From contig CAMZKL010000020.1 of the NCBI GenBank assembly GCA_947311255.1, forward strand, positions 1 through 44,547: a stretch of 44,547 nucleotides of DNA. Reading direction: 5' to 3'. Shown one piece after another: positions 1 to 44,547 of this stretch; positions within the stretch are counted from its first letter, which is position 1; the number at the start of each line of letters is the position of its first letter. Under the pieces are notes generated by a model. That model was not told where the DNA came from. It did not search any database and was given only the letters and a program-made list of their open reading frames with translations. Both the position numbers and the translations under genes were made by a program. Origin of the DNA: an uncultured Chlorobiota bacterium. Lineage in GTDB: Bacteria; Bacteroidota; Bacteroidia; Bacteroidales; JAADGE01.

Positions 1-151
1 GGATTTAGGTATTAGATTTGAGACAATTATCTGATACAAAGCAAATTATAAATTTAAAAATATACAAATAATTTTGTCAGAGTACTTATATATTAACTTA
101 AAGTGTCTTAACAAGCAAATTATTAAAAAAGTATATCTAAATAAAAATCTT

Positions 152-1975
152 ATGAACAAGAAAGATATAATTGAAACATATAACAAAAAGATAAAGTATT
201 TTTCTTTTGAACTAAAGAAATTAAAGAAAGCAAACAGATTAACATCATACTTAAGAGCCATCTTATTTATTTTTGCACTGGTAATATTATATTTCTCCCC
301 TAAAATAGACTATTATATTATAATTACATCTCTTTTATTGATAATTTCCTTCTTCCTGTTTTTTGTAAAAAAGAACATTACATTAAAAAAAACTATTTCG
401 AAAAAAACAAATTTTATTAAAATTAATGAAGATGAGCTTACTGCAATAAATGGCAATTTTAATATTTTTCATAAAGGCAAAGAATATATCGATTTTAACC
501 ATCCGTTTACATCTGACTTAGATATATTTGGTTCAGCTTCTTTATTTCAATTCCTAAACAGAACTTCTACAATAGCAGGCAAAAACAAATTAGCCGAAAA
601 CATTTCTAATATACATCTTAATAAAAATAATATTGAACAAATACAAGTTGCAATTAAAGAACTTTCAAACAAAATTGATTGGCGACAAAATTTTATAGCA
701 ACATCTTTAACAATTGATAAAAAATTTAATGAAGTAATCCACTCTAAAGAAGACAATACATTAAAAAACCTTAAAAAATGGTCAGAAGAAAATATCCCTT
801 TTATAAATAAAAAGTTTTGGAAATATGCATTATATATTTTGCCGGCAACAACTATTTTATTTCTTCTTTTAGCAAACTTGAATATTCTACCCTATTCTTT
901 TACAACATTATCTGCATTAATTAATCTTGCTATTGTAGGCTTTTTTCTAAAAAAAATAAATTTAGAGCAAGCAAAATTAGGGCAAAGAACAAAATCTTTA
1001 AATAAAATTAAAGAACTTATTAAAATTGTTGAATTTTCAGATTATAAATCAGACTATTTACTGAAACTTAAAACCAGTCTATGTGAAAAAACTGCATTTG
1101 AAAAATTACACAAACTAAATAAAACTCTCAATGCATTTGATTTAAGATTAAATATGATTGCAGGCGTCTTATTAAATGCTTTCTTATTATGGGATTTACA
1201 AATACTTTCCAGATTAGAAATTCAGAAGAAATTATTAAGTGAAAATATTTCAAAATGGTTTAATATTATTGGGGAATTTGATGCATTAATAAGTTTGGCT
1301 AATTATAATTATAATAATCCTACTTATGTTTTGCCTAAAATTTCTGAGAAAGAATTTATTTTTCAAATTAAAGAAGGTGGACACCCATTAATTAATGATA
1401 ATACAATGATTACCAACGACTTTAAACTTGAAGGCTTACAAAACATTTCAATAATTACGGGAGCAAATATGGCAGGGAAAAGTACTTTTTTGCGTACAAT
1501 TGGTATTAATATGATACTTGGTTCAGCAGGTGCAGTTGTTTGTGCAAAAGAAATGCTTTTTACACCAATTGAAATATTTACCAGTGTAAGGACTAACGAT
1601 TCTTTGCAAAAAAACGAATCGTATTTTTATGCTGAATTAATGCGTTTAAAGAAAATTGTGGAAACATTAAAGTCTGGGAAAAAACTATTTGTTATTATTG
1701 ACGAGATGTTGCGAGGAACAAATTCAAAAGACAAACATAATGGATCTTATGAATTAATTAAACAACTTATAAAATTAAAAACAGTAGGTTTAGTTGCCAC
1801 ACACGACATTCAATTAGGTAAATTAATTGAAGAATATCCCAATAATATTTCTAACAAACGCTTTGAAGTTGAAATTATAAATAATGAGCTTTTTTTCGAT
1901 TATAAAATAAAAGATGGTATAAGCCAAAACTTAAATGCTTCATTTTTAATGAAAAAATATGGAATTATTGAGTAA
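152..1975 (+). CDS. Membrane-anchored MutS-family ATPase
   Basis: The protein has a MutS domain V ATPase at its C-terminus: Walker A GANMAGKST near residue 440, Walker B FVIIDEMLRGTNSKD near 520, and the following ATHD motif (VATHDIQL). The first half lacks the mismatch-recognition domain of MutS1 and carries two pairs of hydrophobic segments (about residues 30-75 and 230-270) that look like membrane spans. No Smr nuclease domain follows, so it is not MutS2. The length (607 aa) fits the MutS-related family common in Bacteroidota, whose role is unknown to me. I start it at the ATG at 152; an in-frame TTG at 74 would add 26 residues, but ATG gives a normal hydrophilic N-terminus. It converges on the peptidase gene at 2076. 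ATPase assignment is strong; a mismatch-repair role is not supported. Confidence 0.85.
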   Translation: MNKKDIIETYNKKIKYFSFELKKLKKANRLTSYLRAILFIFALVILYFSPKIDYYIIITSLLLIISFFLFFVKKNITLKKTISKKTNFIKINEDELTAINGNFNIFHKGKEYIDFNHPFTSDLDIFGSASLFQFLNRTSTIAGKNKLAENISNIHLNKNNIEQIQVAIKELSNKIDWRQNFIATSLTIDKKFNEVIHSKEDNTLKNLKKWSEENIPFINKKFWKYALYILPATTILFLLLANLNILPYSFTTLSALINLAIVGFFLKKINLEQAKLGQRTKSLNKIKELIKIVEFSDYKSDYLLKLKTSLCEKTAFEKLHKLNKTLNAFDLRLNMIAGVLLNAFLLWDLQILSRLEIQKKLLSENISKWFNIIGEFDALISLANYNYNNPTYVLPKISEKEFIFQIKEGGHPLINDNTMITNDFKLEGLQNISIITGANMAGKSTFLRTIGINMILGSAGAVVCAKEMLFTPIEIFTSVRTNDSLQKNESYFYAELMRLKKIVETLKSGKKLFVIIDEMLRGTNSKDKHNGSYELIKQLIKLKTVGLVATHDIQLGKLIEEYPNNISNKRFEVEIINNELFFDYKIKDGISQNLNASFLMKKYGIIE

Positions 1976-1982
1976 TATTTAG

Positions 1983-2065
1983 AGATTTGCTAAATCACCT
2001 TAAAGCACAATATAGCCTAATAATAAAAACTATACATTCCTACAAAAAGTAGATTTAGCAAATCT
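1983..2065. repeat. 14-bp inverted repeat between convergent genes
   Basis: The arms AGATTTGCTAAATC (1983-1996) and GATTTAGCAAATCT (2052-2065) are perfect reverse complements separated by 55 bases. They sit between two convergent genes, so the structure could act as a long-loop transcription barrier. It lacks a clear T-run on either side, and it may instead be a short dispersed palindromic repeat. Confidence 0.6.
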
Positions 2066-2075
2066 TTCTGAACTA

Positions 2076-4229
2076 TTATTTCAAATAATCATCAAAATAA
2101 CGAGTAACTTTTTTCATTAAATGAATACGGGTTTTCCCTCTCATATTATGTTCACTTTCGGGGTATAAGAAATAATCAATATCAGTATTATCTTTTATAC
2201 AAGAACGAATAAAATCAAGACTATTTTGAGGAACAACAACAGGATCTTGGTAACCATGTATCATTAACAAACGTCCTTTTAGGTCTTTAGCCTTATTTAG
2301 TAAACTTGTTTTTTCAAAACCTTCAGGATTTTCTTTTGGAGTATCCATATAACGTTCTCCATACATAACTTCATAGTATTTCCAATCAATTACAGGACCT
2401 CCGGCTACCCCAACTTTAAAAGTTTCAGGGTAATTTGTTATTAAGGATGTTGTCATAAAACCACCATAACTCCAGCCATGTACACCAATTCTATCAGCAT
2501 CAACATAAGGCAAACTTTTAAGAAAATCAATACCTTTCATTTGGTCTTTCATTTCTTCTTGTCCACATTGGCGATGAATAATACTTTCAAATTCAAAACC
2601 TCTATTTGCAGAACCTCTGTTATCAAGTGTAAACATTACATAACCTTTTTGTGCCATATAATAATTCCAAAGTCTCGCATCGCCCAGCCACTGATTATGA
2701 ACAAGTTGTGCATGAGGCCCTCCATAAACATAAACTATTGTAGGATATTTTTTATTAGGGTCAAAATTTGGCGGTGTTATTAATCTGTAATATAAATCCG
2801 TTTTTCCATCGGCAGCTTTTATTGTTCCTATTGACATTTTTCCTAGTTCATACCCATTTTCGGTATAAGGATTTTTTGCTTCAAGAACTATTTTAACAGT
2901 TTTTCCTTTACTATCAACAATTAAGTTATTGTTTGGAGTTTTTTTGTTTGAATAAGAATCGAAAAAATATTTTTTTGAATTTGAAAGAACAATATTATGT
3001 ATTCCTGCAGCAGAAGTTAATTTCTGCATTTTTCCGGTTTTGAAGTTCACCTTATAAAGATGTTTTTCTATTGGACTTTCTTTGGTGGAATAGATATAAA
3101 AGTTTTTTAATTTGCTATCAAACCCTAAAAAATCTAATACAAGCCAATTTCCTTTTGTAAGTTGCCTAATTAATTTTCCTTCGGTATTATACAAATATAA
3201 ATGATTAAAACCATCACGTTCGCTATACCAAACGAACTTATTGTCAAGACCTTTGGGAAATATTAGTTGATGCTCTGGCTCAACCCACTTTTCATTTCTT
3301 TCTTCAAATAAAGTTTTTACAAACTTGCCATTTTTTGCTTCATATTTATTTAGCTTAAGATGATTTTGTTCTCGATTTAATACTCCAATATAAAAGAACT
3401 TGCTATTTGCATCCCAAGTAATGCTGGTTAAATATCTTTCATTAGTAAAATCTGTTACATCTGCAAAAACAGTTTTGCCTGTTTTTAAATTATAAATTCC
3501 AAGAGTTACCTCTTCACTTTTTTCACCAATCATTGGGTATTTGGTATTACTTACTTCTGCAATTCTTTTAGTAATATTAACAAGAGGATAATCGGCAACC
3601 ATTGTTTCATCTTTTCTGTAAAAGGCAAGCATTGTTCCATTAGGCGACCAAAATATTCCTTCTGTTATGCCAAATTCTTGTCTGTGAGTATATCCATTTC
3701 CGTTAACAATTCCTTTATCTTTGTCAGAAGTTATATCAACAATTTTGCCTTTTGCATCAGAAAAGTACAAGTTATTATCTATTGTGTAAGCCGTATAATT
3801 ATTTGATTTACAATAATGTACATTATCCGCTTTTTCAGGAAGTGTAATATTTAAGTCAAGTTTTTTAGTAGAGCTATTATAAATATAATTATTACTACCT
3901 GCTGTAAATTTTAACTGATTAGAATTTAGCCAAGAATAATTCCAGTAAGGAAAATATTTTATTTCTTTGTTTCCTGTTTCAACAATTGCAGAATTAATTT
4001 CTTCTAAAGTTAAAATTGTTTTGTCAGATTTTAAATCTTTAATTTGCTTATAATCTTTTACATAAGTAAAATTATTTTCGGTATAAGCTTTAACTCCGTT
4101 TATATGTTCTGGGTATAATTCTCGCCACTGTCCGCTTACGGCATTTTCAATTGTTAATTCTTTTTTTTGTGAAAAAGAAAATAGAATTGTTGTTAATAGA
4201 ATTGTTGATAATAGGAATAATTTTTTCAT
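2076..4229 (-). CDS. Secreted dipeptidyl-peptidase IV-type serine peptidase (S9)
   Basis: A family S9 prolyl-oligopeptidase-type enzyme that would release dipeptides, typically X-Pro, from peptide N-termini. A signal peptide (MKKLFLLSTILLTTILFSFS) directs it out of the cytoplasm. The N-terminal ~470 residues match a DPP-IV beta-propeller (for example FWSPNGTMLAFYRKDE and YSERDGFNHLYLY). The C-terminal alpha/beta hydrolase domain carries the expected triad: Ser587 in GWSYGG, Asp662 in GYQDPVVV and His694 in SEHNMRG. The oxyanion-region motif YVYGGPHAQ is present, as is the repeated NRGS segment. The 717-residue length is normal for the family. It has no T9SS sorting domain, so it is probably periplasmic. 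It appears monocistronic, with REP-like repeats immediately upstream. Confidence 0.93.
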   Translation of the reverse strand: MKKLFLLSTILLTTILFSFSQKKELTIENAVSGQWRELYPEHINGVKAYTENNFTYVKDYKQIKDLKSDKTILTLEEINSAIVETGNKEIKYFPYWNYSWLNSNQLKFTAGSNNYIYNSSTKKLDLNITLPEKADNVHYCKSNNYTAYTIDNNLYFSDAKGKIVDITSDKDKGIVNGNGYTHRQEFGITEGIFWSPNGTMLAFYRKDETMVADYPLVNITKRIAEVSNTKYPMIGEKSEEVTLGIYNLKTGKTVFADVTDFTNERYLTSITWDANSKFFYIGVLNREQNHLKLNKYEAKNGKFVKTLFEERNEKWVEPEHQLIFPKGLDNKFVWYSERDGFNHLYLYNTEGKLIRQLTKGNWLVLDFLGFDSKLKNFYIYSTKESPIEKHLYKVNFKTGKMQKLTSAAGIHNIVLSNSKKYFFDSYSNKKTPNNNLIVDSKGKTVKIVLEAKNPYTENGYELGKMSIGTIKAADGKTDLYYRLITPPNFDPNKKYPTIVYVYGGPHAQLVHNQWLGDARLWNYYMAQKGYVMFTLDNRGSANRGFEFESIIHRQCGQEEMKDQMKGIDFLKSLPYVDADRIGVHGWSYGGFMTTSLITNYPETFKVGVAGGPVIDWKYYEVMYGERYMDTPKENPEGFEKTSLLNKAKDLKGRLLMIHGYQDPVVVPQNSLDFIRSCIKDNTDIDYFLYPESEHNMRGKTRIHLMKKVTRYFDDYLK

Positions 4230-4245
4230 TTTGTTATTTTTGGAA

Positions 4246-4331
4246 AACCGTTAAAACGGTTGACTATTATTTTTATATTCAGCCCACGATTTAAATCGTG
4301 GGTTGATATTTGTAAACCATTTTAATGGTTT
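4246..4331. repeat. Cluster of three REP-like palindromes
   Basis: Three short palindromes stand in a row: AACCGTTAAAACGGTT (4246-4261), the perfect 20-mer CCCACGATTTAAATCGTGGG (4283-4302) and AAACCATTTTAATGGTTT (4314-4331). They lie in the intergenic space upstream of the peptidase gene and contain no reading frame. The pattern resembles the dispersed REP-type palindromes that many Bacteroidota genomes carry in gene gaps. No transposase of the RAYT type is in this window. Confidence 0.7.
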
Positions 4332-4352
4332 TTTAAATTTCGCAAGATATAA

Positions 4353-4388
4353 AAAAAGCTCAATATTTTTTAAAACATTGAGCTTTTT
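4353..4388 (-). terminator. Intrinsic terminator of the endonuclease I gene
   Basis: The stem AAGCTCAAT/ATTGAGCTT closes a loop of about 12 bases and is flanked by an A-run on the left, which gives the U-tract on the minus transcript. It lies downstream of the minus-strand endonuclease gene ending at 4583, with other repeats between. Confidence 0.65.
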
Positions 4389-4417
4389 ACAATTAAATTT
4401 ATGTTTATAGTTTGTCT

Positions 4418-4554
4418 GACCCTGCGGGTTTTAATAAACCTAATATCCGCAAGCCATAAACTAACTAACTGATAGTCACGGCGTGAATTATTTAATAAAA
4501 GTAATATGGTATTTTAGTTAAATTTCTGTTTATTAGTCTATTCACACCGTGACT
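4418..4554. repeat. Decayed half-palindrome plus 15-bp inverted repeat
   Basis: At 4418-4430 lies GACCCTGCGGGTT, identical to the left arm of the hairpin at 6431-6461, but its right arm here has decayed. At 4474-4488 (AGTCACGGCGTGAAT) and 4540-4554 (ATTCACACCGTGACT) lies an inverted repeat with 14 of 15 positions matching and a 51-base spacer. Together with 4246-4331 these fill the 353-base gap 4230-4582, which holds no gene. Confidence 0.65.
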
Positions 4555-4582
4555 TGCTAAGCTAATGATGAAATAAATTAAA

Positions 4583-6394
4583 CTATTTTTTTACAAATTT
4601 CGCAATAGTAGTATTGCCATTGTTATCTTTTATATTTAAAATATAAATACCACTTTGTAAATTATTTATGTTTAGTGGATATGTTTTTGTTTGAATATTT
4701 GAAATGTGAAAAACTTCTTTCCCAATAATATTTATTACAGAAATATTGATAAAATTGGTTTCACTATTAATATTTAAAATATTATTTGCAGGATTTGGAA
4801 AAATTTTAATTCCTGAATTTAAATAGTCAACACTTTCTACAACATTTCCTTGCAAAAATATATCATCAATTTTCCACCATGCAGCTTCTCCTGCAGTAGT
4901 TCCGGAGGAAGTGTAATGGAATGCAATATGTACGGATGTTCCATTAATGCTTGACAAATCAATATCACCGGACTGTTTCCAAGTTTGTTGTTGGTTACTT
5001 GTAGGATAATTGTATGATAAAGTAGCCCATGTTGCAGAATTTGGATTTCCATTTCCAGTGTAATTTGTTGAATATTTTAATTTAACTTCCGGGTCTGTTA
5101 CTCCATCATCTGAATATCTTAACCAAGTTTTAAATGTTAAATTTTCATTTTCATAATCATTCAAATTTAGTTCTGGCGATATAAACCAATCGTTAGAAGC
5201 AACATCGCCATTATATCCGTTAATGCTATAGGTTTCTGAATCGCAAGTCCAATTTTTATTGCTTGTAACAGAAACAGTTTCCCAATTTGCAGGAGGACAA
5301 GAAGAAAAATCAACATCTATAATATCTTGTATAACACTGTATGGAGAAACTACAATTGTAAAAGATTGTGTTTCAGTCTCTCCATTTTCTGTTAAAGTTA
5401 AAACAACATTATGGTTTCCTATATCTGAACTACTTGGAGTTCCTGTAAGAAGTGCAGTATTGTTAGATTCGTCTTTTGAGAATGTTAACCAACCTGGTTT
5501 TGTACAAGTTAAAGTTTCAGCACCTGCATCATCATTATAAGTTATGTTATAAGTGTATGTTTGATTTTCCATTGCAGATGTAATAGGTGTACTTGTAAAA
5601 TTTAAACCATTACAATTTCCTCCAAAAACACACTCAACCCACTCTGGGTGGTCAATGTATGGGTTTCGATTATGTTGGTAGGGATATATTGCATTGTTTC
5701 TGTCTATTTCTTTTTGTGAAACAGGGTCATTTGCATTCCATTCAAGAAGCATATTTAGTGTCCAGCTCGAAAAACCGTCACCATTAAAAGAAGCACCATT
5801 TAAGCTGCTAACGTTGTAACGCGTTGCCGCATAGAAATATCCGCGTGCAATATCTCCTTTAAATCGGTCTATGGGTTCAAAAATAGTTCCCGAATACCCG
5901 GCATACGAGCAACTTCCTATTTTGCTGCCGTTAGTTGATGTCCAATTTGCACCGGAGGTTTCTCCGTAAGGTAAACTGCTTCTCATTCCATTAACTTTGC
6001 CGTCGGTAGGAATTACAATAAAAGCATCTGCTTTTTGTGTTGAATTTAAGCCCCACGATTGAGGTATTGTATGTTCTCTATTGTAACAATCACCTTCGAC
6101 TGCGTAGGACCCGCATTTGTCGCTGAAATGAGTGTACCAATAATTTGCAGTTCCGTCGTTGTGCATTGAATACATATCCCAAACTTTTCCATTTGTGTAG
6201 TTATCAGAAGTCTGATATACATTATACAACCCATCATATCCTACGGAGTGGTAATTTGCAGAAATTATTGACCTTAACTCCATTTTTAAGTTGTTTCCTT
6301 CTAAACCATTAGCACTATCATAATAACCACTAGGAATTTGAGCAAAAGTAAAAGATGAGTAGATAATAAAAATAATTGCAATTAATTTTTTCAT
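4583..6394 (-). CDS. Secreted endonuclease I with adhesion-type domains and T9SS sorting signal
   Basis: A 603-residue extracellular nuclease. After the signal peptide (MKKLIAIIFIIYSSFTFAQ) comes an EndA/endonuclease I domain (about residues 20-250) with the family motif NREHTIPQSW containing His108, followed by KADAFIVIPTDGKVNGMRS and DPVSQKEIDRNNAIYPYQ-type segments. These enzymes cut DNA and often RNA without sequence preference. Residues ~265-350 look like a putative Ig fold (LTFSKDESNNTALLTGTPSS), residues ~355-515 like a choice-of-anchor J jelly roll (NWTCDSETYSINGYNGD to WWKIDDIFLQG), and the end is a T9SS type A sorting domain (KIFPNPANNILNI to TTIAKFVKK). The protein should therefore be exported through T9SS and kept on or released from the cell surface. 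It is the first of three minus-strand nucleic-acid-related genes that diverge from the TonB operon at 8678. The gene probably has its own terminator at 4353-4388. Confidence 0.93.
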   Translation of the reverse strand: MKKLIAIIFIIYSSFTFAQIPSGYYDSANGLEGNNLKMELRSIISANYHSVGYDGLYNVYQTSDNYTNGKVWDMYSMHNDGTANYWYTHFSDKCGSYAVEGDCYNREHTIPQSWGLNSTQKADAFIVIPTDGKVNGMRSSLPYGETSGANWTSTNGSKIGSCSYAGYSGTIFEPIDRFKGDIARGYFYAATRYNVSSLNGASFNGDGFSSWTLNMLLEWNANDPVSQKEIDRNNAIYPYQHNRNPYIDHPEWVECVFGGNCNGLNFTSTPITSAMENQTYTYNITYNDDAGAETLTCTKPGWLTFSKDESNNTALLTGTPSSSDIGNHNVVLTLTENGETETQSFTIVVSPYSVIQDIIDVDFSSCPPANWETVSVTSNKNWTCDSETYSINGYNGDVASNDWFISPELNLNDYENENLTFKTWLRYSDDGVTDPEVKLKYSTNYTGNGNPNSATWATLSYNYPTSNQQQTWKQSGDIDLSSINGTSVHIAFHYTSSGTTAGEAAWWKIDDIFLQGNVVESVDYLNSGIKIFPNPANNILNINSETNFINISVINIIGKEVFHISNIQTKTYPLNINNLQSGIYILNIKDNNGNTTIAKFVKK

Positions 6395-6430
6395 AATTTT
6401 AAATTTAATTTATAAAGAATGTTTTTTGTA

Positions 6431-6461
6431 GACCCTGCGGGTTTTAAAAACCAGCAGGGTC
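6431..6461. repeat. REP-like hairpin
   Basis: GACCCTGCGGGTTTT and AACCAGCAGGGTC form a hairpin with one mismatch. The left arm recurs at 4418-4430. It sits between the endonuclease gene and the terminator of the next gene, in non-coding sequence. Confidence 0.65.
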
Positions 6462-6486
6462 TTTTATTATTTAGCTTTTAAAGTCA

Positions 6487-6522
6487 AAAAAAGACGTACT
6501 ATAAATATAATACGTCTTTTTT
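6487..6522 (-). terminator. Intrinsic terminator of the OB-fold protein gene
   Basis: The stem AAAAAAGACGTA/TACGTCTTTTTT with a loop of about 12 bases lies 27 bases past the stop of the minus-strand gene at 6549. The A-run on the left provides the U-tract of the minus transcript. Confidence 0.75.
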
Positions 6523-6548
6523 CAATAAAATGTTTCTAAAAACGTAAA

Positions 6549-7442
6549 TTAATTTTTTACAAATTTAGTAACAGCAGAAGTTCCATCAACATTATTAATG
6601 TTAATCATATAAACTCCATTTTTAAAATTTTCAACATTTAAAGAATAAAAGTCAGACATAATGTTTTCAATATTTAAAACTCTTTGCCCTATAACATTAG
6701 AAACTGTAATATTGCTAATGTTTACTTTACTTTGAATGTTTAATTCAACAGAAGTTGGATTTGGGAAAAGTTTTGCAGAAGTTGTAATATTATTTACTGA
6801 TGATGATGATACAACAGCTACATCATTAGCATCTCTAGGACATATTTTATATTGATTAAAATCATAAATTAAACATCCTGTTATATCATATTTTGTTCCT
6901 ACAGTAGCATCTGGAGTTAAATGAAACATCCAATCATCAACAAATGCATCTCCGCTTCCGTCATTAACAGTCCAAATTCCGTGAGTATCAGGTACTGCAG
7001 TACAATTTGCATTTTGAACCTTTACAAGAACTCCTTCATAATCTTCTGAACTTCCTGCAATATTTGTTGTAATTAAAGCAGGATTTGGAAGATCATTTCC
7101 GGAAGAGTTAATTGTAATAGCTGAAACATTAGTTAATTCGGTCATGTTAAAAAATTCGTCTACCTCTCCTGCTACTGTAACATTGTCACCTAGTACAAGC
7201 GATTGATTTAAATCAGAATAAACGTAAATACCGGTTCTTGTACCATTGCCATCTTGAATAAAAAATCCAAAGATACCTGTATCCCCAGACCTTACAGCTG
7301 TTACAACACCTGATACGGTAACAGTAGTTCCTTCTAACGGAGAAACATCTCCTGTTCCTTGAATGTCAGATATTGTTGTTTGTGCATTTGAATTAAAAGC
7401 AATAAAAATTATTGCTGCAATTAATAGTAAACCTTTTTTCAT
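6549..7442 (-). CDS. Secreted OB-fold nucleic-acid-binding-type protein with T9SS sorting signal
   Basis: A 297-residue protein with a signal peptide (MKKGLLLIAAIIFIAFNSNA). Residues ~21-115 read as the OB-fold found at the N-terminus of extracellular ExeM/NucH-type nucleases and in YhcR (TTISDIQGTGDVSPLEGTT, TVSGVVTAV, GFFIQDGNGTRTGIYVY, LGDNVTVAGEVDEF). A second related segment follows to about residue 210 (EGVLVKVQNANC, DAFVDDWMF). The end is a T9SS type A sorting domain (KLFPNPTSVELNIQSK to TKFVKN). It has no catalytic nuclease domain, so I infer a nucleic-acid-binding accessory protein at the cell surface. It lies between endonuclease I and the EEP nuclease, and a -7 promoter box lies at 7490-7497. 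The OB-fold is recognised from sequence pattern only; DNA binding is inference. Confidence 0.8.
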   Translation of the reverse strand: MKKGLLLIAAIIFIAFNSNAQTTISDIQGTGDVSPLEGTTVTVSGVVTAVRSGDTGIFGFFIQDGNGTRTGIYVYSDLNQSLVLGDNVTVAGEVDEFFNMTELTNVSAITINSSGNDLPNPALITTNIAGSSEDYEGVLVKVQNANCTAVPDTHGIWTVNDGSGDAFVDDWMFHLTPDATVGTKYDITGCLIYDFNQYKICPRDANDVAVVSSSSVNNITTSAKLFPNPTSVELNIQSKVNISNITVSNVIGQRVLNIENIMSDFYSLNVENFKNGVYMININNVDGTSAVTKFVKN

Positions 7443-7489
7443 AATTTATAAAATTTAATAGTTAAAAAATAATTTATTCAATGTGTTTG

Positions 7490-7497
7490 CAAAATTA
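7490..7497 (-). promoter_or_regulatory. Candidate Bacteroidota -7 box for the OB-fold gene
   Basis: On the minus strand the sequence reads TAATTTTG, matching TAnnTTTG, 48 bases before the start codon. No TTTG is seen at the expected -33 position, so this is a single-box match. Confidence 0.4.
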
Positions 7498-7530
7498 CAA
7501 AATATTTAATAAAGTAATGTTAATAATTTG

Positions 7531-8568
7531 TTATTTTTCTTTAATTAAAAACATATATGTTGGAAAATGGTCGCTATATCCATTTTGAAATCTATCAAAA
7601 GAAAAAGTTCTTTTTGGGTATCCTTCAAATCTTCCGGTATTATCAAGCAAAAACTTTTTCCTGAAAATATTTGCTTTCCAAAACATATATGTACTTTTAT
7701 CCTTCGATATTAAGCCTGGAGACACAAATAACATATCAAAGAAACTCCAAGCATCTCGGTACGCAGTTGTTCCTACACCTTTCTTATATGTTTTATAAAA
7801 TATATTATAAAGTTCGCCGTCTTTCAATTTATTTTTATTTTTATTTGTTCTTAAATGTTTAACAACACTTAAATTGTCCGGATTATCATTAAGGTCTCCC
7901 ATAACAATAATTTTTGCATTTTTATTAATATTTAAAATAGAATCTACTAAATGACGCGATAAATCGCCAGCAGCATTTCTTTTAGGTCTGCTTTGCATTT
8001 CTCCACCACCCCTTGATGGCCAGTGATTTACAATAATATTAATTGTATCCTTATCATAAATTCCTGTAACTACAAGTTGGGCTCTTGTTTTGTCTTCTTT
8101 ATCAAAATCAAAATTTAGAACATGAGAACTTGTATGTAAAATTTTAAAATAATCTTTTCTGTATATTAAACCTACATCAACACCACGTTCGTCAGGAGAT
8201 TCATAATGAACAATACCATAATTTGATGCTTTAAGTTTTGGCATTTTCACTAAATCTTCTAAAACCGATCGGTTTTCTATTTCAGAAACTCCTAACATAT
8301 GAGGACCTCCCTTTATATATTCATCCCCAATTTGAGAAATAACTTCCGACATTTGAGAGAGTTTTTTATAATATTTCTCAGTATTCCAAACTTTTTTACC
8401 ATTAGGTAAGAATTCTTCATCGTGAGTATTTGGAGAATCTATAGTATCAAACAGATTTTCAAGATTATAAAACCCAATACATGCAACTTTATATTGTTTT
8501 TTTTGTGCGTTTGCATTCATAAAAAAGAATACAAAAATTAAAAAAAATAAACTCTTTATTTTAAACAT
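7531..8568 (-). CDS. Secreted endonuclease/exonuclease/phosphatase-fold nuclease
   Basis: A 345-residue EEP-superfamily phosphodiesterase behind a signal peptide (MFKIKSLFFLIFVFFFMNANA). The metal-binding and catalytic motifs appear in order: NLENLFDTID, LGVSEIENR, INIIVNHWPSRGGGE, KIIVMGDLNDNPD and YSDHFPTYMFL at the end. Such enzymes cleave nucleic acid phosphodiester bonds, though some act on phospholipids or inositol phosphates. It lacks a T9SS sorting domain, unlike its two neighbours, so it is probably periplasmic. That would fit a second step acting on fragments brought in by the TonB receptor, whose gene starts 109 bases away on the other strand. The nuclease fold is firm; the substrate is inferred from context. 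Confidence 0.9.
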   Translation of the reverse strand: MFKIKSLFFLIFVFFFMNANAQKKQYKVACIGFYNLENLFDTIDSPNTHDEEFLPNGKKVWNTEKYYKKLSQMSEVISQIGDEYIKGGPHMLGVSEIENRSVLEDLVKMPKLKASNYGIVHYESPDERGVDVGLIYRKDYFKILHTSSHVLNFDFDKEDKTRAQLVVTGIYDKDTINIIVNHWPSRGGGEMQSRPKRNAAGDLSRHLVDSILNINKNAKIIVMGDLNDNPDNLSVVKHLRTNKNKNKLKDGELYNIFYKTYKKGVGTTAYRDAWSFFDMLFVSPGLISKDKSTYMFWKANIFRKKFLLDNTGRFEGYPKRTFSFDRFQNGYSDHFPTYMFLIKEK

Positions 8569-8602
8569 TATATATATTTTAATTAAATTACTTAATAATT
8601 AT

Positions 8603-8610
8603 TATCTTTG
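8603..8610 (+). promoter_or_regulatory. Candidate -7 box for the TonB receptor operon
   Basis: TATCTTTG matches the Bacteroidota -7 consensus TAnnTTTG and lies 67 bases before the ATG at 8678. The -33 region reads TTTT rather than TTTG. No Shine-Dalgarno sequence precedes the start codon, only A-rich DNA. Confidence 0.5.
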
Positions 8611-8677
8611 TTGCCCTTAATTATTGAAAATAAAATTCAAATTTAAAAGAAAAAAATTATAAAAAAAAATTGTAATT

Positions 8678-11485
8678 ATGAGAAGACTTATTTTAATGTT
8701 CTTATTTTTTGTTTTTGCATCTAGCATAGTTCATGCTCAAAACAAGATAACAGGGATTGTTAAAGACAGAAATACTCAAAAAAATCTTTCGGGTGTTGAA
8801 GTTAGGCTTTTGAAAACAAATATTAGCACCTTAACTGATGCTAATGGGTATTATGAATTAAATAATGTCCCGTCAGGAGCTGTTCAAATTTATTTTTCCT
8901 TAGTTGGTTATCATTCTTTCATTCAGGTAGTTGAAAATACTGAAAGTACTAATAAAAATATCGGATATTTTTATATGACATCCTCAGATATAACTATTGA
9001 CAATGAGCCTACAAGTGAAAACTCAAATTCCGAAGATGAAACTATTGTAGATATTGATGACAGTGAATTTATTGAAGGTTATGATGATTTAGATGTTAAT
9101 GTTTCCGGCGTATTACATGGTTCAAAAGATGTTTTTATGTCAACAGCAGGTTATACATTAGGACCTTTGCGTTTTAGTATTAGAGGTTACGAAAATAAAT
9201 ATTCTGATTTATATATGAACGGAATTCAAACAAATGATATGGAATCCGGACGTGCTGTTTGGGCATATTGGGGAGGATTAAATGATGCAGTCAGGAACAA
9301 AGAGGCGTACAAAGGAATTAGCAACTCGGATATTGGTTTTGGAGGAGTTGGAGGTATCACCGGGATTGATACACGAGCTTCTAAAATAAGAACAGGTACT
9401 AAATTAACATATTCTTTTACAAACAGAAGCTATAACCATCGAGCAATGTTTATACATTCAACAGGTATGATGAAAAATGGTCTTGCAGTTGCAGTATCAG
9501 GTTCAAGAAGATATGCAAAAGAAGGTTATGTAGAAGGAACTTTTTATGATGCTTGGGCTTATTTCCTTTCTGTTGAAAAAAAAATAAATGATAAACACAG
9601 TATTGGTTTTGTTGGTTTTGGAGCACCTTCAAAAAGAGGCGGAAGAAGTGCAACAACACAAGAAGTTTATGATTTAACAAGCACAAGATACAATCCTAAT
9701 TGGGGATGGCAAAATGGTAAAAAACGAAATGCAAAAGTTGGAGATTCTCATACTCCTTTTGGTATATTAACCCATTATTGGAATATAAATAAATCTAGCA
9801 AATTAGAAACTTCTTTTGCCTATTCAAAAGGAAAATACAATAAAACTTCCTTAAATTGGTATAATGCAAATGATCCAAGACCAGATTATTATAGATATTT
9901 GCCAAGTTATTATGCAACAAAATATGGTTATCAGGCAGGAGATTCTATTTTAAGAAGGAATGAATTTCTTAATGGAGAACGCCAAATAGATTGGAACTTA
10001 ATGTATCAAACAAATTATAATAGTATTGATACCATTGAAAATGCAGATAATATTTCCGGCAATACACTAATTGGAAAACGTTCACAGTATATTATTGAAG
10101 ACAGAAGAAATGAAAATAATCAATTTTGGTTTAGCACTAATTTTAATAAACAAGTTAATGAAAACTTAAAAGTTGTTTTTGGTGCACAACACAGAAGATA
10201 CAAAAGCAGACATTACAAAACACTAGTTGATTTGCTTGGAGGAGATTTTATTGTTGATGTTGATAAATACGCCCAAAGAGATTTAGCCGATTTATATGGA
10301 GAAGAAGTTGCAGAAAGTGATATAAGACATCCAAATAACATAATAGATGAAATAGGAGAAGTTTTTGGAAATGATTACTACTCAAATGTTAATAAAACAC
10401 AAGCATGGATAAAAGCACAAATGAACATTGGAAGAATTGATGTTTTTGGAGCAATTAACGGTTCTAACACTAACTTTTGGAGAACAGGAAATATGCAAAA
10501 TGGTAAATTCCCAAATAATTCTCTCGGAAATTCTGAAAAATTATCTTTTATAAATTATGGTGCAAAAGCAGGTTTTTCGTATAAATTATCAGGCAAACAA
10601 CACATAAGAGGAAAAGCTACATATTTTACCAAAGCACCCGATTTTAGAAACTCATTTGTTTCTCCAAGAACAAGAAATCAAGTAATATCCGGTTTAGAAA
10701 GTGAAACAATTTATTCAGGAGAGATTGGTTATATAATCCAATCAAATAAATTTAAGGCAACTTTTGATGCCTTCTACACAGAAATTAATAATCAATCAAG
10801 TGTAAGAAGTTTTTATTTAGATATATCACACAGTTTTTTAAATTTTGTAATGTCTAATGTTGATAAAACATACCAAGGCATTGAGTTGGGAGCTGAATAT
10901 ACAATAGTTCCTGGACTCTCTGCATACGGTGTTGGTTCATTAGGATATTACAGATGGGCATCAAACCCAAATTTCAATGTATATATTGACAATAGTGCAT
11001 CTTTAGAACTTGAGAACGAAAAAGCTTTTATTAAAGGAAATTTAGTAGGAGGAACTCCTCAAACGGCTTTTTCTGCCGGAATTAAGTATTTTTCATATAA
11101 ATACATAATGTTTGGTGTAAATGTTAATTATTTGGATGACAGATATTTGCCTTTTAGTGCATTAACAAGAGCAACTTCTTCATTAGAAGGCTTTTCGGAA
11201 CAAGACAGGTTAGACCCAAGATTTAAAGAATTTATTAAACAAGACAAACTTCCTGCATCATTAACATTAGATGCATTTATTGGAAAATCATTCAGATTTG
11301 ATTATAAATATTATTTGAACATTAGTTTAAATGTTTCCAATATTTTAAACAACACACAAATAAGAACAGGGGGATACGAACAAGCAAGATTTGTCTATGA
11401 TTTAGAATCATTAGAAAGATTTCCTCCAAAATATTATTATTACAGCGGTTTACAATATTACCTAAATGTTAGCTTTAGATTTTAA
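8678..11485 (+). CDS. TonB-dependent outer-membrane receptor
   Basis: A 935-residue outer-membrane transporter with a signal peptide (MRRLILMFLFFVFASSIVHAQ). Residues ~22-95 are a carboxypeptidase-regulatory-like domain (ITGIVKDRNTQKNLSGVEV, LTDANGYYELNNVPSG). A strongly acidic linker follows (about residues 104-142). The plug spans about 140-235 (RFSIRGYENKYSDLYMNG and SDIGFGGVGGITGIDTRAS). The rest is beta-barrel with aromatic-rich strands and the C-terminal signature YLNVSFRF. It imports a substrate using TonB energy. There is no SusD next to it; the partners are two OB-fold lipoproteins 22 bases downstream, and three secreted nucleic-acid-related genes diverge from it. I therefore infer DNA fragments or nucleotides as substrate, which the sequence alone cannot prove. 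Confidence 0.93.
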   Translation: MRRLILMFLFFVFASSIVHAQNKITGIVKDRNTQKNLSGVEVRLLKTNISTLTDANGYYELNNVPSGAVQIYFSLVGYHSFIQVVENTESTNKNIGYFYMTSSDITIDNEPTSENSNSEDETIVDIDDSEFIEGYDDLDVNVSGVLHGSKDVFMSTAGYTLGPLRFSIRGYENKYSDLYMNGIQTNDMESGRAVWAYWGGLNDAVRNKEAYKGISNSDIGFGGVGGITGIDTRASKIRTGTKLTYSFTNRSYNHRAMFIHSTGMMKNGLAVAVSGSRRYAKEGYVEGTFYDAWAYFLSVEKKINDKHSIGFVGFGAPSKRGGRSATTQEVYDLTSTRYNPNWGWQNGKKRNAKVGDSHTPFGILTHYWNINKSSKLETSFAYSKGKYNKTSLNWYNANDPRPDYYRYLPSYYATKYGYQAGDSILRRNEFLNGERQIDWNLMYQTNYNSIDTIENADNISGNTLIGKRSQYIIEDRRNENNQFWFSTNFNKQVNENLKVVFGAQHRRYKSRHYKTLVDLLGGDFIVDVDKYAQRDLADLYGEEVAESDIRHPNNIIDEIGEVFGNDYYSNVNKTQAWIKAQMNIGRIDVFGAINGSNTNFWRTGNMQNGKFPNNSLGNSEKLSFINYGAKAGFSYKLSGKQHIRGKATYFTKAPDFRNSFVSPRTRNQVISGLESETIYSGEIGYIIQSNKFKATFDAFYTEINNQSSVRSFYLDISHSFLNFVMSNVDKTYQGIELGAEYTIVPGLSAYGVGSLGYYRWASNPNFNVYIDNSASLELENEKAFIKGNLVGGTPQTAFSAGIKYFSYKYIMFGVNVNYLDDRYLPFSALTRATSSLEGFSEQDRLDPRFKEFIKQDKLPASLTLDAFIGKSFRFDYKYYLNISLNVSNILNNTQIRTGGYEQARFVYDLESLERFPPKYYYYSGLQYYLNVSFRF

Positions 11486-11507
11486 AAAAAAATAAAAAAA
11501 ATATAAA

Positions 11508-12770
11508 ATGAAAAATATTATTAAAATTATAGCTTTTATTTCAATACTTACATTTTTTTTAACTTCATGCGTTAAAGAAAATTTTGAAGACTTGCCTTTA
11601 CCCACGCATAAAGTGGATTTTGAAGCAAACACTACCATAAAAGATTTAAAAGAGATGTTTGATTTTACTGATGTAATAACAGATGATATTATTATTAAGG
11701 GAACAGTAATTTCAGATGATAAATATGGTAATTTTTATAAAAAAATTGTTATTCAAGACAGCACAGGAGGAATTGAAATTCAAATTAATGATTATGATTT
11801 ATATAGACTATTTCCAGTAGGGCAGTTAGTTTATATAAAATGTAAAAGTCTTATAATAGGAGAATACAAAGGTGTAATGCAATTAACTTATGATTCAAAT
11901 GGAAGCTCAGAAAGATTACCTGCAAATACAGTTAAAAAATATATTTTTAAATCTGATGGTGGAGTTCCAATAGTTCCAAAAATTGTAAAAATTCCCGAAT
12001 TAAATAGTGAGCATATTAATACTTTAATAAAACTTGAAGATGTTGAATTTGATATTTCGGAACTTGCATTAACATATGCTACTCAAAATCAAGATGCCAG
12101 CAGAACTCTCACCGATTTTGCTGAAAACACACTAATTGTTAGAACTTCATCTCATGCAGATTTTGCACTTGACACATTGCCAAGTGGAAATGGCGATGTA
12201 ACAGCTGTTTTTACTGTTTATAATTCAGACAAACAAATAAATATTAGAAATACTAACGAAGTTAATTTAACAAATAACAGAATAGAAAGGGTGTACTTAT
12301 TAAATGAAGATTTTCCCGGAAACCTAGGAAATTTTTCAAGCTATAGTGTAACAGGCTCTCAAAACTGGTATTATAATTCTCAATACGACTGTGCTCTTAT
12401 GAGTGGCTATCAGGGTGGTGCAAATGAAAACGAAGATTGGTTAATAAGCCCTCAACTTGATTTAAGCACTTCTTCAGATGCTTTATTAACTTTTTCTCAC
12501 GCAGGAAAATTATACGGAAGTTCATGGGATAATGTAAGCCTTCAAATTTCATCTGATTATGATGGAACAAGTAATCCTTCAACACAAGGAAACTGGACAG
12601 AAGTAAAAGACTTTGCTTATCCAACAAGTTTTTCATTTATAAGTTCAGGAGCAATTGATATGACAGGTTTTGTTGGAAACTCATCAGTTTACATTGCTTT
12701 TAAATATCTTTCAGATAATTCAACTGCCTTAAAATGGGAAATTCAAACAGTTAAAATAATTGCTCAATAA
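11508..12770 (+). CDS. DUF5689-type OB-fold lipoprotein, first of a tandem pair
   Basis: A 420-residue lipoprotein: the lipobox FFLTSC places the lipidated Cys at residue 21, and the next residues (VKENFED) are acidic as in surface-exported Bacteroidota lipoproteins. Residues ~35-265 resemble DUF5689, with an OB-fold core (DIIIKGTVISDDKYGNFYKK, IVIQDSTGGIEIQI, GQLVYIKCKSL). Residues ~285-420 resemble a choice-of-anchor J domain (NEDWLISPQLDLST, IDMTGFVGNSSVYIAFKY). It follows the TonB receptor by 22 bases and precedes a paralogue by 13, so the three genes form one operon. I infer a surface lipoprotein that captures substrate for the receptor, in the place SusD takes in glycan systems. The family has no established function that I know of. 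Confidence 0.82.
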   Translation: MKNIIKIIAFISILTFFLTSCVKENFEDLPLPTHKVDFEANTTIKDLKEMFDFTDVITDDIIIKGTVISDDKYGNFYKKIVIQDSTGGIEIQINDYDLYRLFPVGQLVYIKCKSLIIGEYKGVMQLTYDSNGSSERLPANTVKKYIFKSDGGVPIVPKIVKIPELNSEHINTLIKLEDVEFDISELALTYATQNQDASRTLTDFAENTLIVRTSSHADFALDTLPSGNGDVTAVFTVYNSDKQINIRNTNEVNLTNNRIERVYLLNEDFPGNLGNFSSYSVTGSQNWYYNSQYDCALMSGYQGGANENEDWLISPQLDLSTSSDALLTFSHAGKLYGSSWDNVSLQISSDYDGTSNPSTQGNWTEVKDFAYPTSFSFISSGAIDMTGFVGNSSVYIAFKYLSDNSTALKWEIQTVKIIAQ

Positions 12771-12783
12771 AAAAAAATCAATA

Positions 12784-14130
12784 ATGAAAAATATAATAAA
12801 AATAACAATTTTATTAACTATTGTCTCAATAACTTTCTTTTCAAGTTGTATAGACTATAAATTTGAAGAACCTGACATCTATGATTGCAACTTAGATTTT
12901 CAGCCGAATACTTCAATTGCGGAATTATTAGCCTTACACCCGGGTTCGGGTTACCAAGATAGCGTATTGCTAATAGAGGATGATATAATTATAAAAGGAA
13001 CTGTAATTGCAAATGACAAATCTGGAAACTATTATAAATCATTTGTGATACAAGACAGTACAGAAGCAGGTGTTCAAACAGGACTTTTAATAAGTATTAA
13101 TGAATATGAATCTCATAATAAATATCATGAAGGAGATATGATATATATTAAATGTAAGGGCTTGTATTTAGGATATTATGGAGAAGTTATTCAATTAGGA
13201 GTATTATATAATGGTGCAATTGGAAGAATAGGAGAACCATCTATAAAATATCATATTTTTAATGCTTGTAACGGAAAATCTATAAAACCTAAATCAGTTA
13301 CTTTAAATAGCTTAAACTCAGCTCCCATTAACACACTTATAAAGTTGGAAGATGTTCAATTTAAAATTAGTGAACTTGGAGAAACCTATGCAGATGCTGG
13401 TGAAAATGTAACTTCAAATCAATTAATAACAGACTGTGGAGGCACTGCCGAAATAAGTGTAAGAACTAGTGGATATGCAAGATTTGCATCAGAAATTTTA
13501 CCATCCGGAAAAGGTAGTTTAATAGCCATAAACGGAAAACATAATGGACACACACAACTAATTATAAGAAACGTAAACGAAGTAAATTTAGAAGGCGAAA
13601 GATGTGGAGCAGTATATCAAAAAGATTTTGATGAAGTTACCTTTAGCGATCCGGGAGGTAGCACTATAGAAAATTTAACAAACGGCAATTGGACTACATA
13701 CAAAGTTATTGGAGAAACAAATTGGAAAAAAACAAACCAAGGACACTCTTCATATTATGCCTCTGTTACAAATTACAATTTTGATACAAGCTCAAATAGT
13801 GATGCTGAAGTATGGTTAATATCTCCATCTTTTAATTTATCACTTCTTAATAATCCTGTTTTAAATTTTAAAACTGCTAAAAATTATAGCGGCCCAAACT
13901 TAGAAATTAAAATTTCAACTGATTATTCGGGGAGTGGAGAACCAGCAAATGCTACATGGACAAACTTGTCTGCAACACTGTCGGGAGGCACTTTTGTTTG
14001 GATGGAATCAGGAGATATCGACCTTTCATCTTTTAAAGAAACATCTGTTTATATTTCATATGTATATAAAGGTACTGATAGTGAAGGAGCAACTTGGGAG
14101 GTTGATGATATTAGTATTTTTGATAATTAA
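12784..14130 (+). CDS. DUF5689-type OB-fold lipoprotein, second of a tandem pair
   Basis: A 448-residue paralogue of the preceding gene, sharing the MKNIIKI start, the lipobox (FFSSC, Cys22) and the core DDIIIKGTVIANDKSGNYYK with VIQDSTEAG. Residues ~40-275 resemble DUF5689; the C-terminus (about 285-448) resembles a choice-of-anchor J domain (EVWLISPSFNLSLLNNP, TWEVDDISIF). The start is taken at 12784 because it begins the signal peptide; an upstream in-frame ATG at 12760 would overlap the previous gene and add a charged extension. The gene ends before a strong bidirectional terminator. Role by context: substrate capture for the TonB receptor, perhaps with different specificity from its twin. 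Confidence 0.82.
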   Translation: MKNIIKITILLTIVSITFFSSCIDYKFEEPDIYDCNLDFQPNTSIAELLALHPGSGYQDSVLLIEDDIIIKGTVIANDKSGNYYKSFVIQDSTEAGVQTGLLISINEYESHNKYHEGDMIYIKCKGLYLGYYGEVIQLGVLYNGAIGRIGEPSIKYHIFNACNGKSIKPKSVTLNSLNSAPINTLIKLEDVQFKISELGETYADAGENVTSNQLITDCGGTAEISVRTSGYARFASEILPSGKGSLIAINGKHNGHTQLIIRNVNEVNLEGERCGAVYQKDFDEVTFSDPGGSTIENLTNGNWTTYKVIGETNWKKTNQGHSSYYASVTNYNFDTSSNSDAEVWLISPSFNLSLLNNPVLNFKTAKNYSGPNLEIKISTDYSGSGEPANATWTNLSATLSGGTFVWMESGDIDLSSFKETSVYISYVYKGTDSEGATWEVDDISIFDN

Positions 14131-14150
14131 AATTGAAATATTTTAAATAA

Positions 14151-14184
14151 AAAAAACGTTCAGAATTTCTGAACGTTTTTTTTT
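14151..14184. terminator. Bidirectional intrinsic terminator
   Basis: The stem ACGTTCAG/CTGAACGT has a short AATTT loop, with an A-run on the left and a T-run on the right. It separates the TonB/lipoprotein operon from the convergent HAD gene and can serve both. Confidence 0.85.
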
Positions 14185-14201
14185 ATAAACTAAACGTATC
14201 T

Positions 14202-14624
14202 TTATAATTTTTTAAATATAGATTTTATTTTATTAGAAAAATCGGTTTTATTTATTTCTTTTTCAATTTTTTGAAACTGTTTTTCCGGATTACCAATAAG
14301 CTCCCAAATTTTACTCCATCCAATAAATCCTCCGACATTTCTATCATCAATATAAATATCTGCATAAATTTTACGACTTATTTTCTTTTCATTAAACTTT
14401 TCGTCAGGGTAATTTTTATTAACTGCATAAAATTCAATACCATTTTCTTTACAGAAACTAACAGCCTCATCTAATTCTTTTCCTGCTCTATATGTCCAAA
14501 GAATAAGTTTATGTCCATCTTTTTGAAGTTGTTTTAGTGTCTCAAATGCAAAAAGATTAGTTTTTCCAATTTCAGGAAACTTGTGTTCAACTATTGTTCC
14601 GTCAAAATCTACAGCAATTATCAT
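14202..14624 (-). CDS. Small HAD-superfamily hydrolase (BT_0820-like)
   Basis: A 140-residue protein with HAD motif I at the very start (IIAVDFDGTIVEH: nucleophile Asp5 and acid Asp7), motif II in LILWTYR (the T after W) and a motif IV-like acidic pair in DIYIDDRNVGGF. It has only the core fold with no large cap, matching the BT_0820-type subgroup seen in Bacteroides. HAD enzymes of this size are usually phosphatases; the substrate is unknown. It is a single gene between two terminators. Confidence 0.8.
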   Translation of the reverse strand: MIIAVDFDGTIVEHKFPEIGKTNLFAFETLKQLQKDGHKLILWTYRAGKELDEAVSFCKENGIEFYAVNKNYPDEKFNEKKISRKIYADIYIDDRNVGGFIGWSKIWELIGNPEKQFQKIEKEINKTDFSNKIKSIFKKL

Positions 14625-14653
14625 AAAAATGTTTTATTTATTGATTAAAAAAG

Positions 14654-14681
14654 AAAAAAGCACTCAAGCGAGTGCTTTTTT
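14654..14681 (-). terminator. Intrinsic terminator of the repeat-protein gene
   Basis: The stem AAAAAAGCACTC/GAGTGCTTTTTT with a four-base loop lies downstream of the minus-strand gene ending at 14850 and upstream of the HAD gene. Confidence 0.75.
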
Positions 14682-14849
14682 CAACCTTCTTTATTAACCT
14701 AAACCTTAAAACTATGAAAACTTTAATTTTAATTAGGACAAATATAATTCAAAATATTGTTACAGACTAATTTAAAGTCTTAATAAAAGTTAAAAAATAA
14801 AAATTTTAACTTTTTAGTAAAGTTAAGTTGTCAATTATTAATGATTAAT

Positions 14850-17800
14850 TTACTTTATTATAATTTTAATTACTCTTTTTTTATTATTTTTTAAAATTTT
14901 CATGAAATATATACCTGGTTTTTCATTTAAAAGATTAATTTTTTTAACTTTTTTTCTAATTTTTGTTTCATTATAAATTAATTTTCCAATAATATCAAAA
15001 ATTTCCATATCATAATTTTCTTCTTCAATATTTTCAATAATAAATTCACCTGAATTTGGATTTGGATAAATTAAAAACTTATCATCTAATTCATTAATTC
15101 CTGTTCCATCGTAATAAACATCCACATAATCTTCGGTTGTGCATGAAGAAGAAGATATTGTCCACATAAATGTATTATTATAAGCTATATTATGAACCTG
15201 CGAGTTGTATAAAGTAGGAGATACAATATTTCCTGATCCCATAATCAAAGACCAAACTCCATTTGCACCGGCAGGTGGCATATTCCCATCTAATGTAACT
15301 GTTCTAGAACTCAAATATTGGTCCTCCCCTGCATCTGCAATAATTCTAGTTATACTAACATCATCATAAGAAGTTGCACCATTTTGAGTTACTGTCCATC
15401 TATAAATATTCATCCCAACCCCCACATTTCTTACCCATGTATTATTTGAATGAATATCAACAAAATTACCTGCCCCTTCTAAAACAGACCAAACTTGGTT
15501 TGAAGCACCGTAATCTGCAGCACTTAGCTGAACAGAATCTGAACATATCGTTCTGTCAACTCCAGCATTTGGAGCAAAATTTACAACTGTTATATTTACA
15601 ATATCATCTGATGGACAACCATCTTTAATAACAGACCATAAAAATTGATTTACTCCGGAAGGCATTTCTGTTACTTCCGTATTCGGATTGTAAATATCGG
15701 TGATTATTCCACCCCCGCCAACCGGCGTCCATTGGGCAGTTGCACCGGAAGGCAAAACAGCAGTCGTAAATGTGCTTGTAACAAAATTATCTAAAACTTG
15801 ATCTTCACCTGCAACTGCATCAAAACTTCTGTTGTGAATTATAACTTCATCTTCATTACTTGTGCATCCCGAATTAAAAATTTTCCATTTTAAAGTATTA
15901 TAACCTCTTTGAATGTTCGTTATATTTGTATTGTACAAACTTATATCTTCAAAGTCTGCATAACCGGAAACTATTTCCCAAACACCGGTTTCCCCAGCGG
16001 GAGGTTGCCCACCGGAAAGTTGAGTATAGTCCACACAAATTTCTTGATCTGAACCTGCATAAACTTCAATTGAATTATTAAACACCGAAACATCATCAAA
16101 AGAAATACAAGTATTGTTTGTTACAGTCCATCTATAAATGTTTTCTCCTGGATTAATATTATTTACTTGCGAATTTGGGCTATTTTCATCTGAAAAAGCT
16201 CCTGCACCAAACTGAACTGTCCAATTTCCTGTTCCTAAAATAGGAGTTTCAGCATCTAAATCTGCATAATTTGTACAAACTGTTAAGTCTGCTCCCGCGT
16301 TTGCTTGAACTAAATTATTTGTAATATTCACATCATCTGTTGCCGTACACGAGTTCTTTGTTACATACCATCTATAAATATTTACTGAATTTTCTAAAAT
16401 TCCTGAAACTGACGTATTATATTGCGAAGAATTATTAAATATCCCCGTTCCTGATACCACTGTCCAATAACCTGAATCCGGATTCGGATTATTTGCATTT
16501 AAATTTGTATTATCATCACATATTTGTTGATTAGGACCTGCTAATGTAAAAAACATATTATTTGTAATGATTACATTATCATCGTCAGTACAACCATTTC
16601 CGCTCACAGTCCATGTAAAAGTATTTAAACCTATACTTAGCCCTGTAACATCAGAAGTATTGTTTGAAGGTTCATTTATTGTTCCTGAACCTCCTGACAC
16701 TGACCAAATTCCTGAAAGACTTCCTGAAACAGGTAAAGCAGCTAAACTTGTATAATTTAGACAAATATTTTGGTCATTTCCTGCATTTGCCAATACTGTA
16801 TTTCTATTTATTACTGCTTCGTCTGAATTTTCGCAACCATCTTTTGCAAGTGTCCACTTGATAATATTTGATCCTAAGGATAAATTCCTTACAGTTGTTG
16901 TTTGATCATTTGAATTATCAAAAAAAGCGGTCGTAGGTTGTACTGTCCAAAAACCGTTTCCCCCTGGAGGTGGCATATTACCATTAATTGGAGAATAACT
17001 TTCGCAAATTTCAGTGGGTCCGCTAACACTTGCATTTGCAATATATTGATTATTAAGAATTTCAATGTCATCAAAATCAGAACACGTTCCTTTTGTAAGA
17101 GTCCATCTATATTTGTTTATACCAGAAGTAAGGCTTGTAACTGTTGAATTATATTGATTAATATTTGTTACCGTACTTGCACCTGCAATTATTTGCCATT
17201 CTCCTATTTCTCCCGTTTGAGCTTCGTTTCCATTTAATATGCTTGAAGTTCCACAAACAATTTGATCTATTCCTGCATTTGCATTAACAAAATTGTTAGT
17301 AACAATTACATCATCATAATTTGAACATTCTGCATAATTTATTGTCCATCTGTATGTGTTTGCATTAAATGATACATTACTTACACTTGTAGTGTTTAGC
17401 AATGAATTAGCAAAAATTCCTGTTCCTGAAATAACTGACCACGAACCTGTTCCAACAGAAGGATTTGATGCTGCCAATGTTGTATTTCCATTACAAATTT
17501 CAAAATCTGAACCTGCATTTGCTGGTGAAGCAGTATTTCGACTAATTGAAACATAATCAGTTTCAACACAAGCACCTTTTGTTATCTTCCATTCAAAAGT
17601 ATTTACTCCGTTTACTAAACCTGACACTTCCGTATTGTATTGATTTTCATTTACAAAAGTTCCACTTCCTCCTGTTACTCTCCATTCTCCCGTTCCTGTT
17701 CCCGGATTATTTCCGTTAAGAATGTATGAATTTGTACAAGTTATGTCATCAGCTCCTGCATTAGCAACAAAATAATCGTAGAAAATTTCAACTTCATCTT

Positions 17801-18815
17801 CAGATAAACATCCATTTTTTGTAATAGACCATTTATAAATATTACTTCCCTGTCCTACTCCTGTAACTTGTGAATTATAATTATTTGGATAAGTAAAAGA
17901 TCCTGTCCCAAGTGATAAAGTCCAAGAGCCATTTCCTTGTATAGGGTTATTTGCCGATAGATTTGTTGTGTTACTACAAATTATTTTATCTGTTCCGGCA
18001 AACGCATCTGTGGGTTTATTACTAGTAATAATTACATTATCGTAATCACTACATCCTCCATTAACAACTGTCCATTGTAACGAGTTTAAATTAACTCCAA
18101 GATTTGAAGCTGTTGTATTGTATGTATTTATATTATCAAAATCGGCAGTTCCAGAAACTACCGACCATGTGCCTATTCCAACTGGCGGATTATCAGCATC
18201 CAAAGTTACAAAATCATTACAAGTTGTTACATTTGTTCCTGCATTTGCAACAACTTCATTATTTGTAATTATTAAAGTATCTTTTGAAGAACATATTCCT
18301 CTTGATATTTTCCATTCATATTTATTAATTCCTTGCGGAATAATAGTTATATTTGTAGTGTTTTGTGAAGGATTAGCAATTATTCCCCCTCCTTCAACAA
18401 CAGTCCAAAGCCCGGTTTCTCCTGAGCCAAAAATATTTGCATTAAGAATATGAAAGTTTTGGCAAACTTCCTCATCTCCAGCCGTGTTTGCAATTGTAGT
18501 TTTATTATTTATTATTGAAACATCATCAAAAGTATCATCATTAGGATCTCCATTTGTAAAAGTCCATCTTAAAATATTTTCTCCTGCTCCTAAGCCATTA
18601 ACAAATGTAGAATTAGAGTTTTCATTGGCAAAAATACAAGAACCTTGCATTATAGACCATGTTCCATAAAACCCGGATGGGGGAAGGTTTCCGTTTAGAT
18701 TTGTATGATTAGTGCAGATTTCTTGGTCTGTTCCAGCATTTGCTTGTGAAAAACTAATATTAGTTTTAAAAACAAAAAATAATATAATTACTGAAAAAAA
18801 AAGTTTAAACTTCAT
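14850..18815 (-). CDS. Giant T9SS-secreted protein of 15 tandem Ig/PKD-like repeats
   Basis: A 1321-residue exported protein. After the signal peptide (MKFKLFFSVIILFFVFKTNI) come 15 repeats of about 80-85 residues, each beginning like ANAGxDxxIC, then a GxWxVxxGxGxF strand, a TxVxxL segment, NxxxWxxxxxxC and DxVxIxNN. Most repeats have two cysteines (one after the opening motif, one near the end) that could form a disulfide; repeats 1, 13, 14 and 15 depart from this. A T9SS type A sorting domain ends the protein (FLIYPNPNSGEFIIENI to IIK). I start it at 18815, where the signal peptide begins; a start at 18842 would add nine residues before it. I infer a surface adhesin or filament. No ligand-binding or catalytic motif is visible. 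Confidence 0.88.
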   Translation of the reverse strand: MKFKLFFSVIILFFVFKTNISFSQANAGTDQEICTNHTNLNGNLPPSGFYGTWSIMQGSCIFANENSNSTFVNGLGAGENILRWTFTNGDPNDDTFDDVSIINNKTTIANTAGDEEVCQNFHILNANIFGSGETGLWTVVEGGGIIANPSQNTTNITIIPQGINKYEWKISRGICSSKDTLIITNNEVVANAGTNVTTCNDFVTLDADNPPVGIGTWSVVSGTADFDNINTYNTTASNLGVNLNSLQWTVVNGGCSDYDNVIITSNKPTDAFAGTDKIICSNTTNLSANNPIQGNGSWTLSLGTGSFTYPNNYNSQVTGVGQGSNIYKWSITKNGCLSEDEVEIFYDYFVANAGADDITCTNSYILNGNNPGTGTGEWRVTGGSGTFVNENQYNTEVSGLVNGVNTFEWKITKGACVETDYVSISRNTASPANAGSDFEICNGNTTLAASNPSVGTGSWSVISGTGIFANSLLNTTSVSNVSFNANTYRWTINYAECSNYDDVIVTNNFVNANAGIDQIVCGTSSILNGNEAQTGEIGEWQIIAGASTVTNINQYNSTVTSLTSGINKYRWTLTKGTCSDFDDIEILNNQYIANASVSGPTEICESYSPINGNMPPPGGNGFWTVQPTTAFFDNSNDQTTTVRNLSLGSNIIKWTLAKDGCENSDEAVINRNTVLANAGNDQNICLNYTSLAALPVSGSLSGIWSVSGGSGTINEPSNNTSDVTGLSIGLNTFTWTVSGNGCTDDDNVIITNNMFFTLAGPNQQICDDNTNLNANNPNPDSGYWTVVSGTGIFNNSSQYNTSVSGILENSVNIYRWYVTKNSCTATDDVNITNNLVQANAGADLTVCTNYADLDAETPILGTGNWTVQFGAGAFSDENSPNSQVNNINPGENIYRWTVTNNTCISFDDVSVFNNSIEVYAGSDQEICVDYTQLSGGQPPAGETGVWEIVSGYADFEDISLYNTNITNIQRGYNTLKWKIFNSGCTSNEDEVIIHNRSFDAVAGEDQVLDNFVTSTFTTAVLPSGATAQWTPVGGGGIITDIYNPNTEVTEMPSGVNQFLWSVIKDGCPSDDIVNITVVNFAPNAGVDRTICSDSVQLSAADYGASNQVWSVLEGAGNFVDIHSNNTWVRNVGVGMNIYRWTVTQNGATSYDDVSITRIIADAGEDQYLSSRTVTLDGNMPPAGANGVWSLIMGSGNIVSPTLYNSQVHNIAYNNTFMWTISSSSCTTEDYVDVYYDGTGINELDDKFLIYPNPNSGEFIIENIEEENYDMEIFDIIGKLIYNETKIRKKVKKINLLNEKPGIYFMKILKNNKKRVIKIIIK

Positions 18816-18839
18816 AATTAAAAGATTTTCTTGGAATAA

Positions 18840-18847
18840 CAAAGATA
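18840..18847 (-). promoter_or_regulatory. Candidate -7 box for the repeat-protein gene
   Basis: The minus strand reads TATCTTTG (consensus TAnnTTTG) 25 bases before the start codon at 18815. No clear TTTG at -33 was found. Confidence 0.45.
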
Positions 18848-18922
18848 AGACAAATTTTTCAAATAAAAAGTTGCACTTAAATATTGAAATTAATTAACAA
18901 TATTTTAATAATTAAAGCTTCT

Positions 18923-20005
18923 TTATGTATTAAACTCAAAACTCAACTGAAATGCCTCCTCTTTTCTTTGATTGTCTAAATTTGTAATTGAAAGCCCGAT
19001 AAGACGAATGGGATTATATATAAAATCAATTTGTTCAAAAAGCTCATCATTTATTTGCATTATATCTTCAATTTTTTTTATTTTATAATTTACAGACTTA
19101 CTTCTTGATATTTGCCTAAAATCTGAATATTTCACTTTTATAGTTAATGTTTTTCCGTATGTTTCAGCCTTTTTACATCTTTCAATTAGTTTTTCTGCAA
19201 TTTGTTCAGTTCTTTCATATATGTTTTCAATGTTATGAATATCAAAAGCAAAAGTTTTTTCTGCACCTATTGATTTTCTTACTCTGTCGGGATTAACTTC
19301 TCTGTTATCAATTGTTCTTGCAATATCATAAAAATATTTTCCTTGTTTTCCAAAATTACTACTTAATTCTTGTAAAGATCTTTGTTTTAAATCTAAACCT
19401 GTTTTAATACCAAGTTTGTGCATTTTCTGTGCACTTACTTTGCCTACACCAAAAAAAACTTCAATAGGAAGTTTATCAACAAAGTCTTGTGCAATATCAG
19501 GTGTTACTGCATAAAACCCATCAGGTTTATCAAAATCAGATGCAATTTTTGCAAGGAATTTATTGAACGAAACTCCTGCAGATGCAGTTAATTGAGTTTT
19601 TTCTTTAATTTTTTCTTTAATTTGCTTTGCAATTAATGTAGCAGAGGGTAAATTTATTTTATTTTTAGTTACATCTAAAAATGCTTCATCTAGAGATAAA
19701 GGTTCAACCAAATCTGTGTATTCAAAAAAAATTTCTCTAATTTGATTTGAAACCTCCTTATATTTACTAAAATCTGAACCAGTAAAAATTAAAAAAGGAC
19801 ATTTCTTTATAGCTATTTTAGAAGGCATTGCAGAACGAACTCCATATTTACGAGCTTCATAACTTGCAGCTGCAATTACGCCTCTGCTTCCATTTCTTCC
19901 TACAACAACAGGCTTGCCTCTTAATTCAGGATTGTCTCTTTGTTCAACAGATGCAAAAAAAGCATCCATATCTATGTGTATTATTTTTCTAAGCTCAGTT
20001 TTCAT
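18923..20005 (-). CDS. dinB: DNA polymerase IV (Y-family translesion polymerase)
   Basis: A 360-residue Y-family polymerase that copies past damaged template bases. Motif I is IIHIDMDAFFASVEQRDNP, with the metal ligand Asp12 in DMD; the second catalytic acidic pair lies in PLSLDEAFLDVT. The sequences RKYGVRSAMPS, GVSFNKFLAKIASD and GVGKVSAQKMHKLG (helix-hairpin-helix) are typical, and the little-finger domain follows. The end reads EEAFQLSFEF, a plausible sliding-clamp-binding motif. The start is the ATG just before RKIIHIDMD. It diverges from purB across a MITE. Confidence 0.96.
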   Translation of the reverse strand: MKTELRKIIHIDMDAFFASVEQRDNPELRGKPVVVGRNGSRGVIAAASYEARKYGVRSAMPSKIAIKKCPFLIFTGSDFSKYKEVSNQIREIFFEYTDLVEPLSLDEAFLDVTKNKINLPSATLIAKQIKEKIKEKTQLTASAGVSFNKFLAKIASDFDKPDGFYAVTPDIAQDFVDKLPIEVFFGVGKVSAQKMHKLGIKTGLDLKQRSLQELSSNFGKQGKYFYDIARTIDNREVNPDRVRKSIGAEKTFAFDIHNIENIYERTEQIAEKLIERCKKAETYGKTLTIKVKYSDFRQISRSKSVNYKIKKIEDIMQINDELFEQIDFIYNPIRLIGLSITNLDNQRKEEAFQLSFEFNT

Positions 20006-20041
20006 TCAAAAAATATAATTAATAATATTTACTTTAAGATG

Positions 20042-20252
20042 TGGTCTTTTCAGGGCAAACTCATACTTTGTTAAAATCTGTTAAAAGTATTAATTTGCTT
20101 TGAATCGTGTTATGTTTTAACTTGTCATGATAACAATATTTTTTGATTTTTACAATTTTTAGTTTCATTATTCCTAAAAACGTTTGATTGAATTGTTAAA
20201 TTTCATAAATTGTGTTTAAAAATAAAAGAATGAGTTTGTCCTGTGGTCTTTT
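20042..20252. repeat. 9-bp target-site duplication flanking the MITE
   Basis: TGGTCTTTT occurs at 20042-20050 and again at 20244-20252, directly outside the two terminal inverted repeats. This is the footprint expected of a transposition event that duplicates nine bases. Confidence 0.75.
20051..20243. mobile_element. 193-bp MITE-like non-autonomous element
   Basis: The ends CAGGGCAAACTCAT (20051-20064) and ATGAGTTTGTCCTG (20230-20243) are inverted repeats with 13 of 14 positions matching, and weaker similarity continues inward (CTTT after one mismatch). The interior has no significant reading frame. A perfect 9-bp direct repeat flanks the element. This combination indicates a non-autonomous element mobilised in trans by a DDE-type transposase. 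The parent insertion sequence is not in this window and I cannot name its family. The element fills most of the dinB-purB divergent promoter region. Confidence 0.78.
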
Positions 20253-20264
20253 TTGATATTTTTG
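20235..20264 (+). promoter_or_regulatory. Probable purB promoter, -33 box inside the MITE end
   Basis: TTTG (20235-20238) and TATTTTTG (20257-20264, matching TAnnTTTG) are separated by 18 bases, a fit to the Bacteroidota housekeeping promoter. Transcription would start near 20271, giving a leader of about 17 bases before the purB ATG. The -33 box lies within the right terminal inverted repeat of the MITE. Confidence 0.6.
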
Positions 20265-20287
20265 TATAAATTTTCAAAACTTATAAA

Positions 20288-21631
20288 ATGAATTTGTCAG
20301 AATTAACAGCAATTTCTCCAATTGATGGAAGGTACAGAAACAAAGTAGATGAAATAGCAAAATATTTTTCAGAATATGGTCTTATAAAATACAGATTAAT
20401 AACAGAAGTTGAATATTTTATTGCTCTTTGTAAAATTCCTCTTCCTCAATTAGTAAGTTTTGACAAAAATTTATTTCGCAAATTAAGAACAGTTATTGAT
20501 GAATTTTCTATAGAAGATGCACAAAAAATAAAAGATACTGAAAAAATTACAAACCACGATGTTAAAGCGGTTGAATATTTTTTGAAAGATAAGTTTGATG
20601 AATTTGGGCTGAAAGAATATAAAGAATTTATTCATTTTGGGCTAACTTCACAAGATATTAACAATACTGCAACTCCTATGTTACTTAGAGATGCTTTTGA
20701 AAAAGAATTTTTACCTTTACTAAAAGAATTAACTGAAAAACTTTTTGTGTTATCTGAGCAATGGGCAGAAATTCCAATGCTTGCAAGAACACACGGACAA
20801 GCTGCTTCCCCTACAAGACTAGGAAAAGAAATTGAAGTTTTTATTGAAAGATTAAGACGGCAAATATCTCATTTACAAATAATTCCGTTTTCTGCAAAGT
20901 TTGGAGGAGCTACGGGAAATTTTAATGCTCATATTGTTGCATATCCACAAGTAAATTGGGTAAAATTTTCAAATTCATTTGTAAATCATGTTTTAAATTT
21001 AGACCGCTCTCAAACAACTACACAAATTGAGCATTACGATAATATTGCGGCATTTTTTGATAATTTGAAACGAATTAATACTATTTTAATTGATATGTCG
21101 CGTGATATTTGGACATATATTTCGCAAGGATATTTTAAACAAAAAATAAATAAAAATGAAGTTGGTTCTTCGGCAATGCCACACAAAGTAAACCCTATTG
21201 ATTTTGAAAATGCCGAAGGAAATTTGGGCATAGCAAATGCTTATTATGAGCATCTTTCAGGAAAGTTACCTATTTCAAGATTGCAAAGAGACTTAACAGA
21301 TTCAACTGTTTTAAGAAACATAGGTATTCCAATTGCACACTCAATGATAGCTTTTAAATCATTGTTTAAAGGTTTAAGTAAACTAGAATTAAATGAGCAG
21401 GCAATAAAAGATGATTTGCAAAAAAACTATGTGGTTATTGCCGAAGCTATTCAAACAATTTTAAGGCGTGAGAATTATCCTAACCCATACGAGGCTCTGA
21501 AAGATTTAACGAGAACAAATTCTGTTATTAATGCAAAAGTTATTTCTGAATTTATTGAAGGGCTTAATATTAATGATGAAATTAAAGATGAATTGAAACA
21601 AATTACTCCTGAAAATTACACGGGGATTTAA
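20288..21631 (+). CDS. purB: Adenylosuccinate lyase
   Basis: A 447-residue fumarase/aspartase-superfamily lyase of purine synthesis. It cleaves SAICAR to AICAR and adenylosuccinate to AMP, releasing fumarate. The superfamily signature GSSAMPHKVNPIDFENAEGN is present with the flexible-loop serines 294-295. Other family segments are SPIDGRYR at the start, KITNHDVKAVEYFL, HFGLTSQDINNTATP and ARTHGQAASPTRLGKE. Length and order match the E. coli-type PurB. The ATG has no Shine-Dalgarno sequence. The gene converges on the J-domain gene with only eight bases between stops and no terminator visible there. Confidence 0.97.
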   Translation: MNLSELTAISPIDGRYRNKVDEIAKYFSEYGLIKYRLITEVEYFIALCKIPLPQLVSFDKNLFRKLRTVIDEFSIEDAQKIKDTEKITNHDVKAVEYFLKDKFDEFGLKEYKEFIHFGLTSQDINNTATPMLLRDAFEKEFLPLLKELTEKLFVLSEQWAEIPMLARTHGQAASPTRLGKEIEVFIERLRRQISHLQIIPFSAKFGGATGNFNAHIVAYPQVNWVKFSNSFVNHVLNLDRSQTTTQIEHYDNIAAFFDNLKRINTILIDMSRDIWTYISQGYFKQKINKNEVGSSAMPHKVNPIDFENAEGNLGIANAYYEHLSGKLPISRLQRDLTDSTVLRNIGIPIAHSMIAFKSLFKGLSKLELNEQAIKDDLQKNYVVIAEAIQTILRRENYPNPYEALKDLTRTNSVINAKVISEFIEGLNINDEIKDELKQITPENYTGI

Positions 21632-21639
21632 TTATACAA

Positions 21640-22452
21640 TTATTTGTTTTTTTTTACAATCTCATAAGCCTCAGTAATTTCATGAAATTTACTTTCCATT
21701 TTCTGAATAATTTCTTCGTTTTGTCCGTGGTATTTATCTGGATGATATTTCTTAACCAATGTCCGATACATTTTTTTAAGTTGAGATTTTGATGCCGAAG
21801 GAGAAACTCCAAGAATTTTATACGCATTGTATAACAAAAATGATTTTGATGTTTTTTTGTAGCTTTCTTTACGCTTTTGCTCAGTTTCAATATCTTTTTC
21901 GCTACTAATTCCTTTGTTTATATATTGCTGTTTAATATATTGTATTGTTTTAGAAGGCACATGAATTAAATATCCTATTTTCAATATAAAATCTTCCTCT
22001 TTTTTTGAGATTATTTTATTTTTTGAAGCAATATCAAAAAGTGCGTAAAACACAAAAAGTTTTATACTCCCAGACACTCTTTTCAATTCAAAACATGCTT
22101 TTTGTATATTAATATCTGAATTAATATGATTTTTGTAGAGCTTTTCTGTTAAACTTGGTGAGTAGGATTTAAAAACAGACTTTAAAATAAGAGGTATTTC
22201 ATTTTCATTAAAATCGCTGGTTTTTAAAAATGCAAGAATAATCTTAAAAATTTGTTTGTCAATACTCCCAAAAATATCGCCGTTTCTTCGTTTCCAATAA
22301 TATTGAAAAAGAAATAACAAAGTGAGCAAAACAGCACTTCCGAAAATATTAATTCCTTCAACCAAATTAGTTTTAAAAAACACATCTATTACTGCAAATA
22401 AAAACCCAACAATAAGAGCTCCTGCAATAAATATATAATGTGCGTATTTCAT
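21640..22452 (-). CDS. Membrane-anchored TerB/DjlA-like J-domain protein
   Basis: A 270-residue protein with two N-terminal membrane segments (about residues 5-25 and 35-52, IFGSAVLLTLLFLFQYYW). Residues ~60-165 form a helical region of the TerB/DjlA type. A C-terminal J domain (about 205-268) follows: YKILGVSPSASKSQLKKMYR, then the HPD tripeptide in KKYHPDKYHG. The layout matches DjlA, a membrane co-chaperone that stimulates the DnaK ATPase. It lies downstream of a MobA-like gene with a 77-base gap. Confidence in the J domain is high and in the TerB region moderate. Confidence 0.85.
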   Translation of the reverse strand: MKYAHYIFIAGALIVGFLFAVIDVFFKTNLVEGINIFGSAVLLTLLFLFQYYWKRRNGDIFGSIDKQIFKIILAFLKTSDFNENEIPLILKSVFKSYSPSLTEKLYKNHINSDINIQKACFELKRVSGSIKLFVFYALFDIASKNKIISKKEEDFILKIGYLIHVPSKTIQYIKQQYINKGISSEKDIETEQKRKESYKKTSKSFLLYNAYKILGVSPSASKSQLKKMYRTLVKKYHPDKYHGQNEEIIQKMESKFHEITEAYEIVKKNK

Positions 22453-22529
22453 GAACTTTATATGTTAAATAATTTTCGAACTGTTTAAATAGAAATGTTT
22501 GGGAAATATTGGACAAATATTTTGAGCTG

Positions 22530-23138
22530 TCATACAAATTTGTATGGATTAAAAAACTCATTGTACAAATTTATAGTATTGATATTTTGTAAAATTAGGT
22601 CATCTTTTTGTTCAATTTTTTCTTTGGTAAATTTTTTTAAAAAATATTTTAAATTTACATAAAATTCTTTTTCCTTTTTAATTGTTTTTGCAATGTGTTT
22701 TGAAATTAAAATAGGATGCCCTCCTTTGCCCTTAAAACTTGGAATTATATAATCTGCTTTATCTTTATTTTCAAATAAACTTACAATAATTTCGTTTGTA
22801 ACAAACGGATTATCAACATTTTGAACAAAAATATAATTTGTTTCCCTTAGTGCATTCATACCACATTGCAAAGAATAAAAACGTTCTCTTTCAGGAAACA
22901 TATTTACAATAAATCGCACATTTCCATAAGGGCTGAAATTATTTTTATTAATTAATGAAATATTCTTATAATTCATAACAACAACAATTTCTTTACAGCC
23001 AAACAATTGATATTCTTTAATAATTTTATCAAGAAAGGTTTTATGCTTATCAAACATTAATGAAAATTTTTCTTGTTTCATTCTGCTTGAAAATCCAGCT
23101 GAAAGAATAATAACAGATGTGTTTGGTTGTTCTTTCAT
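22530..23138 (-). CDS. MobA/MocA-like nucleotidyltransferase
   Basis: A 202-residue protein with the GT-A nucleotidyltransferase fold. The nucleotide-binding start is SVIILSAGFSSRMKQEKFSL (LSAGxSSRM with a following Lys), and the metal-binding acidic residue is probably in YIFVQNVDNPFV. KGKGGHPILISK matches the G-HP motif of the molybdenum-cofactor cytidylyl/guanylyltransferase-like group. It could attach a nucleotide to molybdopterin, but no molybdenum cofactor or molybdoenzyme gene is nearby, so the substrate is open. The last codons overlap a 16-bp palindrome at 22531-22546. Confidence 0.8.
   Translation of the reverse strand: MKEQPNTSVIILSAGFSSRMKQEKFSLMFDKHKTFLDKIIKEYQLFGCKEIVVVMNYKNISLINKNNFSPYGNVRFIVNMFPERERFYSLQCGMNALRETNYIFVQNVDNPFVTNEIIVSLFENKDKADYIIPSFKGKGGHPILISKHIAKTIKKEKEFYVNLKYFLKKFTKEKIEQKDDLILQNINTINLYNEFFNPYKFV
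22531..22546. repeat. 16-bp perfect palindrome over the 3' end of the nucleotidyltransferase gene
   Basis: CATACAAATTTGTATG is a perfect palindrome that covers the last codons of the minus-strand gene ending at 22530. No T-run follows, so it is a poor terminator candidate. It could be chance in AT-rich DNA. Confidence 0.5.
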
Positions 23139-23273
23139 ATTAGAATATCCTTTTTATTACTTGTGGTAGGCGAATAATGTATCCATTAAAAGTTTATAAA
23201 AGGGTTAAAAAACCATATAAACATATTATATCATTGAAATAGTAGCAAATTTATTATAAATTTCTAATATTTA

Positions 23274-24224
23274 TCAAAAATCAAACCTTACATGATTAAC
23301 TTGTGCTTTGGCAGTTTTATATTCTAAAATAATATCATCAATTATATTTTTAACAGGCATTATTTTTTTTATTAAAGCCGAAACTTGTCCTATTTCCAAT
23401 TCTCCTTCATTTGTATCTCCCTGGAACATACCAAGTTTCGCTCTACCTATGCCAAGCATCTCTGCGAGTTGCTCTTTATTTGCCCCTTGTGTTTCTGCCA
23501 TAATTATTTTTTTACAGAAATTATTTTTTATCAATCTTACCGGGACTAATTTTGTAAAAGCAAGATGTGTTGAGCCTTCTTCTGATTTTAAAACTTCATT
23601 CTTAAAATTCATATGAGCAGATGCTTCATCTGATGCAACAAATCTACTACCTATTTGCACAGCATCTGCACCTAGGACCATAGCAGAAAGCATTGATCTG
23701 CCAGACGATATGCCTCCTGCCACAATTAAAGGTTTAACTGTTACGAAACGTACTAATGGAGCAAGTATAAAAGTTGTGGTTTCTTCTCTTCCATTATGCC
23801 CTCCGGCTTCAAAACCCTCGGCAACAATTGCATCAACACCAGCTTCATCGGCTTTTTTTGCGAATTTTGTGTTAGCAACAACATGGGCAACTTTTATTCC
23901 TTTTTCTTGAAGATGTTTTGTCCATATTTTTGGATTCCCGGCAGATGTAAAAACTATTTTAACACCCTCATCTATAATAATTTGCATTATTTTTTCAATT
24001 TCAGGATATAGTAAAGGAACGTTTACACCAAAAGGTTTATTTGTTGTTTTTTTTGTTTTTTGAATATGCTCTTTTAAAACCTCAGGGTGCATTGAGCCTG
24101 CACCAATTAGTCCAAGTCCTCCGGCATTACTAACTGCCGATGCAAGTTCCCAACCGGAACACCAAATCATACCACCCTGAATTATGGGATATTTTATATT
24201 GAAAAGTTGAGCTATCCTGTTCAT
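23274..24224 (-). CDS. FMN-dependent FabK / nitronate monooxygenase-family enzyme
   Basis: A 316-residue TIM-barrel flavoprotein. The N-terminus YPIIQGGMIWCSGWELASAV, the HNGRE segment of EGFEAGGHNGREETT, and the phosphate-binding IVAGGISSGRSMLSAMVLGA with DAVQIGSRFVAS are hallmarks of the 2-nitropropane dioxygenase/FabK family. Members are either nitronate monooxygenases or enoyl-ACP reductases of type II. Motifs alone do not separate the two here, so I leave the symbol empty. The next gene downstream on the same strand is the MobA-like gene (135-base gap); upstream is an ADP-forming acyl-CoA synthetase (36-base gap). Confidence 0.88.
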   Translation of the reverse strand: MNRIAQLFNIKYPIIQGGMIWCSGWELASAVSNAGGLGLIGAGSMHPEVLKEHIQKTKKTTNKPFGVNVPLLYPEIEKIMQIIIDEGVKIVFTSAGNPKIWTKHLQEKGIKVAHVVANTKFAKKADEAGVDAIVAEGFEAGGHNGREETTTFILAPLVRFVTVKPLIVAGGISSGRSMLSAMVLGADAVQIGSRFVASDEASAHMNFKNEVLKSEEGSTHLAFTKLVPVRLIKNNFCKKIIMAETQGANKEQLAEMLGIGRAKLGMFQGDTNEGELEIGQVSALIKKIMPVKNIIDDIILEYKTAKAQVNHVRFDF

Positions 24225-24260
24225 AATGTTACTTTTTAAAATATTTTCAAAATATAGCGG

Positions 24261-26318
24261 TTATTTTTCAATTCTAATTCTAGCATCAACTGCAATAACA
24301 TCTTTGGAAGTTCCAAGTAAAGGATTTAAGTCCATTTCCTTAATTTCCGGAGCTACTTCTAAAAGAGCTGATAATTTGACAATTGCATCAACAAATTTCT
24401 CTTGATTTATGCCTTCTTTTCCTCTAGTTCCTTCAATAAGTTTATAAGATTTTAAAGATTTTATCATTTTGCTTGCATCATACTGGCTTACAGGCGATAT
24501 TGAAGACGAAACATCTTTTAAAACTTCAATAAAAATGCCTCCCATTCCTGCAAGAACAAGTTGTCCGAATTTATCTTCATATTTTGCACCAGCGAAAAGT
24601 TCAGTTCCACTTAACATTGGTTGCATTAAAATTGCTGTTGTATCTTTTATTTTTATCATTCGAGTAAATTCTCCAATTAATTGTTCTTCATTTTTCACAT
24701 TCAACACAACGCCTCCAACATCAGATTTATGAACAGGACCAACAACTTTCATTACAATAGGATAACTAATTTCTTTAACATTTTGCAAAGCATTTTCTAA
24801 AGTTTCAGAAACATATTCTTTTGCTCTGTTTATTCCTGCTGCATCAAGTAAGTTTTGAACTTTATCAGGACTTAAATACCCGTTTTCAGAAGTTTCAATA
24901 ATATTTCGTATTTCTTTTGTGTTAATTTTTGGAAGAATAACATTTTCATTTCTGGGCTTATCAGTATAAAAAACCTTTGCCAAAGCATTTCCAAGCAAAA
25001 CTTCTTCTGGAAAAAATACATTTCCTTTTGATATGTAATCTTCAATTTCTTCTTTTGCTTCGTTTATTGAAGGAAGTATTGGATAAATAGGTTTACTGCA
25101 GGTTTTAATTTTCTCATTAATAATATTATAAGCATCAAAAACTCTGCTTAAACCAGGAGTTCCAAAGATTACTGCTATTCCATCAACTTCATCTAATTCA
25201 TTTTCGCAAAAATCAATAATATCTGAAAGTTGTTGTGCAGTTCCTGTTGCCAAAAAGTCTATTGGATTTGCAACTGACGAGCCCGGAAAAAGTTTTTCAA
25301 GAAGTTTATCTGCTTTTTTTCCTTTAATTTGAGGGATATTTAAACCTCCTTTTTCAAGAGAGTCAGTAAGCATAACAGCAGGACCTCCAGCATGGGTAAT
25401 AATACCAATATTTTTTCCTTTAAGTTCTTTTTGCATAAAAACCGATGCAACAGTTATAAGTTCTTGCCTTCCATAGCAACGAACTATTCCTGCTTTTTTG
25501 AAAAGGGCATCAACTGCAACATCAGAACTTGCCATAGCCCCTGTGTGAGAGGATGCTGCACGACTTCCAGCAGAAGAACTTCCAGCTTTAACTGCGGCAA
25601 TTTTACAACCTTTTCTAATTAAAGAACTTGCATGCTTTAGCAATTTTTTTGGCTTATTTATTTGCTCCAGGTACAGAAGTTTTACATTAGGACTAAGTCC
25701 TTTTTGGTAGTTATTGTCCATATATTCAAGCACTTCTTCAACGCCTGTTTGAGCAGAATTTCCTACAGAATATACACTTGCAAAAGTTAATCCGTTAGGA
25801 ATACCAAGTTCCATAATAAAAACTGCTGTTGCACCACTTCCTGAAATAAAGTCTACCCCTTGCGAATCTAATTTTGGGATTGGAGAAGTAAAAACCCCAT
25901 GATAATTTGGGGTTAAAACTCCTATTCCGTTTGGTCCTATTAAAACTCCATTATTTTTATTGATAATTTCAACTATTTCTTGTTCAATCTTTGCACCTTC
26001 TTCATTTGTTTCGCTAAAACCTGCCGACAAAATAATAAATGCTTTAGTCTTTTTGCTTTCAGCAAGAATTTTTATAGTTTGCACACAAAACTTTGCAGCT
26101 ATTGCAATAATAGCTAAATCAGTTTCAGGCAAATTATTCAAATCTTTATATGATTTTATTCCTTGAACTTCATTTTGTTTTGGGTTTGCAACATATAAAT
26201 TGCCTTTATAATTGCCTTTTATAATATTGTACAAAACTTTGCCTCCTGGTTTGTGTACATCGTCTGAACCTCCTATAACTGCAATGCTTTGGGGGTTAAG
26301 TAATTGTTGATTAATCAT
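24261..26318 (-). CDS. ADP-forming acetate/acyl-CoA synthetase, fused alpha-beta subunits
   Basis: A 685-residue enzyme that converts acyl-CoA, ADP and phosphate to the acid, CoA and ATP, or the reverse. Domains in order: a CoA-binding Rossmann domain (IAVIGGSDDVHKPGGKVLYN, about residues 10-125), a succinyl-CoA-ligase-like region with the phosphohistidine loop ASSHTGAMASSD (His258), then an ATP-grasp domain from about 465 (YPIVMKVVGPVHKSDVGGVV, LAGMGGIFIEVLKDVS). The alpha and beta parts are fused in one chain, as in the bacterial and single-chain archaeal forms. In Bacteroidota such enzymes help make ATP from acyl-CoA in fermentation. It may be cotranscribed with the flavoprotein 36 bases downstream. 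Confidence 0.93.
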   Translation of the reverse strand: MINQQLLNPQSIAVIGGSDDVHKPGGKVLYNIIKGNYKGNLYVANPKQNEVQGIKSYKDLNNLPETDLAIIAIAAKFCVQTIKILAESKKTKAFIILSAGFSETNEEGAKIEQEIVEIINKNNGVLIGPNGIGVLTPNYHGVFTSPIPKLDSQGVDFISGSGATAVFIMELGIPNGLTFASVYSVGNSAQTGVEEVLEYMDNNYQKGLSPNVKLLYLEQINKPKKLLKHASSLIRKGCKIAAVKAGSSSAGSRAASSHTGAMASSDVAVDALFKKAGIVRCYGRQELITVASVFMQKELKGKNIGIITHAGGPAVMLTDSLEKGGLNIPQIKGKKADKLLEKLFPGSSVANPIDFLATGTAQQLSDIIDFCENELDEVDGIAVIFGTPGLSRVFDAYNIINEKIKTCSKPIYPILPSINEAKEEIEDYISKGNVFFPEEVLLGNALAKVFYTDKPRNENVILPKINTKEIRNIIETSENGYLSPDKVQNLLDAAGINRAKEYVSETLENALQNVKEISYPIVMKVVGPVHKSDVGGVVLNVKNEEQLIGEFTRMIKIKDTTAILMQPMLSGTELFAGAKYEDKFGQLVLAGMGGIFIEVLKDVSSSISPVSQYDASKMIKSLKSYKLIEGTRGKEGINQEKFVDAIVKLSALLEVAPEIKEMDLNPLLGTSKDVIAVDARIRIEK

Positions 26319-26347
26319 ATCATTTAGTTTTTACAATTTTAAGAAAA

Positions 26348-26355
26348 CAAAATTA
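26348..26355 (-). promoter_or_regulatory. Candidate -7 box for the acyl-CoA synthetase gene
   Basis: The minus strand reads TAATTTTG (consensus TAnnTTTG) 30 bases before the start codon at 26318. No -33 TTTG is evident. Confidence 0.4.
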
Positions 26356-26417
26356 TAATTTTTATGATAAGATATGTTTAATTTAAGAATAAATAAGGAA
26401 AGATTTTAGAGTATCAA

Positions 26418-27188
26418 TTAGGGTTTGTATGTTCCTTCATCTTGTTCTTTCAAATAATATCCACTTTTTACTCTTCCAAATCGATATGAAAAATATACGA
26501 CAGGAAAAAACATAAGATTATTTTCAGTTTCCATAATCTTAACTGGTTTAGGATAAGCATCAAGAGTAAGTCCAACTTCGAACATTTTAAGTTTTTTATC
26601 TTTTTTGCTAAACTCAAAAGAAAAACCTGTTTTTATATATGCTCCGGGAATAATTGTAATTTTTTCTAATCCGTAAAAAAAAGGTTTTTTACCTACTATA
26701 TACCACCAATTTATATCTTTATCGAAAGTTTTTGTGATTATAACATCAGTTGTATCATATTTAATTTCATAATATATTGGTTTTAAGAACATTGCCGAAA
26801 AACCTCCAAGATAAAACCATCTTATAGAAACACTATTTCTGTCAAATTTTTTATATATCTCATGGTGTCTGCCTATTGCAATTCTTGTATTAAAAGCTGA
26901 ATTTTTTTTTCCATAAACAAATGTAAATAAGTTTAAAGAATATTCATTTGTTCTTTTTTTCTCTTTTTGATGTTTAACAATATTAAAATCTCCTTCGAAT
27001 AATAATTTTTTCTTGGCATTAATTCGTTTTCCATATCTGTAGCCAATACCGTATCCATTAGAATTTAAAGAAAGAGCAAAACTCTTTTCATTTCTAAATA
27101 GTATTTTATGTTCAGTATCAATTTCTCCTTGAGAAAACAACAGAATTGAATAGGTAAAAGAAAATAATATTAAAAAGATTTTTTTCAT
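26418..27188 (-). CDS. Probable outer-membrane beta-barrel protein of unknown function
   Basis: A 256-residue protein with a signal peptide (MKKIFLILFSFTYSILLFSQ, mature start near GEIDTEHKILF). The rest alternates aromatic and polar residues in strand-like stretches (FALSLNSNGYGIGYRYGKRI, FNTRIAIGRHHEIYKKF, VSIRWFYLGGFSAMFLKPIY, NLMFFPVVYFSYRFGR), as in an eight-to-ten-stranded barrel. I recall similar Bacteroidota proteins but no function. The ATG at 27188 is chosen over a TTG one codon upstream. It lies downstream of a tiny lipoprotein gene and is separated from it by a hairpin. Confidence 0.7.
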   Translation of the reverse strand: MKKIFLILFSFTYSILLFSQGEIDTEHKILFRNEKSFALSLNSNGYGIGYRYGKRINAKKKLLFEGDFNIVKHQKEKKRTNEYSLNLFTFVYGKKNSAFNTRIAIGRHHEIYKKFDRNSVSIRWFYLGGFSAMFLKPIYYEIKYDTTDVIITKTFDKDINWWYIVGKKPFFYGLEKITIIPGAYIKTGFSFEFSKKDKKLKMFEVGLTLDAYPKPVKIMETENNLMFFPVVYFSYRFGRVKSGYYLKEQDEGTYKP

Positions 27189-27206
27189 CAAGATATTTAA
27201 ATAAAT

Positions 27207-27236
27207 AAAGTTTGTAAAAACAAATTTACAAACTTT
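27207..27236 (-). terminator. Intrinsic terminator of the small lipoprotein gene
   Basis: The arms AAAGTTTGTAAA (27207-27218) and TTTACAAACTTT (27225-27236) are perfect reverse complements with a six-base loop, followed by T-rich sequence on the minus strand. It lies 27 bases past the small lipoprotein gene. Partial readthrough to the barrel gene is possible. Confidence 0.65.
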
Positions 27237-27263
27237 ATCAGAAAAATTATTTAAAATATTTTT

Positions 27264-27443
27264 TTATAAATTTTTTTCATCAACAACTGTTGCAGTTTCA
27301 ATATCTGCATTTTGTATATTTGCATCACCGTGATAAACAGACGGAGGATATGCTGGGCATACAGTACTACTTGAATTGCAAGATGTTATTGCCAAACTGC
27401 CAAAAAACAAAATGATAGCGAATAAAGAAAGTAATTTTTTCAT
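27264..27443 (-). CDS. 59-residue lipoprotein of unknown function
   Basis: A short reading frame starting at the ATG at 27443. The product begins MKKLLSLFAIILFFGSLAIT with a lipobox at AITSC (Cys22). The mature part is only about 38 residues (NSSSTVCPAYPPSVYHGD and onward, ending DEKNL). A -7 box lies 44 bases upstream and a perfect hairpin follows the stop, so it looks like its own transcription unit. A convincing signal peptide and lipobox in so short a frame argue for a real gene. I do not recognise the family. Confidence 0.75.
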   Translation of the reverse strand: MKKLLSLFAIILFFGSLAITSCNSSSTVCPAYPPSVYHGDANIQNADIETATVVDEKNL

Positions 27444-27486
27444 TATATTAATATTAAATTATTAGATTAATTTTTGAAACTCAGCC

Positions 27487-27494
27487 CAAAGATA
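27487..27494 (-). promoter_or_regulatory. Candidate -7 box for the small lipoprotein gene
   Basis: The minus strand reads TATCTTTG (TAnnTTTG), 44 bases before the ATG at 27443. Confidence 0.45.
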
Positions 27495-27632
27495 ATAGTT
27501 TTTTTCTTTTTAATAAACTTTTTTTTAGAAAATTCCCAATATTAAGGAAAATCAATACATCTTAATAACTTAAAATAATTAAAAATATTGTAAATTGCAG
27601 TAAATTTTATTATCAAATTAAACTATTGTTTT

Positions 27633-27989
27633 ATGAATATTGAATCTTTCAGAAATTATTGTATCTTAAAAAAAGGAGTGAGCGAATCATTTCCTTTTAA
27701 CGAAACAACCTTAGTATTAAAGGTATTAGATAAAATGTTTGCTCTAACAAATTTAGAAAATGATTTTAGTTTAAATTTAAAATGTAATCCTGAAAAAGCA
27801 GTTTTGCTTAGAGAAAAATATGAGGCCGTAAATCCTGGGTTTCATATGAATAAGAAACATTGGAACACTATTAATATTGACGGTTCAATTCCAAACAGAG
27901 AGCTTAAAGAATGGATAGATGAATCTTATGATTTAGTAGTTTCAAAAATGACAAAAAAAGACAAATTAAGATTAGATAATTTAAATTAG
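27633..27989 (+). CDS. MmcQ/YjbR-family protein
   Basis: A 118-residue protein of the MmcQ/YjbR family, a double-wing/CyaY-like fold. Family features are the start IESFRNYCILKKGVSESFPF, the strand KVLDKMFALTNLEN, LNLKCNPEKAVLLREKYEAV, the conserved HMNKKHWNTI and the final helix LKEWIDESYDLVVSKM. The family is often called DNA-binding, but a defined cellular role is lacking. It stands alone about 230 bases upstream of glyA. Confidence 0.88.
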   Translation: MNIESFRNYCILKKGVSESFPFNETTLVLKVLDKMFALTNLENDFSLNLKCNPEKAVLLREKYEAVNPGFHMNKKHWNTINIDGSIPNRELKEWIDESYDLVVSKMTKKDKLRLDNLN

Positions 27990-28217
27990 ATTTTTACATT
28001 TGTGGAACTTTTGTTCTTATTTATTATTTTAAAATAGAATTAAAACATAGAATTTATGAAACAGCAATAACTAGGATTTTGAAACCCAAGTACATGTCTG
28101 TAATATTACATATCAACTAATTGCATAACTAAGCAAGTTTTTGTATGTGAAGAGCAAAACAATTATTGTAAATATAAATACACAAACAATTTATTTAATA
28201 TCAATAAAATTAAACAC

Positions 28218-29498
28218 ATGAAAAGAGATAATATAATTTTTGAGCTTATTGAAGAAGAACACAACAGGCAAAAAAGAGGAATTGAGCTTATTGCATCTGA
28301 AAACTTTGTAAGTAAGCAAGTTATGGAAGCTATGGGGTCTCCTTTAACTAATAAATATGCAGAAGGGTATCCAGGGAAAAGATACTACGGTGGATGCCAG
28401 ATAGTTGACCAAACTGAGCAACTTGCTATTGATAGAGCAAAAAAGTTATTTGGTGCAGAATGGGCAAATGTTCAACCACATTCAGGAGCACAAGCAAATG
28501 CTGCTGTTATGTTAGCAGTTCTAAATGCAGGTGATACTTTTATGGGATTTAACCTCTCTCATGGTGGGCATCTAACACATGGTTCTTTTGTAAACTTTTC
28601 GGGCATATTGTACAATGCAATTTCTTATAATGTAAAAGAAGAAACCGGAAGAGTTGATTATGAAGAGATGGAAGAACTTGCATTAAAAGAAAAGCCAAAA
28701 TTAATAATTGGAGGAGCTTCTGCTTATTCACGAGATTGGGATTATGCAAGAATGAGAAATATTGCAGACAAAATTGGTGCATTATTGATGTTTGACATTT
28801 CTCATCCTGCGGGTTTAATTGCCGCTGGTCTTTTAAATAATCCTATTGAACATTGCCATATCTTAACAACAACAACTCATAAAACGCTTAGAGGACCAAG
28901 AGGAGGAATGATTTTAATGGGAAAAGATTTTGAAAATCCAATGGGCAAGAAGACTCCAAAAGGAAAAACAAGAATGATGTCTGCTGTACTTGACTCAGGA
29001 GTCTTTCCAGGAACTCAGGGAGGTCCTTTGGAGCATATAATTGCAGCAAAAGCTGTTGCTTTTGGAGAGGCTTTAACAGATGAATTTAAAGTGTACCAAA
29101 AACAAGTTATAAAAAATTCTAAAGCTTTAGCTGACGCATTTGTTGAGAGAGGTTATAAAGTTATTTCTGGGGGCACAGATAATCACTCTATGCTTATTGA
29201 TTTAAGAACAAAAGTTCCTGAAACAAGCGGAAAAATTGTTGAAAAAGCTCTTGAAAAAGCAGATATTACTTTAAATAAAAATATGGTTCCTTTTGATACT
29301 CGTTCACCATTTCAAGCATCCGGAATAAGAGTTGGAACTCCTGCAATTACAACTAGGGGTGTTAAAGAAGATTTAATGCCAGTTATAGTTGAAATGATTG
29401 ATGAGGTAATTTTAAATCATGATAACGAAGAAGTTATACTAAATGTTAGAAAAAGAGTTAATAGTTTAATGGCAAACTATCCGTTAACTACACATTAA
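28218..29498 (+). CDS. glyA: Serine hydroxymethyltransferase
   Basis: A 426-residue PLP-dependent enzyme that interconverts serine and glycine while charging tetrahydrofolate with a one-carbon unit. The PLP-binding lysine is Lys222 in [14 protein letters not shown]. Other hallmarks are [49 protein letters not shown] and [12 protein letters not shown] near the cofactor. Length and motif order are standard. A terminator follows at 29529-29583. Confidence 0.98.
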
Positions 29499-29528
29499 TC
29501 CTTAATTTTGCATTAGAATATATAAGTA

Positions 29529-29583
29529 AGGAAGACTTGGATCTTATTACATAAAAATTTCATCCAGGTTTTCCTTTTTTTTT
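29529..29583 (+). terminator. Intrinsic terminator after glyA
   Basis: AGGAAGACTTGGAT pairs with ATCCAGGTTTTCCT (two G-T wobbles or mismatches) across a loop of about 18 bases, followed by a run of about ten Ts. It lies 31 bases past the glyA stop. Confidence 0.65.
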
Positions 29584-29724
29584 ACAAAGTTTTTTCTTTT
29601 CATTAATTTACTATAAAGTAGTTAATTACAATAAATTTAGAATTAGAGTTATGTCAAAAAAATTACTAATTATAAATATTTGTAGTAATAAGTATTATTG
29701 GAAAAAAAATTCTAAAAGATTAGC

Positions 29725-29756
29725 AAAAAAAGTCATCTTTTCAGATGACTTTTTTT
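29725..29756 (-). terminator. Intrinsic terminator of the RNase G gene
   Basis: The stem AAAAAAAGTCATCT/AGATGACTTTTTTT with a four-base loop overlaps the stop region of the minus-strand gene at 29755. The A-run gives the U-tract on the minus transcript. Confidence 0.8.
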
Positions 29757-31302
29757 ATACTTTTAACATATCTCCATTTTTGTTATAGAATTTATATTCT
29801 AAAAAGCTATATGTAATAACAGGGACAATATTAATTTTCCTTTTATATTTAAGTTGCCATTTTTTAAGTTTAGAAAAGAATCCTTGTTTTAAATATCCTG
29901 CAATATAAGGATGTATATGCAAATCTATTCTTCCATCGTATTTTTCTATCATATATTGAAGATGATTTTCAACTTCATCAATAAAAAGAATGCTTGGAGT
30001 AATATCGCCTGTACCTTCACAAGTAGGGCAAGTTTCTTTTGTTTCAATATCAGTAGCAGGTCTTACTCTTTGTCTTGTAATTTGCATAAGCCCAAATTTA
30101 CTTAGAGGCAAAATGCTATGTTTTGTTCTGTCTGCATTCATACATTCTTTCATGTATTGATACAATTTCTTCCTATTATCAAAAGAGTGCATATCAATAA
30201 AATCAACAACAATTATTCCTCCAATATCTCTAAGTCTTAATTGCCTGGCAATCTCTTTAGCCGAAATTAGATTTACTTCAACAGCATTTGTTTCTTGATC
30301 TGATGCTTTTTTGGAACGATTACCACTGTTAACATCAATAACTGTAAGAGCTTCTGTTTCTTCAATAATTAAATATGCTCCACTTTGAATTGTAACAGTT
30401 TTTCCAAATGCAGCTTTTATTTGTTTACTAATTCCAAAATGATCAAAAATAGGAGTTCTTTTATTATAAAACTTTACAATTTTTTCTTTATCTGGAAAAA
30501 TACCGGCAATATAACTTTTCACTTGATTGTATATTGCTTCATTATCAATATGTATATCTGTAAATGAACTGCTTAGTATATCTCTTAACAAAGCAGCAGG
30601 TTTATTTAATTCATCCATGGCAACTGAAGGTGGCTCTAATCCACTAAGTTTTTCAATTGTTTTTTCCCATTTATAAATTAAAGCTCTTAATTCTTCATCT
30701 AAAACTGCAACTCTCCTATTTTTTGCAACTGTTCTTACAATTACACCAAAATTATTTGGTTTTATACTTTGAATTAATCTTTTTAATCTTTTACGTTCTT
30801 CGTCAGAAATAATTTTTTTTGAAATTGATACTGTATTTGAAAACGGTATTAAAACAAGGTTTCTTCCTGCTATTGAAATTTCTGAACTTAATCTTGGTCC
30901 TTTTGTAGAAATAGGTTCTTTTGCAATTTGTACTAATATTATTTGACCACCTTTTAATACTTCCGATATTTTACCATATTTATTAATATCTTTTTGAAGT
31001 TTAAAGTTTTGAAGTTTATCAGTTTGTTGCTTGTTAATTAAAGATTGAGAAATAAATTTTTGTTGAGAATTAAACTGTGGTCCTAAATCAAAATAATGTA
31101 GGAATGCATCTTTTTTATAGCCAACATCAACAAAAGCTGCATTAAGTCCATTCATAACTTTTTTTACTTTTGCTAAATATATATCACCAACAGTAAATTT
31201 ATCAGAACTTTTTTCTTTGTGAAGTTCTACTAGTTTTTTATCTTCGGTATATGCAATTGATATATCTCTATTTGAGACATTTATGATTAATTCATTACTC
31301 AC
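29755..31302 (-). CDS. rng: Ribonuclease G / Rne-Rng family endoribonuclease
   Basis: A 515-residue single-strand-specific endoribonuclease of the RNase E/G family, used in rRNA 5'-end maturation and mRNA decay. The S1 domain lies at about residues 35-130 (GDIYLAKVKKVMNGLNAAFV), with KDAFLHYFDLG. The catalytic DNase-I-like region holds LTVIDVNSGNRSKKASDQET and GIIVVDFIDM, containing the two metal-binding Asp residues. The Zn-link cysteines are in ETCPTCEGTG. There is no RNase E-type scaffold tail. The start is a GTG (31300-31302): the next in-frame ATG is inside the S1 domain, and the N-terminus SNELIINVSN fits the family. It lies downstream of a basic small-protein gene and an HU-like gene, an arrangement I recall in Bacteroidota. 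Confidence 0.95.
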   Translation of the reverse strand: MSNELIINVSNRDISIAYTEDKKLVELHKEKSSDKFTVGDIYLAKVKKVMNGLNAAFVDVGYKKDAFLHYFDLGPQFNSQQKFISQSLINKQQTDKLQNFKLQKDINKYGKISEVLKGGQIILVQIAKEPISTKGPRLSSEISIAGRNLVLIPFSNTVSISKKIISDEERKRLKRLIQSIKPNNFGVIVRTVAKNRRVAVLDEELRALIYKWEKTIEKLSGLEPPSVAMDELNKPAALLRDILSSSFTDIHIDNEAIYNQVKSYIAGIFPDKEKIVKFYNKRTPIFDHFGISKQIKAAFGKTVTIQSGAYLIIEETEALTVIDVNSGNRSKKASDQETNAVEVNLISAKEIARQLRLRDIGGIIVVDFIDMHSFDNRKKLYQYMKECMNADRTKHSILPLSKFGLMQITRQRVRPATDIETKETCPTCEGTGDITPSILFIDEVENHLQYMIEKYDGRIDLHIHPYIAGYLKQGFFSKLKKWQLKYKRKINIVPVITYSFLEYKFYNKNGDMLKV

Positions 31303-31336
31303 TTTTAGTCTTTCTCAATTATTTCATTTATAAACT

Positions 31337-31360
31337 AAAAAGAGCCTTACGGCTCTTTTC
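31337..31360 (-). terminator. Intrinsic terminator between the small basic protein gene and rng
   Basis: AAAAGAGCC and GGCTCTTTT form a stem with a four-base loop; the A-run on the left gives the minus-strand U-tract. It lies 28 bases past the stop of the 30-residue gene. Confidence 0.75.
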
Positions 31361-31387
31361 CTTATATCTTTTACAGACAAAAAAAAT

Positions 31388-31480
31388 TTATTTCTTTTTC
31401 TTATGTCTGTTTTTTCTTAAACGTTTTTTCCGTTTGTGAGTTGACATTTTTGCTCTTTTTCTTTTCTTTCCGCTTGGCAT
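31388..31480 (-). CDS. 30-residue basic AURKAIP1/COX24-type protein
   Basis: A short frame starting at the ATG at 31480. It encodes MPSGKKRKRAKMSTHKRKKR followed by ten more almost all basic residues. I recognise this as the tiny Bacteroidota protein named for the AURKAIP1/COX24 domain, related to the mitochondrial ribosomal protein mS38; a place on the small ribosomal subunit is plausible but not shown by the sequence. Its 28-base spacing to the HU gene and the terminator at 31337-31360 support expression with HU. It is too short for routine gene calling. Confidence 0.82.
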   Translation of the reverse strand: MPSGKKRKRAKMSTHKRKKRLRKNRHKKKK

Positions 31481-31508
31481 AGCTAATTCTGTTATAGTTA
31501 TTAATAAA

Positions 31509-31796
31509 TTAAGATTTTACGTTATTTTTTACTTTTTCGACAAAAGACTTTGAAGGTTTGAAAGCTGGAATAAAATGTTCAGGAATAATAATTGTAGTAT
31601 TTTTTGAAATATTCCTTGCAGTTTTTTCTGCTCTTTTTTTAACAATAAAACTACCAAATCCTCTTAAATAAACATTATCGTTATTCTTTAAAGAACTCTT
31701 AATATTTTCCATAAAGGATTCAACTGTTTTTCTCACAGCTACTTTTTCAATACCTGTTTGTTTTGATATTTCATTTACTAAGTCAGCTTTTGTCAT
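31509..31796 (-). CDS. HU/IHF-family DNA-binding protein
   Basis: A 95-residue nucleoid protein. The N-terminal helices begin MTKADLVNEISKQTGIEK, followed by VYLRGFGSFIVKKRAEKTAR, the HU signature, and a DNA-binding arm. The arm carries IPEHFIPAF in place of the usual IPA-x-x-xPxF, and the end FKPSKSFVEKVK is typical. It bends and compacts DNA. The likely promoter box is at 31847-31854. It is followed by the 30-residue basic gene. Confidence 0.95.
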   Translation of the reverse strand: MTKADLVNEISKQTGIEKVAVRKTVESFMENIKSSLKNNDNVYLRGFGSFIVKKRAEKTARNISKNTTIIIPEHFIPAFKPSKSFVEKVKNNVKS

Positions 31797-31846
31797 TTTT
31801 TAGTATTTTTATTGTTATCAATTTAATTAACATCATTTTAGAACTG

Positions 31847-31854
31847 CAAATATA
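31847..31854 (-). promoter_or_regulatory. Candidate -7 box for the HU gene
   Basis: The minus strand reads TATATTTG (TAnnTTTG), 51 bases before the ATG at 31796. No TTTG is seen at -33. Confidence 0.45.
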
Positions 31855-31987
31855 TATTATTCCTTATTATAAATAAAATTATGAAACATTTTTTTTATTA
31901 AAATCTTAAAAAAAAATACTATTTAACTAATATACAACAATATAAAAAACAAAATTATATTTGAATTCACATTAAAAAACATTTTAA

Positions 31988-32653
31988 CTATTTCATTATG
32001 AAGTTGTTTTCTTCTACATTGAATACTTTTGCAGGAAATTTTTTAATTAAATTAAAATCATGGGTGGCCATTAAAATTGTTGTTCCTTTCTTTGAGGCTT
32101 GTATTAAAAGGTCCATTATATTATCAGAGCTTTTCTCATCAAGATTTCCGGTAGGCTCATCTGCCAAGATTAATTCAGGGTCATTAATCATTGCTCTTGC
32201 AATTCCTACACTTTGTTGCTCTCCCCCAGACAATTCAAAGGGCATTCTATCTTCTTTTCCTTTTAGGCCAACTATATTAAGAATTTTTAAAATTTTTTCT
32301 TTAATTAAAGATTTTGAACGCTCACCCGACGCCTCCAATACGAACTTTAAATTATCATATACAGTCCTGTCTGTTAGCAATTTATAATCTTGAAAAACAA
32401 TTCCTAATTTTCTTCGTAATAAATGAATTTCTTTTTGTTTAATTTTCACTAAATTAAACCCAACAACAGAAACTTGTCCTGTACGAATTTCCTCATCAGC
32501 ATAAATTATTTTTAGTAAACTGGATTTTCCGCTTCCTACTTTTCCTGTTAAATATATAAATTCTCCTTTTTCTACTGCGAAATTAACATCAGACAAAACT
32601 TTAATATTTTTTCTGTAAACAGATAAATCTTTAATCTCAATAATTTTTTTCAT
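31988..32653 (-). CDS. FtsE-like ABC transporter ATPase
   Basis: A 221-residue ABC ATPase. Walker A is LTGKVGSGKSSLLKIIYADE, the signature is LSGGEQQSVGIARAM, Walker B is LILADEPTGNLDEKS and the switch His is in MATHDFNLI. The FtsE-type segment GFNLVKIKQKEIHLLRRKLG and VFQDYKLLTDRTVYDNL strongly resemble FtsE, the cytoplasmic ATPase that with FtsX controls cell-wall hydrolases at division. No ftsX-like permease gene is adjacent; the genes are often apart in Bacteroidota. LolD-type lipoprotein exporters look similar, so the assignment is good but not final. Confidence 0.85.
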   Translation of the reverse strand: MKKIIEIKDLSVYRKNIKVLSDVNFAVEKGEFIYLTGKVGSGKSSLLKIIYADEEIRTGQVSVVGFNLVKIKQKEIHLLRRKLGIVFQDYKLLTDRTVYDNLKFVLEASGERSKSLIKEKILKILNIVGLKGKEDRMPFELSGGEQQSVGIARAMINDPELILADEPTGNLDEKSSDNIMDLLIQASKKGTTILMATHDFNLIKKFPAKVFNVEENNFIMK

Positions 32654-32827
32654 ACATACTCTTGCTATATATTTAAGATTTGTAAATATAGTATTTTTTT
32701 TTTGATATTTTTAGGAAATAAATTTTTAACAAAAGATAAAGTTGTATTATTGACTTGAATTCTATATTTTTTTATTTAAAAAAAGTTATATTCTTATTGA
32801 AAGTACTCAAATAAGTTTTTTAATTTT

Positions 32828-33118
32828 TTAATCAAAGAAACTTAACATATTCTTAAGTTTTAAATTCTCTTTTTCTAGTTTGTCAATTTTATTTAATAAG
32901 TTGTTTATTACATCAATTCCTTCCATATTTATGTTTAAATCGAAATGAAGTCTTATAATTTTCTCAAATTTGTTTAAATCTTTTGTTTTGATGTATCTTT
33001 TTTTATTTTCTCCTTTTATTTCAACAAACTCATATTCAACAAGTTCGTCTATAAAAGAAATTGGAATCTCATAAATTGAGCATATATTTTTTATTGAAAC
33101 TATTTTAGGATTATCCAT
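32828..33118 (-). CDS. cbpM: CbpM-like chaperone modulator
   Basis: A 96-residue protein with the MerR-like HTH layout of CbpM ([20 protein letters not shown], then VEIKG and the coiled C-terminal helix [19 protein letters not shown]). In E. coli CbpM binds the J domain of CbpA and blocks its action on DnaK. The start overlaps the cbpA stop by eight bases, so the two are translationally coupled, which strengthens this call. Confidence 0.82.
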
Positions 33119-34022
33119 TTTTCCTTATTTTTTCTAATTGTCTAAATAATTCTTTTTCTTTTGATGTTAGATTTGTAGGTACTTTTATTTTATAAGTTAC
33201 GTATAAGTTTCCAAAAACTCCTTCTTTTTTATAAACTGGAAAACCTTTACCTTTAAGTTTAACTTTTGTTCCGTTTTGAGTTTCTGGTTTTACTTTAAGT
33301 TTGACCTTCCCTTTAAAAACATCAACAATTATTTCTCCTCCTAAAATAGCTTTATACAAATCTAAATCAATAGTTAAATATAGATTATTATCTTTTCTTT
33401 TAAATTTTGTATTATTTATAATTTCAAATCTTATATAAAGGTTTCCGTTATCTCCCCCATTAATGCCTTTTCCCCCATGCCCTTTTATTTTAATAACTTG
33501 TCCGTTTTCAATACCGGCAGGAATAGTAAACCTAATATTTTTTCCGTTAACTGTAATAGTTTGCTTGTGTGTTTCATAAACATCTGATAGTTTTAGGTTT
33601 AGTTCTGCATTATAGTCTTGTCCTTTAAATTTCACACTTCCCCCTGCATTTCTGCTTTTACTACTATTTCCAAACATAGATTCAAAAAAATCTGAAAATC
33701 CGGTAGCATTAAAATCTTCGGTATCAAAACCTCCGAAATTACTAGTCCCCGCTCTTGTGTATCCTCTTTGAGCTTTAGCTTTTTCAAATTCTTCAGCATG
33801 TTGCCAATCTTTTCCGTATTTATCGTATTTTTTTCTGTTATCAGTATTACTTAAAACTTCATTGGCTTCATTTATTTCTTTAAATTTCTTTTCTGCTGAT
33901 TTATTGTTTTTGTTAACATCCGGATGGTATTTTCTTGCAAGTTTTCGGTATGCTTTTTTTATTTCATCTTGACTTGCATTTTTTGAAACTCCAAGGACTT
34001 TATAATAATCTATATAGTTCAT
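33111..34022 (-). CDS. cbpA: DnaJ-class co-chaperone CbpA
   Basis: A 303-residue class B J-protein. The J domain (residues ~3-70) has [20 protein letters not shown] and the HPD motif in [11 protein letters not shown] Gly/Phe-rich linker follows (about 85-140), and the C-terminal peptide-binding domains run from about 145 ([20 protein letters not shown] to [18 protein letters not shown]). No CxxCxGxG zinc finger is present, which separates CbpA from DnaJ. It stimulates DnaK and helps during stress and stationary phase. It overlaps cbpM and follows a frame-interrupted HPF-like gene by 12 bases. Confidence 0.93.
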
Positions 34023-34034
34023 TTATTGTATATT

Positions 34035-34369
34035 TTAGCGTTTTCTTTTATATTCATAGTCTTTTCTTTCTAATTGGTATTGCTTTTTTACAGCTTTTTT
34101 GAATTTTGAAAATAAACCTATTACAACTAATTCTGCATTTTTCTCTTCTTCTACCAAAAGCATTTTTTTGACTTTAAGTTTAATGATGCAGTTGCAGTAA
34201 ACACTGTAGTTGTTTTTTAAAAAATGACTTTCAATATTAAATTCTTACCATACCGTTTAAATAAATCATAAAAATAATCAAATTTTTCTTCACATATTTT
34301 CTTTAGAAGTTTTCTTTTGTTATCATCTATTTCTTTAATATTCTTAAAGGGGACTTCTAATTTTACCAT
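34035..34369 (-). pseudogene. Frame-interrupted HPF/RaiA-like ribosome hibernation gene
   Basis: From the ATG at 34369 the frame reads MVKLEVPFKNIKEIDDNKRK and onward, ending in LILKVIF at a TAA. At that point lies T6A6 (34213-34224 on the plus strand). Shifting by -1 at the T-run continues as LKNNYSVYCNCIIKLKVKK, MLLVEEEKNAELVVIGLFSK and a basic tail, stopping at 34035-34037. The joined product is 111 residues and has the strand-helix order of HPF/RaiA proteins, which bind the ribosome and stop translation in starvation. One extra T would restore the frame. It may be a true mutation, a sequencing or assembly indel in the homopolymer, or programmed slippage. It ends 12 bases before cbpA. The family call rests on pattern only. 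Confidence 0.45.
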
Positions 34370-34416
34370 ATGCTTTTTTTTATAGTAACAATTAATATTT
34401 TATTAAAACAAATATA

Positions 34417-34449
34417 AAACAGGTATATTTATAAAATATACCTGTTTTA
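34417..34449 (-). terminator. Intrinsic terminator of the YfdX-type gene
   Basis: AAAACAGGTATATTT pairs with AAATATACCTGTTTT around a three-base loop, 12 bases beyond the stop of the minus-strand gene at 34462. Confidence 0.75.
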
Positions 34450-34461
34450 TTAATTTATTTT

Positions 34462-35394
34462 TTATTTTTTTTCAAAAAATTTGTTTTTAAAGTCTTTAAC
34501 TTTGTCTTTTAAAGAATCAAATTTAGTTTTGCTATCTTCTTTTCTTTCAACAGATTTTTTTAATACTTTAATAGCTGTACTTAATTCTTTAAACGTTTTA
34601 TCTTTTTTCCCATATCCGAGTTCTTCTGCTAGTTTTAACTGATAATCTGCATTTCTTAACAGATTTAGAGTTTTTTCTGCATTTTCATGATTTTTTGCAT
34701 CTATTTTTGCAGCCTCTTTAATCATTTCTTCTGCGTTAAGAACTGGTAGAGGGATTACAACTTCTTGAATAACAATAGAGTTTAACACATTAATCAATGT
34801 AGTTTTTGCTTCTTCTTTTTTCCCATCTTCTAACATTATTATTGCAGCTTTAATTGCTTCCGGATATGTTGCTGTTGGAATAAAATAAGAACTAATTATC
34901 ATTTCACTTCTTAAATTTTTAAGAAAATCACTTGCTATTCTATATTCTCCATTATTTATGGCTTCTTTAACAAGTTTAATATTTGCTTTAACAATATCTA
35001 TGTCTGCAACAAGCTCTTCTTTTTTAGATGATACTTCAACGGGTATTAATGCTAATGATGGGTCTTTTGCTAATAACACCTCTAAATTTCCTATTAAATC
35101 CTTTCCTTTTTTAATAGCTTCGTCCGTCTTTCCTTCTTTAATTTTGGATAATAAGTTTTGAGTTTCTGAAATAACTCCCAATGCTTCATCTGAAAAATTG
35201 CTTTTTGTTTCTGCAATTCTTTCTTCAATTCCTGCAACAACGGAATTGTACAAACTGTCTTTATTCATTTCAAGAGTTGCTTCTTTTTTTATATTTGCAT
35301 CTTCTTTTGTAATATTTTTATTGTTTTGTCCGCAAGCTGATAATACAATAGCAAAACTTAATATTGACACTAATGCTTTTATCATCTTTTTCAT
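34462..35394 (-). CDS. YfdX-family lipoprotein
   Basis: A 310-residue lipoprotein with lipobox VLSAC (Cys21). The body matches the YfdX pattern: repeated helices with EGKTDEAIKKGKDLIGNLEV, LAKDPSLALIPVEVS, GEYRIASDFLKNLRSEMI, IPTATYPEAIKAAIIMLEDG and VIPLPVLNAEEMIKEAAKI, ending with KLAEELGYGKKDKTFKEL. YfdX proteins are periplasmic stress proteins and occur in heat- and oxidative-stress-resistance islands of proteobacteria beside small heat-shock genes. Here Hsp20 lies directly upstream on the same strand and co-chaperones downstream. Family recognition is confident; the molecular function is not well established. Confidence 0.85.
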   Translation of the reverse strand: MKKMIKALVSILSFAIVLSACGQNNKNITKEDANIKKEATLEMNKDSLYNSVVAGIEERIAETKSNFSDEALGVISETQNLLSKIKEGKTDEAIKKGKDLIGNLEVLLAKDPSLALIPVEVSSKKEELVADIDIVKANIKLVKEAINNGEYRIASDFLKNLRSEMIISSYFIPTATYPEAIKAAIIMLEDGKKEEAKTTLINVLNSIVIQEVVIPLPVLNAEEMIKEAAKIDAKNHENAEKTLNLLRNADYQLKLAEELGYGKKDKTFKELSTAIKVLKKSVERKEDSKTKFDSLKDKVKDFKNKFFEKK

Positions 35395-35426
35395 TTTCTT
35401 ATGTTTTTTAGTTTATAAATAATTGT

Positions 35427-35495
35427 AAAAAAAACCTAACGAACTAACTTACATATAAGCAGAATTATAATTAAAATAAGAAATTCGTTAGGTTT
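35427..35495 (-). terminator. Long-loop hairpin downstream of hsp20
   Basis: AAACCTAACGAA (35432-35443) pairs with TTCGTTAGGTTT (35484-35495) across a 40-base loop, and an A-run at 35427-35434 supplies a U-tract on the minus transcript. It lies 33 bases past the Hsp20 stop. The long loop makes it a weaker candidate. Confidence 0.5.
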
Positions 35496-35528
35496 ACTCT
35501 TGTATTTTTTAGACTTACTTAAAAAATA

Positions 35529-35969
35529 CTATGAGATTTTGATTTGTTTTGGTGGTTTTGGTTTTGCTTCTTCTTTTTTAGGAATATTAATTTTCAAAAT
35601 TCCGTTAGCATACTTTGCTGAAATTTTGTTTCCATCAACAAGCTCCGGAATAGTAAATGTTCTTGTAAAAGATTGATAACTAAATTCTCTACGAGAATAT
35701 TTTTCATCTTCTTTTGTTGTTTTCTCTTCCTTTTTTTCAGAAGAAACTGTTAAAACACCATTGTCTAGTTTGATGTTAAAATCTTTTTTGTCAAAACCAG
35801 GAACTGCAACTTCTACATCAAAAGCATCATTATTTTCTTTAATATTTACTTTTGGTAAAGTTGTTCCTGCTTCAGAATAATTTTTGTTTGACCAAGACTC
35901 TAAACTGTCGTCGTCAAAAAAACGCCCTAACAAATCGGGTAACTGATTTTGATATCTTAATAATGTCAT
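35529..35969 (-). CDS. Small heat-shock protein of the Hsp20/alpha-crystallin family
   Basis: A 146-residue ATP-independent holdase. The alpha-crystallin domain spans about residues 38-130 (PKVNIKENNDAFDVEVAVPG, FDKKDFNIKLDNGVLTVSSE, SRREFSYQSFTRTFTIPELV, ISAKYANGILKINIPKK). The IPK tripeptide-like IPKKEEAKPKP tail carries the oligomerisation motif region. It keeps unfolding proteins soluble for refolding by DnaK. It lies next to the YfdX gene and the cbpA-cbpM pair, with a separate terminator. Confidence 0.95.
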   Translation of the reverse strand: MTLLRYQNQLPDLLGRFFDDDSLESWSNKNYSEAGTTLPKVNIKENNDAFDVEVAVPGFDKKDFNIKLDNGVLTVSSEKKEEKTTKEDEKYSRREFSYQSFTRTFTIPELVDGNKISAKYANGILKINIPKKEEAKPKPPKQIKIS

Positions 35970-36448
35970 AGCTAAAATAATTTAAAGTTAAACAATTAAT
36001 TTTCGCAATTATTTTTTCAAATTATATACCATATTCAAAATGAGATATTTTTTTAAAATAATGATAGACAAATTGACATAAATATTGAGTTTTTGGCATG
36101 ACAATATGTCTTTCGCAATATTTTTTTAACGTTAATTGTGATTTAAACTAGTATCTAATTCACTGTTCAACAGCACTTTAATCTTAATCATTTTAGTACT
36201 GTTCTTTTTATGTTTCTTATAATAATTTTGGAGAAAACAACAGATTCATATGCTAATTTTCTTGGAACACAGAATTTCTATCGAGCTCTGTTTAAGTAGT
36301 AAATTTATAAAGTTCATTTTATTTGAACTACCAATTATTTCAACATACCGAAAGTTAGTAATAAATTAGCTAAACAAATTATTGTCATTAATCTTTATTA
36401 CAATATTTTAAAGATATATAAAACAGTTAAAAAAGTTATAAAATTCAT

Positions 36449-36475
36449 CATTGTTGTCCGAAAAAAATAGAAAAA
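36449..36475 (+). repeat. 27-bp direct repeat, copy 1
   Basis: The copy has core GTTGTCCGAAAAAAATA (36453-36469), with CATT before it and GAAAAA after it. It agrees with copy 2 at 25 of 27 positions and in the same orientation. It lies downstream of the fused leuC-leuD gene. Confidence 0.6.
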
Positions 36476-36543
36476 ATAAATTTTAATCTACACAAACATG
36501 AGTATTTACAATTCCCAATTTAATTTTGAAGTTATAAAAGCAG

Positions 36544-36570
36544 AAAAAAAACGACTTAAGTCGTTTTTTT
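36544..36570 (-). terminator. Intrinsic terminator of the fused leuC-leuD gene
   Basis: AAAAAAACGACTTAAGTCGT with a following T-run forms a perfect hairpin (stem ACGACTT/AAGTCGT) 56 bases beyond the stop at 36626. The A-run gives the minus-strand U-tract. Confidence 0.8.
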
Positions 36571-36625
36571 ATTTATTGAGCTTTCAACATTTTTATTAAA
36601 CAATATTTTTCATTGTCGATAAATT

Positions 36626-38431
36626 TTAGAATAAGCCTCCGTTTTGGAAAATTTCAATTTGAACATCAGAAAAAGGTTCTGCCATAACAGTTTTATTTTT
36701 AGATAAATTTGTTATTTCCCCTGTTTCAAAGTTTATTTTAATTTTATCAAAATGCTCTAAACTTAAGCCTTCAATAGTTTTGTATGTAACAATTGGAAAG
36801 GCAGCATTTATTGCATTTCTTTCATAGATTGCTCCATAAGATTCTGCAACAATTGCCTGAACTCCAAGTGCCTTGAAACAATCTACCGCTTGTTGACGAG
36901 AGCTTCCTGCTCCAAAATTCTTCTGAACCACAATAATATCTCCTTTTTTTACTTGTTTTGCAAAATCTTCATAACCTTTTAAATTGTCAAAGGCGTATTG
37001 TCCCATTTCATTTAACTCAGTAATTGCAAGGTATCTATTATGAAAAATCATATCGGTATCAATATCATCTTCTTTTATGTACCACGCTCTACCTTCTACA
37101 ATAGCTTGGCTGTCAGCACTTTGATAATTTTGCTTGTTGGCATTTTCAATTTTTGCTTCTATTTCTTGGACTGTAAATATTGCAGGTTCGTCAGGAATTG
37201 CATCCATTGTTGTAATATATCCGGAAACTGCTGATGCTGCAACTGTTGCCGGAGATGCAAGATAAACACTACCCTTTCCTTGTTTTCCGGGAAAATTTCT
37301 GTTTCCTGTACTTATTGTAATTTCACCAGGGCCGTTTTGTCCAACTTGCCCAGCAGCACATCCGGCACATCCGGCATTTGAGACTAATGCCCCGGCTTGT
37401 TTAAAAATTTTAATTATCCCTTCGTCTAAACATTTTTGCCAAATTGCATCAGTTGAGGGAACAATTTTAAGGACTACCCCGGGAGCAACTTTTCTTCCTT
37501 TAAGAACTTGTGCAACTACACGCATATCTTCCATACGCCCGTTTGTGCAACTTCCAATAAAGCCCGAATCAATTTTTGTTTTATGTGCTTCAACAATATT
37601 AACTGTTCCGTGTGGTTTGCCGGGTAGCGAAACCATATTTACAAATTTTGAAATATCAATATCATATACTTCTTCATAATGAGCATCTTTGTCTGCATAT
37701 ATTCCTTCAATTTTTTTTCCTGCACGTGCGGAACTGTATTCTAAGATTTCCTTATTTGGAGGAAAAAGAATGATAATTGTTCCCATTTCTGTTCCCATTG
37801 ATGCTATTGTAATTCTTTCATCAAGAGTAAGTTTTTCTACTTCTTCTCCATACATTTCAACTGAATATTGAAGTAACGAATTTGCACCAAATTTATTTAA
37901 CAAATTCAAAACTATGTCTTTTGCTGAAATATTTGCAGGACGTTTTCCAACAAGATTAATTTTTACAGATTGTGGAACTTTAAACCAAACACTTCCTTTG
38001 TTGAAAGCAACTGCAATATCTTTATCGCCCATTCCTTGTCCGAATGCTCCTACTGCACCCATAATATTTGCATGGGAGTCTGTTGTTACTACTGTTGTAC
38101 CAGGATATACTAAGCCCTCTTCAATAAGTGTATGTGTTCCTATTCCATTGTTTATGTCAAAGACTTTTATGCCTTTATTTCTGGCAAAAGTTCTGCAAAT
38201 ATGTTGATTTACTGCATATTTTTGGTCTGAACCTGTAGGGTTTGTGTCAAATGTAAAGAATGTTTTAGAGACATCGTGAATAGTTAAATTATTTTCTTTA
38301 AAATGTTTTACAACGTTTGGACCTCCAAAATCTCTTGCTGCACGAACATCTATTTCAATATCAATAATATCACCTGGTTTTACAGTTTTAAATTTTGAAT
38401 GATTTGCTATTATTTTTTCAATTATTGTCAT
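36626..38431 (-). CDS. Fused LeuC-LeuD aconitase-family dehydratase (3-isopropylmalate type)
   Basis: A 601-residue protein joining the large and small subunits of an isopropylmalate dehydratase-type enzyme. The large part (residues ~1-415) holds the 4Fe-4S ligands Cys295 in GSCTNG and Cys355 and Cys358 in GCAGCAAGQ; TTDSHANIMGAVGAFGQGMG is also typical. The swivelling small part (about 440-600) has YIKEDDIDTDMIFHNRYL and NFGAGSSRQQAVDCFKALGV. Related enzymes are two-subunit LeuC and LeuD, homoaconitase and Aquifex-type aconitase. No other leucine-synthesis gene is adjacent, so the substrate (isopropylmalate, homocitrate or citrate) is uncertain. A -7 box lies at 38469-38476. The gene is bracketed by a 27-bp direct repeat. 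Confidence 0.87.
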   Translation of the reverse strand: MTIIEKIIANHSKFKTVKPGDIIDIEIDVRAARDFGGPNVVKHFKENNLTIHDVSKTFFTFDTNPTGSDQKYAVNQHICRTFARNKGIKVFDINNGIGTHTLIEEGLVYPGTTVVTTDSHANIMGAVGAFGQGMGDKDIAVAFNKGSVWFKVPQSVKINLVGKRPANISAKDIVLNLLNKFGANSLLQYSVEMYGEEVEKLTLDERITIASMGTEMGTIIILFPPNKEILEYSSARAGKKIEGIYADKDAHYEEVYDIDISKFVNMVSLPGKPHGTVNIVEAHKTKIDSGFIGSCTNGRMEDMRVVAQVLKGRKVAPGVVLKIVPSTDAIWQKCLDEGIIKIFKQAGALVSNAGCAGCAAGQVGQNGPGEITISTGNRNFPGKQGKGSVYLASPATVAASAVSGYITTMDAIPDEPAIFTVQEIEAKIENANKQNYQSADSQAIVEGRAWYIKEDDIDTDMIFHNRYLAITELNEMGQYAFDNLKGYEDFAKQVKKGDIIVVQKNFGAGSSRQQAVDCFKALGVQAIVAESYGAIYERNAINAAFPIVTYKTIEGLSLEHFDKIKINFETGEITNLSKNKTVMAEPFSDVQIEIFQNGGLF

Positions 38432-38468
38432 TTTTAAATTTTTTACTTAAATTTTCAACTTAAAGGGG

Positions 38469-38476
38469 CAAATATA
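38469..38476 (-). promoter_or_regulatory. Candidate -7 box for the fused dehydratase gene
   Basis: The minus strand reads TATATTTG (TAnnTTTG), 38 bases before the ATG at 38431. The 27-bp repeat copy at 38497-38523 lies across the expected -33 region and upstream of it. Confidence 0.45.
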
Positions 38477-38496
38477 TTTTTTTATTTATATAAAAA

Positions 38497-38523
38497 CATG
38501 GTTGTCCGAAAAAAATATAAAAA
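38497..38523 (+). repeat. 27-bp direct repeat, copy 2
   Basis: The core GTTGTCCGAAAAAAATA is identical to that of copy 1 at 36449-36475, and only two of 27 positions differ. It lies between the start of the fused leuC-leuD gene and the end of the GWxTD gene. Confidence 0.6.
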
Positions 38524-38525
38524 TA

Positions 38526-39800
38526 TTAATACCTAAATACTTTTCCTAGTCGCCATGTTTTTATTGCTTTATTCCATACAGATTCGTATTTATTTTCTCT
38601 TATTAATGTATAATCATTGTTTGAAATTGAGTTTGATTGTTTTACAAAAATAAATTCTAATTTACTAACGGTCTTTGTGTTAGTATATATCCATTTTTCG
38701 GCATCATCAAAATATTGTATATCATCGGCTGGGCCTAAAACGGTATAAATCATTCCTCTGTCAGTTTTTACACCTTTTTTATATGAAGTAAAGTAAAAAT
38801 TAGAATAGGTAGCTCTATTATACCAAATTTTTATTAGTTCTCTTGCTTTTTCTTTGTTTCCTGCAGTTTTTAGCCAAAAATTATCTATTGAAAGTTTCTT
38901 ATTCATAGAATTTTGCATTTTTAAAAGTTCATCGTTTTTTAAAATATATGCAATAGCTTCAATCATTTCATTTGATTTTGAAATTAATGGATATGCACCA
39001 GAAAATTGAACTTTCATTATCCCACGTATTTTTGTTGTATCTGCTCTTATAATATATATTCCGGGTTCTTTGGCATAAAAAATTGATTTTTTATTTTTAA
39101 CAGGAACATACCAACTTGTATCTTTCTTTAATCTTATTGAAGATTTTTTATCTGTATTATAAGGCTTTTCTGGTGTTTTAAAATTATTGATATAATGAAC
39201 AATTTGCATTGATTTTAATGAACTATTTTTATTTTTTATATATAATGTATCATTTGGTTTAAAATATTCAGTAAAAACTGGCTTATTATTTTTTCCTTTA
39301 AATGTTATATAATATTGTTCATTACCATCATCTGACTTATTAACACTTATATATGATTGGCTTTTTTTATTTCCATATACATCATATAGATTAATTTCAA
39401 TTAAATAATGTTTTAATTCAATATTTTTAATTTTGAAAAAACTAATAATACTTGTTTGACTTAGTTGTTTCTTAATTTTCAAAATTGTTTTTGCACTATC
39501 TAGAATATTATTATCTCTTAATGAAGATGTTATTTTATAACTCAATTTGATAACTGTTTGATTTGTTCTTTGTTCGTTTGCACTGCTAAATCTTAGTTCT
39601 TTTGTGTATAATTTAAAGTATAATTTTGAATAATCGTCTGTTTCATGAAACACCTTGAATTGAGGATGTAAAACTGAGCTTGCAGGATTATATTTTGAAG
39701 CTCCTGTTTTTGTTCCTTTCTGCACTTGTTTTGAAACACATGATGCAACAGTAATACTTATAAATAAAACAAAAAGTAGTTTTAATTTCATTTTAATCAT
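38526..39800 (-). CDS. GWxTD-domain lipoprotein
   Basis: A 424-residue probable lipoprotein. If translation starts at the ATG at 39791 the lipobox TVASC puts the lipidated Cys at residue 18; the alternative ATG at 39800 adds three residues. The C-terminal region holds the GWxTD-type segment IWYNRATYSNFYF, then YKKGVKTDRGMIYTVLGPAD and WIYTNTK. The Gly-Trp of the name is changed to GVKTDRG here. The function of this domain is unknown. It is the last gene of a four-gene operon, 20 bases after yicC. Confidence 0.83.
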   Translation of the reverse strand: MIKMKLKLLFVLFISITVASCVSKQVQKGTKTGASKYNPASSVLHPQFKVFHETDDYSKLYFKLYTKELRFSSANEQRTNQTVIKLSYKITSSLRDNNILDSAKTILKIKKQLSQTSIISFFKIKNIELKHYLIEINLYDVYGNKKSQSYISVNKSDDGNEQYYITFKGKNNKPVFTEYFKPNDTLYIKNKNSSLKSMQIVHYINNFKTPEKPYNTDKKSSIRLKKDTSWYVPVKNKKSIFYAKEPGIYIIRADTTKIRGIMKVQFSGAYPLISKSNEMIEAIAYILKNDELLKMQNSMNKKLSIDNFWLKTAGNKEKARELIKIWYNRATYSNFYFTSYKKGVKTDRGMIYTVLGPADDIQYFDDAEKWIYTNTKTVSKLEFIFVKQSNSISNNDYTLIRENKYESVWNKAIKTWRLGKVFRY

Positions 39801-39820
39801 TTCAATTTTTAATTATTTTT

Positions 39821-40693
39821 TTAGAGTACATTTAACAATTGCTCTTTAATTTTTCCTAAATTATCTTTCATATTCACAACAATTTTTTGAATTTCAGTAT
39901 GGTTTGCTTTTGAGCCTATTGTATTTATTTCTCTTCCCATTTCTTGTGCAATAAATCCAAGTTTTGTGCCGCTTGGTTCATTTAATTTTACGGTTTCATA
40001 GAAATATTTACAATGGTTTTTTAGTCTTGATTTTTCTTCATTCAAATCAAATTTATCAAGATAATATATAATTTCTTGTTCAAAACGTTCTTTGCTTTCT
40101 TCTTCTTTAAAAAAATCGTTTAGTTTGCTTTTAATTCTTTTTGCTGTTGTTTCTATTCTTTCATCTTCATATTTTTCAACACTAGGAATTAATTTTTCTA
40201 TATTTTTTACTTTATCTAAGATATCTTTCTTTAAGGAGTTTCCCTCTTGCACTCTAAAATTATCTAAATCATTTATTGTCAATCTTATACAATCTAAAAT
40301 ATCATTCCATTCTTCTTTATTAATTTCTTTTTTCTCATTTTGAAAAACATCCGGGAGTTTTAAAGCTGCTAAAATTAAATTTTCATTTTCCGGTTTTAAA
40401 CTGTGTTCTTTTGCAATTTCTTTAAGTTCTGACAAATAGGAATTTATAAGTTCTTTATTTAAAATATTTTTGTGAATATTTTCATGTTCTACTGTTAAAG
40501 AAAAACTAATTTTACCTCCTAATAATGTATTAAAAATCATGTTTCTAATTTCTAATTCTTTATCGTTAAACTCATCGGGAATTTTTATGTAAGCATTAAA
40601 GTTCTTACTGTTTAGAGATTTAATTTCAACAGCAACCTTTTTATCATTAATAATTTTTGAATTTTTTCCGTAACCAGTCATTGATTTTATCAT
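39821..40693 (-). CDS. YicC/YloC-family endoribonuclease
   Basis: A 290-residue protein of the YicC/YloC family. The start MIKSMTGYGK is the family hallmark, and the C-terminal DUF1732 region contains RLKNHCKYFYETVKLNEPSG and LGFIAQEMGREINTIGSKAN. Family members act as endoribonucleases that affect small-RNA turnover. In many bacteria gmk follows yicC; here a GWxTD gene takes that place. It lies 21 bases after the DUF4340-like gene, so it is part of the operon. Confidence 0.92.
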   Translation of the reverse strand: MIKSMTGYGKNSKIINDKKVAVEIKSLNSKNFNAYIKIPDEFNDKELEIRNMIFNTLLGGKISFSLTVEHENIHKNILNKELINSYLSELKEIAKEHSLKPENENLILAALKLPDVFQNEKKEINKEEWNDILDCIRLTINDLDNFRVQEGNSLKKDILDKVKNIEKLIPSVEKYEDERIETTAKRIKSKLNDFFKEEESKERFEQEIIYYLDKFDLNEEKSRLKNHCKYFYETVKLNEPSGTKLGFIAQEMGREINTIGSKANHTEIQKIVVNMKDNLGKIKEQLLNVL

Positions 40694-40714
40694 AATTTCT
40701 TTTTAAGAGTTATA

Positions 40715-41689
40715 CTATCTAGTAAAATATGAAATGTCTTTCAATATTAAATCTATATCAAAATATTTAACTACAACTATATCTTCCTCATTTATAATGG
40801 CATACATTTTATTAATATCATATTTTTTAGGATTTTCAGAAATTTTTATTTTAAAAAGTTCAACTTTCTTAGATATATCATAAATATCTTTTACAAAAAT
40901 AGTATAATCTGGTTCTAATGTTTTTAATGAATCACTTTTTTCTAGGTTTAAGATATTAAAATCAGAAAATTTAACATTCATAAAATAAGTAAGATAGCTT
41001 CCAACTTTATTAATATTAATATCATTTAAAAATTTTTGGTTTGTATATGAAAATATTTTTGGTTTATCCGGGTTTATTTCAATCTTATAAGATGCTTTTG
41101 ATTTTTCAGAATATATAATTTCAACTTGTTTTATTTCATGTGGTTGGTATTTAAAAATCTCTGGGTTTATCCAATACAATGGGTGTAAGTTATATCTTTT
41201 ATTCAAATTATTCTCTAATCCTGGAATTGAGATAACATATGGCTTTTTCTCATTTCCAAAAAGCCCGTAGGTTCCACCAACACCGGTTTTAAAATCTGCT
41301 ATTGAAATATCTAATAAAGTATCATTTGCTTTATTAAAAACTGCAATTTCTCTTTCTGAGTTTTTAATAAAATTATAAATAGAGTCAGATTTGTTTTTTG
41401 AAACATATTTAGTTATTCTAGTTTCTGACAATGCTTGAAATAGTTTTTTTAGAGAATTATTATTTGCTTCATACTTTCCATTAATAAACCATTTATCAGA
41501 TTTTTCTTTTTTTGAAACATCAATTCTTTTATTTTTCTTGGTAATAATTATAGAATTTATTTCAGAAATATCTATAACAGAGAATTTCTTAGATATATTT
41601 TCTTTTGGGCTTTTAAAAAAGAAAAACCAAACAAAAGGGATAAATAAAAGTAATATTAAAGGATATAATTTTTTAATTTTATTGTTCAT
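40715..41689 (-). CDS. Membrane-anchored DUF4340-like protein
   Basis: A 324-residue protein with one N-terminal membrane segment (LYPLILLLFIPFVWFFFF, residues ~9-26). The rest is probably outside the cytoplasm. Segments such as SDKWFINGKYEANNNSLKKL and RITKYVSKNKSDS resemble the repeated DUF4340 layout (a W-containing strand followed by a helix). The function is unknown to me. It sits 22 bases downstream of the VWA gene and 21 upstream of yicC, so it is cotranscribed with both. Confidence 0.65.
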   Translation of the reverse strand: MNNKIKKLYPLILLLFIPFVWFFFFKSPKENISKKFSVIDISEINSIIITKKNKRIDVSKKEKSDKWFINGKYEANNNSLKKLFQALSETRITKYVSKNKSDSIYNFIKNSEREIAVFNKANDTLLDISIADFKTGVGGTYGLFGNEKKPYVISIPGLENNLNKRYNLHPLYWINPEIFKYQPHEIKQVEIIYSEKSKASYKIEINPDKPKIFSYTNQKFLNDININKVGSYLTYFMNVKFSDFNILNLEKSDSLKTLEPDYTIFVKDIYDISKKVELFKIKISENPKKYDINKMYAIINEEDIVVVKYFDIDLILKDISYFTR

Positions 41690-41711
41690 AATTATTTCTC
41701 AAAAAAATAGT

Positions 41712-43091
41712 TTAATCAAGACTAACATTAATAGAATGCCCTGACTTTATTGTAAAACTCTCATTTTTAGACATTGTTGTTACTTTAACTCCTTCCGGTC
41801 TGAACACAACTACATATTTTCCTGGTTGCAAATATATACTTTCTCTTGTTACATGGTTCAAATTCATAACTAAACTAACATCGTTTTTTTTAAGTTGATA
41901 AATTCCACCAAAACCTTTTGAAGGAAAATAAAGATTTACCAAACCAGGTTGTTTTATTTTAATAATATTTGTTTTAGATTGTAAAATTTCAACTTCTTTT
42001 AAATAAATTCTTGGATTTGTTAAAATTTCAATATCATATTTTCCCGTAATATAATTTTCGGGTTCAAAAACATCCTGAACATTAAGTGTTTTCATACTTC
42101 CATGCTTTCGGACTATACATTTTGTTCCTTTTAACTCAAGTCCGCGAGTTTGAATAATATTTAACTTCCCTTGTGGAGTTTTTGCAATTAATTTATTGTG
42201 GACTCCTTCTTTTAGAACAATATCTTTAACAATTACAGAAGGAATTGTATGCACTTTCATTTTATATGTAAAGCTGGTTGGTAAACTTAAAGTATCAGGA
42301 TTTCCTTTAAAATTTAATGTATGGATATAATTTCTAAAAATTTTACCGGTTTTTTGATTAAATAAAGTAACATTAACATTAGTTTCTTTTGCCAAACCTA
42401 CTGTATTCAATAAATCAATCTCTGCTGTTGTTCCACTTAACGATTTTCTAATAACTTCTTTCATTATAATCTTAAATTCACCCTCATTTGTTGCGTTATA
42501 AAACTCTCCAATACATTCAAAAGCATCTTTAAATTTCATATCAAGACCAATTCCTATAATAAACGGCTTAATTGTAATCCCTTTACTTTGAAGTGTTAAG
42601 GCAATTTTACATGGGTCTCCACTACAGGCTTCAATACCATCAGTTATTAAAATAATTATATTCCTGCAATTATTACAATATGGAAAATCATCTCCACATT
42701 CTTCTAATGAACGTGCAATAGGAGTTGTTCCTTTTGGCTTTGTATTTTGAAGTTTTTGTTTAATTTTAAAAGAATTATTCTTACTAAAAGGTACTTCAAG
42801 CCTTGTATCGCTACAATCTTGAGGTGGAACAGGACTTTGGTGTCCATACATTCTCAATGCCATTTCTAAATTTTCAATATTTTTCAAACTGTCAACCATT
42901 TTAATAAGCAATTCTTTTGCAACATCAATTTTGCGAGCACTTTCCCAAGTCGCTTTCATACTATTTGACTCATCAAAAATAAATAAGACTCTTGTTTTTA
43001 CAGGTGTTCGTTTTACCTGCGAATTTATATTTAGATTTACAAAAAAAGAAATAAATAATAGTAATATTAGCTTAACAATTGGAGTTTTCAT
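41712..43091 (-). CDS. Secreted von Willebrand factor A-domain protein
   Basis: A 459-residue protein with a signal peptide (MKTPIVKLILLLFISFFVNL). The VWA domain (about residues 33-225) has a complete metal-ion-dependent adhesion site: D40-x-S42-x-S44 in FDESNSM, a Thr in PKGTTPIARS and the Asp in ILITDGIEAC. Cysteines cluster in the domain (PQDCSD, LEECGDDFPYCNNC, ACSGDPC). The second half (about 230-459) has beta-rich segments of unknown fold, including repeated lines such as IYLKEVEILQSK. No T9SS signal is present. The protein starts the operon VWA, DUF4340-like, yicC, GWxTD, and diverges from the antiporter gene by 70 bases. Metal-dependent binding of a protein partner is inferred. Confidence 0.88.
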   Translation of the reverse strand: MKTPIVKLILLLFISFFVNLNINSQVKRTPVKTRVLFIFDESNSMKATWESARKIDVAKELLIKMVDSLKNIENLEMALRMYGHQSPVPPQDCSDTRLEVPFSKNNSFKIKQKLQNTKPKGTTPIARSLEECGDDFPYCNNCRNIIILITDGIEACSGDPCKIALTLQSKGITIKPFIIGIGLDMKFKDAFECIGEFYNATNEGEFKIIMKEVIRKSLSGTTAEIDLLNTVGLAKETNVNVTLFNQKTGKIFRNYIHTLNFKGNPDTLSLPTSFTYKMKVHTIPSVIVKDIVLKEGVHNKLIAKTPQGKLNIIQTRGLELKGTKCIVRKHGSMKTLNVQDVFEPENYITGKYDIEILTNPRIYLKEVEILQSKTNIIKIKQPGLVNLYFPSKGFGGIYQLKKNDVSLVMNLNHVTRESIYLQPGKYVVVFRPEGVKVTTMSKNESFTIKSGHSINVSLD

Positions 43092-43098
43092 TTAATTA

Positions 43099-43106
43099 TA
43101 ATTTTG
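43099..43106 (+). promoter_or_regulatory. Candidate -7 box for the antiporter gene
   Basis: TAATTTTG matches TAnnTTTG, 55 bases before the ATG at 43162. No -33 TTTG is visible, as the region is inside the neighbouring gene. Confidence 0.4.
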
Positions 43107-43161
43107 TCAAATATGTTAAAAGTTATATATTTAGTGCTTCAATACGTAAAAGTAACAAAAA

Positions 43162-44547
43162 ATGACTGAAATTATTATATTTATTATATCTTTTCTTTTT
43201 ATTGCACTTGCATCCAAACAAATATCAAGTTTTTTTGTAAAAATTAAACTCCCTCAAATAACAGGTTTTTTAATTGCAGGAATAATTGCAGGACCTTTCA
43301 TTTTAGATTTAGTTAAAAAAGATGCAATTGTAAATCTTGATTTTGTAAATCATACATCACTTGCATTTATTGCATTTTCTGCAGGTGCCGAACTGTATTT
43401 AAAAGAATTAAGAAGCCGTTACAAAAGTATATCATGGATGACTTTTGGTCAATTAATAATAACATTTGCACTTAGCACAATTATTATTCTTTTTATTGCC
43501 GATTACATCCCTTTTATGAAAAATTTTAATTTTTGGATTAGGTTCTCAATTGCAATTTTATTAGCCACAATTTTTGTTGCACGTTCTCCTGCATCGGCAA
43601 TTGCTATTATTAAAGAAATGCGAGCAAAAGGTCCTTTTACTCAAACTGCAATGGGTGTAACAGTTGTTATTGATGTTCTCGTAATCATCTTATTTACAAT
43701 AACTTTCTCAATTGCAAAAGTAATTGTTTCGGGTCATGAGTTTAATTTGCTTATTGAAGTTATGTTGTTTGTTGAACTAATTTTATCAGTTGCTTTTGGC
43801 TTACTATTTGGAAAAATTATTAGCCTCCTAATGTCCACTAATTTAAGCAGTAAAATAAAGATGTTTTTAGTTTTAATTGTTGGATATCTAATATTCTTTT
43901 TCTCACACCAATTAAAACATTATTCCCTAGAGTTCACAAATTTTGAATTTTATTTAGAACCTCTTCTAATAAGCATTATTGCAGGTTTTTATGTTATTAA
44001 TTATTCTAAAAATAAAGAAGAATTTTTGCAAGTTATAAAAGATGCTGAAATTGCCATTTATGTTGCATTTTTTACTTTAACAGGAGCATCAGTATCAATT
44101 GATGTGTTTTTAGAATCTTGGTTAATTGCATTTATTTTCTTTTTTATTCGCCTTGTAACTATGATAGTAGGCTCTTATGTTGGAGGAAAATTAGGCGGAG
44201 ACCCTTATAAACTTTGGAAATTTGGTTGGATGCCATATGTAACTCAAGCAGGTGTTGGTTTAGGTTTAGTTATGGTTGTTGCAAGTGAATTTAAGGCTTG
44301 GGGAACTGAGTTTGCAACAGTTCTTATTTCAGTAATCGTAATAAATCAAATTGTTGGTCCTCCATTTTTTAAATGGGTGCTAAATTGGGTTGGTGAAAGC
44401 CACACAAAAGCCGATGCTCAAAAATTTGAAGGCACAAGAGATGCAATAATTTTTGGCCTTGAAGATCAATCAACTGCATTAGCACGTCAATTAATAAACC
44501 ATAATTGGGAAGTTAAAATTGCAACACGAAGAAGTGATATTTCTCAA
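43162..44547 (+). CDS. Kef-type cation/proton antiporter (partial, runs off the window)
   Basis: An open frame of 462 codons from the ATG at 43162 to the window edge with no stop. It starts MTEIIIFIISFLFIALASKQ, then IKLPQITGFLIAGIIAGPFI, a typical CPA2 first-helix pair. About twelve membrane segments follow, including VARSPASAIAIIKEMRAKGP and VTQAGVGLGLVMVVASEF. The cytoplasmic tail begins EGTRDAIIFGLEDQSTALAR, which has the GxxxxxxxLA layout of a TrkA-N/RCK nucleotide-binding domain that is cut by the window end. It exchanges potassium or sodium for protons across the inner membrane. Divergent from the VWA operon. The 3' end and any further domain are not visible. Confidence 0.9.
   Translation, partial: MTEIIIFIISFLFIALASKQISSFFVKIKLPQITGFLIAGIIAGPFILDLVKKDAIVNLDFVNHTSLAFIAFSAGAELYLKELRSRYKSISWMTFGQLIITFALSTIIILFIADYIPFMKNFNFWIRFSIAILLATIFVARSPASAIAIIKEMRAKGPFTQTAMGVTVVIDVLVIILFTITFSIAKVIVSGHEFNLLIEVMLFVELILSVAFGLLFGKIISLLMSTNLSSKIKMFLVLIVGYLIFFFSHQLKHYSLEFTNFEFYLEPLLISIIAGFYVINYSKNKEEFLQVIKDAEIAIYVAFFTLTGASVSIDVFLESWLIAFIFFFIRLVTMIVGSYVGGKLGGDPYKLWKFGWMPYVTQAGVGLGLVMVVASEFKAWGTEFATVLISVIVINQIVGPPFFKWVLNWVGESHTKADAQKFEGTRDAIIFGLEDQSTALARQLINHNWEVKIATRRSDISQ

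Follow-up and report, generated by a model that had tools for sequence, protein, structure and literature searches.

Six genes occupy positions 4583 to 14130 of the window, the whole 44,547-nucleotide stretch of DNA analyzed here. Three lie on the minus strand, namely, an endonuclease I gene (EndA, PF04231; 4583 to 6394), a gene for an OB-type protein (6549 to 7442), and an EEP nuclease gene (PF19580; 7531 to 8568). The EEP gene diverges from a plus-strand set comprising a gene for a TonB-dependent receptor with a carboxypeptidase-regulatory-like N-terminal domain (8678 to 11485) and two genes for DUF5689 lipoproteins, each of which also carries a choice-of-anchor J domain (11508 to 12770 and 12760 to 14130). 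Domains were assigned with Pfam and NCBIfam. Positions, strands, and domains all agreed with the first-pass annotation, and its statement that the locus lacks SusD and glycan enzymes was likewise borne out, with neither detected by Pfam among nine proteins scanned around the locus (2076 to 18842). The listed start of lipoprotein 2 is a TTG at position 12760, giving an 11-base overlap with lipoprotein 1; judged from the sequence, an in-frame ATG eight codons further in is the likelier true start.

The EEP gene product matched Exo_endo_phos_3 (4e-120) and, by eye, carries a signal peptide, with neither a lipobox nor a T9SS sorting tail. Residues N35, H182, D225, N227, S332, D333, and H334 were identical in 82 of 82 EEPs from such loci. 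Both of the other minus-strand products carry a C-terminal Por_Secre_tail, and PorV of the T9SS was found in this genome. The EndA protein combines Endonuclease_1 (7e-73) and the tail with choice-of-anchor J and Ig-like domains. For the OB protein, the match to the OB domain PF01336 was subthreshold (17.7 bits against a cut-off of 27), and the ExeM/NucH nuclease model NF033681 matched it with its N-terminal portion (4e-16), well under the cut-off of that model. The EEP matches a separate part of this model; the scores of the OB protein and the EEP were 59 and 28 bits, respectively, well below the cut-off of 300. In contrast to ExeM/NucH, the window encodes OB, EEP, and membrane receptor components as separate genes.

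The receptor contains Pfam CarbopepD_reg_2 and TonB barrel domains, while its plug domain gave no Pfam match and residues 105 to 230 of its model, the plug region, were mostly predicted with pLDDT below 50. A PDB sequence search with the receptor (E value up to 0.01) returned nothing. Foldseek aligned the model with solved TonB receptors, including Fiu, over ∼740 columns (E value, 7e-22), and the protein has a TonB-receptor barrel fold. Lipoprotein 1 has the lipobox LTSC followed by acidic residues. The predicted model of lipoprotein 2 matched OB-fold and jelly-roll/MAM-type structures in Foldseek, among them the DNA-binding structures HIN, Teb1, RPA70, RADX, and POT1; the top match was a sugar enzyme, many others were carbohydrate modules or adhesin domains, and TM-scores were low. 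A PDB sequence search with the lipoprotein (E value up to 0.1) gave no match. For DUF5689, a domain of unknown function, DNA binding is a likely role.

The first-pass annotation had proposed scoring the co-occurrence of these genes across many Bacteroidota genomes, and this was done for the Bacteroidia. The receptor family was present in 60 of 247 genomes. At most three candidates were scored per genome, and among those a single copy was seen at an E value of ≤1e-100; scoring of 15 candidates per genome revealed weaker second receptors (at most 401 bits versus at least 565), which were treated as other TonB receptors. Neighborhoods were read for 59 of the 60 receptor-positive genomes, leaving out G021. 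A DUF5689 gene lay directly downstream of the receptor gene in 57 of 59 loci. An EEP gene was immediately upstream in 42 loci and within five genes in 50, being absent from that range in the remaining 9. The figures of 57 and 50 incorporate a six-frame recheck, read by eye, of 28 chosen loci; the raw counts (52/59 and 48/59) were too low because the greedy open reading frame picker favored antisense frames and missed some lipoproteins. When loci were collapsed to family-level groups, the receptor was represented in 33, a DUF5689-type cluster in 32, and the EEP in 26, compared with 9 for the next commonest neighbor. Genome-wide, an EEP (E value, ≤1e-30) was found in all 60 receptor-positive genomes versus 90 of 187 others, as compared by eye. 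These co-occurrence counts are raw tallies that ignore kinship among genomes. In Weeksellaceae trees taken at face value, EEP, receptor, and lipoprotein diverge jointly while the flanking genes stay conserved. DUF5689 was a poor marker by itself, as the receptor was absent at all ten loci of lower-scoring DUF5689 matches (L054 to L063). Overall, the association of EEP, receptor, and DUF5689 genes exceeds chance, and the refuting outcome named in the first-pass annotation, an absence of conserved co-occurrence, did not arise. Receptor homologues span 17 GTDB-type family codes of Bacteroidia, whereas a study of Riemerella anatipestifer reported them only in the Flavobacteriaceae (PMC8459023).

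The nucleases accompanying this trio are less constant. Endonuclease I was also found at the locus in L171, L185, L195 to L197, L199 to L201, L215, and L220, and proteins matching the OB-type region were within six genes in 19 of the 59 loci of the class. Within the genus of the window organism, the receptor was found in 12 of 14 genomes searched and endonuclease I at the locus in 6 of those 12; the remaining 6 loci sit close to a contig end, with less than 4 kb of sequence upstream. Where an extra nuclease is present, it varies by lineage, some loci carrying endonuclease I, others NUC1, and others a second EEP. EEP, receptor, and DUF5689 form the conserved unit, to which endonuclease I and the OB protein have been added as accessory genes in particular lineages. 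The neighborhood anticipated by the first-pass annotation was recovered widely for EEP, DUF5689, and receptor but, for endonuclease I, in some lineages only.

Literature searches on DUF5689, TonB DNA receptors, Bacteroidota competence, and DNA feeding identified the Riemerella work, PMC8811193, and PMC8115612 as on point. In R. anatipestifer, markerless deletion of either RA0C_RS04915, encoding a carboxypeptidase-regulatory outer membrane protein, or RA0C_RS04920, encoding a DUF5689 protein, lowered transformation below detection (PMC8459023). As in the window, a receptor with a carboxypeptidase-regulatory domain is followed by a DUF5689 lipoprotein gene; the window differs in having two separate DUF5689 lipoproteins and the added T9SS-exported endonuclease I and OB protein. 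Naturally competent Riemerella columbina has the same arrangement as the window, with the EEP gene on the minus strand and the receptor and DUF5689 genes on the plus strand. Its receptor identified the window receptor as the best match in this genome (396 bits; next, 60), and the reverse search of R. columbina returned 398 bits (next, 119); this reciprocal best match identifies the two receptors as orthologous. With R. columbina as a stand-in, the window receptor is very probably the orthologue of RA0C_RS04915. By synteny, the gene upstream of the R. anatipestifer receptor, RA0C_RS04910, is probably the EEP gene; it is absent from both mutant tables of that study, in the main text of which "endonuclease" refers to restriction enzymes only (PMC8459023). 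Mutations in R. anatipestifer tonBA or tonBB also reduce transformation, and the tonBA mutant has no iron defect (PMC8383284).

ComEC and DprA were both found in this genome, but they are near-universal in the sample (242 and 241 of 247 genomes, respectively), so that their presence says little, and both were dropped as discriminating markers. Proximity of ComEC to the receptor was also discarded, as few genomes had both within ∼35 kb among the matches listed, read by eye, which is approximately the chance level. NamZ/DUF1343, essential for transformation in R. anatipestifer, had no matches in this genome (94.5% complete), which counts against transformation here. A helix-hairpin-helix search identified two HHH_3 proteins in the genome, either of which may or may not be of the RA0C_RS02645 type. 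The genus Flavobacterium carries the receptor and DUF5689 pair (PMC8459023, Table 4), yet Flavobacterium johnsoniae was noncompetent under the conditions tried (PMC7965970); the pair is therefore not sufficient.

A function of the locus in degrading and taking up DNA has good support. The reading we favor, with a probability of about 0.62, is that it encodes a TonB-powered machine for importing DNA across the outer membrane, the core of which most likely serves natural transformation. We infer each step in this organism, in what form the DNA travels, and what the EEP does and where; the need for receptor, lipoprotein, and TonB is known from R. anatipestifer. In this lineage, exported endonuclease I and the OB protein would first cut large extracellular DNA. 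Surface DUF5689 lipoproteins would bind this DNA by their OB folds and pass it to the receptor, which TonB would open to admit the DNA to the periplasm. There the EEP nuclease, which would arrive by general export, may trim or nick the incoming DNA, allowing one strand to continue through ComEC, or it may degrade the DNA. Secreted nucleases beside a transformation receptor would be paradoxical unless they are confined or regulated.

The first-pass annotation had instead cast the locus as a nucleic-acid counterpart of a polysaccharide utilization locus. Like SusCD loci, it brings together a TonB receptor, a surface lipoprotein, and degrading enzymes, but DUF5689 lipoproteins and nucleases take the place of SusD and glycosidases. 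Of that proposal, the conserved unit aimed at extracellular nucleic acid stands, whereas the feeding framing is unsupported, since the orthologous receptor and DUF5689 gene are essential for R. anatipestifer transformation (PMC8459023). In its full form, acquisition of C, N, or P would have endonuclease I cut DNA, DUF5689 bind it, the receptor import oligonucleotides, and a periplasmic EEP finish them. We regard this as unlikely, although it is the strongest competitor. Exported nucleases do sit with the core in several lineages, and 3 of 33 groups have, no more than 9 kb from the receptor, a gene recognizable on inspection as 5′-nucleotidase-like (L169, L180, L199, and L220), L199 belonging to the window's genus. 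Beyond this gene, no recurrent nucleotide-breakdown or nucleoside-transport gene was seen by eye among the 30 most widespread neighbor clusters, and the transformation requirement for the orthologous pair was established with marker DNA (PMC8459023). Phosphate depletion is reported to induce two F. johnsoniae endonuclease I genes (PMC8115612), but there EndA1 and EndA2 are given as orphan genes, and the induced TonB-dependent transporter Fjoh_0545 has a Pfam plug and other domains, unlike the window receptor. Transformation is thus better supported than feeding as the job of the core; nutrient use of the cut DNA is plausible as a second benefit, and feeding or phosphorus scavenging is possible above all for endonuclease I.

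It is very improbable that the locus clears extracellular DNA, biofilm, or neutrophil-trap-like material, with receptor and lipoproteins as a surface anchor or docking platform that imports no DNA. T9SS nucleases and choice-of-anchor J/MAM-like domains would fit such surface work, but the conserved core pairs the receptor with an EEP lacking a sorting tail and not with an exported nuclease, the receptor shows a TonB-receptor fold, and loss of its orthologue stops R. anatipestifer transformation. Least probable of all is a receptor for a metal chelate, peptide, or glycan beside nuclease genes by accident: its best Foldseek matches are siderophore receptors, as expected for any TonB receptor, and carbohydrate modules and enzymes, including the top hit, occur among the lipoprotein model matches, but the EEP adjacency, the joint divergence of the cassette, and the transformation phenotype of the orthologues all argue against it.

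In type IV pilus/secretin competence systems, the pilus and secretin carry DNA across the outer membrane to ComEC. No pilus or secretin genes were detected among the window proteins scanned, and in the system favored here the TonB receptor would be the outer membrane gate instead. In a different phylum, the TonB2 protein of Acinetobacter baumannii is likewise implicated in transformation (PMC8811193). Extended to the Bacteroidia, this reading would replace pilus and secretin by a TonB-energized receptor working with an OB-fold lipoprotein of the DUF5689 type and with an EEP nuclease dedicated to the task in the periplasm. The trio would behave as one exchangeable cassette, its alleles determining specificity for DNA or phage, and individual lineages would supplement it with an exported nuclease; we rate this broader proposal at somewhat below even odds.

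The Riemerella study described four essential factors without relatives among known transformation proteins (PMC8459023). For outer membrane DNA crossing in competent Bacteroidota, two of these essential factors are now tied to a third conserved gene, encoding a secreted nuclease, in a unit of receptor, DUF5689, and EEP that extends to 17 family codes of Bacteroidia. As two of the core genes have relatives essential for transformation, the cluster may serve DNA uptake in many Bacteroidia.

All six genes called in the first-pass annotation were recovered by gene calling and by a Pfam/NCBIfam scan. Endonuclease I (4583-6394, minus strand) and the OB-type protein (6549-7442, minus strand) carried T9SS tails, and the EEP nuclease (7531-8568, minus strand) had a signal peptide only, as judged by eye, with no sorting tail in the Pfam scan. 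The TonB receptor (8678-11485, plus strand) diverges from these genes and precedes two DUF5689/choice-of-anchor J lipoproteins identified by domain matches (LP1, 11508-12770; LP2, 12760-14130; both plus strand). As also annotated, neither SusD nor a glycan enzyme was found among the nine proteins scanned around the locus; the T9SS protein PorV was present in the genome. A BT0820-family HAD phosphatase (14202-14624, minus strand) lies convergent and directly downstream of the lipoprotein genes. Beyond it, a 1330-aa T9SS-tailed protein (14850-18842, minus strand) contains many PKD-like repeats, with one K319L-like PKD match; locus L179 has a similar repeat protein close to its receptor.

A profile built from 23 receptors and run on 247 Bacteroidia genomes identified the receptor family in 60 genomes from 34 of 142 genera, with one match per positive genome at E ≤ 1e-100 (no more than three candidates were scored in each). 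Of 60 genomes related to the window's, itself included, 35 had a match of ≥565 bits. In the 59 class neighborhoods examined (G021 was left out), a DUF5689 gene lay directly downstream of the receptor in 57, the exceptions being L166, at a contig end, and L191. EEP was the immediate upstream neighbor in 42 (divergent in 40) and lay within five genes in 50, leaving nine with none nearby; a six-frame recheck had raised these counts from 52 to 57 for DUF5689 and from 48 to 50 for EEP within five genes. The co-occurrence suggested by the annotation thus recurs for the core of receptor, DUF5689, and EEP. Given that one to three of ∼3,000 genes encode EEP, chance adjacency is estimated at far less than one locus in 59. 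EEP (E ≤ 1e-30) was found in 60/60 receptor-positive genomes versus 90/187 others, with lists matched by eye and kinship uncorrected.

Neighbor clustering of the 111 receptor-bearing loci among 122 examined, grouped by family code with some relatives as single loci, counted 33 groups with the receptor, 32 with the DUF5689-type cluster, 26 with EEP, and 9 with the neighbor that ranked next. The DUF5689-type cluster also takes in T9SS and endonuclease I proteins via shared domains; a DUF5689 score was obtained for 140 of 192 members. Across the best 80 of 168 relatives' loci, mostly Weeksellaceae by title, every one of the 80 had DUF5689 after the receptor, and 78 had EEP upstream in divergent orientation; in the remaining two the receptor lay near a contig start. 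DUF5689 alone is no marker of the receptor locus, because 134 of the 296 genomes in the phylum sample carry it and ten loci picked for lower-scoring DUF5689 hits (L054 to L063) all lacked the receptor. More distant TonB receptors, scoring 210 to 401 bits against the profile, are common in the window's genus and order (G505:C7, G507:C15, G516:C39, and others), and contig C3 of the window genome carries two neighboring ones, at 171 and 128 bits against the window receptor.

Among the papers searched, DUF5689 appears in one, PMC8459023, which screened transposon mutants of Riemerella anatipestifer for genes needed in natural transformation. It identifies RA0C_RS04915, an outer-membrane protein that carries a carboxypeptidase-regulatory domain, and the adjoining RA0C_RS04920, a DUF5689 plus DUF5017 protein, as each essential: markerless deletion of either reduced transformation below detection. 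In its authors' proposal, RS04920 is the DNA binder and RS04915 the transporter. As reported in the accessible part of PMC8383284, tonBA and tonBB mutants transformed poorly; the tonBB effect was put down to iron by those authors, and the tonBA mutant was not defective in iron uptake. These phenotypes, including the iron-proficient tonBA mutant, fit a TonB-powered DNA receptor. Receptor orthology was measured with R. columbina, naturally competent according to the available text of PMC7965970, as a stand-in for the R. anatipestifer genes. Its locus has the window's layout, EEP (minus), receptor (plus), and DUF5689 (plus). Searched against the window genome, the R. columbina receptor hit the window receptor with 396 bits (second-best protein, 60), and the reverse search in R. 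columbina gave 398 bits (next, 119). A collagen-like Gly-x-y repeat protein lies near the R. columbina locus (L118, 1787-3775, minus strand).

In Chryseobacterium and relatives (L072 to L151), two strongly divergent cassette forms occupy one chromosomal place. The comparison covered 79 of 80 loci from the best 80 of 168 relatives (the incomplete L111 was left out), 45 of type A, with a double-DUF5689 lipoprotein, and 34 of type B, with a single DUF5689. Mean identities within A, within B, and between types were 89.5, 94.6, and 91.1% for the SOD flank (66 loci), 80.4, 88.2, and 82.8% for Rho (65 loci), and 83.6, 90.7, and 86.0% for LDC (62 loci). Corresponding values were 78.7, 85.3, and 64.8% for EEP (78 loci), 77.5, 73.3, and 48.3% for the receptor, and 62.4, 50.0, and 27.2% for the lipoprotein. 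Ranges did not overlap for the receptor and did for EEP (highest between types, 82.5; lowest within, 57.1) and the lipoprotein (44.0 and 26.6). Cassette type changed at least five times on the joined-flank tree (59 loci), twice on the EEP tree, and once on the receptor tree, all being quick trees used without branch supports or shuffles. From the identity pattern and switch counts, therefore, EEP is largely inherited together with the receptor and lipoprotein, although at least one case departs from this.

The predicted LP2 model (mean pLDDT, 76.5) matched DNA-binding OB-fold structures (HIN, Teb1, RPA70, RADX, and POT1; E values, 1e-5 to 6e-4); interspersed among these hits were MAM, gingipain-adhesin, and carbohydrate-module structures and sugar enzymes, one of which ranked first. 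Because whole-chain TM-scores were low and the output gave no matched residues, we only infer that DUF5689 accounts for the OB matches and the C-terminal half for the jelly rolls. The receptor model (pLDDT, 67 overall and mostly <50 in the plug region) matched TonB receptors with E values down to 7e-22. N35, H182, D225, N227, S332, D333, and H334 were identical across 82 locus EEPs, one of which had a lipobox-like stretch. Acidic residues after the lipobox Cys form the surface-export signal of Bacteroidota lipoproteins, and a similar stretch appears here: 151 of 170 lipoproteins matching a loose lipobox pattern had at least two acidic residues within eight positions after the Cys, a count taken with no control set. 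Elsewhere in the window genome, a protein with a signal peptide, a helix-hairpin-helix match, and, by eye, an apparent outer-membrane barrel (L237, contig C2, 11000-16500) is a possible DNA-handling outer-membrane protein.

Of the accessory nucleases, endonuclease I lay within six genes of the receptor in 3/59 class loci (the window and two from one other family) and 8/33 loci of relatives, and NUC1 in 5/59 and 1/33, respectively. A second EEP type clustered as seven proteins spread over four groups, four of the proteins having a T9SS tail match; the two Pfam-scanned proteins had PF03372 plus a T9SS tail. In the window's genus, 12 of 14 genomes carried the receptor, six with endonuclease I at the locus and six with contigs ending <4 kb upstream of the receptor. 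One locus of the genus has two tandem endonuclease I genes (L195, 5974-10523, plus strand), one encoding 1130 aa with an fn3 domain, and L152 encodes, two genes from the receptor, a fusion of a NUC1 nuclease with a fimbrillin-like (Mfa_like_1) domain (13502-15088, minus strand).

These nucleases bear on the first-pass reading of the locus as a feeding system, a nucleic-acid counterpart of a polysaccharide utilization locus. PMC8115612 reports that phosphate depletion induces two endonuclease I genes in Flavobacterium johnsoniae, listed there as orphan genes, which favors feeding as a job of endonuclease I rather than of the receptor trio. A 5′-nucleotidase-like gene, present within 9 kb of the receptor at four loci (one from the window's genus), points in that direction too. 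Feeding on DNA is kept as a less likely rival reading of the locus.

For DNA import in transformation, the DUF5689 lipoprotein would bind DNA at the cell surface, the receptor would import it with TonB power, EEP could process it in the periplasm, and ComEC may pass one strand onward; endonuclease I and the OB protein would act outside the cell, before import. This is the more likely role of the core; the chief reservations are that ComEC and DprA are near-universal in the genome sample, that a search of the window genome (94.5% complete) found no DUF1343 protein, and that F. johnsoniae was not competent under the conditions tried (PMC7965970, available text).

Work on Riemerella had already described the receptor/DUF5689 pair and proposed that it imports DNA, a link beyond the reach of the first-pass annotation, which was made from sequence alone. 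The receptor loci span 17 family codes and so extend beyond Flavobacteriaceae. A search that covered few subscription papers and no preprints turned up no published account of the EEP partner, of the accessory nucleases or the OB-like fold, of receptor loci outside Flavobacteriaceae, or of the cassette exchange.
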